Assembly: GCA_020723325.1 (NCBI GenBank)
Contig: DYJD01000002.1
Location: forward strand, 95,629 to 159,628
Direction: 5' to 3'
Length of the DNA stretch: 64,000 nt
From: Desulfosudis oleivorans
GTDB lineage: Bacteria > Desulfobacterota > Desulfobacteria > Desulfobacterales > SURF-7
The notes beneath the pieces were generated by a model. The model had not been told where the DNA came from. It saw only the letters and a list, made by a program, of their open reading frames with translations, and searched no databases. The stretch's first letter is position 1. The number at the start of each line of letters is the position of its first letter. This document shows, piece after piece, positions 1 to 64,000 of the stretch. The translations under genes were made by a program, and so were the position numbers.

Positions 1-1136
1 TAGATTTTGTCCTGCGCGGTGAAGGCGAGGTCTCCCTGCCCATGCTGGTGAAGGCCCTCAAGCAGGGCGGCGATCTAACCGCGATCCCCGGCATTGTTTT
101 CCGAAAAGACAATGAGATTTTTCAAGCAAGCGCCCCGGCCCTCATGGACGATCTCAATGCCTATCCGCCGCCGGCCGTGGAATTGATCAGACATAATTTC
201 TATCAGCGCAACAAGGCCGCCAGCGCCGTGGTGGTGGGCAGCCGGGGCTGCCCCCTGCGCTGCTCTTATTGCGCCGTGGCCGGGTGGCCCTACCGCCGCC
301 GCAAAACCGATGCAGTGGCAGCGGAAATCGCCCGGGCGGTGCATGATCACGGCGCGCGCTTCATCGACTTTGAAGATGAAAACCTGTCCCTGGATCGAGC
401 CTGGTTCGGCGCGCTTTTGGATGAGTTGATTTCCCGCTTCAAGGATTTCAAGCTTGAGCTGCGCGCCATGAACGGCTTGTTCCCAGCCACCTTGGATGCC
501 GACATTCTTCATAAAATGAAGCAGGCCGGATTCCGCACCCTGAACCTTTCCCTGGGTTCCATTGATCCTGATCAACTCACCCATTTCCACCGACCGGACA
601 CCAAGGCTGATTTTGAAAAAATTCTGGCCCAGGCCCGCAACCTGGGACTTTTGGTTACAGCCTATATCATTGTGGGCGCGCCCGGCCAGCAGCCGGAATC
701 ATCCGTGGCCGACATCCTATATCTGGCCGGAAAAGGTGTTCTGGTGGGCGTGTCGGCCTATTATCTGGCTCCGGGCAGCCGGGATTTTGCCGAGCGGACC
801 CGTTCCGGACAAGTTCCTTCGGATTTCCGCCTGATGCGCGGCAGTGCCCTCACCGGCGCCGATGCCGACAAACGCCGGGACACAGCCACCTTGCTGCGCC
901 TGGGGCGCATCACCAATTTCATGAAGTGGCTGGCTGAAGCAGACAAGGATGTTTGGGAATCCGCTGGCCTGCATGCCCGGGTGCGCATGACCGCAGGCCA
1001 AAGACTACTTGCGCAGTTTCTGCAGGATGGTTTGATCCGCGGGATTACTCCAACAGGCGAGGTTTTCCTTCACACCACTTCCCTTAACCTGACCAGTCGG
1101 TTTCTTGCCGGATTGGGATCGGGAAAAAAGATATGA
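1..1136 (+). CDS. B12-binding-type radical SAM protein (5' truncated)
   Basis: The reading frame is already open at the window edge: codons from base 3 read DFVLRGEGE, the signature at the end of a cobalamin-binding domain in B12-binding radical SAM proteins. The first ATG inside the window (base 42) is therefore not the true start. The radical SAM [4Fe-4S] motif is CPLRCSYC (CxxxCxxC), about 70 residues after that ATG. It is followed by an intact TIM-barrel-like region and a helical C-terminus ending in GSGKKI. Such proteins use S-adenosylmethionine and often cobalamin for methylation or rearrangement. The substrate cannot be told from sequence and no pathway genes adjoin it. The family call is secure; the function is unknown. 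Confidence 0.85.
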   Translation, partial: DFVLRGEGEVSLPMLVKALKQGGDLTAIPGIVFRKDNEIFQASAPALMDDLNAYPPPAVELIRHNFYQRNKAASAVVVGSRGCPLRCSYCAVAGWPYRRRKTDAVAAEIARAVHDHGARFIDFEDENLSLDRAWFGALLDELISRFKDFKLELRAMNGLFPATLDADILHKMKQAGFRTLNLSLGSIDPDQLTHFHRPDTKADFEKILAQARNLGLLVTAYIIVGAPGQQPESSVADILYLAGKGVLVGVSAYYLAPGSRDFAERTRSGQVPSDFRLMRGSALTGADADKRRDTATLLRLGRITNFMKWLAEADKDVWESAGLHARVRMTAGQRLLAQFLQDGLIRGITPTGEVFLHTTSLNLTSRFLAGLGSGKKI

Positions 1137-1601
1137 AAAAGGCATTTCAGCCTTGATTATGATTTGAGCCGGTTACGAAATTCGATATTCGCTTTTTTCC
1201 GCCAAACGAACCGCAGAATATCCAACAAGGAATATCGAACATCGAAGGATGGTATCACTTCGTTCTTTCAGTTTTGACTTTCAATGCGTGGCAAAGGGTC
1301 TACACTCCGATTCCGGCTTACAAATTGGCGTTGCATTTAAACATTAAAATTACTGTTTTTGCCTTGCCTCTTGCGGTTTCGTATGGTAATTGTGAATATA
1401 CATTGTAATGGAATTATATTTACTGCTATATCAAATGTTTATAAAATGACGAGCCCGGTCTGCCGACACAAACCGGAAAAAAGCCGGCCCAAAGGCGATT
1501 CGCGGCGATATTCGCACTGTCAGCGGTTCCTGCGCTTTTTGAAATAGGGTTTCATGGGCCGACGGTTATGGTGTGCATTATATTAAATTAGGGGGCGGTT
1601 G
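1137..1601. other. Intergenic stretch with an inverted repeat, no gene seen
   Basis: This stretch of about 465 bases has no convincing coding sequence. A 62-codon frame at 1359-1547 has no family resemblance and no ribosome site. The segment 1181-1239 carries a perfect 10-base inverted repeat and resembles dispersed intergenic repeats of environmental Proteobacteria. The AT-richer part from about 1330 to 1600 probably holds the promoter of the downstream regulator, but I cannot place clear -35/-10 boxes. Confidence 0.5.
1181..1239. repeat. Inverted repeat TTCGATATTC / GAATATCGAA
   Basis: TTCGATATTC at 1181-1190 and its exact reverse complement GAATATCGAA at 1230-1239 flank a 39-base spacer with the phrase ATCCAACAAGGAAT. 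The arrangement looks like a mobile or dispersed intergenic repeat rather than a terminator, because no T-run follows. The repeat is seen directly; its class is inferred. Confidence 0.5.
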
Positions 1602-1985
1602 ATGGAAAAAAAGATTCTGATCGTGGATGATGAAAAAATGATCCGGGACATGTTGGAAAAGGCCTTCACACGGGAAGGGTATCTGACCCGCAGCGCCGAA
1701 AGCGGCGAAGAGGCCCTGGACTTGCTGGCCCGGGAAAAGATCAAAGTCATGTTTCTGGATCTTAAATTGCCGGGCATGAACGGTCTTGAGCTTTGCAAAC
1801 AGATACGATCGGAAAATCCCATGGCCATCATGTATGCTGTTACCGGATATGCTTCCTTGTTCGAACTTTCGGATTGCCGGGATGTGGGTTTTGAAGACTA
1901 CTTCACCAAGCCGGTGGATTTAAAAACCCTGTTCAAGGCCGCCAATGATGCTTTTGACAAGATCACCCGCTGGGAAAAGCATTGA
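1602..1985 (+). CDS. Single-domain response regulator (CheY-like)
   Basis: A 127-residue protein consisting only of a receiver domain. KILIVDDEK near the N-terminus gives the acidic pocket, VMFLDLKLPGMNG holds the phosphoacceptor Asp, AVTG the switch Thr and YFTKPVD the conserved Lys. There is no output domain, so it should act by protein contact or as a phosphate shuttle. I chose the ATG at 1602 over a TTG three bases upstream because it lies at a better distance from the purine-rich GGGGGCGG at 1591-1598. It converges on the Hpt/RsbU/RsbW-type group, whose Hpt protein could be its phosphodonor or acceptor; that link is inferred. Confidence 0.9.
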   Translation: MEKKILIVDDEKMIRDMLEKAFTREGYLTRSAESGEEALDLLAREKIKVMFLDLKLPGMNGLELCKQIRSENPMAIMYAVTGYASLFELSDCRDVGFEDYFTKPVDLKTLFKAANDAFDKITRWEKH

Positions 1986-1988
1986 TGC

Positions 1989-2016
1989 CCCATGTCTTGT
2001 CAGGGCAAGACATGGG
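1989..2016. terminator. Stem-loop between convergent genes
   Basis: CCCATGTCTTG (1989-1999) and CAAGACATGGG (2006-2016) form a perfect 11-base-pair stem with a 6-base loop between the two convergent genes. It overlaps the last codons of the minus-strand gene. No T-run follows on either side, so it may be a bidirectional terminator without a U-tract or an mRNA 3'-end stabiliser. Confidence 0.5.
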
Positions 2017-2446
2017 CCGGGCTCACTGCGATAGTAAAGAAAAGCTTGTTGCCTTTTTCATTATACCAAAAATTATGGCTGTACCTGCGGATGATGGCAA
2101 GCCCCCTGCCATGATCGCAATCCACAGCCGGCTGTTTTTCCTGGGCCGCACGCCAATCAAAGCCCGGACCTTCATCTTCAATCTCCACCATTAAATGATT
2201 CTCGCGAACCAGCAGGCTGTAGCAGACCGATTTGGCTGCATCCGAGCCATGGCCGTGTTTGACGGCATTGGTCATGCCTTCCCGCATTGACAGACAAACG
2301 GCGAATATGGCGGTCTCAAGCCCCCTTTCCGTCAAAAACTGGCGGGTTTCCTCGTCGGCCAGATCGATATTTTCCAGTGTGGAGGCAAAAGTCATGGTCA
2401 GTTGATCCCGGAGTTTGGTGATGGAAAGGGTCGGCGCTGTTTGCAT
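2000..2446 (-). CDS. RsbW-type anti-sigma/serine kinase (HATPase_c_2)
   Basis: A 148-residue stand-alone GHKL ATPase domain. The N box is MREGMTNAVKHGH (about residues 54-66), the G1 box EIEDEGPGFD and the G2 region HGRGLAIIRR. These are the hallmarks of RsbW/SpoIIAB-type kinases that phosphorylate anti-sigma-factor antagonists in partner switching. It is the last gene of a three-gene minus-strand group (Hpt, RsbU-type phosphatase, this kinase), 27 bases after the phosphatase. No STAS antagonist or sigma factor is adjacent, so its partner must lie elsewhere or it has another role. Family confident; target unknown. Confidence 0.88.
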   Translation of the reverse strand: MQTAPTLSITKLRDQLTMTFASTLENIDLADEETRQFLTERGLETAIFAVCLSMREGMTNAVKHGHGSDAAKSVCYSLLVRENHLMVEIEDEGPGFDWRAAQEKQPAVDCDHGRGLAIIRRYSHNFWYNEKGNKLFFTIAVSPAHVLP

Positions 2447-2473
2447 ATTTTCGATTTCCGGATGCGGCTCCTG

Positions 2474-3595
2474 CTAGATTTCAACCCCCATGACGACTAC
2501 ATCATCTTCGGCCTGGAAAGCCCCGGGCCGCAGTATCTGGGCGATTTCCCCGGGAGCGGTTTCAATGGGGAGGTCACGCACGCTCTCGCAGGCGCGCCGG
2601 ATGATCTCCAGGTTTTGGGTCCAGACATTTTTTTCCGCAAGGGATTCGATGAGGCCATCCGAATACAGAAAAAAACGATCACCGGCGGCAACCTCCATCT
2701 GGCGCTGGCCAAAATAAACATCCTTGAAAATGCCCAGGACATCCCCCTCCATTTCCATGATTTCAGCCTGGCCCTGCTTGGGAACATAAATCATGGGGGG
2801 ATGGCCGGCGTTGATCAGGATCATCTGCTTGGCCTTGCGGTTGAGCCGGGCATAGCAGGCCGTCAGATACTTGCCCTCCGGCATGATTTCCGCAAGAACA
2901 TCGTTGATCATCTTCATGCTCTCAAGGGGCTGATACACCGGTGACGTGTTCTGCTTTAAAAGGGCCTTCACCGAGGCGGTCAAATAACTGGTCTTGATGT
3001 CATGCCCGGAAAAATCCGCCAGAAAATAACCGAAGATGCTCTGGGAAATGGCCAGCACATCGTAAAAATCCCCCCCGGCTTCCTGCAGGGCGTGGTAGTA
3101 TACGCCGAAACGGGCCTCGGGCTGCATGGCCGGAGTGGTCAGCAGGGCGGCCTGGGCTTCGGTGATCTGCTTCAGCTTTTCCGCTTGACTGGCAATCATG
3201 GAATTGGTGGCGATGGACAGTTTCAGGTGCAGCCGCACCCTGGCCAGGACTTCCCGGGGGTGGAAGGGTTTGGTGATATAATCCACGGCTCCCAGCTCAA
3301 AGCCGGAAAGCTTGGCGTCGATCTCGCTGACACCGGTGAGGAAAATCACCGGAATGGCCATGGTGCCGGCATTTTTTTTCAATAATTTGATGACCTCGAA
3401 ACCGTCTTCTTCCGGCATGCGGATGTCCAGGAGAATCAGGTCCGGCCTTTCATGGGCGGCCAGCTTGCGGGCGGACGGACCGTCGGCAGCGCTGAAAACC
3501 CGGTAGCCGTCCTTGGTCAAGATGGTTTCCAGCAATTTCAGGTTTACCGGATTGTCGTCCACAATCAGGATGGAAAGGCGATTATCAGTGTCCAT
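2474..3595 (-). CDS. Receiver-SpoIIE/RsbU-type PP2C phosphatase
   Basis: 373 residues with an N-terminal receiver domain (ILIVDDNPVN; phosphoacceptor in LILLDIRMPEEDG; Lys in YITKPFHP) and a short coiled linker. The C-terminal SpoIIE-type PP2C domain has the metal-binding acids in EAGGDFYD, ADFSGHD, YSDGLIES and EDDVVVMGVE. Phosphorylation of the receiver should switch the phosphatase, which in RsbU-like systems dephosphorylates an anti-sigma antagonist. It follows the Hpt gene by 17 bases and precedes the RsbW-type kinase, so phosphatase and kinase of one partner-switching circuit are together. The STAS substrate is missing locally. Confidence 0.92.
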   Translation of the reverse strand: MDTDNRLSILIVDDNPVNLKLLETILTKDGYRVFSAADGPSARKLAAHERPDLILLDIRMPEEDGFEVIKLLKKNAGTMAIPVIFLTGVSEIDAKLSGFELGAVDYITKPFHPREVLARVRLHLKLSIATNSMIASQAEKLKQITEAQAALLTTPAMQPEARFGVYYHALQEAGGDFYDVLAISQSIFGYFLADFSGHDIKTSYLTASVKALLKQNTSPVYQPLESMKMINDVLAEIMPEGKYLTACYARLNRKAKQMILINAGHPPMIYVPKQGQAEIMEMEGDVLGIFKDVYFGQRQMEVAAGDRFFLYSDGLIESLAEKNVWTQNLEIIRRACESVRDLPIETAPGEIAQILRPGAFQAEDDVVVMGVEI

Positions 3596-3612
3596 ATGGA
3601 TGTTTTTCAGCT

Positions 3613-3942
3613 TTATAAGATTGGATAAGTGGATAAGACTTGATCAATCAGATCCAGCTTTTCGCTTAGAATTTGAATCAGCCCCATTGCGTTGGACAGA
3701 TTGCTGTTGCGGGCGTTCATTTCCAATTGCCGGGCTTCATTGGCCAGATCGCTGAAGCCCAGATTGCCTGCCGAACCCTTTATGGAATGGGCCAATTCCT
3801 TCACCCTGTCCGCATCGGCATTTTCCAGGGCCGTTACGAGCCGATCAAGATCGGCCCGGGAAGTTTCCAGAAAAAGAGCGACCAAGGCAGTGAATTCGTC
3901 CAGTTCCAAGCCGAGGCTATGGGCCAGCTCCTGAAAATGCAT
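3613..3942 (-). CDS. Histidine phosphotransfer (Hpt) protein
   Basis: About 109 residues forming one Hpt four-helix bundle. The phosphorylatable His is in ELAHSIKGSAGNLG near the middle. It would relay phosphate between a hybrid kinase and a receiver, plausibly that of the RsbU-type phosphatase encoded just downstream. I place the start at the ATG at 3942 (minus strand) because AGGAGG lies seven bases before it. An in-frame TTG two codons upstream would be almost fused to that ribosome site. Confidence 0.88.
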   Translation of the reverse strand: MHFQELAHSLGLELDEFTALVALFLETSRADLDRLVTALENADADRVKELAHSIKGSAGNLGFSDLANEARQLEMNARNSNLSNAMGLIQILSEKLDLIDQVLSTYPIL

Positions 3943-4053
3943 GCGCAATCCTCCTTGGGACAGGTCTCATGATAATTGCTGATGGCCTCAATATTAGCGG
4001 AGGGATGTCTGGATTGCAACAGCGAATCGCAGAACCATCTTATTTGGTTTTCT

Positions 4054-4083
4054 GGGTCGGGGTCGGGGTCGCTATCGGTATCG
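4054..4083. repeat. GGGTCG simple-sequence repeat
   Basis: GGGTCGGGGTCGGGGTCG runs directly into CTATCGGTATCG. This kind of GGGTCG/ATCGGTATCG patch is a simple tandem repeat in non-coding DNA and interrupts the ADP-ribosylglycohydrolase remnant frame. No function is assigned. Confidence 0.5.
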
Positions 4084-4296
4084 AAATGCCAATCGATAAA
4101 ACAAATCAAAGCACTTTTGCCATGAACCATTTTCCGGGGAATGCCGCCAGCGGACGAATTCATCCCGGACGGCTTCCATGAGGGTGTCCAGGTCCTTTTT
4201 GCCGGCGCTGGTCAGGGCCTCGGCCAGGGCGATGCTCATCTGGGTGTAGTCGGTGAACAGGGCCGGGTCCGGCAGGTCGGTGATGCCGGCCGTACA
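4072..4296 (-). pseudogene. ADP-ribosylglycohydrolase (DraG-type) fragment
   Basis: Read on the minus strand, 4296 to about 4130 encodes TDLPDPALFTDYTQMSIALA, then EALTSAGKKDLDTLMEAV and RDEFVRWRHSPEN. This is the N-terminal metal-binding region of ADP-ribosylglycohydrolases (normally DDTQMsiAlAeal, then FvrWrHsPenNRAPG). After SPEN the similarity stops and the frame runs into unrelated sequence and a stop at 4072-4074. A stop also lies just upstream of the fragment. The first catalytic motif reads DYTQ rather than DDTQ, so a metal-ligand Asp is lost. This is a broken relic of about 55 recognisable residues. I identified it by motif recall, not by a search. Confidence 0.62.
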
Positions 4297-4606
4297 CTAG
4301 CGGCGTCGGTGTAATCGGTGGATTGTGTAACAGTTTTGCCACGCAGCGAATGATTTTTTATGCAGATGTTCATAATAAACGAACGGCCTGTTGGCGATCC
4401 CCGAGGCAATTCCATTGCCCGGAATGCCGGCATGATCATCCCATCGAACATGAAAAAAACTCTGCCAATCAGGCATAAATTCTTTCTCCTCCCCTTTGCG
4501 GAACTTTCACAGGGGAAAAACCATGATGACCCTGCGGCTTTTTTCCCGCAAATTCGAATCCGTGCCGGCCACCACATCCTGGTACCTTCACCATCACGAA
4601 AATCAT

Positions 4607-4696
4607 CAATAAAAAAGGACTTGCCGTTTCCGGCTAAGTCCTTAATTTTCTGTGGTGCCGGAGGCGAGAATCGAACTCGCATGGACTTGCGCCCGG
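4607..4696. repeat. Distal att-like direct repeat with tRNA-Leu 3' fragment
   Basis: Bases 4653-4696 are identical over 44 nt to 27328-27371, the 3' half of the tRNA-Leu gene: CCA end, acceptor strand, T arm and part of the variable arm. The preceding 46 bases, which include the terminator hairpin, are also similar to 27282-27327. After GCCCGG the sequences diverge, so no functional tRNA is encoded here. Same orientation and the presence of an integrase relic at the other copy are what is expected for att sites of a tRNA-integrating element. Confidence 0.78.
4613..4646 (-). terminator. Rho-independent terminator copy next to tRNA-Leu fragment
   Basis: On the minus strand AAGGACTTAGCCGGAAACGGCAAGTCC is followed by six Ts. 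It is the counterpart of the hairpin behind the intact tRNA-Leu gene (27287-27320), with near-identical arms. It is part of the 90-base direct repeat that probably marks the island end. Confidence 0.65.
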
Positions 4697-4824
4697 TGGA
4701 AGCGCTTCGTTTTTACCGCGAGTACGGACATGTCAATATGGCAGATATCGGGTTTCGCAGGTAAAATCCACTGCAAATCCCGGCGCAACGGTCTGCTGAT
4801 TTGATATTATTACAGCAAGATTTT

Positions 4825-5604
4825 CTAACATAGATCAAATTCTTGCCCTTTCACGACAAATCCATTGAATCCGTCCTTCACAGGATCTCTGTCCGGTTTG
4901 GGTTGGTAGTGGTAGAGCCACATCTTTTTTTTGATCTCCGGGGGAAGCGTGCAGAGTTCGTCATAATGGGCGTGGACCGTTGTCCGGAAAGCTGTGGTCT
5001 CCACATCATGAAAAATCAAGCCCACCTCCGTATGGATGTGGGTTAAAAATTCGGGTTGAAACTGGGTGTCCGTTGAAATAAACACATTGGGGCTTCCACC
5101 GGTTTCCGACATCAACAGGCCGTAGCTGTAATGATTCCGCGAATCCGCCATAACATGGGGCATCCGCCACAATGTAAAATCGATGGCCTCCCAGGTAAAA
5201 CGATTTTCAGCGGATATGGGGAAGCATTCAAAATAATCGTCCAGGTGCATCACCTTGCCCTTGATGCATTTTAGTCCGCCCTGCAAGGAATGGTTCCAGA
5301 GTTCCTCCATGGTCGCCGTGTTCATGAAGAGTTTGGGGGGAGGTGAATTGGGAACGAAATAGGTGTTGATGGCGACCCACTCGAGACCGCCGATATGGTC
5401 CGAATGGAGATGGGAGATGTAGACCGCCTCGATCTCGCGGCCGAAATTTGCCGCGTTAATGCCGGCTTCATTCAGAGAAAAACGGATATCGCTGCCGCAG
5501 TCCAACAGCAGTTTTTTCCCTGACTGCGCGGTGATCAGCAGGTTCGACTGGTAGTAATCCGCTGTTGTGAAAGCCGAGCCGACCCCCAGAAATTTTATTT
5601 TCAA
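4825..5604 (-). CDS. Metallo-beta-lactamase-fold hydrolase
   Basis: 259 residues, an RNase Z/PDE-like metallo-beta-lactamase fold. The metal motif HLHSDHIGG lies at residues 65-73, LLLDCGSD precedes it, and downstream His and Asp candidates occur in MPHVM, STDTQF and HDVETT. It is the last gene of the hydrogenase-chemosensory operon and overlaps the cyclase gene by four bases (ATGA), so it is surely co-transcribed. This superfamily includes class II cyclic-nucleotide phosphodiesterases, RNases and lactonases. Its position directly behind a nucleotide cyclase makes degradation of the cyclic nucleotide an attractive guess, but nothing in the sequence proves the substrate. Confidence 0.9.
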   Translation of the reverse strand: MKIKFLGVGSAFTTADYYQSNLLITAQSGKKLLLDCGSDIRFSLNEAGINAANFGREIEAVYISHLHSDHIGGLEWVAINTYFVPNSPPPKLFMNTATMEELWNHSLQGGLKCIKGKVMHLDDYFECFPISAENRFTWEAIDFTLWRMPHVMADSRNHYSYGLLMSETGGSPNVFISTDTQFQPEFLTHIHTEVGLIFHDVETTAFRTTVHAHYDELCTLPPEIKKKMWLYHYQPKPDRDPVKDGFNGFVVKGQEFDLC

Positions 5605-7076
5605 TGGTTTTTCCTTTGTGTGTGCAGGTTCAGGACTTTGCCGAGAAAGACCTCCGCTTCCGGCGGAATCGACGTAAAATTGACCCGGAACGAAGAAGGC
5701 GAAGCCACGTCGGTGACCTTGGCGTATAGATCCGTGGTGACGGCCTGGCTTTTTTCGTCAAACAGCGTGATCTTGATGTTCACCAGCTTCTCCAGTTCCA
5801 AGTCCGCTGTTATCGCGGCCGCCTGTTCGATGATACCGGTGATGGACCCGGAATGCAAATCGCTGCCGGCGTGTTTGCCGGCGAGGACCGTAAACTGAAT
5901 GTTCAGCGGTTCGGCCAGGTCCAGGAGCTCCAGTGCTTTTTTCTTGGGCAGCTGGATATTGAATTTCCCCCCCACGCCGCCGATTTCATAGATTACGATG
6001 GGTTCCTTGACCCCCTTGGGCATAACTTCCAGCTGGTCGTCCACCCTCAGGATATCTCCGCAGGCCTTGAGGGTGCTCTCGGAAATATAGGTCTGTCCGC
6101 CGACGGTGTAGGATTCTATCCGGGCGGTCAGGTTCACGTTCCGGCCCACGCAACCGTATTTCATCCGTTTCATGGAGCCGATGTTGCCCACCACCACCAT
6201 GCCGGTATTAATCCCGATGCCCTGATGAACTTCGGGATAGCTTCTTTCCCGGCATTTTCGGTTGACCTCGGCCATGGATAGCTGCATTTCCAGGGAACAG
6301 GCCACGGCCCTCAGGGCGTCGTCTTCCCGCTGGATGGGAGCGCCGAAGATGACAAAAATGGCATCACCGATGAATTCGTCGATGGTGCCTTTGTATTTCA
6401 AGATGATTTCCGTCATGGTTTCAAGATAGATATTGATGATATCCACCACCTCCTCCGCCGGCAGCCGCTCGCCGATGGCGGTAAAGCCGCGGAGATCCGT
6501 CATCATGATGGTGACCTGCCTTTTGTCACCACCCAAGATGGCACCGTCTGGGGTCTCGAGGATGCTGTCGACAATATCGTCCGACAGATACTGGCCGAAG
6601 GTTTTCCGAATGAACCGGTTGGCCCTTTCCAGGTGGTCCATGGCCTCGTTTCTTTCCAGGAGGTTGATGTAGCCCCGGGAATGGTAGCGGATGCGGGCGA
6701 TGATCTCCAGGGGGTCCGGGAGTTTCACCATGTAGTCGTTGGCCCCCAGGGCGAACGCCTCGGCCTTGGTGCGGGCCTCTTCCTTGCTGGAAAGAACGAT
6801 CAGGGGCACGGCGGCGGTTCGACGGTTGGCGCGGAAATAGCGGACCAGGGTTAGGCCGTCTATGTCCGGCATCACCAGGTCCTGGAGAATCACCGTGGGC
6901 TGTATCTGGTTGGCCTTTTTGATTGCCAGGGTTGGATCCTGGCAGTAGTGGAAATCGATGTCGGGCTCCGTGTTCAGCATCCGCCGGACGGTTTCGCCGA
7001 TGATGGCCTGGTCATCCACCAGGAGGACGGTTATCCTGTGCTCCGCCAGTTTTGTCTCCGCTAACGCGCTGTTCAC
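5601..7076 (-). CDS. WspR-like receiver fused to class III nucleotide cyclase
   Basis: 491 residues from a GTG that overlaps the cheB stop (GTGA). The receiver (about 15-135) is strikingly like WspR: VLLVDDQAIIGETVRRML, phosphoacceptor Asp66 in VILQDLVMP, and GANDYMVKLPD. Instead of GGDEF it carries a class III cyclase domain (about 185-370). Metal ligands are Asp194 in MTDLRGFT and Asp238 in FIGDAIFVIFG; the transition-state pair is Asn315/Arg319 in NVNLTAR. The residue usually Lys in adenylate cyclases is Glu234 and the second purine-selecting position is Gly308, so GTP use is possible. The last 120 residues look like a beta-barrel, perhaps PilZ-like, without a clear RxxxR. Predicted role: phosphorylation-controlled cAMP or cGMP synthesis in the cytoplasm. 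A longer in-frame start at 7151 would lie inside cheB and is rejected. Confidence 0.9.
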   Translation of the reverse strand: MNSALAETKLAEHRITVLLVDDQAIIGETVRRMLNTEPDIDFHYCQDPTLAIKKANQIQPTVILQDLVMPDIDGLTLVRYFRANRRTAAVPLIVLSSKEEARTKAEAFALGANDYMVKLPDPLEIIARIRYHSRGYINLLERNEAMDHLERANRFIRKTFGQYLSDDIVDSILETPDGAILGGDKRQVTIMMTDLRGFTAIGERLPAEEVVDIINIYLETMTEIILKYKGTIDEFIGDAIFVIFGAPIQREDDALRAVACSLEMQLSMAEVNRKCRERSYPEVHQGIGINTGMVVVGNIGSMKRMKYGCVGRNVNLTARIESYTVGGQTYISESTLKACGDILRVDDQLEVMPKGVKEPIVIYEIGGVGGKFNIQLPKKKALELLDLAEPLNIQFTVLAGKHAGSDLHSGSITGIIEQAAAITADLELEKLVNIKITLFDEKSQAVTTDLYAKVTDVASPSSFRVNFTSIPPEAEVFLGKVLNLHTQRKNH

Positions 7077-8152
7077 TGCAAAAAACGTCTCCCTTCCCGT
7101 TTGGATAGAAAAGCGATGATGGCCTGGGCGATGGCCTCCACCGGCAGGCACTCCACCGCGGCGTTGAGCTGGACAGCCGCCTTGGGCATACCGTAAACCG
7201 AGGAAGTGGCCTCATCCTGGGCGATGGTATGCCAACCCAGCCGGCGAAGCTCCCCCAAGCCCTTGGCGCCGTCGTTCCCCATGCCGGTCAGGATGATGGC
7301 GATGCCGCTGTCCGGCCAGTTTTCCGCAGCGCTGTGAAAAAAGACATCCACCGACGGGCGGAACGGTACATCCTTCGGTTCCGAGGTATACGCGAAGCGG
7401 CGTTCGGGGGTCAGGACCATGTGGTCATTGGTGCTGGCCACATAAATGGTGCCGGCCGCCGGATCGGTACCCTCCCTGGCCAGTTCCACTTTCATGACAG
7501 CCTGTTTGGCGAGCCAGTTGACCATATTGGCGGAAAATTCCTCCAGTACATGCTGGATAATGACGATGATGGCCGATAGCTGACCGGGGAGGCCGCCGAG
7601 AATCTTTGCCAGAGCCTTGGGCCCGCCGGTGGAAGCACCGATGATGACCAGGGGGGCGGCGGGTTTTTCAGCATCCCGGCTTGACGAAGGGCGGGAGACG
7701 GCTTGGACCTTGGCCGGTTCCTGCGGACCTGCCGGTGGGTTTTGCTTGTCCACCGATTTTTTCAGGATGCCGGCTTTGCGGATCTTTTTGCAGAGCAGCT
7801 CATCGAAGGAACGCGCGCCGGCTTTGTCGGTTCCGATTTCAACGGCATCCACCGCCCCAAACCCCATGGCCTTGAATATTTCGCCGGAATGGGCATCAAT
7901 ATCCGACGTTAGAATGATGATCTGGCACGGTGTTTTCTGCATCATCCCCCGGGTCACTTCGACGCCGTTCATCACCGGCAGGTCGATATCCAGGAGGACC
8001 ACGTCGGGACGGTTGGTTTCCACCTGCTTTATGGCCTCGGAACCGCTTCCGGCGGTCCAGACAATCGAGAAATCCACCTGCTTATCGATGCATTTCCGTA
8101 GAGAGCACAATACTTCGACGTCATGATGGGCGATGCCGATGCGCATGGTCAC
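7073..8152 (-). CDS. cheB: CheB-type methylesterase (WspF-like)
   Basis: 359 residues. The N-terminal receiver has phosphoacceptor Asp in VVLLDIDLPVMNG. After a Pro/Ser-rich linker comes the C-terminal esterase with the catalytic Ser in IGASTGGPKAL, His in VIIQHVLEEF and Asp in ILTGMGNDGAKG. It demethylates or deamidates receptor glutamates in the adaptation arm of the pathway, here presumably on the haem chemoreceptor of the same operon. Its GTG start overlaps the cheA stop (GTGA) and its own stop overlaps the GTG of the cyclase gene. An ATG two codons further in is an alternative start. In Wsp the homologous esterase is the brake whose loss locks the output on. Confidence 0.93.
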   Translation of the reverse strand: MTMRIGIAHHDVEVLCSLRKCIDKQVDFSIVWTAGSGSEAIKQVETNRPDVVLLDIDLPVMNGVEVTRGMMQKTPCQIIILTSDIDAHSGEIFKAMGFGAVDAVEIGTDKAGARSFDELLCKKIRKAGILKKSVDKQNPPAGPQEPAKVQAVSRPSSSRDAEKPAAPLVIIGASTGGPKALAKILGGLPGQLSAIIVIIQHVLEEFSANMVNWLAKQAVMKVELAREGTDPAAGTIYVASTNDHMVLTPERRFAYTSEPKDVPFRPSVDVFFHSAAENWPDSGIAIILTGMGNDGAKGLGELRRLGWHTIAQDEATSSVYGMPKAAVQLNAAVECLPVEAIAQAIIAFLSKREGRRFLQ

Positions 8153-11064
8153 GAATCTCCGATCAGGTCAATCACCGCATCCAGAAAGGTGTTGTCCTCA
8201 AAGCTGCTTTTGGTTAAGTAGTAATCCGCCCCCAATTCGAGCCCCCGCATCCGATCCTCCTCCCGGTCCTTGTAGGAGATGATGATCACCGGTATGGACT
8301 TCAAATCATCATGTCTCTTGATATTGCCCACAAATTCGAATCCGTTCATCCGGGGCATGTCGATATCGGAGATAACCAAGTCGAAGTGGCTGGAACGGAT
8401 GACGTTCCAGCCTTCCGCGCCGTCAACCGCTATTTCCACTTCATATCCCATGTTTCTCAGAAGTTTACGCTCCATCTCGCGCACGGTAATGGAGTCGTCC
8501 ACCACCAGAATGCGTTTCTTGCGGGCTTTTCCGACATCATCATCAGTCCCGATTTTTTTCAGACTGCGGCCGTGTAACAGATTGTCGATGGAGCGCACCA
8601 TGTCTTCCACATCAATAATGAGTACCGGTGACCCGTCCAGCATGATAGCGGCGGCATCAATGTTCGGCACTTTTCCCAGGCGGGCATCCAGGGGGCGCTC
8701 CACGAGATCGGTCTCCCCTAGGAATTTGTCCACGGCCAATCCATAGGTATGGAGGCGGTCGCTGAGCACCAGCACCATGATGTCATCCGCCGGCTTTGCT
8801 TTTCTATTGGTGGATAGAACATCGTGGATATCCACCAGGGCGATGTTGCTGCCGTCGAACTGGAAGTATTCGCGGGATTCCACGGTCTCGATTTCCTCAC
8901 GGTTCAAAACCAGGCACCGGTCGATGCGCGCCAAGGGAAACGCATAGAGTTCCCCGCTTATTTCCACCAGAAACGTCCGGATGACGGAAAGGGTCAGGGG
9001 AAGTTCCAGGATGAATGTCAGCCCTTCACCGGGTTTGGTCTCCGCCCGGACCACTCCGCCCACTTCGCGGACCATGGTTTGAACCACGTCCAGACCGACA
9101 CCCCGGCCGGATATCTGCGTGACATCGCTCCTGGTGCTGAAGCCGGGCAGAAAGAGAAAATCCAGCAGTTCATGTTCGCCCATCTGTTCAATCATTTTCT
9201 CATTGGCCAGCCCCTTCCGGGCGATCTTCTTGCGGAGGTCGTCCAGAATGATTCCGCGGCCGTCATCGGAAACGGTGACCATGAGCATGCCGGAGAGATG
9301 TGACGCCTGCAGCACCACCAGTCCGGATTCGGGTTTTCCGGCCGCAAGGCGCTCTTCCCGTGATTCTATCCCGTGGTCAACGGCGTTCTGAATCAAATGG
9401 GTCAACGGCGCGTCCAGTTTTTCCAGAATATCCCGGTCAACTTCAGTGTTTTTCCCCCGAATTTCAAAGGATACCTTTTTGTCCAGCTGACGGGATAGAT
9501 CTCTTACCAAGCGCGGAAATTTCCGGACACCATCGGAAAAAGGCCGCATGCGCACCGAAATCACTTCATGATAGATGCTGTCCGAAAGGGTAGCGTAGGT
9601 GCTGGTGAATTTTTCCAGGTGGTTCATCCGTTCCGCCAGTTTCTGGATGCTTTCCTTGTTGCGTTCCCGTGCTTCCGCAATGATTTTCTGGATATCATCA
9701 TCCCGGCTGGCGTTTCTGCCTTGAATCATTTCCTGCAGCCGCGAGAGGATATTGTAAAGCTCGGTATGACTTCGCTTGAGGCTCAGCAGCGATTCCGAAA
9801 AGGGCGGCAGCCAACTGGCCCCCACCACTACCTCGCCGGCCAGTCCCATCAGGCGCTCGATTTTTTCCGCGGATACGCGTATGGCCCTGGTCTTGTCCGC
9901 CGCCTTGGATGAAGGTGTTTTGTCGCCGTCATTTTCCGGCGGCTTGTCGGCCTTGACCGCCGCCGGCACCTCCCGGTGAACGGAATCAGGCGGCGCAGCC
10001 ACGGAACGGTCGCTATTTTCCCGGGGCATTGCCGATGAATCCTGATCGCCAGCGCCGGAACCGGATCTACGGGGGGGAGGCGGAGACGCCGCCGTTTCCG
10101 AGGAAATAGCCCGGACAGCCTGGATTAACAGGTCATTTTCGGTCTTCAGGCCGGCGAGTCGGTTTTCATCCCGGTCCTTCCCGGCTTCCGATATTTTCAA
10201 AAGCATGTCGACACCTTGTAGGAGCGTGTCCACGTTTTCCGGTGACAGCGTGACCCGGCCGCCCTGGGCGGCCACGAAACAATCTTCCATGACATGGGCG
10301 CAATCCACCGCCAGGCGGAGGCCCACCACCCGGGCCCCTCCTTTGATGGAATGGGCGCTGCGCATGAGTGCTTCCAGATGGTTGGCGTCCCCCGGGCTGT
10401 TTTCCAGGGCCAGCAAGCCGTTGTTCAGCACTTCCGTGTGACTTTTCACCTCCTCCATGTACAGGTCGAGCATACCGTCGTCAGCGGTCACGCTGCTGCC
10501 GATGGTCGCCTCCAGCTTGGAACCGCGGCCGGGGGCGGAGCCGGAAACGGGTTCGCGAGCCGGTCGCGCCCCAACCGCTGCCTCCGCCGGGGATATTTCG
10601 GTTTTCGGCACAGAAGCGGGTGTCCTGGCATGGGAGCCGGCGTTCCCCGCTGAATTTCCAGCCGATACAGCGGCGATTTTCCCACGGATGTTTTCCCGTT
10701 GACATGTGAGCCAGTAGGAAAGTTCGGCGTTCTCCGTATCCGCCATTTCCAGAAGCAGGTCAGCGGCGCTGATCAGGCTGTCGGCGGACTCCGGGAGCAA
10801 TTGCCATCCGCCTTTCCTGATGGCGACCAAGCAGTCTTTGATGGCCGCCGCAAGATCGGCTATATCGTCGGCTTCCACGATCCGCGCTCCGCCATATACC
10901 ATTTTGGCGGCGTTGATCAAGGTGTCGAGGCCGCCGGGGGTATCCGGAGCGCTCACGATTTCCGGCAGACCGTCCCGCAGGATGCTGCCATGGGTTTTTA
11001 CCTCCGAACGAAACAAGTCCAGGATGGAATCGTTGCCGGATGGTTGCATGTCGCTGCTGTTCAC
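8149..11064 (-). CDS. cheA: CheA hybrid kinase with two Hpt regions and REC (WspE-like)
   Basis: 971 residues from a GTG overlapping the upstream stop, with AAGGAG seven bases before it. Domains: a degenerate Hpt (about 10-120, AAKMVYGGAR with Lys54 where the phospho-His should be); an active Hpt (about 195-310, AHSIKGGAR, His238); a long Pro/Ser/Ala-rich linker; the dimerisation helix region (from about 460); the GHKL ATPase with NAVDHGIE and SDDGRGI; a CheW-like domain; and a C-terminal receiver with phosphoacceptor in LVISDIDMPRMNG. WspE is likewise a CheA-REC fusion. It should autophosphorylate on His238 and feed its own receiver, CheB and the receiver-cyclase. A longer frame back to 11250 lies in the preceding gene and is not used. 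Confidence 0.93.
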   Translation of the reverse strand: MNSSDMQPSGNDSILDLFRSEVKTHGSILRDGLPEIVSAPDTPGGLDTLINAAKMVYGGARIVEADDIADLAAAIKDCLVAIRKGGWQLLPESADSLISAADLLLEMADTENAELSYWLTCQRENIRGKIAAVSAGNSAGNAGSHARTPASVPKTEISPAEAAVGARPAREPVSGSAPGRGSKLEATIGSSVTADDGMLDLYMEEVKSHTEVLNNGLLALENSPGDANHLEALMRSAHSIKGGARVVGLRLAVDCAHVMEDCFVAAQGGRVTLSPENVDTLLQGVDMLLKISEAGKDRDENRLAGLKTENDLLIQAVRAISSETAASPPPPRRSGSGAGDQDSSAMPRENSDRSVAAPPDSVHREVPAAVKADKPPENDGDKTPSSKAADKTRAIRVSAEKIERLMGLAGEVVVGASWLPPFSESLLSLKRSHTELYNILSRLQEMIQGRNASRDDDIQKIIAEARERNKESIQKLAERMNHLEKFTSTYATLSDSIYHEVISVRMRPFSDGVRKFPRLVRDLSRQLDKKVSFEIRGKNTEVDRDILEKLDAPLTHLIQNAVDHGIESREERLAAGKPESGLVVLQASHLSGMLMVTVSDDGRGIILDDLRKKIARKGLANEKMIEQMGEHELLDFLFLPGFSTRSDVTQISGRGVGLDVVQTMVREVGGVVRAETKPGEGLTFILELPLTLSVIRTFLVEISGELYAFPLARIDRCLVLNREEIETVESREYFQFDGSNIALVDIHDVLSTNRKAKPADDIMVLVLSDRLHTYGLAVDKFLGETDLVERPLDARLGKVPNIDAAAIMLDGSPVLIIDVEDMVRSIDNLLHGRSLKKIGTDDDVGKARKKRILVVDDSITVREMERKLLRNMGYEVEIAVDGAEGWNVIRSSHFDLVISDIDMPRMNGFEFVGNIKRHDDLKSIPVIIISYKDREEDRMRGLELGADYYLTKSSFEDNTFLDAVIDLIGDS

Positions 11065-11732
11065 TGAACACTCCTTGTCAGTCGGTAGATCAGCAGTTCT
11101 TCGTCCAGCAGGCTGACCTGCCGGCCATCCCAATGAAAAATGGCCTTTGTGAACGTGGATTTCGCCTTGGACACGGTCACGGGGACATTTTGAAGCATGC
11201 CGGGGTTCAGGCGGTGGACTCCGTGGATGTGATGAACTGGGAAGACCCATTTCTCGCCGTCCCTGTTGATTACCAGCATCCGCCGGCAGCCCCGGCTCTC
11301 ATCCGTTTCTTCTTTCTCCAATTCGAAAAGAGCCTTCAGGGAAACACACAGCTGGATTTCGCCGTGCATATTGATAATTCCGATGAGCACGGAATTTTTC
11401 CGATGGGGAACGCTGTGGACGGGCACCGGTTCGATCACCTCCGCAAAAATCCGGGTGGGCAGTGCAAACCATTCCGCAGCGATTTTAAAGATGACCACCG
11501 AGATGGTGCCGATATGTTCGATTTCCTTTTTATCGGCCAGCACCTCCGTGCACTCCTCGCGATAAGTCTCCGGAAGGTCTTGTTGCAGGAGGCTTCTGCC
11601 GGCTTGGATGTAAACATTGCAGTTCCGGCAGTGGATTACCCTGTCCAATTCCAGGCAACGGGGCCGTTCATCGCCCCATACGCCGGTCCGCTTCCAACAG
11701 CGATTGATTTCGGCAGCATCATGCTCTTTCAA
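11061..11732 (-). CDS. WspD-like CheW coupling protein with Cys-rich N-terminus
   Basis: 223 residues. The C-terminal half (about 75-215) is a CheW fold (FKIAAEWFALPTRIF, IIGIINMHGEIQLCVSL). The N-terminal 60 residues hold an unusual Cys-rich motif, CWKRTGVWGDERPRCLEL then HCRNCNVY, typical of the second CheW of Wsp operons (WspD). The TTG start overlaps the cheR stop (TTGA), with GAGGCG upstream. It would couple the kinase to receptor clusters. Whether the cysteines bind metal is unknown. Its position between CheR and CheA matches wspC-wspD-wspE. Confidence 0.88.
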   Translation of the reverse strand: MKEHDAAEINRCWKRTGVWGDERPRCLELDRVIHCRNCNVYIQAGRSLLQQDLPETYREECTEVLADKKEIEHIGTISVVIFKIAAEWFALPTRIFAEVIEPVPVHSVPHRKNSVLIGIINMHGEIQLCVSLKALFELEKEETDESRGCRRMLVINRDGEKWVFPVHHIHGVHRLNPGMLQNVPVTVSKAKSTFTKAIFHWDGRQVSLLDEELLIYRLTRSVQ

Positions 11733-13039
11733 GGCGCCTCCGTCTTGTTGCGAATTCTATCCATACGTTCCTTTATCCTCGTCGCCTTCATGCGGTCACC
11801 GGCCTGTTCGGCCAGGATCAACAAATGCTGGAGCGCATCCAGATGGCTCGGCTTCAGATACAGCACCCGGTTGAAACACTCACCGGCTTGGTGGTTGTCA
11901 TCCCTGGCGCCGCAGATGACCCCCTGGAGGAAATAGGCTTCCACGAAGCCGCTGTTTCGTTTGATGATTTCCTCACAGAGGGCGAAGGCACTGTCCAAGT
12001 CGCCCTGATCCGCCAGATGCCGGGCCTTGTCAAAAAGCTCGGGAAGCTCCCCTTTGCCCTGGCTGGGCAACTTGGCGTTGTCCGCCTGGTATTTGGGCCG
12101 GACGGGGATTTGGGGGGTCTCCGCGGGCTTGGGAACTGCAATCGGACCAGGGGCAGGGGCCGGACTAGGCCCTTTCGTCGCTACCGGCGCCCTGGGCGGA
12201 GGAGACGGCGCTTTCGATGCCGTCTTGGCCGGTTTGTCCGAGGCGGCTACCCGCCGGTAGGCGAAGATGCCGACCTGCCGGATCCGTTCCATCTGGTTTT
12301 CCGCAAACGGGTATTCTTCCGCATGCCCCATAAACAGAAGGCCCCCGATATTCAGCAGACGCTGCAGAACAGCCGCCGCCTTTTTTTTCGCTGAGTTGCT
12401 GAAGTAAATAAACAGGTTCCGGGAGAGGATGATGTCGTAAGGGGGCGTGTTTGTAAGAAACGTTTCGGCGATGATATTGCCCTGCAGGAAGGTCACCGTT
12501 TCCCGGATGGCCGGTATCAGAAGATATCCATCTGGTGTTTCTTGGAAATAGCGCTCCCGATACTGCAGGCTGTCCCCCCGGAAGGAGACTTTTTCGAACA
12601 CCGCGCCCTTGGCTTTTTTCAATACGTAGGCGCTGATATCCACTGCATCGATGTGGAACCTTCCAGGCGGAAAACCCATGTCGAACAGGATCATGGCGAT
12701 GGTATAGGGTTCTTCGCCGGTGGCGCAGGGGATGCTCAGGATCCTCAGATTGCTGCCCTGCCTGGATAACAACCAGGTGTTTCTGATGTGATCGGCCAGG
12801 TATTCCAACTGCTTGCGGTTCCGGAAAAACCAGGTTTCCGGAATGGTCAGCTCCTCTATGAGTTCTTTCATCTCCGGGTTGGAGGTCGTAAGAAGGTCGT
12901 AATAGTCTTGGGTGGAGGAAAGCCGGCAAGCGGCCATGCGTCTGGCCACCACCTTTTGAAAGAACTCCTTTCCGATGGCGCCGGTGGACAGGCCGATGGT
13001 TTCTTCCATTAGAGCTTCAAGAGACGCTAACGATTCCAT
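11729..13039 (-). CDS. cheR: CheR-type methyltransferase with TPR tail (WspC-like)
   Basis: 436 residues. Residues 1-265 form a CheR domain: an all-alpha N-terminal part with PETWFFRN, then an SAM-binding Rossmann fold with ILSIPCATGEEPYTIAM and DIILSRNLFIYFS. A Pro/Ala-rich linker of about 60 residues leads to TPR-like repeats (about 325-430, LFDKARHLADQGDLDSAFAL and AYFLQGVICGARDDNHQAGE). It methylates receptor glutamates. The TPR tail is a feature of WspC/FrzF-type enzymes. Its ATG overlaps the TAA of the upstream cheW by one base. Confidence 0.92.
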   Translation of the reverse strand: MESLASLEALMEETIGLSTGAIGKEFFQKVVARRMAACRLSSTQDYYDLLTTSNPEMKELIEELTIPETWFFRNRKQLEYLADHIRNTWLLSRQGSNLRILSIPCATGEEPYTIAMILFDMGFPPGRFHIDAVDISAYVLKKAKGAVFEKVSFRGDSLQYRERYFQETPDGYLLIPAIRETVTFLQGNIIAETFLTNTPPYDIILSRNLFIYFSNSAKKKAAAVLQRLLNIGGLLFMGHAEEYPFAENQMERIRQVGIFAYRRVAASDKPAKTASKAPSPPPRAPVATKGPSPAPAPGPIAVPKPAETPQIPVRPKYQADNAKLPSQGKGELPELFDKARHLADQGDLDSAFALCEEIIKRNSGFVEAYFLQGVICGARDDNHQAGECFNRVLYLKPSHLDALQHLLILAEQAGDRMKATRIKERMDRIRNKTEAP

Positions 13040-13488
13040 TATTCCTCGATGATGGAAACGAATTGCAAACTACGGGGTAGAAGGTCCAGGTCAATGAACT
13101 GGATCATCTCTTCGTCCAACATGACGACATTTTTCAGATAAGGCGCCGTGTCCATCACCACGCCGGAAGGCAGAAAAGCGTCCGCCGTTTTACGAACTGT
13201 CTCGGTTACCCGCTCGGCCATGAGGCCGATGGTATAAGGTGCTTGGTTCTGCCGTTCAAAATCCACCAGGATAATCCGAGTGCTCAGGCGCATCTCGCAG
13301 GACTTGCCCTGGATCAGACGTCGCAGGTCGATAACCGGAACAATGACCCCCCTGTAGTTCAAAAGACCGACGACAAATTCCGGTGCCTGGGATATTTCCT
13401 TCAGCCGCACCATGGGCGCCACCTCCCGGACCTTTTCGCATTTTATGGTGTACATCTCGTCGCCGAGATAAAACAAAAGCAGCAGCAT
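13039..13488 (-). CDS. cheW: CheW coupling protein (WspB-like)
   Basis: 149 residues, a single CheW domain: LLLLFYLGDEMYTIKCEKV at the start, VVGLLNYRGVIVPVIDLRRL in the core, and FIDLDLLP near the end. It bridges the chemoreceptor and CheA. The open frame extends to 13587 but would then overlap the receptor gene. The ATG at 13488 puts the hydrophobic first strand at the N-terminus as in WspB. A GTG three codons upstream is the other option. A gap of 67 bases separates it from the receptor stop. Confidence 0.9.
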   Translation of the reverse strand: MLLLLFYLGDEMYTIKCEKVREVAPMVRLKEISQAPEFVVGLLNYRGVIVPVIDLRRLIQGKSCEMRLSTRIILVDFERQNQAPYTIGLMAERVTETVRKTADAFLPSGVVMDTAPYLKNVVMLDEEMIQFIDLDLLPRSLQFVSIIEE

Positions 13489-13555
13489 GGTTGACACCCG
13501 ACCTTTTTTCAATGATTCATATGCCGCATGAAATCCGATATACGGGAGTAATGGG

Positions 13556-15211
13556 TTACACCACTTTAAACCGGGACGCTTGTTCATGGAGCCGTCGGGC
13601 CGCGTCGTTCAACTCCCCGATGGCCATAAAGGTCTCCTGCAGGGAATCGGTGGTCTGATGCATGACCACACCCAGGTCGGTCATGGTGAGATTCATTTTT
13701 TGGGCATTCTCGGACTGATTTACCATGGCGGTGTTGATTTCCCTGAATTTGGGATAGAGCGCCTGCACCTGGTCGATGATCCGGGTGAGCTGGGAACTGA
13801 TTTTCGTGATGTCCTCGGCGCTGCGCTGCACTTCGGCAATGAACTTGTCCATTTCCATGACCCCCGAAGACACGGCCGATTGCATTTCCTTGACCATCTG
13901 GTCGATATCCAGCGTGGCCACAGCGGTTTGATCCGCAAGCCGCCTGATCTCACGGGCCACCACCGTGAAGCCGCGGCCGTACTCACCGGCCTTTTCCGCT
14001 TCAATGGCCGCGTTCAAGGACAGGAGATTGGTCTGATCGGAAACCTTGGTGATGGTGGTGACCACGTTGGTGATGTTTTCCGCCTTTTCATAAATGGTGC
14101 CCAGCCTGGCGGAAATGGCGCTGGAAGCCGATTCCATCTGTTTCATGGCCTCGCCCATGCGTGTGAGGTCCGACTGCCCGCTGCTGGCGTAATCGGCGGT
14201 TTGGTTCAGGTCATTGGCCATCTGCTGCATGGTGTTTACCAGGTTTTCCGCGATATCGGAAATCCCCTCAATGGATTTCACCATGTTCTCCGTGGACGAT
14301 AGTTGGTTGTTCAGCACGGTCTTTTGCTCGGTGGCGGAAGCCGACAATTCTGTGGATGACGACGTGATCTGCACGCCGGATTTCTGAACCTGCTCTACGA
14401 TGGACCGGATCTGTTCTAGAAAATCATTGAAGAGCTTTGCCAGGGTGCCCAGTTCGTCTTCCGAGGCAATCCGCAGACGCCTGGTCAGGTCCGCTTCGCC
14501 GGCGGAAAGATCCTTGAACCCTTCGATGACCCGGGTGAGGGGCTGCTTCACAAAACGATTCACGAAATAGTACATGGCTCCGAGAAAGAAAATCACAATG
14601 AGAACAAGACCATAGAAGGAATTGATCATGGAGCGTGTTTTGGCGTCGGAGATGATCCGCTCTGCATTTTTTTTGGCGTCTTCCAAGGCTTGGGTGGAAA
14701 ACGTCATGCCGGTGACACCGCAGATTTCACCTGTTTTCCAGTTGTTGTGACACCGCATGCAGGTGGGCTCCACCACATGGGGCTGATAAATTTCAAAAGT
14801 GCCGGAGGCGGCATTTTCGTTGATCTGTTTTTTGGGGTCGGCATAGAGTTTTTTGGCCAGATTGGCCGGCATCTTTTTGTTTAGGTTGGAAGGATAGGAT
14901 GAATGGGTCACCACGCCGTTCCGGTCGTAGAGGGAAAATTCCAGCACACCTTGGACCGTCCGCTGGGCCTCGATGAGCCGGGTAAATTTTTCCATCTCCC
15001 CGCGCACCAGGGAACCTTTCACTGCTTGTTCCACCGAGTTGAATTGGTTTTCGGCGAATTGTTTTTCCCTGTTTTCCAGGGCTTCGATGGTTTTTTGGGA
15101 CAATTCCGAAAGCATCCCCACCGTGCCCAGATACTGGATGCACATGGCGATCAGCACCGACGCCACCAACGCGGACAGAATGGCGATACTGAGCTTGACA
15201 TGCAGTTTCAT
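13556..15211 (-). CDS. Methyl-accepting chemotaxis protein with periplasmic c-type haem motif
   Basis: 551 residues: TM1 about 7-29; periplasmic domain 30-198; TM2 about 199-219; HAMP about 220-272; then the signalling domain with hairpin tip TNLLSLNAAIEAEKAGEYGRG. The periplasmic part contains CMRCH at residues 151-155, a CxxCH covalent haem c site, in a context resembling DUF3365/Tll0287-like haem sensor domains (SLYDRNGVVTHSSYPS, then FEIYQPHVVEPTCMRCH). It starts four bases after the hydrogenase small-subunit stop, so hydrogenase and receptor are translated from one mRNA. The haem is a plausible electron acceptor or redox/gas sensor facing the same compartment as the exported hydrogenase. 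The methylation targets are the CheR and CheB downstream. Confidence 0.93.
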   Translation of the reverse strand: MKLHVKLSIAILSALVASVLIAMCIQYLGTVGMLSELSQKTIEALENREKQFAENQFNSVEQAVKGSLVRGEMEKFTRLIEAQRTVQGVLEFSLYDRNGVVTHSSYPSNLNKKMPANLAKKLYADPKKQINENAASGTFEIYQPHVVEPTCMRCHNNWKTGEICGVTGMTFSTQALEDAKKNAERIISDAKTRSMINSFYGLVLIVIFFLGAMYYFVNRFVKQPLTRVIEGFKDLSAGEADLTRRLRIASEDELGTLAKLFNDFLEQIRSIVEQVQKSGVQITSSSTELSASATEQKTVLNNQLSSTENMVKSIEGISDIAENLVNTMQQMANDLNQTADYASSGQSDLTRMGEAMKQMESASSAISARLGTIYEKAENITNVVTTITKVSDQTNLLSLNAAIEAEKAGEYGRGFTVVAREIRRLADQTAVATLDIDQMVKEMQSAVSSGVMEMDKFIAEVQRSAEDITKISSQLTRIIDQVQALYPKFREINTAMVNQSENAQKMNLTMTDLGVVMHQTTDSLQETFMAIGELNDAARRLHEQASRFKVV

Positions 15212-15214
15212 GGA

Positions 15215-16138
15215 TTATTTCCCTCCCCTTCCGGATGAAGCCGGCGTCAGGTAAAAAGGAAAGGATGCGTCTTTGGCAAATCCCTCCCGGGCGCATCCGA
15301 TGCAAGGGGCGTTGGCGTTGATGCAGGTATTCGCCCCGCTGTTCCACAGCCGTACCGTGCAGTCCGCGTGGGTGACCGGGCCCTGACAACCGAGGTAGAA
15401 GAGACAGCCGTTCTCACCGAAGCTTGTCGCGAAGTGTTCCCGCTCGTATTCGGCGAATCTGGGGCACTGGTCGTGGAGTAAGCGGGAGTAGAACATTTTG
15501 GGCCGACCTAAATCGTCCAGCTCCGGGTTTCCGAATTTGAGCTTGTGTACGATGGTCCCGACGATCCAGTCCGGGTGGGCCGGGCATCCCGGGACCCGGA
15601 TGAGACCTGTCGCAATGGCTTTTTGTTTGAGAAAATCGGGAACGCTGACGGCGCCTGTGGGATTGTTCTCTGCCGCCGGGATACCACCGAAAGAGGCACA
15701 GGCGCCCACGGCGATGACCGCCTGGGCGCTTCGGGCGGCCCGGGCCACCTGCTCGGTTATGGTCTCATGGCCGACCCGGCATGCGTTCGGCAGACCGACG
15801 GGCATGGCCCCCTCCACCACCAGGATGTAACCACCCCGGTTGATGCTTTTCTCGATCACATCCATGAAGGTTGCCCCGGTGGCGGTGGAGAGTGTCTGGT
15901 GGGCCATTAAAGCGATATAGCGTGTCAAGAGTTGCAGGGGGCCGGGATACTCGGTGTTCAGCAGTGAGATCGAACATCCCGAGCAGCTCTGGCCCTGAAG
16001 CCATAGGACCGGAGGATTGCTGGACGCCAGTTTTTCCAGGGCATCTACGATCCTTGGGGCCGCGCCGGTCCCCAGACCCATCAGCAGGGCAAGCTTTGAA
16101 GCGGCTTTGAGAAATTCTCTTCGTGTTATATTCAGCAT
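15215..16138 (-). CDS. [NiFe] hydrogenase small subunit, Tat-exported
   Basis: 307 residues from the ATG at 16138, which follows AGAGGA; the frame extends to 16180 into the previous gene and is not used. The Tat signal is TRREFLKAA at residues 5-13, followed by a hydrophobic stretch. Fe-S ligands can be followed: proximal CSGC (52/55) plus Cys in VGACASFGG and VPGCPAHPDW; distal LLHDQC with NGCLFYLGC; medial DCTVRLW to APCIGC. The proximal motif has the standard four-Cys form, not the six-Cys form of O2-tolerant enzymes. There is no C-terminal membrane anchor, so a soluble periplasmic heterodimer is expected. It passes electrons from H2 outward, and the very next gene encodes a haem receptor. 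Confidence 0.94.
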   Translation of the reverse strand: MLNITRREFLKAASKLALLMGLGTGAAPRIVDALEKLASSNPPVLWLQGQSCSGCSISLLNTEYPGPLQLLTRYIALMAHQTLSTATGATFMDVIEKSINRGGYILVVEGAMPVGLPNACRVGHETITEQVARAARSAQAVIAVGACASFGGIPAAENNPTGAVSVPDFLKQKAIATGLIRVPGCPAHPDWIVGTIVHKLKFGNPELDDLGRPKMFYSRLLHDQCPRFAEYEREHFATSFGENGCLFYLGCQGPVTHADCTVRLWNSGANTCINANAPCIGCAREGFAKDASFPFYLTPASSGRGGK

Positions 16139-16155
16139 GCGGTATCCTCTTTTTT

Positions 16156-17685
16156 TTAATGTACGGCACAGGCAATGCACGGGTCAAAGGAACGGATCAC
16201 CCGTGTCGCTTCGATGGGATTTTCTGGATTCTTAATCCGCGTTCCCACCAGGGCTTGCTCCACTGCCCCTGGTTTTCCGGAGGCATCCCGAGGAGAACAG
16301 TTCCAGGTGGTGGGTACCACACACTGGTAATTCGCTATTTTCCGGTTTTTAATCTGGATCCAATGACCCAGGGCACCCCGGGAAGCCTCGGTCAAACCGA
16401 CGCCGGAAGCTTCTTCCGGAATGGCCACCGCAGTTACCGCGGGCTCATCGGGTTTCAGTTCCGCGAGCCATTCCGCGCAGCGGTCCGCCACGAGCTTGCA
16501 TTCAATGGCTCTTGTGGCGTGGCGGCCCAACACCGATACCAGATTTTCTGCTTTTGCCCCCAGTTTCTTCAGGACGCCATCCACCAGCGTTTTTACCTGG
16601 TGGTGCCGTCCGCTGTTCTGTTTATAGGCGATCAGGATCCGGGCAAGAGGGCCCACTTCCATGACCTGACCCTCGTAACGGGGCGCCTTCAGCCACGAAT
16701 AGGCGCTTTCCTTCTGGCCCGGATCAACCGGCGCCGTGACACCCGTAGCGGGATTCAAGACCGCTGCGGCTTTGTACCATGAAAACGTCACGTCCTCGGT
16801 GATCCCCGAAGGATTGAAGCTCCGGGAGGGTCCATCGCCGATGATGACTCCGGTGGGCAGAAAATGGTCGGTGTTGCCCTCTGCCTCGGAGAAGGCGCCG
16901 TAGGAAAGAAAATTGCCGCATCCTTTACCTGCCTGAAAATACTCGGGGAAGGCCTGGGCCACGGCCAGGACATCCTCAAGATAGGCGTTGTCGACAAATA
17001 CCCGCAGCTTTTGCAGCATTTCGCCATAGGCCGCTATCTTGCGGGGGGTGACCCGTTCCGTCACCCCACCAGGCACCAGGGTGGCCACATGGGGTAGCTT
17101 TCCGGCGAACAGAGCCCCCATCTCGTGGGCCAGCCGACGCATCTCCAGAGCATCCAGGTAATGCTTCACCGCCGTGATATTCAGTTCCGGGTCTTCCGCG
17201 TATTGACTTTCATACCGTGGCAGAAAAGGTGCCACCGGGTAGAGGCTGTTGGAGGAAAGCTGACTTTGCACCCATGCCTTGAGTTCGCTAAGCGCTGGGT
17301 CCTTACCGTTGTATTGGGTGACGGCTTTGATATCGATGAAGTCCAAGGCGGACAAGTGGTAGAAATGAATGAGGTGGGATTGAATATAATTTGCACCCAA
17401 AATCAGGTTTCTCAGGAGCTTGCCGTTTCGAGGCGGGATCACTTTGTAAGCCGCTTCCTGAGCCAGAGTCGAAGCTATACCGTGGGATACGGGGCAGACC
17501 CCGCAAATCCGTTGGGTGATCTGCTGGGCATCCATGGGGTCCCGATTTTTCAGGATGAGTTCAAAACCGCGGAACATTTCCCCCGAACAATACGCTTCCA
17601 TCACCTGGTTCGATTCAATCCGAAGCCTTACGGCAAGATGCCCTTCAATTCTCGTTACAGGATCTATCCCTATGGTTTGGGCCAT
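16156..17685 (-). CDS. [NiFe] hydrogenase large subunit lacking C-terminal peptide
   Basis: 509 residues from the ATG at 17685 (GGAG about nine bases upstream; an ATG seven codons earlier is possible). The active-site ligands are RICGVC (Cys61, Cys64) and DPCIAC (Cys503, Cys506); the proton-relay Glu is in TRIEGH. The protein ends exactly at His509 of DPCIACAVH, followed by TAA. Most group 1 enzymes carry 15 or so extra residues after this His that a dedicated protease removes. Their absence is known from H2-sensing regulatory hydrogenases (HoxC/HupV) and group 4 enzymes. It is the first gene of the chemosensory operon; no maturation genes are nearby, so hyp factors must come from elsewhere. 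Confidence 0.94.
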   Translation of the reverse strand: MAQTIGIDPVTRIEGHLAVRLRIESNQVMEAYCSGEMFRGFELILKNRDPMDAQQITQRICGVCPVSHGIASTLAQEAAYKVIPPRNGKLLRNLILGANYIQSHLIHFYHLSALDFIDIKAVTQYNGKDPALSELKAWVQSQLSSNSLYPVAPFLPRYESQYAEDPELNITAVKHYLDALEMRRLAHEMGALFAGKLPHVATLVPGGVTERVTPRKIAAYGEMLQKLRVFVDNAYLEDVLAVAQAFPEYFQAGKGCGNFLSYGAFSEAEGNTDHFLPTGVIIGDGPSRSFNPSGITEDVTFSWYKAAAVLNPATGVTAPVDPGQKESAYSWLKAPRYEGQVMEVGPLARILIAYKQNSGRHHQVKTLVDGVLKKLGAKAENLVSVLGRHATRAIECKLVADRCAEWLAELKPDEPAVTAVAIPEEASGVGLTEASRGALGHWIQIKNRKIANYQCVVPTTWNCSPRDASGKPGAVEQALVGTRIKNPENPIEATRVIRSFDPCIACAVH

Positions 17686-17705
17686 TCCGTCATTTCTCCG
17701 TTCCA

Positions 17706-18616
17706 TTTGGGTTTAAAATAACTACATTATCTTATGGAATATTATGTTGATTTTGTTTCTGTATATGTTTTGGGAATTGAAAGCCTCGCCTTTCGGTGTC
17801 GGTTGCAGCGAGCGGTTATAGCCGAAGCCATGGAAGGACTATCGACACGACTTATATACGGTATCCGTGATCCATAATCATTCGAATTGGAGCACGAATT
17901 ACCGAAAGTAATTACGTAAAGGAGATTAATGGTATCTGGTTAAAGAGTTGATCCGGGAAATAGACAAATGGCATGTTTCCAAGCATCATAATATACGTGT
18001 TTGAATCAATCCCCCCCCGGAAATATCGATTCAATATCTTTTCACACAACGATTGAAGGGAGATACCTTGTCTTATGTAATGGTGAAAAATCCAATCCAC
18101 GCTATATTAATATCTCAAAAAGCATCTCCGGTGTCAACCAATAATCTGGAGGGGCATTGCTGAATTTTGAGTATCATGAGCCATTTCCGCCAATAAATGG
18201 TTTGACATCTCGGGCGCTGCTTGTTATGATTCCTTATCATTAATTGGTATTCTTTAACTATTCTTTTTTTCCAGCGATAACCCGAAAAAATAAATATAGA
18301 TACCATTGGGAAAAGATCCAAGGAAGAACGAACAGCAGTATCGTCTTGTCTGTCATTGTCTCACCCCATAAACCGTGTACGTTCAGCCTAGTAAACACTT
18401 CCAAACGGGTATGTTCAAGAGGCAGCCATTATGGATATGTCTGATGACTGTGGAGCAGGGGAAATGAATCACCGCCTGTGGATGAAATAGCGAGAAGATC
18501 AGCAGGGATGCATCAAAAACCGACCCTGCCAGAGGCATGAGTGTAAACCGATGAGCATGACAAGTGCCGCTTCCGCTGTTCGCCGTGACACAACATTGCA
18601 CCAAGGGGTGACCTGT
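17706..18616. other. Divergent intergenic region between hydrogenase operon and second receptor
   Basis: About 900 bases separate the minus-strand hydrogenase operon from the plus-strand chemoreceptor. It is AT-richer than its flanks, and no protein-like frame is convincing; short frames at 17912-18100, 18115-18321 and 18383-18604 have no family features. It must hold the operon promoter and the promoter of the plus-strand genes. I could not identify clear sigma-70, sigma-54 or CRP boxes by eye. Confidence 0.5.
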
Positions 18617-20614
18617 ATGTGGAAGAGATTTTCCTTTTCGAAAAAATTGATGATGATCATGGGATTATTCGGAACCGTGGTCATCGCCGGCGGTGGCATA
18701 AGTGGATACATCCTGTTCAAGATCACGATTACCGGTGATATTCACAAAAATTTGGAATATATAACCAATTCGACCTACAACCTGGTCGACACGGCGGTCG
18801 AGGTGGCGATCCGTAGTCATTTAAAAACCATCGCCGAAGACGATAAGGCCGTGTTGACCTATTATCATGGTCTGGTGGAGCAGGGGAAAATGTCCGAACA
18901 GGAAGCAAAAGATCTGGTCAAACAGATCATCCTGAAAAAGACCATCGGCAAGACCGGCTATGTTTATTGCATCGATACCACGGGAACGGTACGAATCCAC
19001 CCCAAGGATGCGCTGGTGAATGTCAACCTCTCAAAATATGGTTTTGTCCAGGAGCAGTGCCAGAAAAAAGAAGGCTATCTTGAATATCTCTGGAAAAATC
19101 CAGATGACCCCCAGGAACGGGCGAAAGCCTTGTATATGACCTATTTCGCTCCCTGGGACTATATCGTGTCGGCTTCCTCGTATAAATCGGAATTCAATAC
19201 CCTGGTGACCACCAAGGATTTCCGCGATAAGGTATTGGGCATCACCATCGGAAAAACAGGCTATTTGTATATAATGGATTCAAAAGGTGAGTTGATTATT
19301 CACCCCAAGCTGGAGGGACAGAATATCTACAATTCACAGGATTCCAGCGGGAAGTATTTCATCCGGGAAATGTGTTCAAAAAAAAACGGTCAAATCATCT
19401 ACCCCTGGAAGAATCCCGGGGAAAAACTGGCCCGGGAAAAAATAGTTCATTACCGATATTTGGAAGAGATGGATTGGATTATTGCCAGTGGGGTCTATCT
19501 TGATGAATTATACGCTCCATTGGACCTGTTGCTCCTTTCCGTGATCGGGGGGGCGCTCCTCATGCTCTTCTGCGCCGGGCTGCTGGCAATTGTTTTGGGC
19601 CGCTCCCTTTCGAAGCCGATTCACAATTTGGCCCATTATGCCGAATTGATCGGCCGTGGACAATTGGATGTGACCATCCCCATAACCAGCCGGGATGAAA
19701 TCGGGGATCTTTCGAATACCTTTAACATGATGGCCGCCAACCTGAATCGATTTATCGGGCAGGTTCAGCATTCGGGCATCCAGGTCACCTCTTCATCCAC
19801 GGAACTCGCGGCCACCGCCAAAGAGCAGGAAGCCATCATGATAAACCAGATGAATTCAATGGATACGATGGTGGAAAAAATCAAAAATATGTCTGAAGTT
19901 TCGGCGCAATTGATGCAGACCATGCAACATCTGGCTGCCATAGCAGAGGAAACGGCGGACTCGGTCAGCGACGGTCAGACCGATTTGTCCCGGATGGGCG
20001 ACGCGATGCAATTGATGGAAAAGGCCTCAAAGGCTATATCCAGCCGCCTGGAAACCATCAACGAAAAGACAGAGAATATTACCACAGTGGTCACCACCAT
20101 TACCAAAGTGGCGGAACAAACCAATCTGTTGTCGTTGAATGCCGCCATCGAAGCAGAAAAAGCCGGGGATTATGGACGCGGGTTCACCGTGGTGGCCCGG
20201 GAAATCCGGCGTCTGGCCGACCAAACCGCGGTGGCCACGCTGGATATCGAGCGCATGGTCCAGGCCATGCAATCCGCCGTGGCTTCCGGCGTCATGGAGA
20301 TGGATAAATTCATTGCGGAAGTTCGGCACAGCGCCGACGATGTGAGCAAGATCAGCAACCAGCTTCGCCGGACCATCGAACATGTCCAAACCCTGACACC
20401 GAATATCGAGCGGGTGAATACAGCCATGGGTGAGCAGTCCGAATCAACCCAGCAAATCAACATCGCGATCATGGAATTACAACAGGAGATGCAGGAAACA
20501 AAAGCATCTTTGCATGAAAACTATTCGGCCATTTCTCAGTTGAATGACGCGGCCAGGACGCTGCAAGATGAAGTGTCCCAGTTTGTGGTCAGCGAGTCAG
20601 AAAAAGAAAGCTGA
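18617..20614 (+). CDS. Methyl-accepting chemotaxis protein with tandem Cache-like sensor
   Basis: 665 residues from the ATG at 18617 (AAGGGGTG upstream). TM1 is about residues 12-36. The periplasmic region has two similar Cache modules, each with a GKTGYVYCIDTTG or GKTGYLYIMDSKG stretch followed by an IHPK motif, as in single-Cache-2/tandem sensors of small organic ligands. TM2 is about 322-346, then HAMP and a signalling domain with TNLLSLNAAIEAEKAGDYGRG. The signalling domain closely resembles that of the haem receptor encoded divergently, including DQTAVATLDI and SGVMEMDKFIAEV, so both probably feed the same CheW/CheA set. It precedes the GAF-PilB gene on the same strand. Confidence 0.92.
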   Translation: MWKRFSFSKKLMMIMGLFGTVVIAGGGISGYILFKITITGDIHKNLEYITNSTYNLVDTAVEVAIRSHLKTIAEDDKAVLTYYHGLVEQGKMSEQEAKDLVKQIILKKTIGKTGYVYCIDTTGTVRIHPKDALVNVNLSKYGFVQEQCQKKEGYLEYLWKNPDDPQERAKALYMTYFAPWDYIVSASSYKSEFNTLVTTKDFRDKVLGITIGKTGYLYIMDSKGELIIHPKLEGQNIYNSQDSSGKYFIREMCSKKNGQIIYPWKNPGEKLAREKIVHYRYLEEMDWIIASGVYLDELYAPLDLLLLSVIGGALLMLFCAGLLAIVLGRSLSKPIHNLAHYAELIGRGQLDVTIPITSRDEIGDLSNTFNMMAANLNRFIGQVQHSGIQVTSSSTELAATAKEQEAIMINQMNSMDTMVEKIKNMSEVSAQLMQTMQHLAAIAEETADSVSDGQTDLSRMGDAMQLMEKASKAISSRLETINEKTENITTVVTTITKVAEQTNLLSLNAAIEAEKAGDYGRGFTVVAREIRRLADQTAVATLDIERMVQAMQSAVASGVMEMDKFIAEVRHSADDVSKISNQLRRTIEHVQTLTPNIERVNTAMGEQSESTQQINIAIMELQQEMQETKASLHENYSAISQLNDAARTLQDEVSQFVVSESEKES

Positions 20615-20732
20615 TGACGGCCACGCTTTCCTGATGGCGGTTTTCTATAGCGACCGGAACAGGCGGGGAAGGCATTCGATTCCCTGCGTCCCTTTATATG
20701 CGTAGTGCTCATCTCAAACCGGAGGCATGTAT

Positions 20733-23105
20733 ATGGAAACTGAAAAGCAAAGCGGCGAGAACCACCAGAAAAACAAGCCGGGATCTTTGGACCCCATCCA
20801 GGCAAGGCTCGAATACGAGGCCCGCCTGCGGAAGCTATCCAATGCCATCCATGCAGCTGAGAATATCGACGCCATCTTAATCGGCCTGCGGGAAAAGATT
20901 CTCGAACTTTACAATGCCGAGCTTGCCACCATATATCTGGTGGACGGAAAACGGAAACAGATCGTTTCGCGGGTGAAAAAGGCCGAGGAAGATCTCAAGG
21001 AAATCCGGATTCCCATCAGCGCCAAAAGTCTTGCGGGTTACGTGGCACTGACCGGCAATGTGATCAATATCAAAGATGTCTATGACAAGAACGAACTGCT
21101 GAGCATCGATCCCGACCTGCAGTTCGACTCTTCTTGGGACGTGAAAACAAATTACCGGACCCGCCAGGTGTTGGCGGTGCCAATTTTGTTCAAGCAAAAG
21201 ATTCTCGGTGTCATCCAGCTGATCAACTGCAAGCATGGTGATTTTTTCACAGCGGACGACCAGCGGCTCCTTTCGGATATTGCTGAAGTTCTTGGCATCG
21301 CCTTTCATAACCAAATGCGGCTCATGCAGCCCAAGCAGGCCACCCGTTTCGATACCCTCATCAAGAACGCCGTGATCACGGAAAAAGAGCTGGGGAATGC
21401 CATGGAAACCGCTCGCAGCAAAGGCATGCATGTGGAGACCGTGTTGATCCGTAATTTTCACGTTTCGAAACGGCAGCTCCTGGAGAGTTTGTCCGCTTTC
21501 TACAACACACCCGCGGAAAGCTTCATCGATGAGGCCTACGATCCCGGGCCACTGGCAGGCAGCACCAAGATCGAGTATTTCAGAAAATCCCGCTGGATCC
21601 CTCTGAAAAAAGAGGCGGATGGAATCGTCATTGCCGTGGACGACCCCAATGACCAATTACGCATCCAGGAGATCAAGACCGTGTTCGGCGCCTCCAAACT
21701 GTCCTTCCGCGTGGCCCTGCGGGAAGATATCGACGCGTTCATCAACGCCTATAAACGGTCCCCGGGACCCGTCATCCTCCAGGGCGGCCGGGATTTTGAT
21801 GAAGTGCTCGAAAAAATGCAGGATGATGCCACCACTCCCCAAGCTGAGGCCTTTAGCGCTTCCGAAACGGTGGCTGTGGATGAATCCGAAGAAGCCGGGG
21901 CCGCTGTTCAGATGGTCCGGAAAATCATGGAGACCGCCCACATCAAGGGGGCTTCCGATATCCACATCGAGCCCTACGGTGCCAACCGGGATACGGACAT
22001 CCGTTTCCGGATCGACGGCGAATGCCTCGATGTGCTGAAGATTCCGAAGAATCATATCAAGCCGGTCATCTCCCGGATAAAAATCCTGGCGGAGCTGAAC
22101 ATCTCCGAACACCGGCGGCCCCAGGACGGAAAAATCAAATTCAAAACTTCGGACGGGGAGAGCATCGAGTTTCGGGTGGCGACAATCCCCACCGCCGGCG
22201 GCAATGAGGATGTGGTCATGCGGCGGCTGGCCTCCAGTGACCCGTCTAGCGGGATCATGGCCCTTGACAAAATCATGTCTGCGGGAACCTTCAAAATTTT
22301 TTCCAAAAACATCCAGAAACCCCATGGGATCATCTTGGTGGTGGGGCCCACCGGTTCGGGCAAAACCACCACCCTGCATTCGGCGTTGAACTTCATCAAT
22401 ACACCGGCGCGGAAAATATGGACGGCCGAAGACCCGGTGGAAATCACCCAGTACCGCCTAAGGCAGGTCCAGGTCAATCCCAAAATCGACTACACCTTCG
22501 CCAATGCCATGCGGGCTTTTCTGCGGGCCGATCCGGATGTGATCATGGTAGGAGAAATGCGCGACAAGGAGACCATGCAGACCGCCATCGAGGCGTCGCT
22601 CACCGGCCATCTCGTTTTCAGCACCCTGCATACCAATTCGGCGCCGGAAACCATCGTCCGTCTCATCGACATGGGCATCGACCCCCTGAACTTCGGGGAT
22701 GCCCTGATCGCCATCCTGGCCCAGCGGTTGGTCAAGACCCTTTGTCCCAAATGCAAGGAAGCCTATCATCCCGACGAACAAGAATACCAACACTACAAAG
22801 AACTCTACGGCGAATTTTTTGACCAACGGATCAATAAGCCGTATAGCGACGAATTGACCTTCTACCGGCCCAAAGGCTGCGACATATGCCGCGAGACAGA
22901 GGGTTATAAGGGACGGCTGGGCATTCACGAACTGCTGGTGAACACCAATGAGCTGAAACAAAGGATCATCCGCAAAGCCCTGGTGGATGAGGTCCGCAAA
23001 CAGGCCATCAAAGAAGGCATGTCCACCCTCCTGCAGGACGGCCTGTACCGGATCTTTACCGGACACACGGATTTCCGGCAGGTGACCAGCGTCTGCGCCG
23101 TGTAG
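20733..23105 (+). CDS. GAF-domain PilB/GspE-type assembly ATPase
   Basis: About 790 residues. An N-terminal GAF domain (about 40-195) is followed by an MshEN-like region (FDTLIKNAVITEKELGNAME) and the secretion ATPase. The ATPase has Walker A GPTGSGKTTTLHS, the Asp box TAEDPVEIT, Walker B FLRADPDVIMVGEMRD, the His box GHLVFSTLHTNSA and a four-Cys zinc motif (CPKC then CDIC). PilB/GspE enzymes drive pilus or pseudopilus assembly. GAF fusion suggests allosteric control by a small molecule, possibly a cyclic nucleotide. The start is the ATG at 20733, seven bases after GGAGG; an ATG at 20727 is too close to it. No pilin or platform genes are in the window. Confidence 0.9.
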   Translation: METEKQSGENHQKNKPGSLDPIQARLEYEARLRKLSNAIHAAENIDAILIGLREKILELYNAELATIYLVDGKRKQIVSRVKKAEEDLKEIRIPISAKSLAGYVALTGNVINIKDVYDKNELLSIDPDLQFDSSWDVKTNYRTRQVLAVPILFKQKILGVIQLINCKHGDFFTADDQRLLSDIAEVLGIAFHNQMRLMQPKQATRFDTLIKNAVITEKELGNAMETARSKGMHVETVLIRNFHVSKRQLLESLSAFYNTPAESFIDEAYDPGPLAGSTKIEYFRKSRWIPLKKEADGIVIAVDDPNDQLRIQEIKTVFGASKLSFRVALREDIDAFINAYKRSPGPVILQGGRDFDEVLEKMQDDATTPQAEAFSASETVAVDESEEAGAAVQMVRKIMETAHIKGASDIHIEPYGANRDTDIRFRIDGECLDVLKIPKNHIKPVISRIKILAELNISEHRRPQDGKIKFKTSDGESIEFRVATIPTAGGNEDVVMRRLASSDPSSGIMALDKIMSAGTFKIFSKNIQKPHGIILVVGPTGSGKTTTLHSALNFINTPARKIWTAEDPVEITQYRLRQVQVNPKIDYTFANAMRAFLRADPDVIMVGEMRDKETMQTAIEASLTGHLVFSTLHTNSAPETIVRLIDMGIDPLNFGDALIAILAQRLVKTLCPKCKEAYHPDEQEYQHYKELYGEFFDQRINKPYSDELTFYRPKGCDICRETEGYKGRLGIHELLVNTNELKQRIIRKALVDEVRKQAIKEGMSTLLQDGLYRIFTGHTDFRQVTSVCAV

Positions 23106-23140
23106 GCTGCTCGGGGTGGTCGCCTGCTGATGTTGTTACG

Positions 23141-25000
23141 TTATGAACGTTGGGTTTTGGGAATGTCGGCCAGCAGTTTTTCCATCATCTGTTTGTCCGG
23201 CGCTTTGCTCATGGCTTCCTGATAATCGATTTTGCGACGTTTTACCAATGCCGCCAGCTCTTCCACCAGCAAACGGTGACCATGGGACTTTCCAGTTTGC
23301 ATGGCGGAGGCCACCTGGGACAATTTGTTTTCACGGATCAGATTGGCGATGGGCAGATTGACCACCAGGATTTCCTGAGCGGCCACGCGACCGCCGCCGA
23401 CACATTTGCACAGCATCTGGGATACCACGCCTTTAAGGGTGTCGCATAAATTGGAACGAACCTGGTTCTGCTGATCGGCGGGAAATGCATCCACAATCCG
23501 CGTAACCGTGCTAATGGCGCCGCTGGTGTGTAAGGAACCCAACACCAGATGGCCGGTATTGGCGATTTCCAGGGCGAACTTGATGGTCTCCAGATCGTTC
23601 AGCTCGCCGATGAGGATCACATCCGGGTCTTCCCGCAGAACGGCGCGCAAAGCGGAGTGGTAGGTTTGGGTGTGTCGGCCGATTTGGCGCTGATTGATCA
23701 GCGCGCGGTCACTTTGATGAACGAACTCGATCGGCGCCTCCAGGGTGATGATATGATCGGGGCGCGTTTTGTTGATATGATCCACCAGGGCCGCCAGGGT
23801 CGTCGACTTGCCGGAGCCGGCGGGACCGGTTACCAGCAGCAAGCCCATGGAATGCTCGCAAAGCGTCTTGAGTGTCGCCGGCATTCCCAGTTGATCAAGG
23901 GACATGACCTTGGAGGGAATGACGCGAAAAGCCGCACTGACACCGTGGTCGTCCCGGTAGATATTGACCCGGAAACGGCCCACCCCCGATATCGTATAGG
24001 TGAAGTCAGCATCATTGGTTTCCAGGAAGGCATTTTTGGTTTGCGCTTCCATGATGGGTCCGATCAGGTCAAACACCTCTTCCGAACCCAGCGGGCTGAT
24101 ATCGCTGATGGCTTTCAGATCACCGTCAATCCGCCAGTACGGCGTCTGACAGGCGGAAAGGTGCAGGTCGCTGGCGCCTTCGGCCACCAGCCGTTTCAAA
24201 ATGGCATCCAGTTGGGGCGAGCTCTTTGGCTGGACGGGCGCAGCCGCTTCTATTTTTCCTTCCGCGGCCCGTTTCTTACCCAAATCGGGTACACCTGCCT
24301 GGGACTGGAGTACGGAATCGAAAAAATCATTTTCGATATTCACCATTTGCAGCTCGACTCCCGGCAGGGTGCTGCGGATTCCGGAAAGAACTCCGGGGGT
24401 GGGATCGTGCACAAAACCGATAAGCAGTTTGTTACCGTCCATTCTTAGGGGGAGCACGCGATGGCGAATGATCAGGTCCAAGGGAACGATTTGGAATATT
24501 TCTTTGGTCAGTCCAGCGGCGGTTGCCTGATATTTGGGTAAAGAAATATTGGACGAGAGTTCGAAAACCCGTTTGGCTAGATTGCGACAGATGGCGGGAC
24601 CGAAAGCCGGTATGTTTTCAAACATATAATCGAACAATTTACTATCGAATTTCAGCATCAAAGTGGGTTGAATGGCTTGGACAGTGGCGGTCCTGGATTT
24701 CTTCAACATCAGGCTGATTTCACCGATCACGTGAAAGGGCTTGATTCTCCCGATTTCGATGAGTTCTCCCGTGGTTTGGTGGGAATGGAGAATGGCCACT
24801 TGTCCTTCGATAATCAGCAGAAAGGAATCCGAGGGTTCATCCACCTTGACGATGGCTTCATCGGATTCATACTGAATCAATCCGGCTCTTTGGGCGATCT
24901 GATTTAGGGCTTTTTCACCCAGGGAACCAAAAATATCCGATTGCGCCAAGGCAGTGACGACCTTTTGTAAGACATCCCCTTCAATATGTAATGGCTTCAT
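23141..25000 (-). CDS. PilT-type ATPase with N-terminal cyclic-nucleotide-binding domain
   Basis: 619 residues. The N-terminal cNMP-binding domain (about 15-145) has the phosphate-binding cassette GEISLMLKKSRTATV with the ribose-binding Glu94 and phosphate-binding Arg103 conserved. A linker with an MshEN-like fold (about 155-235) precedes a PilT domain: Walker A GPAGSGKSTTLAA, LREDPDVILIGELND, GHLVLGSLHTSGA and the PilT-type ANLIRENKLSQV near the end. PilT motors retract type IV pili. Fusion to a cNMP domain would let cAMP or cGMP set retraction. It lies convergent to the GAF-PilB gene in the same island as the receptor-cyclase, which makes a direct second-messenger link plausible. Confidence 0.92.
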   Translation of the reverse strand: MKPLHIEGDVLQKVVTALAQSDIFGSLGEKALNQIAQRAGLIQYESDEAIVKVDEPSDSFLLIIEGQVAILHSHQTTGELIEIGRIKPFHVIGEISLMLKKSRTATVQAIQPTLMLKFDSKLFDYMFENIPAFGPAICRNLAKRVFELSSNISLPKYQATAAGLTKEIFQIVPLDLIIRHRVLPLRMDGNKLLIGFVHDPTPGVLSGIRSTLPGVELQMVNIENDFFDSVLQSQAGVPDLGKKRAAEGKIEAAAPVQPKSSPQLDAILKRLVAEGASDLHLSACQTPYWRIDGDLKAISDISPLGSEEVFDLIGPIMEAQTKNAFLETNDADFTYTISGVGRFRVNIYRDDHGVSAAFRVIPSKVMSLDQLGMPATLKTLCEHSMGLLLVTGPAGSGKSTTLAALVDHINKTRPDHIITLEAPIEFVHQSDRALINQRQIGRHTQTYHSALRAVLREDPDVILIGELNDLETIKFALEIANTGHLVLGSLHTSGAISTVTRIVDAFPADQQNQVRSNLCDTLKGVVSQMLCKCVGGGRVAAQEILVVNLPIANLIRENKLSQVASAMQTGKSHGHRLLVEELAALVKRRKIDYQEAMSKAPDKQMMEKLLADIPKTQRS

Positions 25001-25674
25001 TGTGGACAGTCTCCTTCATCTTGGGTACTCTTGGATTGCTAAACTGAGATGTGGGTGATATTTCGATCGGTCGTTACAGACAGGTAATTTTATTCTTTAT
25101 AAAACCAAACCGGATTTTAGTCAAGGAAATTGATGGTGAAACCGTTGTAACGCGCATATTTACACAGTTACTCCACGGTTCCTTCCAGACCTGGATACAC
25201 CCTGAACATGTGCTCGTAAAGCCAGCATGGCCCCTTGGTTGCCATCCACCCAGGAGATCTCTTGGAGACAGAGATGCATGCCAATCCGATGCTCCCATGC
25301 CGTCGTATTGCTCCGGAAAAGAAAATCTCTCTCAAATATCCTGCCTACCAGAATGTTGAATGTGTAGGGCTTGCGGGGGATTGATCCAGTCGGTCTGGAC
25401 CAATAGAGGGATACACAATATATATGATTACGCCAAATGCTTTTTGACGCTTACCGCAAATTTATCAATAGATTTATAGTGATAAATAGTTTATAAAATT
25501 AGATACATGATCGAAAAGTCCTGTGATTGGAAAAAATTTAGGACGCTCAAGATAAAAAAGCTGGTTAAAAAAACTACTTTTTACAAGTTTTTCGACAAAC
25601 ATGGCTTTGACGGTTGTCCGTTTGTCTCTTAAGGTCTAAAATAATTTTCAAAGTCAAAAATAAGGAAAAAAATC
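25001..25674. other. AT-rich intergenic region upstream of CRP-like gene
   Basis: About 670 bases between divergently read genes. No credible coding frame; the 102-codon frame at 25051-25359 shows no family trait or ribosome site. The sequence becomes strongly AT-rich from about 25410 to 25660, as expected for promoters of the CRP-like gene and of pilT, but no box is clear enough to call. Confidence 0.45.
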
Positions 25675-26367
25675 ATGGTAACATCTACATTCGGTACGGT
25701 GAAAAAATACCACAAGAACGAAATAATTTTTCAAGAGGGGGATCCCGGGACCCATGGATTTCTTATCAAGAGCGGAGAAGTGACGATTTTTCGTATCTTC
25801 GGTCTTAAAAAAAAGATATTAAACGTTCTGCTACCGGGAGAAGTATTTGGAGAAATGGGTGTTATCAATCAAGCGCCTCGCTCTGCCGATGCGGTTGCTT
25901 CGGACGATTGTGAATTGGTGGTCATCGACAAAAACACATTTTTGCGAGCGCTGAATGAATCCCCAAAACTCATTCAATCGATTACCCATACCCTGATGAA
26001 ACGATTGATGATTTTAACCGAAATGGTGAGTGGGAATGAAAATCAAGAGGCCGCGACTGAACAGCAATTCATCCGTATTTGCAAACTCCTTCATTGGGTT
26101 AATAAATATGCTGACCCCGCTGCCGGCATGTCCTTTGACTATGATGAGTTCTGTGACAATGCAATGGACATTATCGGAGTATCGCGACTTGAAATCTATA
26201 ACATGCTGGAGAAGCTATCTTTATTAAAGTTACTAGAAATATTGGGTGATCTGAATGAAAAATCAAAGAGCCGGATAAAAATTGTGAAACCGGATGATTT
26301 TTTAAAACAAGCTCAAAGGGCCTTCGAATCTTTACCAGAGAAATCTCCATCAACTAAAAACAAATAA
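25675..26367 (+). CDS. CRP/FNR-like cyclic-nucleotide-binding protein
   Basis: 230 residues. The N-terminal cNMP-binding domain has VFGEMGVINQAPRSADAV with Glu60 and Arg69 conserved, matching the phosphate-binding cassette of ligand-binding members. The C-terminal part (about 125-200) is helical with DIIGVSRLEIYNMLEKLSLL, compatible with a winged-helix DNA-binding domain but not a textbook Crp HTH. A basic low-complexity tail ends the protein. It may be a transcription factor reading the island cyclase product, or a non-DNA-binding cNMP adaptor. The start has AGGAAAAAA upstream. Confidence 0.85.
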   Translation: MVTSTFGTVKKYHKNEIIFQEGDPGTHGFLIKSGEVTIFRIFGLKKKILNVLLPGEVFGEMGVINQAPRSADAVASDDCELVVIDKNTFLRALNESPKLIQSITHTLMKRLMILTEMVSGNENQEAATEQQFIRICKLLHWVNKYADPAAGMSFDYDEFCDNAMDIIGVSRLEIYNMLEKLSLLKLLEILGDLNEKSKSRIKIVKPDDFLKQAQRAFESLPEKSPSTKNK

Positions 26368-26518
26368 GACAAACGATAGACGCTATCTGCTCGACGCTGA
26401 TGGAGGCATTGCCGATAATCTGATTCTATAAACGGGTCTCGATTCATTTTTACATTCTGCCGGTGATCGTCATCTTGCCTTTTTTCCAAGACGGATTCGC
26501 TTGAAATATGGGCCAAAG

Positions 26519-26534
26519 ATTGGACGTGTCCAAT
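26519..26534. promoter_or_regulatory. Palindrome ATTGGACGTGTCCAAT
   Basis: A perfect 16-base dyad, ATTGGACG/CGTCCAAT when read on both strands. It shares its half-site with the CATTGGACAT repeats about 120 bases downstream. Probably a protein-binding site; the protein is unknown. Confidence 0.45.
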
Positions 26535-26643
26535 CAATCTAATATATATAATAAGGGCATTGGAAAATCGGGGGGGTAAAAAATCAAAAAATTTCTTTTT
26601 TTGTCACAACAGACTTGTTTTATTGTATTATATAGACATTTTT

Positions 26644-26695
26644 CATTGGACATTCCATTTTTTCATTGGACATCTTTCGTGTTCCCATTGGACAT
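26644..26695. repeat. Three direct repeats of CATTGGACAT
   Basis: CATTGGACAT occurs at 26644-26653, 26664-26673 and 26686-26695, with periods of 20 and 22 bases, about two helical turns. Such spacing puts the copies on one face of the DNA and fits arm-type recombinase sites or an operator. They sit upstream of the recombinase relic. Confidence 0.6.
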
Positions 26696-26775
26696 TTCCT
26701 ATTTCTGTCGAAACGAAGAAATGAGCATCACCGGCGCCTAAAAACCAATATTCAGAGCCCTCTTTTTTTATGGAT

Positions 26776-27312
26776 TGTCACCGGCGATTGGCTCCTAAGT
26801 TCTTTGCTGCTGGCTTAGCGGAAAGGAGTGTCAAACATTTGCGGAAATATTTCGAAGGCAATCTGGTTCCGCAGATCAATACCCTTCGAATCAAGGCTTA
26901 CATTGAAATGAGGCTGGAAGAGGGGGCTGCCAACGCCACCATCAACCGGGAACTATCGGCCCTGAAACGTATGTTGAGCATCGGCGCTAAATAAACACCA
27001 CCCATTGTAGAGCGGTTACTCCATATACCGCTGCTCAGAGAGAATAATACCCGCAAGGGTTTTTTCGAGCATGATGAGTTCCTGGCCTTGCGTGAGGCGC
27101 TACCCGATTACCTAAAAGGCTTTGTGAAATTTGGTTATAAAACCGGCTGGCGGGTATTGGATGATGAGCTGAAACAAATCATTATCGTTAATGATGCGGA
27201 TTTGAGGGAGGCGGCTATTCGACAATCGGAATACCTGGAAAAGAAAATGGGCACAATTTCGGGCACAGTCACAAAAATCGGCAATAAAAAAGGACTTACT
27301 GCTATCAGCTAA
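26776..27312 (+). pseudogene. Tyrosine recombinase/integrase, internally deleted
   Basis: One reading frame with an internal TAA at 26992-26994. Before it is the core-binding domain (AAGLAERSVKHLRKYFEG, RLEEGAANATINRELSALKR). After it comes the start of the catalytic domain (KGFFEHDEFLALREALPDYL, GFVKFGYKTGWRV). The frame then jumps to DDELKQI and to the C-terminal tail VNDADLREAA...MGTISGTV. Thus the catalytic Arg region is cut short, and the HxxR and nucleophile Tyr blocks are missing. It is inactive. Its 3' end lies within the terminator of the tRNA-Leu gene, the classic arrangement for a tRNA-targeting integrase. Confidence 0.85.
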
Positions 27313-27371
27313 GCCCTTGATTTTTTATGGTGCCGGAGGCGAGAATCGAACTCGCATGGACTTGCGCCCGG
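27282..27371. repeat. Proximal att-like direct repeat (overlaps tRNA-Leu 3' half)
   Basis: Partner of 4607-4696. It covers the tRNA-Leu terminator and the 3' half of the tRNA; bases 27328-27371 are identical to 4653-4696. This copy is joined to the intact tRNA 5' half. Confidence 0.78.
27287..27320 (-). terminator. Terminator of tRNA-Leu
   Basis: On the minus strand AAGGGCTTAGCTGATAGCAG leads into TAAGTCC and six Ts, a hairpin plus U-run immediately behind the tRNA CCA end. Confidence 0.75.
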
Positions 27372-27414
27372 AGGATTTTGAGTCCTCTGCGTCTACCAGT
27401 TTCACCACTCCGGC
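27328..27414 (-). tRNA. tRNA-Leu (anticodon CAA)
   Basis: 87 nt. Acceptor GCCGGAG pairs with CTCCGGC, discriminator A and encoded CCA. The anticodon loop is CTCAAAA (anticodon CAA at 27380-27378). The long variable arm is of the class II type, and the T loop reads GAGTTCGATTCTC. The gene is intact and serves as the proximal attachment site of the island. Confidence 0.96.
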
Positions 27415-27466
27415 GTGGAATTCAGCCTATATAGAAAAACCAGCGTTGAAAGTCAACAGGATGATT

Positions 27467-28099
27467 CTAAAATAATGCAAAAATATGATGGGCCGGTACT
27501 ACTCCTTCCCGGACAATGACCGGCGGATTTTGGGTAACATCCACCACGGTGGAGCCTTGTCCGCCGGCTAGGGGGCCGGCATCCAAAATAAGATCGGCGG
27601 AAGTTTGAATGGTCATATCCATGGTTTCAATTCGCGCGCATCCGTTTTGCATGGAAAGATTGGCGCTGGTACCGGTAATGGGGCGGTTAAGGGTCTTGAC
27701 CAGTGCCGCCGCCACTGGATGGCCAGGTTGGCGGATGCCGATTTTACCGGTGCCGGCTGTCAGCCCGATCGGGACGTTTTTTTTTGCCTGAAAAACAATG
27801 GTGACTTGGCCGGGCCAAAAACGCTGCATGATTTTTTCCGCAGTTGCCGGAATCTCTTCTGCAAGTTGTGCCACGGCCGCCCGATGGGGAATCAGGACAA
27901 GGATGGGTTTGTCATGCAACCGTTTTTTAATTTGAAAGATTTTATCAATAGCTTTCGGATCGGATGCATCAACAGCAAGGCCATACAAGCACCTGGTGGG
28001 AAAGATCACCACACCGCCGGACCTCAGGATGGCGACTGCCTGCGCAATCCGATCCGGCTCCGGTGCCAAAGGATTTACAGAAAGAATATTCGGACCCAT
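27467..28099 (-). CDS. L-threonylcarbamoyladenylate synthase (Sua5/YrdC/YciO family)
   Basis: 210 residues of a single YrdC-type domain. The nucleotide/threonine-binding motif is KKRLHDKPI near residue 60, followed by FWPGQVTIVF and ITGTSANLS. The family makes threonylcarbamoyl-AMP from Thr, bicarbonate and ATP for the t6A37 modification of ANN-decoding tRNAs. It lacks the extra C-terminal Sua5 domain. It is the last gene of a five-gene minus-strand group (DUF1992, SHOCT-like, Ddl, PurD-PurE, this), 44 bases after the fusion gene. YciO-type paralogues with uncertain activity cannot be excluded. Confidence 0.88.
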   Translation of the reverse strand: MGPNILSVNPLAPEPDRIAQAVAILRSGGVVIFPTRCLYGLAVDASDPKAIDKIFQIKKRLHDKPILVLIPHRAAVAQLAEEIPATAEKIMQRFWPGQVTIVFQAKKNVPIGLTAGTGKIGIRQPGHPVAAALVKTLNRPITGTSANLSMQNGCARIETMDMTIQTSADLILDAGPLAGGQGSTVVDVTQNPPVIVREGVVPAHHIFALF

Positions 28100-28143
28100 A
28101 GGTGGTACGCTTGAAGGAAATAATAACGACAGAAGCGCCGGTA

Positions 28144-29916
28144 TCAGCTTGGCTTTTCAAGTTGTTCGGCCTTTTTCTCAACCTCTTTAGCCATCTCTTG
28201 TTTGAACACAACCAGCCTTTCGGCTAAATCCGGGTCGGTCAGGGCGATGATTTGAACAGCCAAAAGTCCGGCGTTGCGCGCCCCCACCTTGCCGATGGCA
28301 ACCGTGGCCACCGGAACGCCGGGGGGCATCTGGACCGTGGCGAGCAGGGCATCAAGTCCCTGAAGCGGGCCGGCGTCAATGGGCACGCCGATAACCGGCA
28401 GGGTGGTATGGGCGGCCATGCTGCCGGCCAGATGGGCGGCCAGGCCGGCGCCGGCGATGATGACTTTGATCCCTTTTTCCCGCGCGGTTGAGGCAAAGTC
28501 GGCGGCCCGCTGGGGGCTGCGATGGGCGGAGGCCACGGTCATTCTATAGGGAATATCAAATTTTTTCAGTACCGCGGCAGCTTCTTCCATGATGGGGGCA
28601 TCGGAGTCGCTGCCCATGACAATGCCCACCAGGGGCGGACGGTGGAGACGCCGAAGGGCTTTTTGACCGATATCTTTTCGAAAATGGACCGTATCCCATG
28701 TTATTTCAGCCACGGCGTGATAAGACGTGCGGATGGCTTGCTCCACGGAATCACCCAGTGCGGTAACTCCCAAGACGCGACCGCCGGTTGCAACCACCTG
28801 CTTGTCTTTCGCAGCAGTGCCGGCATGGAACACGACCACATCCGGTATTCGGCTTGCACTTTCCAGCCCTTTAATGGGCATATTTTTTTTATATTTTCCA
28901 GGATAGCCGCCGGAAGCCATCACCACGCATACAGAGGTCCGCGGATCGATATTCAAGGTGCATTCTGCCAGGCGTTCCTCCACCACAGCTTCCAGCAGGG
29001 GCACCAAATCGTTTTTAATGCGCATCAAGAGCGGCTGGGCTTCCGGGTCGCCGAAACGGGCATTGAACTCCAAAACCTGTACGCGGTTTTTGGAAATCAT
29101 GAGCCCGGCATACAACACCCCTTTGTATGGGCGTCCCTCGGCAGCCATGCCCTTGACGGCCGGGACCATGACCTCCTGCATGATTTTGGCATGCATGGCC
29201 GCATCCACAATGGGGGCCGGGGAATATGCGCCCATGCCGCCGGTGTTGGGCCCGGTGTCACCATCAAAGACCGCCTTATGATCCTGGGATGATGGCAGGG
29301 GCAGAATGTCCCGGCCATCGGTGAGCGCGATAAAGGAGGCTTCCTCCCCCTGGAGATATTCTTCGATAACCACCTTGTCACCGGCTTCACCGAAAATGCG
29401 TTCCTGCATGATCTGCTTGAGGGCCGTGTGGGCTTCTGCTTCTTTCAAGCACACAAATACGCCTTTGCCGGCCGCCAAGCCGTCGGCCTTGATGACCAGC
29501 GGAGCACCGATCTTGCCAATGTACTGCAGGGCCGGTTCAAGGCGCGTAAAACTTTTACCAGCGGCGGTGGGAATGCCGTATTTGGTCATAATTTTCTTGG
29601 CAAAGGATTTGCTGGCCTCCAGGGCCGCCGCTTTTTTGGAGACGCCGAAAATTTTCAGACCGTGCTGTTCAAAAAGATCCACAATTCCTTTGACCAGCGG
29701 CGCCTCCGGGCCCACCACCGTGAGATCGATCTGTTCATTCCGGGCAAATTTGAGCAGGCCGGCAACATCATCTGCCGCCAAGGGAACGCAGGTGGCCAGT
29801 TGCGCAATTCCGGCATTGCCGGGAGCGCAAAAGATTTTTATGACCTTTGGGCTTTGGGAAATTTTCCAAACCAGGGCGTGCTCTCGGCCGCCGCTGCCGA
29901 TAACCAAAATTTTCAT
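28144..29916 (-). CDS. purD: PurD-PurE fusion (GAR synthetase / N5-CAIR mutase)
   Basis: 590 residues from the ATG at 29916 (GAGAGG upstream, ATGA overlap with ddl). Residues 1 to about 425 are phosphoribosylamine-glycine ligase: MKILVIGSGGREHAL, ATP-grasp region, FNARFGDPEAQPLL. The remainder (about 430-590) is a class I PurE domain: GIVMGSDSDAPIMEEA, SAHRSPQRA, AGAGLAAHLAGSMA with the catalytic His, and QMPPGVPVATVA. It would catalyse steps 2 and 6 of purine synthesis in one chain. No purK is nearby. A few C-terminal charged residues follow the PurE core. Both assignments are confident; the fusion is clear because the frame is continuous. Confidence 0.93.
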   Translation of the reverse strand: MKILVIGSGGREHALVWKISQSPKVIKIFCAPGNAGIAQLATCVPLAADDVAGLLKFARNEQIDLTVVGPEAPLVKGIVDLFEQHGLKIFGVSKKAAALEASKSFAKKIMTKYGIPTAAGKSFTRLEPALQYIGKIGAPLVIKADGLAAGKGVFVCLKEAEAHTALKQIMQERIFGEAGDKVVIEEYLQGEEASFIALTDGRDILPLPSSQDHKAVFDGDTGPNTGGMGAYSPAPIVDAAMHAKIMQEVMVPAVKGMAAEGRPYKGVLYAGLMISKNRVQVLEFNARFGDPEAQPLLMRIKNDLVPLLEAVVEERLAECTLNIDPRTSVCVVMASGGYPGKYKKNMPIKGLESASRIPDVVVFHAGTAAKDKQVVATGGRVLGVTALGDSVEQAIRTSYHAVAEITWDTVHFRKDIGQKALRRLHRPPLVGIVMGSDSDAPIMEEAAAVLKKFDIPYRMTVASAHRSPQRAADFASTAREKGIKVIIAGAGLAAHLAGSMAAHTTLPVIGVPIDAGPLQGLDALLATVQMPPGVPVATVAIGKVGARNAGLLAVQIIALTDPDLAERLVVFKQEMAKEVEKKAEQLEKPS

Positions 29917-30848
29917 GGCGTCCTCTCCATGCAAAGATCGATTAATTTATCCAGCAATTGGCTGAACGAAATCCCCGCTGTGCGGGCTGCCAGGGGTAAG
30001 AGACTGGTGGGGGTCATACCGGGAATCGTATTGGTTTCAAGCACATAAATATCCTGTCCTTTGAGAATCATGTCCGTTCGGCTGTAATCCCGGCAAAAAA
30101 GCGTGCGGTGGGCATGGACCGCCCAATGTTGCGCTTTTTCGGCCAGGATGGGATCGATCCGGGCCGGGCAGATCTCTTGGGTGGCACCGGGGGTATATTT
30201 GGCATGGTAGTTGAAAAAATCTTGACCCTGGCCTGGAATGATTTCAATCACGGGCAAAGTGGTAAGGTGCTGGTTGCCGATCACGCCAGCAGTAAGCTCT
30301 AGCCCATCTATATATTTCTCAAGCATGGCAGAGGAATAGCATTCAAAAGCCCTTGTGCATGCATCCAAGAGCTCATTTTCCTTGCGGACAATGGACATGC
30401 CGATGCTGGAGCCACCCACCACTGGTTTGACCACCAGGGGGAGACCCAGTTGCTCGAAGATCACGTTTGGATGGATGTGATCATCCTTTTCCACAACCAG
30501 ATAGGGGGCTGTGGGGATGCCGGCTTTTTCGTATAATTGTTTGGCGGCAAGTTTATTCATGGCCAGGGCGCTGCCCAGTACGCCGGCCCCCTGATAGGGT
30601 ATTCCCAGCAAATCCAGCAAGCCCTGGATGGTGCCGTCTTCGCCAAAGGGACCATGGAGTATAATCAGGGCCGCATCAATGCGGGCCGCATCTTGGATCA
30701 AGCGGGGGAGATCATCCTTTGGATCGTAGCGCAAAACATGATAACGCTCTTTATTCAGTGCGCTGAAAACCTGGTCGCCGCCGCGCAGGGAGACTTGCCG
30801 TTCCGAAGATTTACCGCCAGAAAGTAATGCGATGGTTAGTTTTTTCAT
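29913..30848 (-). CDS. ddl: D-alanine--D-alanine ligase
   Basis: 311 residues, full-length Ddl with ATP-grasp fold: ALLSGGKSSERQVSL at the N-terminus, LHGPFGEDGTIQGLLDLLG, PLVVKPVVGGSSIGM, and ETNTIPGMTPTSLLP near the C-terminus. It joins two D-Ala residues for peptidoglycan precursors. It overlaps both neighbours by four bases (ATGA with the SHOCT-like gene upstream and the PurD-PurE gene downstream), so translation is probably coupled. Confidence 0.96.
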   Translation of the reverse strand: MKKLTIALLSGGKSSERQVSLRGGDQVFSALNKERYHVLRYDPKDDLPRLIQDAARIDAALIILHGPFGEDGTIQGLLDLLGIPYQGAGVLGSALAMNKLAAKQLYEKAGIPTAPYLVVEKDDHIHPNVIFEQLGLPLVVKPVVGGSSIGMSIVRKENELLDACTRAFECYSSAMLEKYIDGLELTAGVIGNQHLTTLPVIEIIPGQGQDFFNYHAKYTPGATQEICPARIDPILAEKAQHWAVHAHRTLFCRDYSRTDMILKGQDIYVLETNTIPGMTPTSLLPLAARTAGISFSQLLDKLIDLCMERTP

Positions 30849-31333
30849 GATCCCAACAGTTTCCGTTTGGCCTTGTTGTATTCTTCCAGGGTAATTAATT
30901 TTTTATCCAGCAGGGTGACGAGTTCCATCAGTTCCCGGATATGAACGGCCGTGGGATCTTCGAGCTGCAGGGTTGGGCCGATTATTTCCGATTCAATTGC
31001 CAGGTTATTTTGTGGGGCGCTGATTTTCACCGATGCCAATCCGCCCAACAAACTGACTTCCACGCTGCGGCCGCGAAAAACCGGCAGGGACATCATTTCT
31101 TTGATGGATTTGCCTTCCTTTTTCATCCGCCGATAAATCAGGTAGGCGGCAGAGCCGAGGATGACCACGCCGCCGATAAAAATCCAAGGCAAATAGAGCA
31201 CCACGCCTCTGAAAAAGAGCACCATGAAGCCCAGGCCGGCAAGTAAAAAGAAATGTAAAAACAGGATAAAATGGGCCATGAAAATGCTTTTCAGTACCCC
31301 TTGTGCGTCTTTTGGTTTTGTATCTTTCATCAT
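30845..31333 (-). CDS. Membrane protein with SHOCT-like C-terminus
   Basis: 162 residues with two hydrophobic segments (about 17-40 and 45-68), a basic cytoplasmic stretch, a beta-rich middle (VEVSLLGGLASVKISAP) and a C-terminal segment, MELVTLLDKKLITLEEYNKA, resembling SHOCT oligomerisation tails. No enzymatic motif is visible. It lies between the DUF1992 gene (6 bases upstream) and ddl (ATGA overlap). Function unknown. Two ATG codons in tandem are possible starts. Confidence 0.7.
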   Translation of the reverse strand: MMKDTKPKDAQGVLKSIFMAHFILFLHFFLLAGLGFMVLFFRGVVLYLPWIFIGGVVILGSAAYLIYRRMKKEGKSIKEMMSLPVFRGRSVEVSLLGGLASVKISAPQNNLAIESEIIGPTLQLEDPTAVHIRELMELVTLLDKKLITLEEYNKAKRKLLGS

Positions 31334-31339
31334 GGATCG

Positions 31340-31771
31340 TCAACCAACCCGATTTGGGCTGCTCGCTTTGCTTTTGTTGCGGTTTGTCGGTTCCTGCTTA
31401 TCACGACTTTGGATGCGGTCCGCTATTTTGGCTTGATATTGTTGGGGAAGATCGAGTTCAATGTTGCCATGACGCATGTTGTTCAATTTCATGATCAGAA
31501 AATTCAGCTTTTTCAAAGTCCGATATTTTTCCGACTCGTCTTGCATGGTGCTCAAGAGGTCTTCCGTTTGCCGGATTTCTTTGCGCAGCTCCAGCTCCGG
31601 TGGGATAAAATCGGCATTTTTCAGAATTTTATAGGCCAGCCGCAAGTCTTCGGGCACGCTGTTGTCTCTAAATTCCAATGGTCTTCCCGATCCGGACAGA
31701 TTGTTGAATTCACCCCTGGCAAGGGCCTGTCGAATTCTTTCTTCAACAATTTTATCAAAACCGGCTATCAT
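31340..31771 (-). CDS. DUF1992 (DnaJ-homologue C28-like) protein
   Basis: 143 residues. The DUF1992 core is easily recognised: VEERIRQALARGEFNNLSG followed by GRPLEF and AYKILKNADFIPPELELRKE. In eukaryotes the domain is found in DNAJC28; in bacteria it is a stand-alone protein of unknown role. The C-terminal 25 residues are basic and low in complexity. It is the first gene of the ddl-purD group. Confidence 0.85.
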   Translation of the reverse strand: MIAGFDKIVEERIRQALARGEFNNLSGSGRPLEFRDNSVPEDLRLAYKILKNADFIPPELELRKEIRQTEDLLSTMQDESEKYRTLKKLNFLIMKLNNMRHGNIELDLPQQYQAKIADRIQSRDKQEPTNRNKSKASSPNRVG

Positions 31772-31877
31772 ATAAATCCGTATCTAAGTCAAAAGTGCTA
31801 AAAATGGTGATTATTAGTGAATCTCTTTATAAAAGTCAAGATCGACGAAAAAGGGCGCCATTTTCGTATTCCGGAAA

Positions 31878-33473
31878 TTATTTTTTGGAACCGCTGCACA
31901 GCTCTCGATAAAATTGTTGATCAATGGCATAGGTCAGTCCATCCTCATAGTCGATTTCGCCGGCCTTGAAAAGGTCGGCAAGGGCTGCATCCAGGGGGAA
32001 GAAATCCTCTGCGCCGGTCTGCATTTGAGAACGGATTTGATGGGTTTTGGATTCGCGGATCATGTTTTTCATGCGGTAGGTGTTGATCAGGCACTCCATG
32101 GCAAGAATCCGGCCGGTTTTTTTCTTATTGGGCAGCAGGCGCTGGGAGATGCTGAGCAACAAAGAGTCCGCCAGCATGTTACGGATCAGGGATTGCTGAT
32201 GGGCCGGGAACATGTTGACCACTCGTTCAATAAGTGTGGTGGATGCGTCGGCATGCACCGTGCTCAAGACCAGGTGGCCGGTATTGGCGGCGAACAAAGC
32301 GATTTCAAATGTTTCCCAATCACGTAGCTCACCCACGACAATTACATCCGGTGCCTGCCGGAATATATGTCGCAAGCCGCTGGCAAAGGTTTCCGTGTCC
32401 CGGCCGACTTCCCTTTGGTTGATATTGCATTTTTTATGCTTATAAAGATATTCCACCGGATCTTCAAGGGTGACAATATTGCAGCGGCGGTTTTCATTGA
32501 TCAGGTTGACCATGGCCCCCAGGGTTGTGGATTTCCCATGGCCGGCCGGGCCGCAGATCAGGATCATTCCCTGGGGCTTTAAGACATAATTTTTAATCCA
32601 GGCCGGGATGTTAAGCATGTCCAGACTTGGGATCGCTTCCGTCAGGTTGCGGATGGAAATGGAAACCGAATTGCGCTGCCGATAGACATTGATTCTGAAG
32701 CGACCGATTTCGGGAAAGGTAATGGCGCAGTCTTTTTCGTTTTGCTCCAGGAAAAGATCCCATTCCTTTTCGGTCAGAATCTGCTTGGCATAGGTTTCAC
32801 AGTCCTCGGGACGGAGGGCAACAGCGGCCAGTCTTTTGATTTCATTTGATAGCTTTAGCGACGGGGGTACCCCGGCGGTCAGCAGCATGTCGCTTGCTCC
32901 GGATTTTACTAGATAGGAAAGGAGGCTCTTCAATTTCGGCGCTTTCCCGGCTTCGCCCTTTACCTCCAGGACCAATTTTTCCAGCACTGCGCCGCTCAGA
33001 CCATCCTCATAACTGGTGGCTAAAATTTTTGTAGCAGCTTCAATCATAAAGGCCGGAGCCACAACAGGCTTGATCTTACGGCCCAGGCGAAACTCCAGAT
33101 CACTGATGGTCATCAGGTCATGGGGCGTCACCATGGCCAATGTTAAAGTTGATTTTGTGGCTGAAATAGGTAGAATTTTAAGTGCCTTACATTTTTCCAG
33201 GGGGATCAGTTGCAGGACTTCCTGGGGGATATCAATTTTGAATAAATTCGTACTTTGAACACCAAATTGCCGGCTTAAAAAGTTCAGCAGGTCATCAACG
33301 GATATATGGCCGAGCTCAATCAATAACGATCCCAGGGGGCGCTCTTCCTGGGTCTGTCGCTTTAAAGCCTGTTGAAGCTGCTCGTTTGTGATCAGGTTGC
33401 CTTTTACCAGCATTTCACCAAGACGATGCTTTCTTTGCGGAGGTATGCTTTTCGAGCCTGTTTGTGACTGCAT
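31878..33473 (-). CDS. PilT/GspE-type ATPase with MshEN domain
   Basis: 531 residues from the ATG at 33473, which has AAGGAG six bases upstream; an ATG at 33512 has none. The N-terminal MshEN domain (about 15-160: RLGEMLVKGNLITNEQLQQA, LGHISVDDLLNFLSRQF) is a c-di-GMP-binding fold in some relatives. The PilT domain has Walker A GPAGHGKSTTLGA, FRQAPDVIVVGELRD, GHLVLSTVHADAS and the PilT-type KNMIRESKTHQI. It is a retraction-motor paralogue of the cNMP-binding PilT in the island, but lies outside the proposed island and carries a different regulatory domain. Confidence 0.88.
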   Translation of the reverse strand: MQSQTGSKSIPPQRKHRLGEMLVKGNLITNEQLQQALKRQTQEERPLGSLLIELGHISVDDLLNFLSRQFGVQSTNLFKIDIPQEVLQLIPLEKCKALKILPISATKSTLTLAMVTPHDLMTISDLEFRLGRKIKPVVAPAFMIEAATKILATSYEDGLSGAVLEKLVLEVKGEAGKAPKLKSLLSYLVKSGASDMLLTAGVPPSLKLSNEIKRLAAVALRPEDCETYAKQILTEKEWDLFLEQNEKDCAITFPEIGRFRINVYRQRNSVSISIRNLTEAIPSLDMLNIPAWIKNYVLKPQGMILICGPAGHGKSTTLGAMVNLINENRRCNIVTLEDPVEYLYKHKKCNINQREVGRDTETFASGLRHIFRQAPDVIVVGELRDWETFEIALFAANTGHLVLSTVHADASTTLIERVVNMFPAHQQSLIRNMLADSLLLSISQRLLPNKKKTGRILAMECLINTYRMKNMIRESKTHQIRSQMQTGAEDFFPLDAALADLFKAGEIDYEDGLTYAIDQQFYRELCSGSKK

Positions 33474-33946
33474 CTTTTTCTCCTTATCGGCCTCATCAAC
33501 TCTGTTATTCATCGTTTGACAATAAAGCTAGAATTTTCATTGATCCCCATGGAAGTCAATATTTTTTCTAAATTTATAAATGCATCTGTTTTTTTCCCCA
33601 TTTCAATAAAAATATTGATTGAATCTTCAAAGTTGCTTGCATCTTTATCAATAATTTGATTTTTATGGCAAGAAACGAATGAATGGGTTGGTGTTAGGCA
33701 TTGGCGATATTGCGATTCTCCGGCTTGACATACGGCTTTCATTCAAATATATTTCGGCATTATTTTCAATTTCTTATCCTTTGATATAACATATCGGTGA
33801 AGATGGCGGGAGCGGGACGATTGAAAACAATGGGGGCATACAACAGAACCAACACACAAAGATTCTAAATCCAAACCGGATCAGATCTTTACTTAATTGT
33901 CAAAACATGCCACTATTGTTTCTAATTTTAAGGATATTTTGCATTG
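33474..33946. other. Divergent intergenic region
   Basis: About 470 AT-rich bases between divergent genes. A 77-codon frame (33509-33742, minus strand) lacks a ribosome site and family traits. Promoters for both sides should lie here; none is clear enough to call. Confidence 0.45.
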
Positions 33947-35086
33947 ATGAAAACGATATTGATCGTAGACGATGACCAAACCACGCGAAATCTGATCTCG
34001 CGCATTCTAAGCCATGCTGAAGAATTGGCTGTTATTACGGCTGCAAATGGACAAGAGGCAATTGAAATAATCAATAAAACAAATATTGATCTTATTATAA
34101 CCGATATTGTCATGCCGGTTATGGATGGATTCGAACTCCTGTCATATATAAGCGAAAATTGCCCTGAGATCCCTGTTTTTGTCATGACGGCCCATGATTC
34201 CCCTGAAATCGACTCCAAGATTAGGTCATTGAATATCGCCCAATATTTTATTAAGCCGTTGAATATGGACGAATTTAAGTTGCGATTATTCGACGAATTG
34301 GAATCCGGTGCAGAAGGCCAAATTCATGGAATCGGCCTAGTTTCCTTTATGCAATTGGTGGAGATGGAAAGTAAAACCTGCACGCTTAACATCCGGTCAA
34401 AGACCGACGGAAAAGCCGGCAAGCTCTATTTTTTTAAAGGGGAATTAACCACGGCCGAGGCCGGTGAACTAACCAATGAAAAAGCGGTTTACGAAATTGT
34501 AAGCTGGGAAAAAACAACCATCTCAATTGAAAAATTATGCAAAAAACAAGTCAAGGAAATTGCCCAGCCGCTGCTGAATATTTTGATGGAGGGGATTCGA
34601 ATAAAGGATGAAAAAACCGCCCAATTGAATATCGGGAAAAATCCTTTAAAAATGAAACCCAAAGCAGCTCAAACCAATCCAAAACCGGTAGCACCGGCAC
34701 CGGCGAAAGCCACTGTTTCACCGGAAGCGAGTAAAAAATCGGAAATCGCGCAACAAGACATAGCCGATCGGGCGCGACTGGCCAACGCCCTCGAAAAACT
34801 GACAGAGGTTGTGGAATACTGTATTTTTGATCCAAATGATTCAGTCGTCAAAACAGATTCAAGATCAGGGACCACAGCAAAAGTAAAGCCGTCGACTTTA
34901 TTTGCCTTATCCACAGAAATCGGCGCCCACCTTGAATTCAGCTTGCCCATTTCTTTTATGTTGAATACGGAAAACGGTCATCGCTATGTCATGTTTCGAT
35001 ACAAGAATAATCAAATAATTGTTTCTCTAAAATCAGGTTTCTCGCAAATTGGATTTTTGAGCAAGTTGAAATTGATCAAAATATAA
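33947..35086 (+). CDS. Receiver-PATAN (DUF4388) protein with roadblock-like tail
   Basis: 379 residues. The receiver domain (1-120: TILIVDDDQTTRNLI, IDLIITDIVMPVMDG, YFIKPLNMDE) is followed by a PATAN/DUF4388 domain (about 125-230: GIGLVSFMQLVEMESKTCTL, GKLYFFKGELTTAEAGELTN) and a Lys/Ala/Pro-rich linker. The C-terminal 100 residues resemble a roadblock/LC7 fold. PATAN-receiver proteins link phosphorelays to small-GTPase or motility control. It heads a tight plus-strand group with two more roadblock-type proteins and two sensors. The ATG at 33947 is preferred to a TTG one codon earlier. Confidence 0.85.
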   Translation: MKTILIVDDDQTTRNLISRILSHAEELAVITAANGQEAIEIINKTNIDLIITDIVMPVMDGFELLSYISENCPEIPVFVMTAHDSPEIDSKIRSLNIAQYFIKPLNMDEFKLRLFDELESGAEGQIHGIGLVSFMQLVEMESKTCTLNIRSKTDGKAGKLYFFKGELTTAEAGELTNEKAVYEIVSWEKTTISIEKLCKKQVKEIAQPLLNILMEGIRIKDEKTAQLNIGKNPLKMKPKAAQTNPKPVAPAPAKATVSPEASKKSEIAQQDIADRARLANALEKLTEVVEYCIFDPNDSVVKTDSRSGTTAKVKPSTLFALSTEIGAHLEFSLPISFMLNTENGHRYVMFRYKNNQIIVSLKSGFSQIGFLSKLKLIKI

Positions 35087-35124
35087 ACAGATTTTTCAGA
35101 TAGCGGAACCAGCAAGGAGGGCGG

Positions 35125-35796
35125 ATGAGCACGGTATTTCAAGATTTTAAATCCATCAACGGATTCATAGGCGGGTATGTTTTCAAACCCAAAATCGGTA
35201 TTTTGGCAAGGGACATGCCGGCTGTTTATAAAGACAAAAAGCTTTCAGATCTTGCTGATGTTCTTATAAAAACATATAAATCAGGTAGTCTGCATTTTCC
35301 CAATATAATTGATGTTTCCATTTGTTTTCAGGAGGCGGTAATTATTATTCGGGAGGCACCTAATAGCGTATTTATTTTTATTTTGGCTGATCCTGCTTCC
35401 AATATTAATCTGTTCAACATGACCCTGAGTGTACTGATGGAGGAAGTCTCCGAGCTTGTTGAAGTGCCGGAACAGGTCGAAAAAGCAGAGAAAACAGAGC
35501 CGGATGCAATTACTCAACCGATTAAGGCCGGCCCATTGACTGCCGAAGAATTGCTCAGAGAGGGGCCCCTGTCCGCTACGCTGCTGGCAATACAAGATGC
35601 TTTGGCTATGGTAATGGGACCCATTGCGCGAGTCATTATGATAGATGCCTTGAATGAATGGCTGAAAACCGGCCCGCCCTCCAATGGGGCCATCCCGTTG
35701 CTTGCCAACATCTTATGTAAAGAGATCAACGATTCCCAGCGCGCCGAAGATTTTAAAAAGCGAATATCCACCTTGGTTTCACAGACAAATAATTAA
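35125..35796 (+). CDS. Roadblock/LC7-like protein
   Basis: 223 residues. The first 110 residues (GGYVFKPKIGILARDMPAVY, VIIIREAPNSVFIFILADP) have the alternating strand and helix pattern of a roadblock/MglB-like module. A Glu/Lys-rich linker and a helical C-terminal region with LLREGPLSATLLAIQDALAMV follow. AGGAGG precedes the ATG. It sits between the receiver-PATAN protein and a minimal roadblock protein, so the three may form one complex. The assignment is by fold pattern, not strong motif. Confidence 0.6.
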   Translation: MSTVFQDFKSINGFIGGYVFKPKIGILARDMPAVYKDKKLSDLADVLIKTYKSGSLHFPNIIDVSICFQEAVIIIREAPNSVFIFILADPASNINLFNMTLSVLMEEVSELVEVPEQVEKAEKTEPDAITQPIKAGPLTAEELLREGPLSATLLAIQDALAMVMGPIARVIMIDALNEWLKTGPPSNGAIPLLANILCKEINDSQRAEDFKKRISTLVSQTNN

Positions 35797-35811
35797 GGGA
35801 AGGATTGCCGT

Positions 35812-36177
35812 ATGTCTAGCATTAGAGAAAAATTTGGAAAACGGCTTTTACAGATAAATGGAGTTAAGCGTTTTATTCTTGTTCGAAATGACGGCGAGAT
35901 ACTTGCTCATAATTTGGCAGAGGAAAATCCGGAAACCTTATCCTCAATCTTGTTGTTCAGTGCCTTGAACTGCGATAAAATTAAATCCGGTTTTGGTTTT
36001 CGCAATACAAAATACATGGCTGTCTCCAAGGAAAACAACGAAAATTTGTATATTTTTCAGATGGAAAAATATTATTTGGGTGTCATGCAACATGCAAACG
36101 CGAATATGATGGAACTGATCAGAGATGTTTCCAGCTTTATCGACAGTATCATGATGACAAAGGCCAACATCAGTTAA
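35812..36177 (+). CDS. Small roadblock/LC7-like protein
   Basis: 121 residues: one roadblock-like unit (VKRFILVRNDGEILAHNLAE, KYMAVSKENNENLYIFQME, YYLGVMQHANANM). MglB-type proteins of this size are GTPase-activating proteins for MglA, but no MglA GTPase gene is in the window. It begins 16 bases after the previous gene and ends 18 before the next, so it is co-transcribed. Confidence 0.68.
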   Translation: MSSIREKFGKRLLQINGVKRFILVRNDGEILAHNLAEENPETLSSILLFSALNCDKIKSGFGFRNTKYMAVSKENNENLYIFQMEKYYLGVMQHANANMMELIRDVSSFIDSIMMTKANIS

Positions 36178-36194
36178 CCAGCAGGAGGTTACTC

Positions 36195-36806
36195 ATGCGA
36201 CCAGGGAGATATCTGTTTTTTGTTATAGCCCTTCTTTGCGCGGTATTGCTTAATATTTCCCATCCGAAAAGAATCAATGCAGAGGAGAAACTCTCTGATT
36301 TTGATGAACAAGTCAGGAAATGGGCAACGAGTTGCAGAAACGAAGTCACCGAGCAGCTCGAGCTGTTGCTTTCTTCGGGCCGATTGACCATCGGTCAGAT
36401 CTTTGATACTTTCTATGTTCCTATCCCCAATACAGATCCGCAAAAATATCATACCCAGTATGATAAATATACGGATGAAGTATTGCTGCCTATTTTGGAT
36501 AAATACCTGGCCAAAGACAAACGCATCATGTTCGTTGTTGCGGTTGATGTAAACGGTTATCTGCCGACTCACAACAGTAAATATTCTCTGCCGCTGATCA
36601 ATGATTATGAAGCGGATGTGAGTCGCAATCGAACCAAAAGGCTGTTCAATGATCGGACCGGACTTGCCGCTGCCCGTAGCACCGACCAGTTTTTATTGCA
36701 GCGGTACAGCCGGGATACCGGCGAAAACATGGCTGATTTATCCGTACCGATTTTTATTAAGGAAAAGCATTGGGGGGCAGTGCGCTTCGGTTATCGCATC
36801 GACTGA
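36195..36806 (+). CDS. Secreted stand-alone sensor domain
   Basis: 203 residues with an N-terminal signal peptide (about 1-29, hydrophobic core LFFVIALLCAVLLN, then NAEEKL) and no second membrane segment. The rest matches a ligand-sensor region known from chemoreceptors: YVPIPNTDPQKYHTQYDKYT, VDVNGYLPTHNSKYS, NRTKRLFNDRTGLAAARST, RDTGENMADLSVPI, KHWGAVRFGYR. It should be a soluble periplasmic protein. The next gene encodes a membrane-bound relative. It may be a periplasmic ligand-binding partner or decoy. Ligand unknown. Confidence 0.72.
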   Translation: MRPGRYLFFVIALLCAVLLNISHPKRINAEEKLSDFDEQVRKWATSCRNEVTEQLELLLSSGRLTIGQIFDTFYVPIPNTDPQKYHTQYDKYTDEVLLPILDKYLAKDKRIMFVVAVDVNGYLPTHNSKYSLPLINDYEADVSRNRTKRLFNDRTGLAAARSTDQFLLQRYSRDTGENMADLSVPIFIKEKHWGAVRFGYRID

Positions 36807-36916
36807 TTCAGGGCAATAATACAAACCCCGTCATGATTTTGCTGGAATTGCAGTTTCACTGAAAACTGAATAAAAATGGTTTGAATCAATCCTAATTTAC
36901 TGTCAAGGGGGAAAGA

Positions 36917-37822
36917 ATGATTAAAGCGGTATCAACCCGACTGGATGTAAAGATTTCGTTGATGGTTACGGCGATTCTAAGTGTTGTCATCATTGCCGGA
37001 ACACTTTATTTGATCAAACAGCAAGGTGACAGTCTGGAAAATCAACTGATCAGCAAGGGCAAAATGGAATCCATCGTCGGTGCCAAAATGATCAGCCGCG
37101 TGCTGGAAGAAGCCATTGACAACGGTGTTTTTTCAGTTGCGGATGCATTTGATGAAAGTTATATTCCCATACCCGGATTTGATCCGCCCAAATATCATAC
37201 CAAATACGACTCCTACTTGGATAAGTCCATTTTATCATTGGAAGATGAATTCCTGAAGGATGAGAGTGCTGTTTTTGCCGTGGCCGTGGATCGAAACGGC
37301 TATCTGCCCACCCATAATACCCGTTATCAGCAACCTCCCACCGGCGACAAGGAAAAGGACAAGGTCGGCAACCGCACCAAAAGAATTTTCAGTGATGAGG
37401 TCGGCCTGAAGGCCGCCCGCAATACCACCGAAGGCTTTTTACAGGTATACCACCGCGATACAGGTGAAACCATGTGGGACATCTCCACCCCCGTTTTTGT
37501 GAAGAGGAAGCATTGGGGCGGCTTTCGCATTGGATACTCACTGGTCAAGTTGTCGGAAGCCAAAAACCGTCTGGCCTTGTCACTTACCGCTATTATGCTG
37601 ATAATCTTGATTCTTTCAGCCGTTTCGGTTTTTTGGCTGATCAAGAATGCCCTGAAACCCCTCAAGGAATTTTCGCGGATCGCATCGGATCTGGCCAGTG
37701 GCAAGGTTGAAGAAAAGATCGAAGCAAAATCCCAAGATGAAATCGGACAACTCGCCAATGTCCTTGAGCGCCTGCGGGTGAGCATCAAGACCGCCATGGA
37801 ACGCTTGATGCAAAAACGATAG
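36917..37822 (+). CDS. Membrane sensor with HAMP domain but no output domain
   Basis: 301 residues: TM1 about 12-34; a periplasmic domain (about 35-215) homologous to the preceding secreted protein (YIPIPGFDPPKYHTKYDSYL, VDRNGYLPTHNTRY, NRTKRIFSDEVGLKAARNT, KHWGGFRIGY); TM2 about 222-244; and HAMP about 245-298 ending in AMERLMQKR. No kinase, cyclase or methyl-accepting region follows; a normal stop ends the frame. It may signal through partner proteins such as the roadblock/PATAN group upstream, or be a truncated receptor. The stop shows no sign of a frameshift. Confidence 0.8.
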   Translation: MIKAVSTRLDVKISLMVTAILSVVIIAGTLYLIKQQGDSLENQLISKGKMESIVGAKMISRVLEEAIDNGVFSVADAFDESYIPIPGFDPPKYHTKYDSYLDKSILSLEDEFLKDESAVFAVAVDRNGYLPTHNTRYQQPPTGDKEKDKVGNRTKRIFSDEVGLKAARNTTEGFLQVYHRDTGETMWDISTPVFVKRKHWGGFRIGYSLVKLSEAKNRLALSLTAIMLIILILSAVSVFWLIKNALKPLKEFSRIASDLASGKVEEKIEAKSQDEIGQLANVLERLRVSIKTAMERLMQKR

Positions 37823-37838
37823 CCTTTGATAGTAACAA

Positions 37839-40013
37839 CTAGAAAGAATAACTTGTGCGGATGCCCAGGGATCTGCCGCGCACCGACCAGAATCCGGCCA
37901 GGGGAAGCTGATAGCGACTGTCGTCATTATCAAACAGATTTTTGGCGTATAACGAAATGTCAAGCTTGGATGTTACAACATTTTTAAACAACAGGTTGAG
38001 ATCCGTAAAATGCTCCGGGCCAAGCCGCCTATAGGCGCCCGGAGCATCCGGATTTTCCGTCCACATGTCGGTCCAGCCGCGATAATGGATATTCAATGAA
38101 ACTTGCGGTATTTGGGCGAAATATCCATTCAAGTGCAGATTGATCCCCAAATTCCAGGTGTGATGGGGGAATTGGGTCAGGGCCTTCCCTTCTGTGACAA
38201 GATAGGAATGCAACCAGTTGTATTCGACATTGTCCGTGGTTGTGCCGGAAAACCGGTCGATTTCAGCAAATATCACCCAGGCATAATTCCCATACCAGTC
38301 CATAAGGGCGCCGAGCTTATGCTGAAAATCGAATTCCAGCCCATAACTGGTGATTTGATTTGAATTGACATAAAGGGGAACGAGGGTCCCGCGATTTGTA
38401 TTTGTATGTATTCCGTATAAATTAAAAGCATTTGTAAAAGTAGTGTAATAGCCGGTCAACGCGCTTTGGAAATTTTCCAAATGGCAAATGAGTTGCAGGT
38501 CATGGGAATTGACTTCCTCGGATTTTTCAACCCCTATACCCGGGAAAGCCCCAAACCATGTGTCGATAAGCGGCTGCTGGCCTAAAAAGCTTTTTCCCAC
38601 CGGTGGCCGCACATAGCCGGTGTTGAACATGTATTTTGCCGTCCAGCCGGGGCCCAGACCCCAAATGGTGGAAAACCGCGGCAGCAGCTTGGTGCTGTCC
38701 TCACGTAAATCGTTTTTGTCCATGCGCAACCCGAAAATAAAATGCAGATCGGTTATTACGCGCCAGTCATCTTCAAGATATAGGGCCAGGGTGTTGTCTT
38801 TTTTATCCGGGGCGACCAAAATACGATATCGAGTCTCGCCGGCGGTCCCAGGTCTGGGATGCTTGGCACTGAAGATCACCGGATCAATTTCGGTTTGAAC
38901 GATTTGACAACCGCTTAAAACCCGGTGGTGATCAAAAAGGGTTGCCCTCAGCATCAGTTCTGCGCCCAGATTGGTTTCCTTGCTGGCAAAGGACTCGTCT
39001 AGTGTGTTCAGGGCCGGCGAGGTCACCGGATCAGCCATTTGTTGCCAACGCTCCATTAAATTGGAAAACACTTTGGTTTCAAGCGACAGGGTTTTGCTGA
39101 AATTTTTTAAATGATCAATATTTAAATAATAATGGCGTCGGCGATTGTATTTTTGATCCAGCGCTCCTATGGATTGGTCAAGGCGCGAGTCCATCAGGTC
39201 CGAGCCCCGGGCAGTAAATGTAAAATCCTTCTGGCGCAATTTACCGAATAGTTCATAGGAGTTATTGATTTTATCCATGGGGCCCCATTGGCCCAGCGGT
39301 TCCCAGTTTTTATGGGGAAGAAAGCCTTCTTTTGGATAACCATCTGATTTTGCATAGGTGAATGACAGCATGAGATCCTGCTGGGGATCTGCTCCATCAC
39401 TGCCGTATTGGACATTGGCATAGCGATAAAGATCTTCACCGGCATAATCGAGGGTTGCTTTCATACCGCCGATGTCTTTGCCCTCTTTGGTGATTAAATG
39501 AATGACGCCAAGGGCCGCATCGCTGCCCCAAAGGGTGGAGCCGGGTCCGCGAATGATCTCCACCCGTTTGATGTGGGAGAGCAATGGAAAGATGGGAAAA
39601 TCATCCGGCCCCTTATCCACAATACTGTTCATATTATGACCGTCGATCAGCAAGAGGTAGGGTTCATTTTCGCCGGCAACGATGCCACGGTTGCCGATCA
39701 GGGGATTGGCCGGATTGCGGGTTGTGAAATAACCCACGGTTCTGTCCAGGATTTCATTTATATTTCTAAGTCCTTGGCGCTCGATGTCTTCGGCGGTGTA
39801 GACCGTAACCACCGATGGTGCACTAAAAATCTGCTGGGCATTTTTCGAAGCGGTGATAACAATGGATTCAGCCTGAAGCCAACGGATTTCTTTGGTCAAC
39901 TCAGGATCCATGGTTTCCTTGTCCAAAAGCGAACGGTCCTGAGCCAAAAGTGATTGGGCAAAAACACAGAAAAGAAAGGTAAAGATGAATAGGGCGGCTT
40001 TGATTTTTGTCAT
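37839..40013 (-). CDS. TonB-dependent outer-membrane receptor
   Basis: 724 residues. A signal peptide of about 24 residues ends near SLLAQD. The plug domain follows, with SIVITASKNAQQIFSAPSVV, DIERQGLRNINEILD, GPGSTLWGSDAALGVIHLIT, and then a beta-barrel of about 550 residues ending in LGIRTSYSF with a C-terminal Phe. It imports a ligand across the outer membrane using TonB energy; BtuB/FepA-like specificity cannot be decided. It is encoded opposite to, and 17 bases from, the end of the HAMP sensor gene, and diverges from the two periplasmic binding-protein genes. Confidence 0.93.
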   Translation of the reverse strand: MTKIKAALFIFTFLFCVFAQSLLAQDRSLLDKETMDPELTKEIRWLQAESIVITASKNAQQIFSAPSVVTVYTAEDIERQGLRNINEILDRTVGYFTTRNPANPLIGNRGIVAGENEPYLLLIDGHNMNSIVDKGPDDFPIFPLLSHIKRVEIIRGPGSTLWGSDAALGVIHLITKEGKDIGGMKATLDYAGEDLYRYANVQYGSDGADPQQDLMLSFTYAKSDGYPKEGFLPHKNWEPLGQWGPMDKINNSYELFGKLRQKDFTFTARGSDLMDSRLDQSIGALDQKYNRRRHYYLNIDHLKNFSKTLSLETKVFSNLMERWQQMADPVTSPALNTLDESFASKETNLGAELMLRATLFDHHRVLSGCQIVQTEIDPVIFSAKHPRPGTAGETRYRILVAPDKKDNTLALYLEDDWRVITDLHFIFGLRMDKNDLREDSTKLLPRFSTIWGLGPGWTAKYMFNTGYVRPPVGKSFLGQQPLIDTWFGAFPGIGVEKSEEVNSHDLQLICHLENFQSALTGYYTTFTNAFNLYGIHTNTNRGTLVPLYVNSNQITSYGLEFDFQHKLGALMDWYGNYAWVIFAEIDRFSGTTTDNVEYNWLHSYLVTEGKALTQFPHHTWNLGINLHLNGYFAQIPQVSLNIHYRGWTDMWTENPDAPGAYRRLGPEHFTDLNLLFKNVVTSKLDISLYAKNLFDNDDSRYQLPLAGFWSVRGRSLGIRTSYSF

Positions 40014-40190
40014 GGGATTACCGTTCAGGAAATTGGTAGCAGATATTCAAGATTATATGCCTTTTAAATAAAAGCGCGGGCTCTGTCAACTTGAAAAGAG
40101 CTTTCTTCTCTATTTAAATAATGATATGCATGAGTTGTAAGTCTTTGGTAATTGCCTTTGATATTTGCCGGTTTTTCCAAGCAGGATGAC

Positions 40191-41063
40191 ATGCCTCACA
40201 ACTGCCAGCATACATCAAACAAAAGCAGATGGGTCGGTATCTATTGCCTGATATTGCAATGGGGGCTGCTTGCTTTTGCCTGGGCTGTTCTTGCCGATTC
40301 CGGAAAGACCACCATCTATTTTTTTTCATCTGAAACCAATATCAATAATTATGCCTCCCTGAAACAGGAATTTGATCGTTATCTGGCCCAACAAGGCCCA
40401 TATGAATTTCAGCCCTTCAAGGACCGGTCGGCCTTTGAAAAGCGGATTAAGGACGCCGGCAGCGGGTTGGTGCTCCTTTCTGCCTGGCATTACCAGGAGA
40501 TCTATAAATCCCATGATATTAAGCCCGTACTAATCGGGACATTGGGCGGTCACCAGACACAAAAACGAATTTTGGTGGTTTTAAATGGACAAACCGGCCC
40601 GGCAAAGTTTATGGACATTATTGCCTCTGCGGCTGATGAACAACTGACGCGGCTTGTTTGTGAAAAAATGGCATTGTCCATGCCTGTTGATTTCAAACAG
40701 CTAAAGATCCTTGCCGTGCCTAAGGATATCGACGCACTTATGTCGGTGGGGTTTGGAATTTCAAAGGCAGCGCTTACCACGGAAAATGCCTTTCAGAGGT
40801 TGAAAAGCGTGAATCCGGCGCTGCATCGCAAAATGAGGATTCTGGCCCTGGGACAGGATACATATATGCCCATCGTCGCTGTAATTTCCAGGGAAAATGA
40901 ACATGTCCGGCGCCTGCTGAGCATTGTTGAAAAAATGCCCGGAAATGAGGACGGACGGAGCCGCATCGGGATGCTCGGCCTGGACGGCTGGCATAAAGTC
41001 GAGCCGGCTGAGGAAAAAAAACTTGAATTAAACAATTGCAAAACAGCCCCGAAAATAAAGTGA
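40191..41063 (+). CDS. Periplasmic protein, phosphonate-binding (PhnD)-like
   Basis: 290 residues from the ATG at 40191. A hydrophobic N-terminal stretch (IYCLILQWGLLAFAWAVLAD) suggests a signal peptide. The mature part has the pattern of PhnD-type periplasmic binding proteins (YASLKQEFDRYLAQQ, GSGLVLLSAWHY, KILAVPKDIDALMSVGFGIS). There is no permease or ATPase gene nearby. It overlaps the next gene and precedes a sensor kinase, so a binding protein that presents ligand to a kinase or partners the divergent TonB receptor is likely. Family assignment moderate. Confidence 0.65.
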   Translation: MPHNCQHTSNKSRWVGIYCLILQWGLLAFAWAVLADSGKTTIYFFSSETNINNYASLKQEFDRYLAQQGPYEFQPFKDRSAFEKRIKDAGSGLVLLSAWHYQEIYKSHDIKPVLIGTLGGHQTQKRILVVLNGQTGPAKFMDIIASAADEQLTRLVCEKMALSMPVDFKQLKILAVPKDIDALMSVGFGISKAALTTENAFQRLKSVNPALHRKMRILALGQDTYMPIVAVISRENEHVRRLLSIVEKMPGNEDGRSRIGMLGLDGWHKVEPAEEKKLELNNCKTAPKIK

Positions 41064-41971
41064 AAACGTTAACAAACATCATTCGAGTTTTGCTTCTGCT
41101 GCTGGCGGCGCCCATGGCGGTGAAGGCCGAACCGAATATATTGGTCCTAAATTCCAATCAGTCCGTGGAAAAATACCTGATCGTGCAAGAAAGCTTTGTA
41201 TCATCTTTGGCCCAGCCGGTATCGGTCCTGGATTTGGCCACCCAGCAGCAATTGATCGTGGCGGAAGAGGCCATCGGCGCCAAGTCCTTTGATATCATCT
41301 ATTGCATCGGATCCAGGGCCTTCAATGTCGCCCATCAGAAAGCACCCACGGCAAATGTAATTTTTTCCGCGATCATCAACTGGAAAAGACTACCCATGAG
41401 GGATAAAACCTACGGCATTTCAAACGAGCTGCACCCGCTGATGCAGATGACCCTTTTTCGCTATATTTTCCCGGAGATTAAAAAGATCGGATTGCTGTAT
41501 GATGAACGTTTCAACCACGAGTGGTTTGATCAAGCAAGTATGGAAGCGAAAAATGTCGGAATCGAGCTCATGGGTCGCGCCATATCCGATGCAAACCAAG
41601 CAGGACCGGCCTTGAAGAAACTTTTAACTGAAGTGGAGGCATACTGGTTGATTTCAGATCCTACCATTATTTCAGGGGAAAAAACTTTATTGAATTTGAT
41701 GGAACTCTGTGATGGAAAACAAGTGCCGATTTTTTCCTACAATGAAGTTTTTGCCAAATACGGGGCTGTATTGATCGTCTCCCTTGATGAAGCCACCGTG
41801 GGCCGTCAGGCAGCCGGTATTGCCGGCAGTATCATCACAGGCGCGGCCATCGGTGAAAAAGTGCAGCTCCCGGTTGGTTCAAGGGTTGTATTAAACCTTA
41901 ACAAGATTCGAAAATATAGATTGCGCTACAGCGTTGATGCCTTGGCCAACGTCAACAGGATTATCGAGTGA
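41060..41971 (+). CDS. ABC-type substrate-binding protein (PF04392-like)
   Basis: 303 residues from a GTG overlapping the preceding stop (GTGA). A clear signal peptide ends near AVKAEPN. Motifs: NILVLNSNQSVEKYL, DIIYCIGSRAF, IGLLYDERFNHEWF, PIFSYNEVFAKYGAVLIVSLDEATVGRQAAGIA, typical of the ABC_sub_bind family. It lacks transporter partners and is translationally coupled to the downstream histidine kinase, so a ligand-sensing role with that kinase is inferred. Confidence 0.82.
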   Translation: MKTLTNIIRVLLLLLAAPMAVKAEPNILVLNSNQSVEKYLIVQESFVSSLAQPVSVLDLATQQQLIVAEEAIGAKSFDIIYCIGSRAFNVAHQKAPTANVIFSAIINWKRLPMRDKTYGISNELHPLMQMTLFRYIFPEIKKIGLLYDERFNHEWFDQASMEAKNVGIELMGRAISDANQAGPALKKLLTEVEAYWLISDPTIISGEKTLLNLMELCDGKQVPIFSYNEVFAKYGAVLIVSLDEATVGRQAAGIAGSIITGAAIGEKVQLPVGSRVVLNLNKIRKYRLRYSVDALANVNRIIE

Positions 41972-44298
41972 AAAGCATACAGAACGTCAAGTGGAGCATT
42001 AAATGGAAGATGATGACCGTTTTGACGGGCTTGATGGTATGTTTGATCGCTTTGCTGAGCTATATCCAAATGACCGCGCAACGTCAGATGCTGGAAACAA
42101 CCTTGCAGGACCGGATTCACCTGATGAAAGAGAATTTGACCGCCGGCGGTAAGGCCTTTATCAGCAGCTTGACGGGACAGATAGAGAATGAGATTGCTGC
42201 TTATAATTTTTCAGGGGTGGTTGAAGTAATTGAAACCAGTGTTGCGGAAAACAAAGCCGTTATCAGCGCCGTGTTGATGGATGCTTCCGGCAAGGTGATT
42301 CACCATACCCAAAATCCTGATTCGGTCCAGACCTATCTGGAAAATGAAAAATTTCAATGGGCCCTCAAGCAAAAAACATTGCAACACCGTTACTATCAAG
42401 ATGGGGCAGAGACTTTCATTGAAATTGCTAGTCCGATTCAGATCAGTACGGCGCCTTGGGGAGTATTCCGGCTGATTATTACGCTTTCCTATTTAGACCA
42501 GGAAATTCAATCCTATCGTTCCCAAATTGAGCAGGAATCCAGGCAGGTAATCTATCGCTCGCTTTTTACCGCCGCTGCTTTTGTCTTGCTTTTCATAATA
42601 ATTGTCTATGGCTTATCCGCCAAATTTTCAACCCCCATAATTCAACTGACCAAAGCAGCCCACATGCTTTCCCAGGGAGATTTCGCGGCCCTTGAGACCT
42701 TCCATATAGAATCCGAAGATGAGGTCGGCGTACTCGCATCCGCCTTTGCCAAAATGACCAGAGAACTCAAGATTTCCTATGACAAGTTGGCGGAAAACAA
42801 CCGAACCCTGGAGCAGAAAATCTTGGAACGCACAGCCGAGCTGAAACAACGCAACACGGATTTGGATATCGCCAATCGCGCCAAAAGCGAATTTATTGCC
42901 AATATGAGTCATGAAATCAGGACGCCCCTGAATGCCATTATCGGAATGACCGAGCTGTTATTGGGCATGGATCTGTCCAACAAAATCAGGCGACATTTGG
43001 ATACGGTCCGGTCTTCTGCCCTCTCCCTTTTAGGCATGGTGAACGATATTCTCGATTTTTCCAAAATTGAAGCCGGCAAGGTCGAGCTCATGCCGGAAAT
43101 CTTTCGATTAAGCCGGGTATTGGATGACCTGATCGATCTGTTTGCAGCGGCAGTAGATGCAAAAGGGATAGAACTAACGATTGTTACCAACGGCACAATA
43201 CCGGATAAGCTCGTCGGCGATGTTGTCAGACTCAGACAGATATTGATAAATTTGACCAACAACGCCATCAAGTTCACCGACCATGGCGACATCCTGATCC
43301 AAGTCGATCCGATTGAAATCAATCCCGGCCGGGCATTCATTCGTTTTTCCATTCAGGATACCGGCATCGGTATTGATCCGAAAATAATTCCCAAACTTTT
43401 TGAATCCTTCACCCAGGCTGACGGCTCCACCACCCGTCGCTATGGCGGTACGGGGTTGGGCTTGACTATCAGCAAACGATTGGTGGAGATGATGGGCGGA
43501 AAGATTCAAGCTGAAAGTGCCCCCGGCCAGGGAAGTACTTTCAGTTTCACTTGCTCCTTTGAAATCGCCTTGGAAGAAAAAAGCATATTATTTCGGATGG
43601 GCGATGATTTTAAAGGAAAATGTGTTTTTATCGCGGCTGCCAGCACTAGGCTTCTGAATGCCTTGATGACTGTGCTCACAGAATTCGGTTTTATTCCCAT
43701 CGGCGCGGATAACGAGCAGTCGGCAATGGAAATACTCACGAAAAAAAAAGCCTCCTGCGATCTGCTTTTGGCGGATTCGACTTTTTTGGGAAAGCATAAT
43801 TCAAGTTTATTCAATCTGATTCAAAAAGATTTGCTCTTAAAAAATTTGCCGGTTCTATTAATGGTTCCCATCGGCAGGAAAGAGAATTTCAAGCCCGATG
43901 GCAAATATCGGCTGGATGGAATTGTCTATAAGCCTATCAAAAAAGGTTGCCTGTTTGAGGAATTGGTTCGGGTGCTGGATCAGCAACGGAACCAGCCTTC
44001 CAGGCAATGGCTGGCTGGGGAACCTTCTGAAACCAAGATGGCTGCCGCAAAGGACCGCATTGAGCCCCTCCCGAAGGATATTGTGGAGATGGTCTTGGAA
44101 TTGGCCGGATTGCTTCTTGAAAATAATTTACGCGCCAGGGACTATATGGATACCATCCGAGACCGGCTCGCAATCATCGGGAACGTGGAGGTGAACCGAT
44201 TGGCCGATCAAATCGGACGTTTTGATTTTAAAGGCGCACGCAGGACCTTGCAGGAAATGGCAATGAAAAACCATATTCCCACAGAAGGATGGATATGA
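41968..44298 (+). CDS. Membrane hybrid sensor histidine kinase
   Basis: 776 residues from GTG (GTGA overlap). TM1 about 16-34, periplasmic sensor about 35-190, TM2 about 191-213, HAMP about 215-270 and a coiled coil. The HisKA domain has SHEIRTPLNAIIGM, the HATPase has QILINLTNNAIKFTDHG, DTGIGIDP and GGTGLGLTIS. A receiver-like region (about 550-670) follows, with a possible Asp in LLLADS but poor conservation, then a helical C-terminal tail of about 90 residues that may be an Hpt remnant without the usual His motif. It senses the product of the upstream binding-protein genes, by inference, and is coupled to the next kinase gene. Confidence 0.9.
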   Translation: MKSIQNVKWSIKWKMMTVLTGLMVCLIALLSYIQMTAQRQMLETTLQDRIHLMKENLTAGGKAFISSLTGQIENEIAAYNFSGVVEVIETSVAENKAVISAVLMDASGKVIHHTQNPDSVQTYLENEKFQWALKQKTLQHRYYQDGAETFIEIASPIQISTAPWGVFRLIITLSYLDQEIQSYRSQIEQESRQVIYRSLFTAAAFVLLFIIIVYGLSAKFSTPIIQLTKAAHMLSQGDFAALETFHIESEDEVGVLASAFAKMTRELKISYDKLAENNRTLEQKILERTAELKQRNTDLDIANRAKSEFIANMSHEIRTPLNAIIGMTELLLGMDLSNKIRRHLDTVRSSALSLLGMVNDILDFSKIEAGKVELMPEIFRLSRVLDDLIDLFAAAVDAKGIELTIVTNGTIPDKLVGDVVRLRQILINLTNNAIKFTDHGDILIQVDPIEINPGRAFIRFSIQDTGIGIDPKIIPKLFESFTQADGSTTRRYGGTGLGLTISKRLVEMMGGKIQAESAPGQGSTFSFTCSFEIALEEKSILFRMGDDFKGKCVFIAAASTRLLNALMTVLTEFGFIPIGADNEQSAMEILTKKKASCDLLLADSTFLGKHNSSLFNLIQKDLLLKNLPVLLMVPIGRKENFKPDGKYRLDGIVYKPIKKGCLFEELVRVLDQQRNQPSRQWLAGEPSETKMAAAKDRIEPLPKDIVEMVLELAGLLLENNLRARDYMDTIRDRLAIIGNVEVNRLADQIGRFDFKGARRTLQEMAMKNHIPTEGWI

Positions 44299-45566
44299 CC
44301 CTGGAAGACCGGAAGCGGCCGAGCATTCTCATTGTGGATGATGTACCGTCGAACATCGAACTGTTGGGGGAAGTCCTTTTATCCCAGTATGATGTCCGCG
44401 TGGTGACTTCCGGTCTGGAAGCCTTGGAGATTGTTGGATCCAATAAGCCGCCGGACCTGGTCCTCTTGGATATCATGATGCCGAATATGGACGGTTATGA
44501 GGTTTGTCGTCAGATAAAAAAGCTCGACAAATGCAAGGCTATCCCTGTTATTTTTATCACGGCCGCTGCAGAGACCGAAGATGAGACTAAAGGTTTTGCA
44601 TTGGGTGCTGTTGACTACATTACCAAACCGTTTTGCTTATCGGTGGTCAAAGAGCGCGTACGCACCCATCTTGAGCTGAAGCGACACCGGGATCACCTGG
44701 AAGAAATCGTTGCAGCGCGAACACTAGAAATTCGAAATGCCTATGAAAGCTTGCAGACCCTGAATCAGGAATTAAAGGATTCCTTGATTCAATTGCGGCA
44801 TGCCCAGGAACATTTGATCCAGTCGGAAAAAATGGCGGCATTGGGCGGGCTGGTGGCCGGAGTTGCCCATGAAATCAGTACGCCCGTGGGCATCGGCTTC
44901 ACGGCCGCGTCTTTTTTGGCCTTGAAAACCAAACAATATTCGGAATTGAAGCGCTCCAATGGCTTGACAAGTGAAGATATTGAAAAATACATGCAGATTG
45001 CCAATGAGGCGGCCGAGATTATCCATACCAATCTGAGCCGGGCCGGCGAGCTGATCACCAGCTTTAAACAAGTCGGTACGGATCAGGCCAATGAAGAGAG
45101 CCGACGTTTTAACTTCAAGCAATATTTGCAGACAATTCTTTTTAGTTTGCAGCCGAAATTAAAACCCGGCAAGCATAAAATCAATATCGACTGCCCGGAA
45201 TCAATCGTCATTTCAAGTTATCCGGGCGTATTTTCGCAAATCATCACCAACCTGGTGGTCAATTCGGTGACCCACGGATTTGAAGGGATCAGCGCTGGCG
45301 AGATCGATCTGCGCGTATCCTTGGAAAACGGTCAATTGAAATTATGCTATCAGGACAACGGCAAGGGGATGAAGGCTGAGCATCTCAGTAAGATCTTTGA
45401 TCCGTTTTTCACCACCAAGCGCAATGACGGCGGCACAGGCCTTGGAATGCACATCACTTATAATTTGGTGACGCAAGTGCTGAAGGGTAGGATTCAATGT
45501 GAAAGGGGAGCAGACAAAGGTTTTGCTTGTACCATAACAGTACCCATATTGCTGCCTGGCCTGTGA
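44289..45566 (+). CDS. Receiver-histidine kinase
   Basis: 425 residues, soluble. The N-terminal receiver (SILIVDDVPSNIELL, DLVLLDIMMPNMDG, YITKPFC) is followed by a coiled coil and a kinase core with GVAHEISTPVG, ITNLVVNSVTHGF, DNGKGM, IFDPFFTTKRNDGGTGLG. It is probably phosphorylated by the membrane kinase encoded just upstream (overlap of ten bases) and then acts as a secondary kinase. An ATG two codons later, forming ATGA with the upstream stop, is an alternative start. No DNA-binding output is present in the group. Confidence 0.92.
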   Translation: MDMTLEDRKRPSILIVDDVPSNIELLGEVLLSQYDVRVVTSGLEALEIVGSNKPPDLVLLDIMMPNMDGYEVCRQIKKLDKCKAIPVIFITAAAETEDETKGFALGAVDYITKPFCLSVVKERVRTHLELKRHRDHLEEIVAARTLEIRNAYESLQTLNQELKDSLIQLRHAQEHLIQSEKMAALGGLVAGVAHEISTPVGIGFTAASFLALKTKQYSELKRSNGLTSEDIEKYMQIANEAAEIIHTNLSRAGELITSFKQVGTDQANEESRRFNFKQYLQTILFSLQPKLKPGKHKINIDCPESIVISSYPGVFSQIITNLVVNSVTHGFEGISAGEIDLRVSLENGQLKLCYQDNGKGMKAEHLSKIFDPFFTTKRNDGGTGLGMHITYNLVTQVLKGRIQCERGADKGFACTITVPILLPGL

Positions 45567-45615
45567 TTATGAATTCAAGGATCGCCAAACAGGTTTCCGG
45601 ACTGGTTGAGCCGGT

Positions 45616-47646
45616 TCACCAATTGTTGACCCGGCATATCAGTTTGGTTTGGGCCGAGAGGCCGGAGGCCGGATCCGTGGCGGCGATATCGCAATAACCG
45701 ATTGTCTTTGCCATGGCCAAGCCTTTATTGTCAGGCAAATTACCTATGTTCGCCACGGTTTCGTCTGATGCAGACCAAGCAACGGCGGTGGTAATTTCCT
45801 TGGTCCCGCCGTCGGAAAATTTCCCCATGGCCTTAATTTGATGGCTGCTGCCGAGGATCAGCTTCAATTTTTCGGGAATGAGCTCAATGGCGACCAATTC
45901 CGGAGGGATTATCATGAGACGGGTTTCATCTTGAATTTTCAATGGGGGAAAAACAGCGGATATCCGGCAGTCACCAATTGATTTTGAATAAATGATCCCT
46001 TTGCTATCGGGCTCATGGCTGGTGGACGCCACTGATGGGTTTGAAGAATGCCAGGTGACCTGGTCGCTGATATCTTTTATGGTTTTATCGGAAAAAGTGC
46101 CCAGGGCATTAAATACCAATTCCTTGCCCAGGGCCACGGCAGGATTTTCAGGAGCAATGGCCATGGCGATCAGTCTGGCAGGTTCAACTGTCAGCTCATC
46201 CGCAGCCGAGATGCCTGTTTTGGAATCAAAGGCGATGATGGCGGCCTGCCCGGGAAAAATTGACAACACCATCTTGCTGCCGTCCGCGCCGTTGCTGATT
46301 CTGGCAACATCAAGGGAAGACGACGACCATTCAAGGTGCGCGCTTACATCCTGCTTGCTGCCGTCTGAAAAAATACCCGTGGCTTTTAAAAGAGTCATTT
46401 CGCCGGCATACAGCGTTTTATTGTGAAGTTGAAAAACCAGATTCGTCAGTTGCGGTAAACCGATAGCCAATTCAAGCGTGGCGCTCTTGCCGGTATGCGG
46501 ATCAGTAGCCTGAGCCCGTGTGAGACCCGGTTGCATGGGACAAAAATATCCCTTGCGCTGCTGGTTGTCCATGGTCGCCTTTTTGCGATCACCTAAACTC
46601 CAATCCAGTTGATCGGTGAGGATATTCGTTTGACCATCCGTAAATCGACCGACAGCTTCCAACTGGATCGGTCGCCCGGGCACAGCTTCTTCAACCGGAG
46701 CAAAAATGCTGATTTCCAGCAGCTCAGGCCCTGAAATGTTCACTGTCGCACCGGCGCTTATCATCAAATCCGGGTCCACCGCCTTGATAACGGCCGTGCC
46801 CGGCAGTTTCGCAACAGTCAGACCTTTGGAGGCAGGGGCATCACTTACGGAAGCCACCTGGGGATTGGAAGACAACCAGGTAACTTCAGCGGTAATATCA
46901 TTGATGTTGCCGTCGCTGAAAATGCCTCTGGCCAAGAGATTGGATTGGTTTCCCAGGGCCAGAGTGAGGTTTTTCGGCATAATGTCAATCATGGTCAGTC
47001 TGGCGTCAGATAGAAACAGGACGGCGCGGCCTTTGAGACCGCTGGCCGGATCAGTGGCCACAATGGTGGCGCGGCCTTCCTTGGGTGAGATGCTCAGGCC
47101 TTTGCTGCCTTTTGTATTGCTGACCGTGGGATGGAGCGCATCCGGCGAAGACCAGTCCACAACCGCAGTCAGGTCCTGGGCGGAATCGTCTGAGTAATGC
47201 CCCATGGCTTGGAATTGTTGGGATAGTCCCAAGCGAACCCAAGCTTGGGATGGGACCACGGAAATCGCCTCAAGCACAGGTTCGGTGACAGTTATCTCGG
47301 TGACAGCATGGATGCGGCTGTCCGATACCTTGGCGCTGACAATGATTTGTCCTTTTTGGAGGGTGATCAGCAGGCCTTTTAGGTCTGATTCGTTGCTGAT
47401 CGTAGCGATATGGCTATCGGAGGTGTTCCATTGGATGTTCTGGGAGATGTCCTGGTTGCTATTGTCTGAAAATGTGCCGATGGCTCTAAATTGGAGGAGG
47501 CGCCCAAGGGGGATGGAATGACCGGCCGGAACAATATGCATGGCGGTCAGGTCGGTTTCTTTCGGCTGTCCACCGCAACTCCAAATGCCGAGCATGAACA
47601 AGCCGATCAGCCGGTATAACAACCGGGTATGCTTTCGGTTTGCCAT
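45616..47646 (-). CDS. Lipoprotein with seven Ig-like (Big_2) repeats
   Basis: 676 residues. The N-terminal signal ends with LGIWSCGG, a lipobox-like site. Seven bacterial Ig-like repeats of about 90 residues follow; each begins with a strand such as LTAMHIVPAGHSIPLG or LIAMAIAPENPAVALG and includes GTFSDNS..DIS..V.W.SS and a VATISN-like turn. This is the BID_2/Big_2 family. It is likely a surface or periplasmic structural or adhesive protein. No catalytic domain is seen. Confidence 0.88.
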   Translation of the reverse strand: MANRKHTRLLYRLIGLFMLGIWSCGGQPKETDLTAMHIVPAGHSIPLGRLLQFRAIGTFSDNSNQDISQNIQWNTSDSHIATISNESDLKGLLITLQKGQIIVSAKVSDSRIHAVTEITVTEPVLEAISVVPSQAWVRLGLSQQFQAMGHYSDDSAQDLTAVVDWSSPDALHPTVSNTKGSKGLSISPKEGRATIVATDPASGLKGRAVLFLSDARLTMIDIMPKNLTLALGNQSNLLARGIFSDGNINDITAEVTWLSSNPQVASVSDAPASKGLTVAKLPGTAVIKAVDPDLMISAGATVNISGPELLEISIFAPVEEAVPGRPIQLEAVGRFTDGQTNILTDQLDWSLGDRKKATMDNQQRKGYFCPMQPGLTRAQATDPHTGKSATLELAIGLPQLTNLVFQLHNKTLYAGEMTLLKATGIFSDGSKQDVSAHLEWSSSSLDVARISNGADGSKMVLSIFPGQAAIIAFDSKTGISAADELTVEPARLIAMAIAPENPAVALGKELVFNALGTFSDKTIKDISDQVTWHSSNPSVASTSHEPDSKGIIYSKSIGDCRISAVFPPLKIQDETRLMIIPPELVAIELIPEKLKLILGSSHQIKAMGKFSDGGTKEITTAVAWSASDETVANIGNLPDNKGLAMAKTIGYCDIAATDPASGLSAQTKLICRVNNW

Positions 47647-47804
47647 TTCTTTTTAACCTGGATACTGATATAAAAGGGCGCCTGAATTTATCCTTATTAC
47701 AATGATCAGGGGCTGTCAATTACCATGAATGATACCCCCCACGGGGATAGGACAGATCGATGGCCTCCCCGGGGGGCAAGCGGCTTATTGAGAAAGGAGC
47801 GCTG

Positions 47805-48368
47805 ATGGGGATTAAAGTACTTGTACCGGTTGCCGACGGCACCGAAGAGATCGAGGCGGTTTGCATTATTGATGTCCTGCGAAGAGCCGGAGCGGAAGTT
47901 ACTGTGGCTGCGGTAAGCAAAATGCAAATCACTGCTTCCCGCGGGGTGAAAATCGTCGCTGATAAATTGCTGCAAGATTGTTTTTCTGAAACCTACGATT
48001 TAATCGCCTTGCCGGGTGGAATTCCGGGTGCGGAACATTTAAGGGATTCGGAATTGCTGGTTAAAATGCTTGTTCAACAAAAGCAGGCCGGTCGGTTATA
48101 TGCCGCCATTTGCGCTGCACCGGCGGTGGTTTTTCAAACCCATGGCTTGCTGGGGGAGAAACAGGCCACCTGCCATCCTTTTTATCAAGATCAGATCCCC
48201 AATCAAGCCGCACCTGGTTCCCGGGTGGTGGTGGACGGGAATTGCATTACCAGCCAAGGTGCCGGGACCGCACTTGAATTCGCACTTCGGCTCACGGCGC
48301 TGCTGTTCGGCTCCCCCAAAGCGGCAGAAGTGGCCGCAGCCTTGGTCATGCCATGGGGAAAGGAATAA
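47805..48368 (+). CDS. DJ-1/PfpI family protein
   Basis: 187 residues from the ATG at 47805 (AAAGGAG upstream). It begins MGIKVLVPVADGTEEIEAV with the conserved Glu. The nucleophilic Cys lies in AAICAAPAVV, and the C-terminal region has TSQGAGTALEFAL. This matches the DJ-1/ThiJ clade, implicated in glyoxalase/deglycase or stress functions. It is followed by nitroreductase and PurN genes with almost no spacing. An in-frame extension to 47760 has no ribosome site. Confidence 0.9.
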   Translation: MGIKVLVPVADGTEEIEAVCIIDVLRRAGAEVTVAAVSKMQITASRGVKIVADKLLQDCFSETYDLIALPGGIPGAEHLRDSELLVKMLVQQKQAGRLYAAICAAPAVVFQTHGLLGEKQATCHPFYQDQIPNQAAPGSRVVVDGNCITSQGAGTALEFALRLTALLFGSPKAAEVAAALVMPWGKE

Positions 48369-48371
48369 TAC

Positions 48372-48905
48372 ATGTTTTTTTCTTTAATTGAAAAACGCCG
48401 AAGCATACGAAAGTTCCTCGACAAACCAGTGCCTGAAGACCTCATTGAAAAACTGGTGGAGGCCGCCCTGCGTTCACCATCTTCCCGGGGGATCAATCCT
48501 TGGGAATTCATCGTGGTTACTGATCGGGAGCGCCTGGTACAACTATCCAAAGCAAAAGAGCACGGCGCCGCATTTCTGCAACAGGCGCCGTTGGGCCTGG
48601 TGGTTTGTGCGGATACAAGCAAGACCGATGTTTGGGTGGAAGATACCTCCATTGCCGGCATCTTTATTCAACTGGCGGCTGAAGCCCTCGGGTTGGGCAG
48701 TTGTTGGATTCAAATCAGGGAAAGGATGTACGATAAGACCAAAAAGGCTGATCAGTATGTTGCCGAATGCTTGAATCTTCCCCCCCGGATGGCGGTGGAA
48801 TCGATTATTGCCATTGGATATGCGGGTGAAAAAAAACGTCCCCATGCCAGAACAAGCCTTCAATTTGAAAAAATATCCTATAATCGCTATGGGGAAGGGA
48901 AATGA
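48372..48905 (+). CDS. Nitroreductase family protein
   Basis: 177 residues of a small FMN-dependent nitroreductase: IEKRRSIRKFLDKPV at the N-terminus, AALRSPSSRGINPWEFIVV for FMN phosphate binding, GIFIQLAAEALGLGSCWIQI in the middle and ESIIAIGYAGEKK near the end. The substrate (flavin, quinone or nitro compound) is unknown. It lies 3 bases after the DJ-1 gene and overlaps PurN by four bases (ATGA). Confidence 0.9.
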   Translation: MFFSLIEKRRSIRKFLDKPVPEDLIEKLVEAALRSPSSRGINPWEFIVVTDRERLVQLSKAKEHGAAFLQQAPLGLVVCADTSKTDVWVEDTSIAGIFIQLAAEALGLGSCWIQIRERMYDKTKKADQYVAECLNLPPRMAVESIIAIGYAGEKKRPHARTSLQFEKISYNRYGEGK

Positions 48906-49693
48906 AAAAAATTCGTATCGGGGCGCTGATTTCCGGCAGTGGTTCCAACCTTCAGGCCATCATCAACGCTTGTGAAGCCGGGCACATCAATGGTGAAATG
49001 GTCTTTGTGGGCTCGGACAATCCTGCCGCATACGGGCTTGTGCGTGCCCAAAACCACGGTATTCCGGTTTTTGTAGTCGATTACGGCGCCATTATCCGTT
49101 CCCACAAGCTCGAACCAGGGAAAACCCGGCTCCCGGCTGATTTTTGTCTGGAAGGAATTCGGGCACGGCAAACCCTGTTCGCCCAAGAGGTGGATCCGGT
49201 CAAAACCGAATTTTTTTTAAAAACCAGGGTCGCGGCAGAAGATGCATTGCTTCAAAACATGACCGGCCATGCTTTTGATCTTGTGGTACTGGCCGGTTTC
49301 ATGCGCAACCTCACGCCCTATTTCATTGACCATGTCAATCCGGATCCGCTCCGACCAAGGATCATGAACATCCATCCGGCGTTGCTGCCGGCCTTCCCAG
49401 GGGTGGACGGCTATGGCGATACCTTTCGCTACGGTTGCAAGGTGGGGGGGTGCACCGTGCATTTTATCGATTACGGCGAAGACTCGGGCCCCATCATCGG
49501 CCAGCGCAGTTTCCCCATCTGCCCAGAAGACACCCTTGAAAATGTAAAGAAGAAGGGTTTGGAACTGGAATGGCAGTTATACCCGGAATGTATTCAATTG
49601 TTCGCTGAGGGTAGACTGGCGTGCGTTCCAACTGAAATCACACACCCGGATGGAAGGAAAAGCACGCGCCTGATCGTTAAGATCAAAGCCTGA
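48902..49693 (+). CDS. purN: Phosphoribosylglycinamide formyltransferase, enlarged
   Basis: 263 residues. PurN motifs are GALISGSGSNLQAII at the start, LVVLAGFMRNLTPYFI, MNIHPALLPAFPG with the catalytic Asn/His, and VHFIDYGEDSGPIIGQ with the catalytic Asp. It transfers a formyl group from 10-formyl-THF to GAR. It is about 45-50 residues longer than E. coli PurN because of an insertion (about residues 66-115, rich in charged residues) between the first half of the fold and LVVLAGF. Chemistry should be conserved. Confidence 0.9.
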   Translation: MKKIRIGALISGSGSNLQAIINACEAGHINGEMVFVGSDNPAAYGLVRAQNHGIPVFVVDYGAIIRSHKLEPGKTRLPADFCLEGIRARQTLFAQEVDPVKTEFFLKTRVAAEDALLQNMTGHAFDLVVLAGFMRNLTPYFIDHVNPDPLRPRIMNIHPALLPAFPGVDGYGDTFRYGCKVGGCTVHFIDYGEDSGPIIGQRSFPICPEDTLENVKKKGLELEWQLYPECIQLFAEGRLACVPTEITHPDGRKSTRLIVKIKA

Positions 49694-49713
49694 CAAAGAT
49701 TTTTCCGGGGCTT

Positions 49714-50895
49714 TCAACCCCCTGATACAAAAATTTTAATAAGCATGGGAAAGGCCGCCAGGGTTCCGATGGTGCAAAACAGGTTGGTCAGAACGACAAT
49801 CAGCAGGATGCGGGTGATCTTGTTCCGCCAAAAGCCTTTGATGGACAAAATATCATCTGTAAGACTTTCAAAATCCTTGACCTTGGGCTTGCGGAGAAAG
49901 GCCTCCACCAGACCGGCTACCCAGCCCACTGCCACCATGGGATGAAGGGTGGTAAAAGGAGCTGACAAAACTGCCGACAAGATTGTAAGCGGATGCGCCA
50001 GGGCAATCACCGCTCCCAAGCCGGCTAAAACCCCATTGGCCAATAACCACCATTTGATCATGTCGGAGCTGGCTTTCGCCCCCCCATAAAAGAAACCGGC
50101 CACGAAAAGGGCGATGATAAAAAGGGGTATGGCCCATTTGAGCGCGGTTGACCATGGGCCGGCCGGCGGCAGGACCTCAAGGGCCGCCACATCGATTTTT
50201 TCTTCCCAATAGCGTTTGATGCCCGGCACATGGCCTGCGCCCACCACGGCCACGATTTTTTTCCCAGGGGCGGTTCTGATTTTCCCCGTGAGATAACGAT
50301 CTCTTTCATCAACCAGAATTTCCCGGAGTACCGGGTGGGATTTCTCCACCTCGGCCAGGATGCTTTGCAGGACATCCTCTTGTTTCATTTTTTCGATTTC
50401 AGCCGCACTGATGCTTTCAACCTCGGTTGCGGATAAAAGAATCTGAAACAGGAGCTTGTTTTTTTCCCATAGCCCCATTACCCGCCAGGCCCTGGACAGG
50501 GTGATGCGGATTTCACGGTCCGCCAGATGAATGCCGGCCCCCACTGATTCGGCAAGCTCCATGGCGGTTATCATTTCCTGGCCGGGCTTGATATCGAATT
50601 TCCGGGCCAGTCTTTTCTGAAAGGAAGCCAGCAACAGGTTGGACAATAATAAAAAGGCCTTTTTTTCTTTGATGACCTTGATAATGTCGGTTTCCTGCCA
50701 GCGGTCTTTTTGCCGAATGGCTTGATAGCGTGAATCACAAAGTTCAACACTTACCGTATCCGGCTTTTCGGCCATGATGACCTGGGATACCAGGTCCACA
50801 CTTTCTTTGGACACATGGGCTGTTCCGACCAGGATGATTTCCTTGTCACCGACTTGCAGGCGCTGAACCATATTCTTGTTGTCAATTGCGGTCAT
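49714..50895 (-). CDS. TraB/PrgY family membrane protein
   Basis: 393 residues. The N-terminal soluble TraB domain (about 10-235) has VGTAHVSKESVDLV, VSVELCDSRYQAI and VAVVGAGHVPGIKRYW, i.e. the two GxxH-type motifs and conserved Glu of the EreA/TraB/TIKI superfamily. The C-terminal half has three or four membrane segments (about 250-390). Related proteins are linked to pheromone shutdown or metal-dependent proteolysis. No clear role here. It is convergent with purN and divergent from the MoxR-type gene. Confidence 0.85.
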   Translation of the reverse strand: MTAIDNKNMVQRLQVGDKEIILVGTAHVSKESVDLVSQVIMAEKPDTVSVELCDSRYQAIRQKDRWQETDIIKVIKEKKAFLLLSNLLLASFQKRLARKFDIKPGQEMITAMELAESVGAGIHLADREIRITLSRAWRVMGLWEKNKLLFQILLSATEVESISAAEIEKMKQEDVLQSILAEVEKSHPVLREILVDERDRYLTGKIRTAPGKKIVAVVGAGHVPGIKRYWEEKIDVAALEVLPPAGPWSTALKWAIPLFIIALFVAGFFYGGAKASSDMIKWWLLANGVLAGLGAVIALAHPLTILSAVLSAPFTTLHPMVAVGWVAGLVEAFLRKPKVKDFESLTDDILSIKGFWRNKITRILLIVVLTNLFCTIGTLAAFPMLIKIFVSGG

Positions 50896-50989
50896 TGGGT
50901 GTAATTCTCCTTCTTTACAAAAGATTCGGATACACGCTTTTGACCGGGCCTGTCAAGAAGGTTCGGTGAAAAGGAAAGGATTGCAACGG

Positions 50990-51805
50990 ATGCCGGAGAA
51001 TATTCAAACCGAAACCGGGGCCTTGATGATCGGAAATCAGCCCTATTATCTTGAGACCGGAAACGAAGTTCAATTGTTTGAAGCCGCCTATGATGCCAGG
51101 TTGCCGGTGATGCTGAAAGGACCCACCGGCTGCGGAAAAACCCGCTGTGTGGAATACATGGCCCATCGACTGAAACGGCCGCTGATTACCGTGGCCTGCC
51201 ATGAAGATCTATTCGCATCGGATCTGATCGGGCGCTATTTGTTAAAAGACGATGAAACCATCTGGATGGATGGGCCCTTGACCAGGGCCGTCAGGCTGGG
51301 CGCCATTTGCTATTTGGATGAAATCGTGGAAGCGCGCAAGGATACCACGGTGGTGATCCATCCATTGACCGACAACCGACGCATGCTGAATATTGAAAAA
51401 AAAGGCGAAACCATTAAGGCCCATGCGGATTTCCTGTTGGTCATTTCCTACAATCCCGGCTATCAATCCATTTTAAAAGATCTGAAACAAAGCACCAGAC
51501 AGCGTTTTGTCGCCCTGGAGTTTGATTATCCCGAGCCGGACAAAGAAACGGCCATCGTGTCCCATGAAGGCCGGGTGGATCAAGCCACGGCCGCCAAACT
51601 GGTAGCCCTGGGGGGGAAAATACGCAATATCAAAGAACATGGTTTGACGGAAGGGGCCAGTACGCGTCTGTTGATCTATGCCGCCCACCTGATTAATAGG
51701 GGCCTTTCCATGGGTGAAGCCTGCCGGGCGGCCGTCTGCCTGCCCCTCACCGATGACGCCGGGCTCAAGGAGACATTGGATGATTTGATCGAGGATATTG
51801 TCTAG
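50990..51805 (+). CDS. MoxR-type AAA ATPase of the CbbQ/NirQ/NorQ family
   Basis: 271 residues from the ATG at 50990 (AAGGAAAGGA upstream). AAA+ motifs: Walker A LKGPTGCGKTRCVEYMAHRL, HEDLFASDLIGRYL, Walker B GAICYLDEIVEARKD, sensor LVISYNPGYQS and the CbbQ_C tail. It partners the VWA protein encoded 3 bases downstream. Together CbbQ/NorQ and CbbO/NorD act as metalloenzyme activases (for RuBisCO or NO reductase), but neither target is in the window. Confidence 0.92.
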   Translation: MPENIQTETGALMIGNQPYYLETGNEVQLFEAAYDARLPVMLKGPTGCGKTRCVEYMAHRLKRPLITVACHEDLFASDLIGRYLLKDDETIWMDGPLTRAVRLGAICYLDEIVEARKDTTVVIHPLTDNRRMLNIEKKGETIKAHADFLLVISYNPGYQSILKDLKQSTRQRFVALEFDYPEPDKETAIVSHEGRVDQATAAKLVALGGKIRNIKEHGLTEGASTRLLIYAAHLINRGLSMGEACRAAVCLPLTDDAGLKETLDDLIEDIV

Positions 51806-51808
51806 CCC

Positions 51809-54619
51809 ATGCTGGGAAAGCAAGAACTACTCCAGGACTGGATGAATCGGTTTGACCCGGCCGGACAATTGCCGGCCATGGAGCCTGAATTGGCCCTTGA
51901 AATCGCCGCTGTATTTGCCGAACAGCCGGAACCGGTGTCATCGGACCTTGCAAATCTGATCCTCGGCGACATCCTTTGGGGGCTCGCACTTGAAAGCGCC
52001 TTTGGCCGGGCGGTTGGCCGCGGCTATCTGGCTTTACTCGGAAAAGCATCCGGGGAAAAACTGCTCAATTATCATGAGCTCATCCACTCCACCCATGAAG
52101 CCGGTCCCACCATGGGGCGCTTGATGGCCGCCGCACTGGTGCCCATATTGATCCATACCAACGAAGATTTTTTACATGGTTTTCTGGAAACCAGGGCCGT
52201 CATGTTGACCAAGGGAAGCTATACCCTGGCCGCTGCTTTGGATACCCTCGCTTTTTTATTACAAACCGCGGATGTGGCGGGTGCAAGGGCGTTTCTGGGG
52301 CTGCTGAAAAATATCTTCAGCCGGCCGCTCAGCTACAACAGAAGCCGGCATCTTGCTCAAATCGTTCCCAAAGCTGTTCGCGCCTTTCCAATTTCCAAAA
52401 GAGTTTTTCAAATTCATGGCCTTGATTGGATTGTGCGGACCGATATCGGACTGGTAGAAGGTTTTTTAGAGGGTTTTGATAAAGGTCTTGGACAGCTTGA
52501 TGAAAAGGCCTTGGCCGTTTTTATGGCCCAGGGACTTGCCAGATTATCCCGGCACCGCGAGGCCGGAGAAAAATTCCTAACCATGACCTCCATCCAGGCC
52601 CGGGATCTTTGCAGGGATTTGCAGGTCACAGCCACTTTATTGCAGGTGCGCGGCCGGCTGAACCGCTATCTCCAGGCCCGAACCGGCCTGTCTTTGACTA
52701 TAAGACCGCTTTCGGTGATTGCCGACAAGGATTCGGCGCCCGGCCCGGATTCCATCACGGTATTATCCGATGGAAAATTCGTGTATTTGCCGGATGAAAT
52801 CCACGCGGCCCCCACCTGGACGGGTAATGAGCAGATCTATCAAATGTTGGTGCGACTGGAGGCGGCCTATTATGAATGTGGAACCCATGATTTTGATATG
52901 GAGAAGGCGGCTGCCGGCGGGTGGTTACCCCAGGGTCTTGAAAAGACGCCGGCCGTAAACAGGCAGGAGGGAACTTGCGAGCCCTCGGACCTGGAAAGAT
53001 TTTGGGGCCGCTTTGATCATTTCCAGTTGGCGGCGGATTTATTTCTGATTTTTGAGCATGGGCGTATCCGGCAATGGCTGGGCCGTAATTATCCGGGGAT
53101 TTTGCGAAGAACCCTGCCGATTCTGCTGAATGAAGCCCAGCGGATGGCCCCAGGGGGCCAGGCGGAAAATCCATTGCTCGGCTTGTACCAAGCCATTGCC
53201 TTGGGCCATGAGCCTGGGCCTGAATCAACCAACCAGACAGCCCAAGGCCGATTGAACGCCAAAGCCCTTGAATTTTTTTATGAGAAGATGGCCGCGCATT
53301 CAGCAGTAGAGATAGGCGCCTTATTGGTGACCGAGTTGTATCCGGAATTCGCCGCCCTGTACCCTGAAAAGGGCTATCGGCCTTTGGTGGTGCCTTATCG
53401 CCGCAGGATTCGACCGGATCTTTTCCGGAAATCCTTTGATAAATACCACCAAACCGCCAGACGGTTGCAGCGGATGCTGGCCCCTAAAAACATCAAAGTA
53501 TACCGTGGGGATATTCAGAAAAAACTGCGCGCCCGCCAAGGCTCGCTGACCAAAGAAGACCTTCTTTCGCTGGTGATCATACCGCCGGATTCTGACCGAA
53601 ATCCAAATCCGGCTGAAGTGCGCCGGATTGAACATGAGATTTCGAGCCTGGATCTTGCCGGGATTTTGAATGGAAACGCCGATTCCGTTTTTCTTGCAGG
53701 CATCAGCGGCGACAGCGGGAAAGTCTTTCGCTATAAAGAATGGGACTGCCGGCTGCAGGAATATATAGAGGAGCATGTGCTGGTGCGGGAAAGGCCGGCC
53801 AACCCGGCCGTCTCGGATTTTTTTGATGACGTACGCAGGCGCCATGCCGGCCTGCTGAAAAAAATCCGCCATTCTTTTGAGATCTTAAAGCCCCAGGGTT
53901 TGACCCTGCTGCGGCGCTGGATAGAGGGCGATGGGTTTGACTACCGCGCCCTGATTGATTATTGTATTGATCGGAAGTCGGGCATAATGCCGTCCGACCG
54001 CCTCTATATCAAACGCCTGAAACAGGTTCGGGATGTTTGCGTTTTGTTGCTGGTGGATCTATCCCGTTCCACGGCCAATGCGGTGGCCGGCGGCCGGGCC
54101 ACGGTGCTGGATATTGAAAAAGAAGCCATCGTGCTTTTATGCGAAGCCTTATCCGTGGTGGGTGATCGGTTTTCCATTGCCGGATTTTCAGGGAGCGGGC
54201 GCTTGGGGGTGGATTATTTTATGATCAAAGATTTTGACGAGCCGGTTGATGAGAATGTGCGCCTGCGCATCAACGGCATGCTGCCCCAGCGCAGTACCCG
54301 CATGGGCGCGGCCATCCGCCACGCCCTAGCCCGGCTATCCAAGATGGAAGCCAGGGTCAGGCTTTTGCTGGTACTGGGTGACGGTTTTCCAAACGACAGC
54401 GGGTATAAGCAGGAATACGCCATTGAAGATACCCGGCGGGCGTTGTTTGAGGCCCGCGGCAGGCATATTCATACCCACGGCATCACGGTGAATATGGCGG
54501 CCGATGCGCGCCTGGACGACATTTATGGAAAAAGCCGCCATCACATGATCAGCGATGTCCGGGAATTACCTGATAAATTGTTTCGAATTTACGGGGCCTT
54601 GACCAGGCAATCTGTATAA
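51809..54619 (+). CDS. NorD/CbbO-like VWA-domain protein
   Basis: 936 residues. A long helical N-terminal region is followed by a C-terminal von Willebrand A domain (about 735-930): LLLVDLSRSTANAVAG is the MIDAS DxSxS motif, with LPQRSTRMGAAIRHAL and LLLVLGDGFPNDSGY completing the metal site. It is the partner of the preceding MoxR-type ATPase. Large for the family, but the architecture is that of NorD/CbbO. The target enzyme is unknown. Confidence 0.9.
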   Translation: MLGKQELLQDWMNRFDPAGQLPAMEPELALEIAAVFAEQPEPVSSDLANLILGDILWGLALESAFGRAVGRGYLALLGKASGEKLLNYHELIHSTHEAGPTMGRLMAAALVPILIHTNEDFLHGFLETRAVMLTKGSYTLAAALDTLAFLLQTADVAGARAFLGLLKNIFSRPLSYNRSRHLAQIVPKAVRAFPISKRVFQIHGLDWIVRTDIGLVEGFLEGFDKGLGQLDEKALAVFMAQGLARLSRHREAGEKFLTMTSIQARDLCRDLQVTATLLQVRGRLNRYLQARTGLSLTIRPLSVIADKDSAPGPDSITVLSDGKFVYLPDEIHAAPTWTGNEQIYQMLVRLEAAYYECGTHDFDMEKAAAGGWLPQGLEKTPAVNRQEGTCEPSDLERFWGRFDHFQLAADLFLIFEHGRIRQWLGRNYPGILRRTLPILLNEAQRMAPGGQAENPLLGLYQAIALGHEPGPESTNQTAQGRLNAKALEFFYEKMAAHSAVEIGALLVTELYPEFAALYPEKGYRPLVVPYRRRIRPDLFRKSFDKYHQTARRLQRMLAPKNIKVYRGDIQKKLRARQGSLTKEDLLSLVIIPPDSDRNPNPAEVRRIEHEISSLDLAGILNGNADSVFLAGISGDSGKVFRYKEWDCRLQEYIEEHVLVRERPANPAVSDFFDDVRRRHAGLLKKIRHSFEILKPQGLTLLRRWIEGDGFDYRALIDYCIDRKSGIMPSDRLYIKRLKQVRDVCVLLLVDLSRSTANAVAGGRATVLDIEKEAIVLLCEALSVVGDRFSIAGFSGSGRLGVDYFMIKDFDEPVDENVRLRINGMLPQRSTRMGAAIRHALARLSKMEARVRLLLVLGDGFPNDSGYKQEYAIEDTRRALFEARGRHIHTHGITVNMAADARLDDIYGKSRHHMISDVRELPDKLFRIYGALTRQSV

Positions 54620-54639
54620 AAGGAAGCGCGTTAGCAGAC

Positions 54640-55053
54640 ATGTTGATCCACGACGACATTTTTACCTGGGACGGCTGGGGGGGGAAGCTCCGTTTGGCCA
54701 GCGGCCGCTGCCGGCTCAGGATCTATGATTTACGGCAGGAAAGTACCGGCAGAACCGCGGTATTGCGGCCGATGATTGTTGTTGTATCCGATATTTCCAA
54801 GGAGTCTCTTTCCGTGCGGAGTTGCGCCGGACATATTGCCACCATGGTCACAAAAAGCTTTCACATTGACCCCAGCCGGATGATGTGGATTGAATTTTAT
54901 CCGGCAACGGAATATGGGATAAAAAATGTCCATGTGATTCCGGAGCGTTATGAAATAGTTGAATTCGTCTGGCATGAGGGCCGTGCCATCAAGCCCCGCT
55001 GGCGTCCCTTACGGCAGCCCCTGTTGGAGCGCATTAAAAACCTGATGGCCTAA
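54640..55053 (+). CDS. Conserved-looking hypothetical protein downstream of NorD-like gene
   Basis: 137 residues, no recognised domain. The composition is typical for a folded cytosolic protein (DGWGGKLRLASGRCRLRIYD, PMIVVVSDISKESLSVRSCA, SRMMWIEFYPATEYG). It follows the VWA gene by 20 bases and overlaps the convergent radical SAM gene by 45 bases at its 3' end. It is probably a third member of the MoxR/VWA group; role unknown. Confidence 0.65.
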   Translation: MLIHDDIFTWDGWGGKLRLASGRCRLRIYDLRQESTGRTAVLRPMIVVVSDISKESLSVRSCAGHIATMVTKSFHIDPSRMMWIEFYPATEYGIKNVHVIPERYEIVEFVWHEGRAIKPRWRPLRQPLLERIKNLMA

Positions 55054-55998
55054 AGTTGAGTCGAAGACGGCCGTTCCGTCCCGCAGCCGTCCTTGCCAGG
55101 TATTGCGTTTTTCCAGGGTTGCGTGAATCAGGGAAAGGGTTTGGGCTTTTTGCAGGGACCAGGCCGGTGCCAACAGTTCCGATGGGTGTGGGTCGCCTGT
55201 CAGGCGCTGGATGACCATGCGGCCCGGCAGGCGTTCAATGAAGTCACAAACCAGATCCACATAGACCTCTTGATCCAAGCATTGAAATAAGCCCTCCTGG
55301 TATAGTTTTGCAAGGGGGGTTCCTAGAATCACATACAGCAGATGAATTTTGATTCCATCAATGGGCAGGTTGGATAATATTGCGGCGGTCTGCAGCATGT
55401 CTTGGCGGCTTTCACCGGGGAGTCCAAGAATGACATGGGCGCAAACATGGATGCCCCTGCCGGAGGTTTTGTTCACGGCGGTTTCAAAACAGGCAAAATC
55501 ATGGCCGCGATTGATCAGGTTCAAGGTCCGGTCATGGGCTGATTGAAGACCATATTCCACCCAAACAAGATATTCGCGGGCATATGCTTCAAGGAGTTTA
55601 AGAACAGCAGGGTCCATGCAATCCGGCCGCGTGCCGATGGAAAGGCCGACAATATCCGGTACGGCCAGGGCTTCCGCATAGACCGCCTGCAAGCGGTCAA
55701 GGGGGGCATATGTATTCGTGAAAGCTTGAAAGTATGCAATAAATTTTTTAGCCCGATAACGGCGGGTAAGGGCGGCCTTGCCTGATTCCAACTGGGCGGT
55801 GACGGAGAGGCCGCGGGCATGGGCGCCGGTGCCGGACCCCTGTGGATTACAGTAGATGCAACCCCCGCTTGAGATTTTTCCATCCCGGTTGGGGCAGGAG
55901 AAGCCGGCATCCACGGTGATTTTTTGCACACGGCAGCCAAATTGCTGTCGCAGAGCTGTGTTAAAATCATAATAGCGTTGTGGTAGAATTGCTTTCAT
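55009..55998 (-). CDS. TIGR01212-family (YhcC-like) radical SAM protein
   Basis: 329 residues from the ATG at 55998. The cluster region is DAGFSCPNRDG then GGCIYCNP, the family's long-spaced Cys motif (C, then CxxC). GLSIGTRPDCM and HVILGLPGESRQDML are hallmark motifs. Its function is unknown; it is widespread in bacteria. The open frame extends 16 codons further upstream, where no ribosome site was seen. Confidence 0.9.
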   Translation of the reverse strand: MKAILPQRYYDFNTALRQQFGCRVQKITVDAGFSCPNRDGKISSGGCIYCNPQGSGTGAHARGLSVTAQLESGKAALTRRYRAKKFIAYFQAFTNTYAPLDRLQAVYAEALAVPDIVGLSIGTRPDCMDPAVLKLLEAYAREYLVWVEYGLQSAHDRTLNLINRGHDFACFETAVNKTSGRGIHVCAHVILGLPGESRQDMLQTAAILSNLPIDGIKIHLLYVILGTPLAKLYQEGLFQCLDQEVYVDLVCDFIERLPGRMVIQRLTGDPHPSELLAPAWSLQKAQTLSLIHATLEKRNTWQGRLRDGTAVFDSTLGHQVFNALQQGLP

Positions 55999-56062
55999 CT
56001 GCTTGACCTTAGGCCTGTCCAGAGATATAACTCGCAAGTGGTCCATGCTGCTTTACCGGCCA

Positions 56063-56090
56063 TTGACCACAGAAAAATACGAGTTATATA
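56063..56090 (+). promoter_or_regulatory. Sigma-70-type promoter of mnmG
   Basis: TTGACC (56063-56068) and TATATA (56085-56090), spaced 16 bases, lie about 35 bases before the mnmG start. A good match to a vegetative promoter, by eye. Confidence 0.6.
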
Positions 56091-56125
56091 TAAAACAGGT
56101 TCCATGATCTGTATATAAAAATAAC

Positions 56126-58012
56126 ATGTCCTTTTATCAGAAAAAATATGACATAATCGTGGTCGGTGCCGGCCATGCGGGTTGCGAAGCGGCTTTGGCA
56201 GCGGCGCGCATGGGATGCACGGTCCTGTTGTTGGCCATTGATCTGGATAAAGTGGCGGCCATGCCCTGCAGCCCTTCCATCGGCGGCATGGCCAAAGGTC
56301 AGTTGGTAAAAGAGATCGATGCCTTGGGCGGGGAAATGGCCCGGATCTCGGACCAGACCGCCATCCAATTCCGTATCCTCAACACCAAAAAAGGGCCGGC
56401 GGTTCAATCCACTAGGACCCAGAACGACAAGAACCGTTATCACCGGGCCATGAAGGCGAAAATCGAGGAGCAGGCCTGTCTGGATTTGAAGCAAGCCCTA
56501 GTGGAAAGAATTATCGTTGAGGCCGGCACTGTGAAAGGGGTGGTGGATCAAACCGGATTCGGCTATCAGGCCAATGCAGTGGTCCTGGCCACAGGGACCT
56601 TTTTAAGCGGGCTGGTCCATATCGGCATGCGCTCCTATCAAGCCGGCCGAGCCGGTGAATTCGCCGCCTATTCCCTGGCGGAGCAGCTCAAACAACTTGG
56701 TTTTTCCCTTGGCCGGATGAAAACCGGCACACCCCCGCGCTTGAACAAAAGCAGCATTGATTTCTCCAAATTCGAAGCCCAATTCACCGAAGAAAAACCA
56801 CGTTTTTTTTCATTCTCTTCCCAAGCCGCACCCTTGATGCAAATCCCGAGCTATATCGGCCGCACCAATCGACAAACCGATCAGATCGTTCGCGCCAACC
56901 TCGGCCATTCGGCTTTATACGGCGGCATGATCAAAGGGGTTTCGGCACGCTATTGTCCGTCTTTTGAGGACAAGGTTGTGCGTTTTCCAGAACGGGACAG
57001 CCATCAGGTCATCTTGGAGCATGAAGGCCTGGATACCAATGAAATCTATGCAAGCGGCTTGGGGAACAGCCTGCCTGTGGAAATACAGATCCAACTGGTG
57101 CGCACGGTAAAGGGGCTTGAGTCGGCGGAAATCATGCGACCGGCCTATGCCATTGAGTATGATTATGTCAATCCGGTCCAGTTGAAACCGACCCTTGCAA
57201 CCAAACAGATTGAAGGATTGTATCTGGCCGGTCAAATCAACGGCACCTCGGGTTATGAAGAAGCAGCGGCCCAGGGGTTATGGGCCGGAATCAATGCGGC
57301 CTGTAGGATACAAAAACGGCCGGCTTTTATTTTGGACCGTTCCCAGGCCTATATGGCCGTGATGGTGGATGATCTCATCACCCGCGGAACAAAAGAACCC
57401 TATCGCATGTTTACTTCCCGGGCGGAATATCGCCTGATGCTGCGCGAGGACAATGCCGATTTGCGCCTGATGGCGGTCGGCCATGATCTCGGCCTGATAG
57501 ACGGGGATACTTTTCGCGAAATGCAAGAACGCAAACGGCAGATTGAAGCCGAAATCACCCGCATCAAAAAAACCGTGATCAAGCCCGATGAAAAAGCCAA
57601 TGAATATCTGCTCTCCCATGGTACTGAGCCCATTCGCAACGGAGTTTTCCTGGACCAATTGCTCAAGCGCAATCCGATTGACTACCAAATCGTGAAAACA
57701 TTGGCCCCGGGTGCGGAGCCGCTTCCAGAGGCGGTTGCGTACCAAACCGAAATCGAGATCAAATATGAAGGCTATATTCACAAACAGCTTAAAGAGATCG
57801 AAAAATTTCATTTTCTCGAAAAAATGAAATTGCCCTTGGATTTGGATTATTACGCAGTGCACGGCCTTTCAAACGAGCTGCGTGATAAACTCACAACAAT
57901 TCGGCCGGCTTCGCTGGGGCAAGCCGCGCGCATTGAAGGCATTACCCCTGCGGCCATTTCTGTTCTCATGGTGGCCCTCAAGGCCCATATGTCCAAACGA
58001 TCGAAAGGTTAG
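56126..58012 (+). CDS. mnmG: tRNA uridine-5-carboxymethylaminomethyl modification enzyme MnmG/GidA
   Basis: 628 residues, full length. The N-terminal FAD motif is [16 protein letters not shown]. Further family signatures are [40 protein letters not shown]-like [11 protein letters not shown], and [20 protein letters not shown]. The C-terminal helical domain binds MnmE and tRNA ([15 protein letters not shown]). With MnmE it installs cmnm5U at the wobble position. No mnmE or rsmG gene is adjacent. Confidence 0.97.
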
Positions 58013-58022
58013 GTAACCCGAT

Positions 58023-58934
58023 ATGCCGGATAAGGATTATTACAAAATACTCGGCGTCAACAAGGATGCTGCTGCCGATGAAATTAAAAAGAAATATCGC
58101 CAGCTAGCTATGAAATATCATCCGGACCAGACCAAAGGGGATAAAGCGGCTGAAGAAAAGTTTAAAAAAATCAGTGAGGCCTATGCAGTGTTGAGCGACA
58201 AGGAAAAGCGCAAACAGTACGATACCTTCGGCTCCACTGATTTTCAACAGCGCTATTCCCAGGAAGATATTTTTAAAGGGTTTGATTTCAGCAGTATTTT
58301 TAAAGAGTTCGGATTCGGCGGAACGCCTTTTAATAGGGGCGGCAATTTCCGGTTTTCCTTTGGAAATGAAGCCCCTTTCGGTCATCAGACCAAACGGCAG
58401 CAACCACAAGCCAAAGGGGCTGATTTGGTTTATGAACTTCCCCTGACCTTAAATGAGATCGCCAGGGGCACTTCAAAAACCGTTTCCCTGCAGCACGGGG
58501 ACCGTTCCGAAAGAATTACGGTGAAGATTCCACCGGGAATGATCTCCGGCAAGAAATTGCGTTTGGCCGGGAAAGGGGAGCCCGGTCCCTATGGCGGACC
58601 GGCCGGCGATTTGTTTATTGTCTCAAAAATCATTCAAGATCCTGTTTTTGAGGCCGAGGAATATGATTTGCATATTCATAAGGATGTTCGGCTGACGGAA
58701 GCGTTGCTGGGCAGTAATGTAACCATACCGACCCTGGACCAACGTGAGTTGACCCTTACAATACCCCCTGGAACAAAACATAAGACCAAAATGCGTATAG
58801 CCGGTAATGGGCTGCCCCATATGCAAGGGGGCGGAAAGGGCGACTTGTTTGTTCACATTCAAATCATGATGCCGAAAAAACTGACGGCGGCCCAGAAAAA
58901 ACTGATTCAACAATTGGCGGAAACCGGCCTTTGA
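58023..58934 (+). CDS. DnaJ-class co-chaperone (CbpA-like)
   Basis: 303 residues. J domain at 4-70 with HPD in KYHPDQTK, a Gly/Phe-rich segment (about 75-125), then two C-terminal DnaJ beta domains ([40 protein letters not shown]). The zinc-finger region of DnaJ is absent, which makes it CbpA/DnaJ-type II. It stimulates DnaK. It lies 10 bases after mnmG, probably the same transcript. Confidence 0.93.
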
Positions 58935-58952
58935 TTCCGGATTGTTAAATAT

Positions 58953-58979
58953 ATTGACAATCGATTTTTTTCTATATAG
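58953..58979 (+). promoter_or_regulatory. Possible sigma-70 promoter before hpt
   Basis: TTGACA (58953-58958) is an exact -35 match; TATAGA (58974-58979) follows after 15 bases, a slightly short spacer. It lies about 115 bases before the hpt start in AT-rich DNA. Confidence 0.45.
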
Positions 58980-59094
58980 ATTTAAATAGATAAGGTGGAG
59001 ACAACAACAGTTTTTTTTCATTATTATTGACTACGGATTTGGTTTGCGGGGCACAACTATTGCCTATAAATATTTGAATTACAAACCAAGAAAA

Positions 59095-59613
59095 ATGCCT
59101 GAACTCATTCCGATTCTGCCTGAAGAATCAATTGCGGCCATGGTTGCAGCAATCGGCCGGAAAATGTCTTTGGACTATGAAGGACGCAACCCTATCCTTA
59201 TCGGAGTATTAAAGGGCGCATTTGTTTTTCTATCTGATCTCATTCGGCAGATGACCATTCCGGTTATAATAGATTTTTTACAAACTTCCAGCTACGGTTC
59301 TGAAACCACTTCTTGCGGTGCCATTCGTTTTGTTAAGGAGATTGGGGTAAATATCAAAGATCAGCATGTAGTACTGGTGGAAGATATTGTTGATACAGGA
59401 AAGACATTGTCCTTTTTAATCGATTATCTGCAGGGCTTTTGCCCGGCTTCTGTAAAAGTTTGCACCCTGATTGATAAACAGGAGCGGCGTGAAAAGGAGA
59501 TTGAAATCGATTACGCTTGCCATTGCCTCAGCAAGGGCTTTGTTGTTGGCTATGGCCTTGATTTTAACGAAAAATATAGGTACTTACCTGGATTATACCA
59601 TTTGAAATATTAA
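59095..59613 (+). CDS. hpt: Hypoxanthine phosphoribosyltransferase
   Basis: 172 residues from the ATG at 59095, which gives the usual family N-terminus MPELIPILPEE; upstream in-frame sequence back to 59044 is too long for the family. The PRPP-binding loop is VVLVEDIVDTGKTLSFLI; LIGVLKGAFVFLSDLIRQ and KGFVVGYGLDFNEKYRYLPG are typical. It salvages hypoxanthine/guanine to IMP/GMP. It is followed 18 bases later by the zinc-ribbon protein. Confidence 0.95.
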   Translation: MPELIPILPEESIAAMVAAIGRKMSLDYEGRNPILIGVLKGAFVFLSDLIRQMTIPVIIDFLQTSSYGSETTSCGAIRFVKEIGVNIKDQHVVLVEDIVDTGKTLSFLIDYLQGFCPASVKVCTLIDKQERREKEIEIDYACHCLSKGFVVGYGLDFNEKYRYLPGLYHLKY

Positions 59614-59631
59614 CGCCAGCGAGGAATAATT

Positions 59632-61533
59632 ATGATAATTACCTGTGAGGAATGCGGTGTAAAGTTCAATCTGAACGAAACGATGCTTAAACCAGAAGGC
59701 TCCAAGGTCAGATGCTCCAAGTGCAAACATGTGTTTAAAGCGTATCCCCCGCCTGCGGCAGAACCAACCGGCATATCAATGGCAGCCGAACCGGATCTAT
59801 CCGATGATCTGACATTTTCTGATTTGGAGCGGATGCTGGAAACACCTGCGCCGGAGCCGGTCCCTGCCAAATCCAAGGCAACCGAATTCCAACTGGAAGA
59901 AACCGAGATGGAAGCAGACACCAAGGAAGAAGAGCTGGATCTTTCCGGTCTTGATGACATGCTTACATCGAAAAAGGAGGAAACCGGCGATGAAAGCTCG
60001 GAAGATCTGGAGCTTGATTTGGATTTGGAATCAGATGAGGCCGATGATCTCGCCCTTGAAGTGGATAGCGAAACCGGCGATGTGGATTTTTCCGAGCTTG
60101 ATGGCATTCTAGAGTCAGATACAGGGGTTGAAGACAAGGCCAAAGCTGAGACGGATGAATTTGATCTATCGCTGGAACTTGAGCCGGATAAAGCCCAAGA
60201 AGAGAGCTTGCCGGAAATGGATGAATTGGAGCTGGATCTTGATCTTGATCTTGATTTAGAACCAAAAGAAGAAGCGGTAGAATCGGCTCCAAGTGAACTA
60301 GAGCTGGAATTGGATCTGACGCTGGAAAAAGCGGATAAGGGGGATGAAGACGAGCTGTCGCTGGAACTGGATTTGGAGCCGGCCAAAGAAAAAGAGGCGC
60401 AAAAGGAGCTGGAACTCGAGCTGGAGCTGGATATCGACGAGGATCTCAGCGGGCTGACCATGGAGGATGGGGCTGATAAGACCCAGGAAACCATTGAAAA
60501 AGATTTGCTCGAAACCAAAAGCCTGGTGGATGCCGAGAAGGAAGCGGATGAGTTGGAGTTGGAACTTGATATTGATGAATCTGTTGAGGAAAAGGCCGCT
60601 GAAATAGATGCATCGGATGAAGAAATCGATTTGTCGGAATTGGAGCAGACCCTTGAGATGGAGCTCCTTGCCCCCCAGGATGGAGCTGATGATGAGCCTG
60701 AAAATGTGGAGCTGGAACTGGCAGATGATCAAGAAGATCTTGCTGTTGAGGTGGACGCAGCCGGTGATGAGGAAATCGATGTCTCGGATATAGAAGAAAT
60801 GCTGGACATGGATAGTGTGGAAGGCGAGAAGACAGGTTCTGATGATCTTGAGCTGGAATTCGATATCGACAGCAAGTCCGCGGATGAGGATAAGGAAGCG
60901 GACAGCAAAAAAGGCAAGGTGGAAGCAGCTTTTGAAGAGACTGTAGAGGCGGAAACAGCGCCGGCCGGCATGGATAGAGGCATCGCAACTGAAGAGAAAA
61001 AGGGCGGGAAGCCGGTACTCGTCATTGCAATTGTGCTGATTATTTTGGGCCTGGGCATCGGGGGCGTTATCCTATTGTCTGCCCTGGGTGTAATTCCGGC
61101 CAATAAAATCCCTTTCATGAGCTCAATATTTAAATCAGGTGAAAAAGCGGATTTGGGGAAAATCGATGTGGTTCAAACTTCCATCAATCATTATTGGACC
61201 AAGGACCGCAATCTTTTTGTCATTACCGGTCAGGTAAAAAACAATTCCACCAAAACCCATCGCTCCATTCAGGTCAAGGCTGATCTATATTCAAAAGGCA
61301 AGACATTGACCAAAACCGTCAACGTTTATTGTGGCAATGTCCTTTCCAATGAAGATCTTCAAAAATTGCCCCAGGAAGAAATAGACAGGCGCTTGGTAAA
61401 TCAGCTCACTCCGGAAAATCAGCCCATTAAATTGCCGGCGGGCGGAGAGCTGCCTTTCATGATCGTCATCCCCAATTTAACGAATGATATGGAGGAATAT
61501 AAAGTCCTGGTGGCCGGTTCGATAACGGAGTAA
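59632..61533 (+). CDS. MJ0042 zinc-ribbon, very acidic region, TM and DUF3426 domain
   Basis: 633 residues. The N-terminal zinc ribbon has CEECGVKFN and CSKCKHVF (two CxxC). Residues about 60-455 are a strongly acidic low-complexity segment, dominated by Glu, Asp and Leu with repeats such as LELDLDLD and EEIDLSELE. One transmembrane helix follows (about 461-485, PVLVIAIVLIILGLGIGGVI), then a C-terminal DUF3426-like domain (about 505-633) with GQVKNNSTKTHRSIQVKADL. Family members of this layout are common in Desulfobacterota, function unknown. A membrane-anchored scaffold with a cytosolic zinc ribbon is the simplest reading. Confidence 0.85.
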   Translation: MIITCEECGVKFNLNETMLKPEGSKVRCSKCKHVFKAYPPPAAEPTGISMAAEPDLSDDLTFSDLERMLETPAPEPVPAKSKATEFQLEETEMEADTKEEELDLSGLDDMLTSKKEETGDESSEDLELDLDLESDEADDLALEVDSETGDVDFSELDGILESDTGVEDKAKAETDEFDLSLELEPDKAQEESLPEMDELELDLDLDLDLEPKEEAVESAPSELELELDLTLEKADKGDEDELSLELDLEPAKEKEAQKELELELELDIDEDLSGLTMEDGADKTQETIEKDLLETKSLVDAEKEADELELELDIDESVEEKAAEIDASDEEIDLSELEQTLEMELLAPQDGADDEPENVELELADDQEDLAVEVDAAGDEEIDVSDIEEMLDMDSVEGEKTGSDDLELEFDIDSKSADEDKEADSKKGKVEAAFEETVEAETAPAGMDRGIATEEKKGGKPVLVIAIVLIILGLGIGGVILLSALGVIPANKIPFMSSIFKSGEKADLGKIDVVQTSINHYWTKDRNLFVITGQVKNNSTKTHRSIQVKADLYSKGKTLTKTVNVYCGNVLSNEDLQKLPQEEIDRRLVNQLTPENQPIKLPAGGELPFMIVIPNLTNDMEEYKVLVAGSITE

Positions 61534-61635
61534 AATTCGACTTGACTTCACCGAAATGAGCTGCTAATGAAAAACCTCTTTTGCACAGAGGCCGGCACAG
61601 CCATCGGCAAAAAGAGATCTAAATTAATAGATACC

Positions 61636-61712
61636 GGCGATGTAGCTCAGTTGGTCAGAGCATGCGGCTCATATCCGCAGTGTCCGGGGTTCAAATCCCT
61701 GCATCGCCACCA
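61636..61712 (+). tRNA. tRNA-Met (anticodon CAT)
   Basis: 77 nt. Acceptor GGCGATG pairs with CATCGCC, discriminator A, encoded CCA. Anticodon stem GCGG/CCGC closes the loop CTCATAT with anticodon CAT. The T loop is GGTTCAAATCC. The sequence is like elongator tRNA-Met; a CAT tRNA could instead be tRNA-Ile2 with lysidine, which sequence alone does not settle. Confidence 0.95.
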
Positions 61713-61760
61713 GCAAAAATTAAAGGGTTGTTATATTTAGAGCCCTGACTTTATTGTAAA

Positions 61761-61822
61761 AACTCCCATTTTCACTTTGTACAAACTCGTTGTACAAAGT
61801 TGACGAAATTGGGGGTTTTTTT
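61761..61822 (+). terminator. Long hairpin with T-run after tRNA-Met
   Basis: ACTTTGTACAA (61774-61784) and TTGTACAAAGT (61790-61800) form a perfect 11-base-pair stem with a 5-base loop. The outer arms (AACTCCCATTTTC and the matching GAAATTGGGGGTT) extend it imperfectly, and seven Ts follow. Very likely the tRNA terminator, possibly acting on both strands. Confidence 0.65.
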
Positions 61823-62078
61823 ATGGCCAAAATCCGCAAGTCACCCAGCCACCTTTTAAGGGTTGGCACGATATTCCATTTCCGAACCGCTCTCTTCCTG
61901 CATCCCACGGCCTGTTGACTCCGGCGGACCTCCACATCCTCGCCAACGCGGATGCTTCTGTGTTGCCTGTCGTCAGGGGCATCAGGGGGTCGGACCAAGA
62001 TAGGTGGTAAAATTTATAAAAAATGAACAGGAAAATATGCCCGTTTCTGTGCTTAAAACCGTTTTTTTGATGGCAAAA
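61823..62078. other. Non-coding stretch after tRNA-Met
   Basis: About 255 bases with no credible gene. The sequence looks like decayed coding DNA (for example 61850-61990) but no family could be recognised in any frame. Confidence 0.4.
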
Positions 62079-62085
62079 AGGGGAT

Positions 62086-62281
62086 TTAAAGGAAAAGCAG
62101 GAAAATATGTCGGGCCTGATCCTTTTTGAATTCCAGGGATCGCCCGGTGGCAAAGGCCCAGCCGGCAAGGGCCAGGGCCGCGATGCCGAAGCGCAGGCCC
62201 GCCGAAATAAATACAGAGAACGGCGGCACTCACAGTCGCCCCAAAAAGCAAATTCCCATTTTCCGAAACTGACTGGCCCAT
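62086..62281 (-). pseudogene. Frameshifted small membrane protein remnant
   Basis: On the minus strand an ATG at 62281, preceded by AGGAGA, starts MGQSVSENGNLLFGATVSAA and VLCIYFGG. From about 62185 the sensible reading continues in the +1 frame as LRFGIAALALAGWAFATGRS, LEFKKDQARHIFLLFL, then TAA at 62086. Joined, this gives a protein of about 65 residues with two hydrophobic segments. The shift occurs at a GGGCC run. It may be a real frameshifted gene or a sequencing error. Confidence 0.4.
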
Positions 62282-62385
62282 CTTTTATCTCCTGAATGAC
62301 GCGCTGATAAGCTTTCTCCTCTTTATTCCGTCCTCTGACTCCTGAATTCCCACATTTGGGCAGTCACAATCTACCAAATAAAAAA

Positions 62386-62419
62386 ACCCCTTTCAGATCA
62401 GCTTCCGAAAGGGGTTTTT
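62386..62419 (-). terminator. Rho-independent terminator
   Basis: AAACCCCTTTC and GAAAGGGGTTT form a perfect stem with T-runs on both ends. On the minus strand it ends the CCG iron-sulfur gene about 30 bases after its stop; it could also work on the plus strand. Confidence 0.85.
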
Positions 62420-62449
62420 CCGAGTGGATATCGGAAGAACTACCCAAAG

Positions 62450-63613
62450 TCAACTGGAAATTTTTCGTTCCAAAACGACCTCGCTGATATCCTTGACATG
62501 CATGCGATCTTCCAGGCCCTCAACCTTCAGGGCATCCTCGAACATATTGGCGCAGATGGGACAGGCCACGGCCAGCACCTGGGCGCCGGTGGCGGCGGCT
62601 TCCCGCACCCGCACCCTGGCCGGCGCGTCGGCGCCGCCCCCCAGAATATCCGTAAAAAAATTGCCGCCCCCGCCGCCGCAGCAAAGGGCGTTTTGCCGGT
62701 GGCGCTCCATCTCCACCAATTGAATGCCGGGCAGGGAGAAAAGGATTTTGCGCGCGGCGTTATACTCCTGGTTGTGACGGCCCAGGTAGCAGGGATCATG
62801 GTAGCAGACCTTCAACGGCGGTTCCGGCGTCGTGAATGCGGCCTTGTTGATACGTTTGGCCAATATTTGGGTGTAATGAAACACCTGCAACTCTCCGCCC
62901 AGGGCGGCATAGCCGTTTTTCAGGGCATGGAAGCCGTGGGGCGAAAGAGTGATGACCTTCTGAATTCCGGCGGACCGGAACAAGTCCAGGTTCCTGCGGG
63001 CCAGTTCTTCAAACAGATCCTTTTCCCCCATGGCCCGGGCATCATTGCCATCAGAGATCTCCCGTGCTCCCAAGATGCCGAAGGAAACACCCAAGCGGCC
63101 CAGCAGTTCGGAGACGGAGAGGGCCATGGCCCGGCCCCGGTCCGTATAAGAGCCCACATCGCCGATGTACAACAGGTATTCCTGATTGGAGTACAAATCC
63201 GCGGCGGTCCCCGCGGCCCAGGCCCCGCGTTTTTTGGCCGGCAGTTTAAAGGGATTGCCGTGTTCCAAAAGCGGCGTAAGATAATCCCGGACCGGCGGGG
63301 GCAGTTTGCCGGCCTGCACCAGCATCTCCTTGCCGGCGGTGAAGGCCTCCAGCAACAAATCCTTGAATCCGGTCATGGTACAGTGATTCACGCAATTGCC
63401 GCAGGTGGCGCAGGAGAAGAGAATCTCCTGCATGCGCGCAGACGGTTGCAAGTCGCCCTTGAGCAGCCCCCGCAGCAACCACATGCGGCCGCCGGGGGAA
63501 TAGGTTTCAAAGCGGAACTTCAGATAGGCCGGGCAGTTCAGGTCCACATAATTGTCCGGGAATTTACAATAACCGCAGCGGAAACAGCGGTGCAGAATCT
63601 CGGCATGTTCCAT
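62450..63613 (-). CDS. (Fe-S)-binding protein with two CCG domains (GlcF/HdrD-like)
   Basis: 387 residues. The N-terminal ferredoxin-like motifs are CFRCGYC and CATCGNCVNHC, ligating [4Fe-4S] clusters. Two C-terminal cysteine-rich (CCG) regions follow, with CYHDPCYLGRHNQEY and then ALCCGGGGGNFF and ACPICANMFED. It matches the iron-sulfur subunit family of glycolate/lactate-type oxidases and heterodisulfide reductases. The adjacent FAD oxidase gene, whose stop overlaps this start, makes a GlcD/GlcF-like pair that oxidises a hydroxy acid and passes electrons to the respiratory chain. Substrate unknown. Confidence 0.92.
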   Translation of the reverse strand: MEHAEILHRCFRCGYCKFPDNYVDLNCPAYLKFRFETYSPGGRMWLLRGLLKGDLQPSARMQEILFSCATCGNCVNHCTMTGFKDLLLEAFTAGKEMLVQAGKLPPPVRDYLTPLLEHGNPFKLPAKKRGAWAAGTAADLYSNQEYLLYIGDVGSYTDRGRAMALSVSELLGRLGVSFGILGAREISDGNDARAMGEKDLFEELARRNLDLFRSAGIQKVITLSPHGFHALKNGYAALGGELQVFHYTQILAKRINKAAFTTPEPPLKVCYHDPCYLGRHNQEYNAARKILFSLPGIQLVEMERHRQNALCCGGGGGNFFTDILGGGADAPARVRVREAAATGAQVLAVACPICANMFEDALKVEGLEDRMHVKDISEVVLERKISS

Positions 63614-64000
63614 CAGTTCACCTCCCAGTTTCCAGGGTTCATGATGCCGTTGGGATCCAGCATGGCACGCACCTGGTTCATAAGGCCGAGCATCTGGGGA
63701 TTCATTTTAGCCAGGATCTGTTTCTGGGCCGGCTCCTCCGCCTTCCAGGGGATGCCCCCCATGGCAAGTACGGCGGTATTGGTGGCCTCCAGGGCCTGCT
63801 GGGCCCGCTCCACATCCGCTGCATCCGCCCGATTGAAAGCATAGGCGTAGAAGAACATCATGCAATGGTTCACGCCGATGATCCGGGCCCCCAGGGAATA
63901 AGCGGCCTGGAAACGTTCGGCAATATTGAGCCCCTCTTGATAAGCCCGGGGAAAGCGATCCACCGGCATGATGGCGCCCACATATTCAAAGCCGCCCCCT
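63613..64000 (-). CDS. FAD-linked oxidase C-terminal part (GlcD-like), truncated by window
   Basis: The gene continues past base 64000. The visible C-terminal 129 codons read FEYVGAIMPVD at the edge, then RIIGVNHCMMFFYAYAFN and end MLDPNGIMNPGNWEVN, the typical C-terminus of FAD-linked oxidases (DPNGIMNPG). It lies directly upstream of the CCG protein with a one-base overlap. A GTG at 63981 is inside the frame and is not the start, because coding continues upstream as GGGFEY. Confidence 0.88.
   Translation of the reverse strand, partial: GGGFEYVGAIMPVDRFPRAYQEGLNIAERFQAAYSLGARIIGVNHCMMFFYAYAFNRADAADVERAQQALEATNTAVLAMGGIPWKAEEPAQKQILAKMNPQMLGLMNQVRAMLDPNGIMNPGNWEVN

What the first reader, a model, noticed from the sequence alone, without database searches (positions are those of the whole stretch)
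4825..17685. Hydrogenase, haem chemoreceptor, Wsp-like cascade and nucleotide cyclase in one operon
Ten minus-strand genes with overlaps or tiny gaps run: [NiFe] hydrogenase large and small subunits, haem-c chemoreceptor, CheW, CheR-TPR, WspD-like CheW, CheA-REC, CheB, WspR-like receiver-cyclase, MBL hydrolase. From receptor to receiver the order is that of Pseudomonas wspABCDEFR. Input (hydrogenase plus haem) and output (class III cyclase, not GGDEF) are both new relative to Wsp. This suggests an H2- or redox-responsive sensory system with a cyclic-nucleotide output. I know of no described system with this set; that is a recollection, not a search.
Basis: partly seen in the sequence, partly recalled or inferred. 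Interest (0 to 1): 0.95.

Follow-up and report, generated by a model that had tools for sequence, protein, structure and literature searches.

The report
Hydrogen-sensing hydrogenase wired to a chemoreceptor
A gene pair for an enzyme of the kind that splits hydrogen gas sits in one tight gene run with a receptor that carries a haem-attachment motif and with a signalling chain ending in a nucleotide cyclase; enzyme and receptor are found together in 54 of 57 gene neighbourhoods compared, so they likely form a hydrogen sensor, here with the messenger cGMP as its predicted output.

Summary
The ten-gene minus-strand run is real and joins two conserved modules. Module 1: [NiFe] hydrogenase subunits plus a chemoreceptor whose periplasmic domain carries CxRCH, together in 37 of 39 loci in the window's order and 17 of 18 elsewhere in the phylum (the three misses are on short contigs). 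These hydrogenases form one clade; their large subunits stop at DPCxxCAVH without the usual C-terminal extension (55 of 55 in view), as described H2-sensing hydrogenases do. HydS divergence tracks the haem domain (r = 0.90), not the receptor's signalling half (partial r = -0.02). Module 2: a Wsp-like cascade with a WspR-type receiver fused to a cyclase and, usually, an Apyc1-family phosphodiesterase; REC-cyclase plus CheB stand without hydrogenase in 16 of 20 loci fetched from relatives. In the window the module-1 haem domain sits on the module-2 receptor's signalling half. The cyclase has the Glu/Gly pair of guanylyl cyclase Cya2: cGMP is predicted. Likely mechanism (inferred): H2 oxidised in the periplasm reduces the receptor haem, and CheA then changes phosphorylation of the cyclase. 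Not shown: transcription, haem, electron transfer, product. HydDB lists group-1 [NiFe] hydrogenases as respiratory; a sensory clade would be new.

The parts
16156..17706 (-). [NiFe] hydrogenase large subunit (HydL); RICGVC and DPCIACAVH; the protein ends at that His, no C-terminal extension
15215..16180 (-). [NiFe] hydrogenase small subunit (HydS), Tat-type TRREFLK motif, Cys residues aligned with periplasmic [NiFeSe] small subunits
13556..15211 (-). chemoreceptor (MCP): Cache/PAS-like sensor domain with CMRCH (151-155) and invariant Met73, HAMP, Wsp-type signalling domain
13039..13587 (-). CheW (WspB-like)
11729..13039 (-). CheR methyltransferase with a weak TPR (WspC-like)
11061..11732 (-). 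CheW (WspD-like)
8149..11250 (-). CheA with C-terminal REC (WspE-like); the true start is probably near 11064 (inference)
7073..8152 (-). CheB (WspF-like)
5601..7151 (-). response regulator: WspR-type receiver + class III nucleotidyl cyclase with guanylate-type Glu/Gly pair + C-terminal beta-rich domain
4825..5604 (-). MBL-fold Apyc1-family cyclic-nucleotide phosphodiesterase homologue (HLHSDH)
18551..20614 (+). divergent dCache chemoreceptor with the same class of signalling domain (73% over 160 residues); possibly the displaced original receptor of the cascade
23141..25000 (-). candidate effector (guess): cNMP_binding + type II/IV secretion ATPase
25675..26367 (+). candidate effector (guess): cNMP_binding (CRP-like) protein

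Best explanation
The operon encodes a likely H2 sensor: a [NiFe] hydrogenase, predicted to be exported to the periplasm, would oxidise H2 and pass electrons to a haem c predicted in the neighbouring chemoreceptor, which would control a Wsp-like CheA cascade whose response regulator is predicted to make cGMP. SHOWN by calls: the ten genes; the conserved HydL-HydS-receptor unit; CxRCH and an invariant Met in the sensor domain; no C-terminal extension on HydL; co-divergence of HydS with the sensor domain but not with the signalling domain; the WspR-type receiver; the Glu/Gly cyclase signature; the Apyc1-family phosphodiesterase homologue beside it. INFERRED: Tat export, haem attachment, catalytic activity, direct electron transfer from the distal Fe-S cluster to the haem, the sign of the response (in the Geobacter homologues the reduced, Met-ligated haem is thought to be the inactive state), phosphotransfer to the cyclase, cGMP as product, its removal by the phosphodiesterase, and the evolutionary step by which the hydrogenase's own sensor domain was joined to the signalling half of the cascade's receptor.
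For: Linkage: 39 HydS loci of the clade in 38 of 389 genomes of the order; 37 of 39 have the CxRCH receptor, 32 of these directly next to HydS and 5 with one other MCP between (window included). Outside the order, 18 loci in 17 further genomes of 395 sampled in the phylum: 17 of 18. Reciprocal search with the sensor domain alone: 37 of 41 receptor genes in 379 genomes lie next to hydrogenase genes. Controls: 0 of 21 other hydrogenase loci, 19 of them with only about 1.5 kb or less of flank, and 0 of 7 further non-clade loci with longer flanks. Tree: all 48 linked hydrogenases fall in one 50-row clade, SH-aLRT 98, midpoint root. No C-terminal extension: 37 of 37 in view in the order, 18 of 18 outside, 119 of the 120 best-listed of 2,435 database matches; extensions in the controls that could be read; H2-sensing groups 2b/2d lack it (PMC7294309, passages). 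Co-divergence, n = 35: HydS-sensor r 0.90, HydS-signalling r 0.37, partial -0.02. CxRCH in 79 of 79 database relatives, Met73 in all 79, Cache/PAS-like model. Signalling half 73-78% identical to 15 of 15 receptors beside hydrogenase-free REC-cyclases. WspR receiver, 60-62% identity in the structural alignment. Cya2-like E/G. HypD present once elsewhere in the genome.
Against: No transcript, protein, haem or activity data. 2 of 39 loci in the order lack the haem-motif receptor in view: L073 is cut by its contig end, and in L095 a haem-less MCP and a receiver protein follow HydS before the contig ends; L184 outside the order is cut. In L083 the receptor gene is interrupted by a stop. In L084 no HydL is found: a run of N and an unrelated gene lie upstream of HydS. 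4 of 41 sensor-domain genes stand away from hydrogenase; three have other motifs (CGVCH, CTVCH, CTGCH) but one, L186, has CVRCH. The missing C-terminal extension is not unique to sensors: group 4c, 4e and 4g enzymes lack it too. Related haem Cache domains in signalling proteins had NO-sensor properties in vitro (PMC12889525, abstract). The sensor domain reaches only sub-threshold Pfam scores and matches GSU0935 weakly (rmsd 13). The REC-cyclase model is of low confidence over the cyclase. Terminator-like matches inside 3900-18600 exceed the shuffles (30 against 17.6, sd 4.1). The hydrogenase may also feed respiration. Linkage of both modules is seen only in the window and, by inference, one more contig.
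Confidence: 0.7

Rival explanations
1. The hydrogenase is a respiratory periplasmic uptake enzyme that feeds the periplasmic cytochrome pool, and the receptor's haem reads the redox state of that pool; the genes are together because both serve anaerobic redox life.
For: Closest solved structures are periplasmic [NiFeSe]/[NiFe] hydrogenases; HydDB lists all group 1 [NiFe] classes as respiratory (PMC5037454, passages); the small subunit has a Tat-type motif. Haem MCPs of Geobacter are proposed redox sensors (PMC8396549, passages).
Against: The linkage and the missing C-terminal extension are confined to one clade; 21 control loci outside it have neither. Our profiles marked no other partner gene beside HydLS, but cytochrome genes were not searched for. 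HydS distances track the sensor domain's, which a shared diffusible carrier would not need.
Confidence: 0.18
2. The sensor domain is an NO (or other diatomic gas) sensor and the hydrogenase is only a co-regulated neighbour.
For: DUF3365/Tll0287 haem Cache domains in signalling proteins had NO-sensor properties in vitro (PMC12889525, abstract); GSU0582/GSU0935 bind NO and CO (PMC8396549, passages).
Against: 37 of 41 genes with this sensor domain are beside this hydrogenase clade; the CxRCH arginine goes with linkage except in L186; co-divergence r = 0.90. An NO sensor needs no hydrogenase.
Confidence: 0.07
3. The output is cAMP, or another nucleotide, rather than cGMP; the rest of the mechanism holds.
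For: JGI names some relatives 'adenylate cyclase'; specificity is predicted from two positions only.
Against: E and G at the specificity positions as in Cya2, where the adenylate cyclases CyaB (3r5g), 1wc0 and the engineered E488K form (6fht) have K (PMC5995499, passages); E kept in 18 of 20 aligned rows and 23 of 23 in a second set, window included in both.
Confidence: 0.2

Closest known systems
Regulatory H2-sensing [NiFe] hydrogenases, group 2b (HoxBC/HupUV)
   Same: hydrogenase used as sensor; large subunit without C-terminal extension
   Different: RH is a cytoplasmic group-2 enzyme acting on a histidine kinase (location and partner partly recalled); here a group-1-like enzyme with Tat-type motif next to a chemoreceptor with a haem motif
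[FeFe] hydrogenase group C2, 'Chemotactic (putative)' (HydDB, PMC5037454)
   Same: hydrogenase linked to methyl-accepting chemotaxis proteins, proposed H2 sensing
   Different: [FeFe] enzyme of unrelated fold (recalled); here [NiFe], with a separate receptor carrying a haem motif
Geobacter haem-c chemoreceptors GSU0582/GSU0935 and sCache_heme (DUF3365/Tll0287)
   Same: periplasmic Cache/PAS-like domain with CxxCH; conserved Met at a spacing like that of the distal ligand Met60 of GSU0935
   Different: the two texts searched do not mention a hydrogenase; sequence similarity is below Pfam cut-offs
Pseudomonas Wsp system (wspABCDEFR)
   Same: same component set (Wsp gene roles recalled); receiver 60-62% identical to WspR
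   Different: GGDEF replaced by a class III cyclase; hydrogenase in front; Apyc1-family phosphodiesterase behind; receptor sensor domain with haem motif
CheR-TPR / ACF clusters with mononucleotidyl cyclase regulators (PMC3447774)
   Same: a REC-cyclase as output of a chemosensory cluster is already noted there
   Different: no hydrogenase mentioned in that text
Guanylyl cyclase Cya2 of Synechocystis
   Same: 46% identical cyclase domain with the Glu/Gly pair
   Different: Cya2 is CHASE2-regulated, here receiver-linked

Membership tests
H2-sensing regulatory hydrogenase (group 2b) | large subunit lacks the C-terminal extension | tested here: met
   37 of 37 in view in the order, 18 of 18 outside, 119 of 120 listed database relatives
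H2-sensing regulatory hydrogenase (group 2b) | cytoplasmic, no Tat signal (recalled) | tested here: not met
   TRREFLK near the HydS N-terminus, both Arg invariant in 10 of 10 aligned; export itself not tested
H2-sensing regulatory hydrogenase (group 2b) | partner is a PAS histidine kinase (recalled) | tested here: not met
   adjacent partner is an MCP
Group 1 respiratory uptake hydrogenase | closest sequence relatives among periplasmic group-1-type enzymes | tested here: met
   (group names recalled; HydDB was not run)
Group 1 respiratory uptake hydrogenase | C-terminal extension on the large subunit, as in neighbouring clades | tested here: not met
Group 1 respiratory uptake hydrogenase | supports growth on H2 | not testable with these tools
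   needs culture
sCache_heme / GSU0935-type haem-c sensor | CxxCH motif | tested here: met
   79 of 79 database relatives, window CMRCH
sCache_heme / GSU0935-type haem-c sensor | PAS/Cache fold | tested here: met
sCache_heme / GSU0935-type haem-c sensor | score above Pfam PF21563 or PF11845 cut-off | tested here: not met
   18.6 against 27 and 17.6 against 24.1 bits; so described as related, not filed as a member
sCache_heme / GSU0935-type haem-c sensor | covalent haem bound | not testable with these tools
   needs protein
Wsp system | components MCP, CheW, CheR, CheW, CheA-REC, CheB, REC regulator (recalled set) | tested here: met
Wsp system | WspR-type receiver | tested here: met
Wsp system | GGDEF output making c-di-GMP | tested here: not met
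   Guanylate_cyc instead
Guanylate cyclase (Cya2 type) | Glu and Gly at the base-recognition positions | tested here: met
   DEFIGD and KYGCVG aligned with 2w01; K in the adenylate cyclases shown
Guanylate cyclase (Cya2 type) | makes cGMP | not testable with these tools
   needs enzyme
Apyc1 / class II MBL phosphodiesterase | HxHxDH and family score above cut-off | tested here: met
   HLHSDH in the sequence; PF23023 87.1 against 50 bits
Apyc1 / class II MBL phosphodiesterase | hydrolysis of cyclic mononucleotides | not testable with these tools
   needs enzyme
[FeFe] group C2 | [FeFe] hydrogenase domain | tested here: not met
   only [NiFe] hydrogenase families matched

The most novel reading that the evidence does not exclude
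A clade of group-1-type [NiFe] hydrogenases, seen in at least 24 families of one phylum, has left respiration and become a periplasmic H2 receptor subunit: it docks on and electronically charges the haem c of a chemoreceptor, so that an enzyme's turnover is the signal. In the window this input is spliced onto a Wsp cascade and makes cGMP a second messenger for hydrogen, with secretion/pilus-type motor ATPases, one carrying a cyclic-nucleotide-binding domain, next door as possible effectors.
Probability: 0.38. Interest if true: 0.95.

Novelty: new variant of a known kind. Interest (0 to 1): 0.86.

Why it matters
How anaerobes find and respond to H2 is a basic question of sediment ecology. Known [NiFe] H2 sensors are group-2 enzymes; HydDB lists every group-1 [NiFe] class as respiratory (PMC5037454, passages). 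If this clade is sensory, group-1 genes in many genomes of this phylum are being read as energy metabolism when they are receptors. It would also give a natural example of a redox enzyme driving a chemoreceptor through a haem, with swapped outputs, and a testable route from H2 to cGMP.

Tried and rejected
Rejected: chance adjacency. Rejected: the full operon in G214. Its HydLS-receptor contig (L088) does not continue into cheW, and its cascade (L147) is on another contig; the cascade there has no receptor between CheA and CheB, and the receptor is of the same signalling type (72%), so wiring in trans is possible but unproven. A PDB sequence search with the sensor domain found no relative. The C-terminal domain of the REC-cyclase has no Pfam match at E 0.1; the model shows six strands and a helix, a PilZ-like outline by eye, but the fold searches were filled by the receiver, so this is untested. 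Transcription signals: promoter-like matches 9 against 8.9 expected; terminator-like 30 against 17.6 expected, on both strands and mostly inside genes; consensus matches only, not used. Homologues of the neighbouring secretion-type ATPases and the CRP-like gene were not found at E 1e-15 in the 20 REC-cyclase loci of relatives, so their role as effectors is a guess; the genome has 25 cNMP-binding matches. The literature searches found no [NiFe]-hydrogenase/chemoreceptor system; they cover open-licence PMC papers only, three of them returned nothing, and (33 papers) only the 15 listed titles and abstract starts were seen. PMC4704652 was seen in the listing only.

Rows dropped or limited before counts: one search used 35 of 37 linked loci (L080 and L083 lacked the hairpin pattern); one search left out HydL pieces of 380 residues or less; two rows of G106 are halves of one gene and were counted once. 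In one search only the 39 matches of 417 bits or more, above a gap down to 323, were counted as the clade; of the weaker ones three loci (L105-L107) were inspected. In the phylum sample the cut was 402 bits. Of 20 REC-cyclase loci fetched, 16 show CheB beside it, 14 the MBL gene and 7 the complete set; L142, L153, L157 and L158 show no CheB in the stretch fetched, and L147 and L155 no receptor between CheA and CheB. Absence of hydrogenase there refers to the stretches fetched (6-20 kb).


Full report
OBSERVATION. The run at 4825-17706 is as described: ten minus-strand genes, eight of the nine junctions overlapping and one with a 3-nt gap. Domain scans confirm the assignments with the corrections listed under the observation check. 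The receptor's periplasmic half carries CMRCH at 151-155. The window lies in a 7.2-Mb, 113-contig genome, on a 398-kb contig.

MODULE 1: HYDROGENASE PLUS HAEM-MOTIF RECEPTOR. A search of 96 genomes (95 relatives and the own one) found close large-subunit relatives (48-62% identity) in 10 relatives; in 9 of these 10 the receptor lies close by (the exception is L039). A HydS profile over 389 genomes of the order gave 39 matches of 417 bits or more in 38 genomes, then a gap to 323. Of these 39 loci, 37 have a receptor with the CxRCH sensor domain: 32 directly next to HydS (the window's gap is 3 nt), 5 with another MCP between. The two misses are L073 (cut by its contig end) and L095 (a haem-less MCP and a receiver protein follow HydS, then the 4-kb contig ends). 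Two of the 37 are imperfect: in L083 the receptor gene is interrupted by a stop, and in L084 a run of N and an unrelated gene stand where HydL is expected. As a test outside the order, a sample of 395 genomes of the phylum gave 17 further genomes with 18 loci of 402 bits or more; 17 of 18 have the receptor, all with CxRCH, and the miss, L184, is cut. The search was also run the other way: the sensor domain alone over 379 genomes gave 42 rows, 41 genes, of which 37 are beside hydrogenase genes. The four exceptions are L186 (CVRCH; its genome, G035, also has a linked copy), L188 (CGVCH, in a che operon), L191 (CTVCH) and L192 (CTGCH). So the arginine in CxRCH goes with hydrogenase linkage in all but one case. 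Controls: 21 other hydrogenase loci have no such receptor within the flanks held, which for 19 of them are about 1.5 kb or less; nor have seven non-clade loci with longer flanks. In a tree of 78 large subunits all 48 linked rows fall in one 50-row clade (SH-aLRT 98) whose only two unlinked rows are contig-cut, and all 28 rows outside are unlinked (quick method, midpoint root, some long branches).

A SENSOR-LIKE LARGE SUBUNIT. The large subunits end exactly at the last ligand, DPC[IL][AG]CAVH: 37 of 37 in view in the order, 18 of 18 outside, 119 of the 120 best-listed database matches. Control hydrogenases carry an extension in 21 of 21 and in 4 of 7 non-clade loci (4 to 20 residues); the other three of the seven stop before the motif, probably at a selenocysteine codon, and could not be read. 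PMC7294309 (passages) says the apo-protein usually carries an extension, and names H2-sensing groups 2b and 2d and groups 4c, 4e and 4g as natural exceptions; group 1 is not in that list. The missing extension is therefore suggestive of a sensor, not proof.

WHAT CO-EVOLVES. Over 35 loci, pairwise distances of HydS correlate with those of the sensor domain at r = 0.90, and with those of the signalling domain of the same receptor at r = 0.37; the partial correlation of HydS with the signalling domain, given the sensor domain, is -0.02. Shared descent inflates such correlations, but it acts on both halves of one protein alike, so the contrast is informative. The unit is hydrogenase plus sensor domain, with interchangeable outputs: receptors without che genes in view, che operons of another kind (L034, L091, L092, L094, L097, L100, L170), and in the window a Wsp-like cascade.

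THE SENSOR DOMAIN. All 79 database relatives found at E 1e-10 keep CxRCH and Met73, which lies 82 residues before the predicted haem-ligating His155. In GSU0935 the distal ligand Met60 lies 84 residues before His144, and binds when the haem is reduced (PMC8396549, passages). The predicted fold (pLDDT 89.8) is Cache/PAS-like; GSU0935 is among the Foldseek matches but superposes poorly. Potentials reported for the Geobacter domains, -156 and -251 mV, lie above that of the H2/H+ couple (about -414 mV at pH 7, recalled), so reduction by hydrogenase would be downhill if the window's domain is similar.

MODULE 2: WSP-LIKE CASCADE WITH A CYCLASE. Full-length orthologues of the REC-cyclase (62-71% identity) occur in 18 other genomes of 379. 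Of 20 loci fetched (two of them with more distant copies), 16 have CheB beside the REC-cyclase, and 7 show the complete order CheW-CheR-CheW-CheA-receptor-CheB-REC-cyclase-MBL (L139, with an extra MCP, L140, L143, L144, L149, L150, L156); no hydrogenase of our profiles was found in any of the 20. None of the 15 receptors examined there has CxxCH, yet their signalling domains are 73-78% identical to the window receptor's, while other hydrogenase-linked receptors reach at most 34% in the 35-locus set, apart from L088 at 72%. The window receptor is therefore read as a chimera of the hydrogenase's sensor domain and the cascade's signalling half. The slot between CheA and CheB is empty in the window, and the divergent dCache receptor at 18551-20614 may be the displaced original. 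The receiver is 60-62% identical to WspR. The cyclase aligns best with guanylyl cyclase Cya2, and has its Glu and Gly where CyaB (3r5g) and 1wc0 have Lys and Thr; a Glu-to-Lys change gives Cya2 adenylate cyclase activity (PMC5995499, passages). The Glu is kept in 18 of 20 aligned rows. The MBL protein matches Apyc1 structures; Apyc1 cleaves all cyclic mononucleotides tested, and related MBL enzymes prefer cAMP/cGMP (PMC9117128, passages). A make-and-break pair for cGMP is the simplest reading.

IS THE FUSION REAL? Three proteins nearest to the window's, HydL (79%, P0201), haem-motif receptor (sensor region 72%, P0002) and REC-cyclase (84%, P0081), each lie on a contig of 18,682 bases. That they share one contig is inferred from the equal length; if so, a second organism has the same arrangement.

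NOVELTY. HydDB lists [FeFe] group C2 as putatively chemotactic, group 2c [NiFe] as putatively diguanylate-cyclase-linked, and all group 1 [NiFe] as respiratory (PMC5037454, passages). The literature searches found no [NiFe] hydrogenase-chemoreceptor system in open-licence papers. As a hydrogenase-based H2 sensor it would be of a known kind; the enzyme group, the predicted compartment, the haem relay and the outputs make it a new variant. Sources name relatives of HydL or of the sensor domain also from Planctomycetota, Calditrichaeota, Omnitrophota and multicellular magnetotactic bacteria, unchecked for linkage.

Noticed in passing
window 18551-20614: Divergent dCache chemoreceptor whose signalling domain is 73% identical to the haem-motif receptor's; possibly the cascade's displaced original receptor.
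   Followed up: partly
window 20727-26367: GAF + MshEN + T2SSE ATPase, a cNMP_binding + T2SSE ATPase and a CRP-like cNMP_binding protein close to the cyclase operon: possible effectors of a cyclic nucleotide.
   Followed up: partly
window 2000-3948: Hpt, REC-SpoIIE phosphatase and HATPase_c_2 genes just downstream on the same strand look like a partner-switching module.
   Followed up: no
window 5601-6020: C-terminal 100 residues of the REC-cyclase: no Pfam match; predicted six strands plus helix, PilZ-like in outline.
   Followed up: partly
L188 5471-7285, L191 6537-8150, L192 6123-7940: Sensor-domain relatives not beside hydrogenase have CGVCH, CTVCH or CTGCH instead of CxRCH (L186, CVRCH, is the exception); the arginine may mark a hydrogenase docking site.
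   Followed up: partly
L034 14309-14899, L035 5279-5866: A receiver-domain gene sits between HydL and HydS in two genomes of one family.
   Followed up: no
L081 302-4249: Rearranged order HydS, receptor, HydL, all still together.
   Followed up: no
L147 6462-11189 with L088 1697-3346: G214's cyclase cascade has no receptor between CheA and CheB, while its hydrogenase-linked receptor has the matching signalling type: possible wiring in trans.
   Followed up: partly
G000 contigs C69, C13, C68, C21, C12, C105: The genome carries seven places matching the NiFe large-subunit family, three with an in-frame TGA.
   Followed up: no
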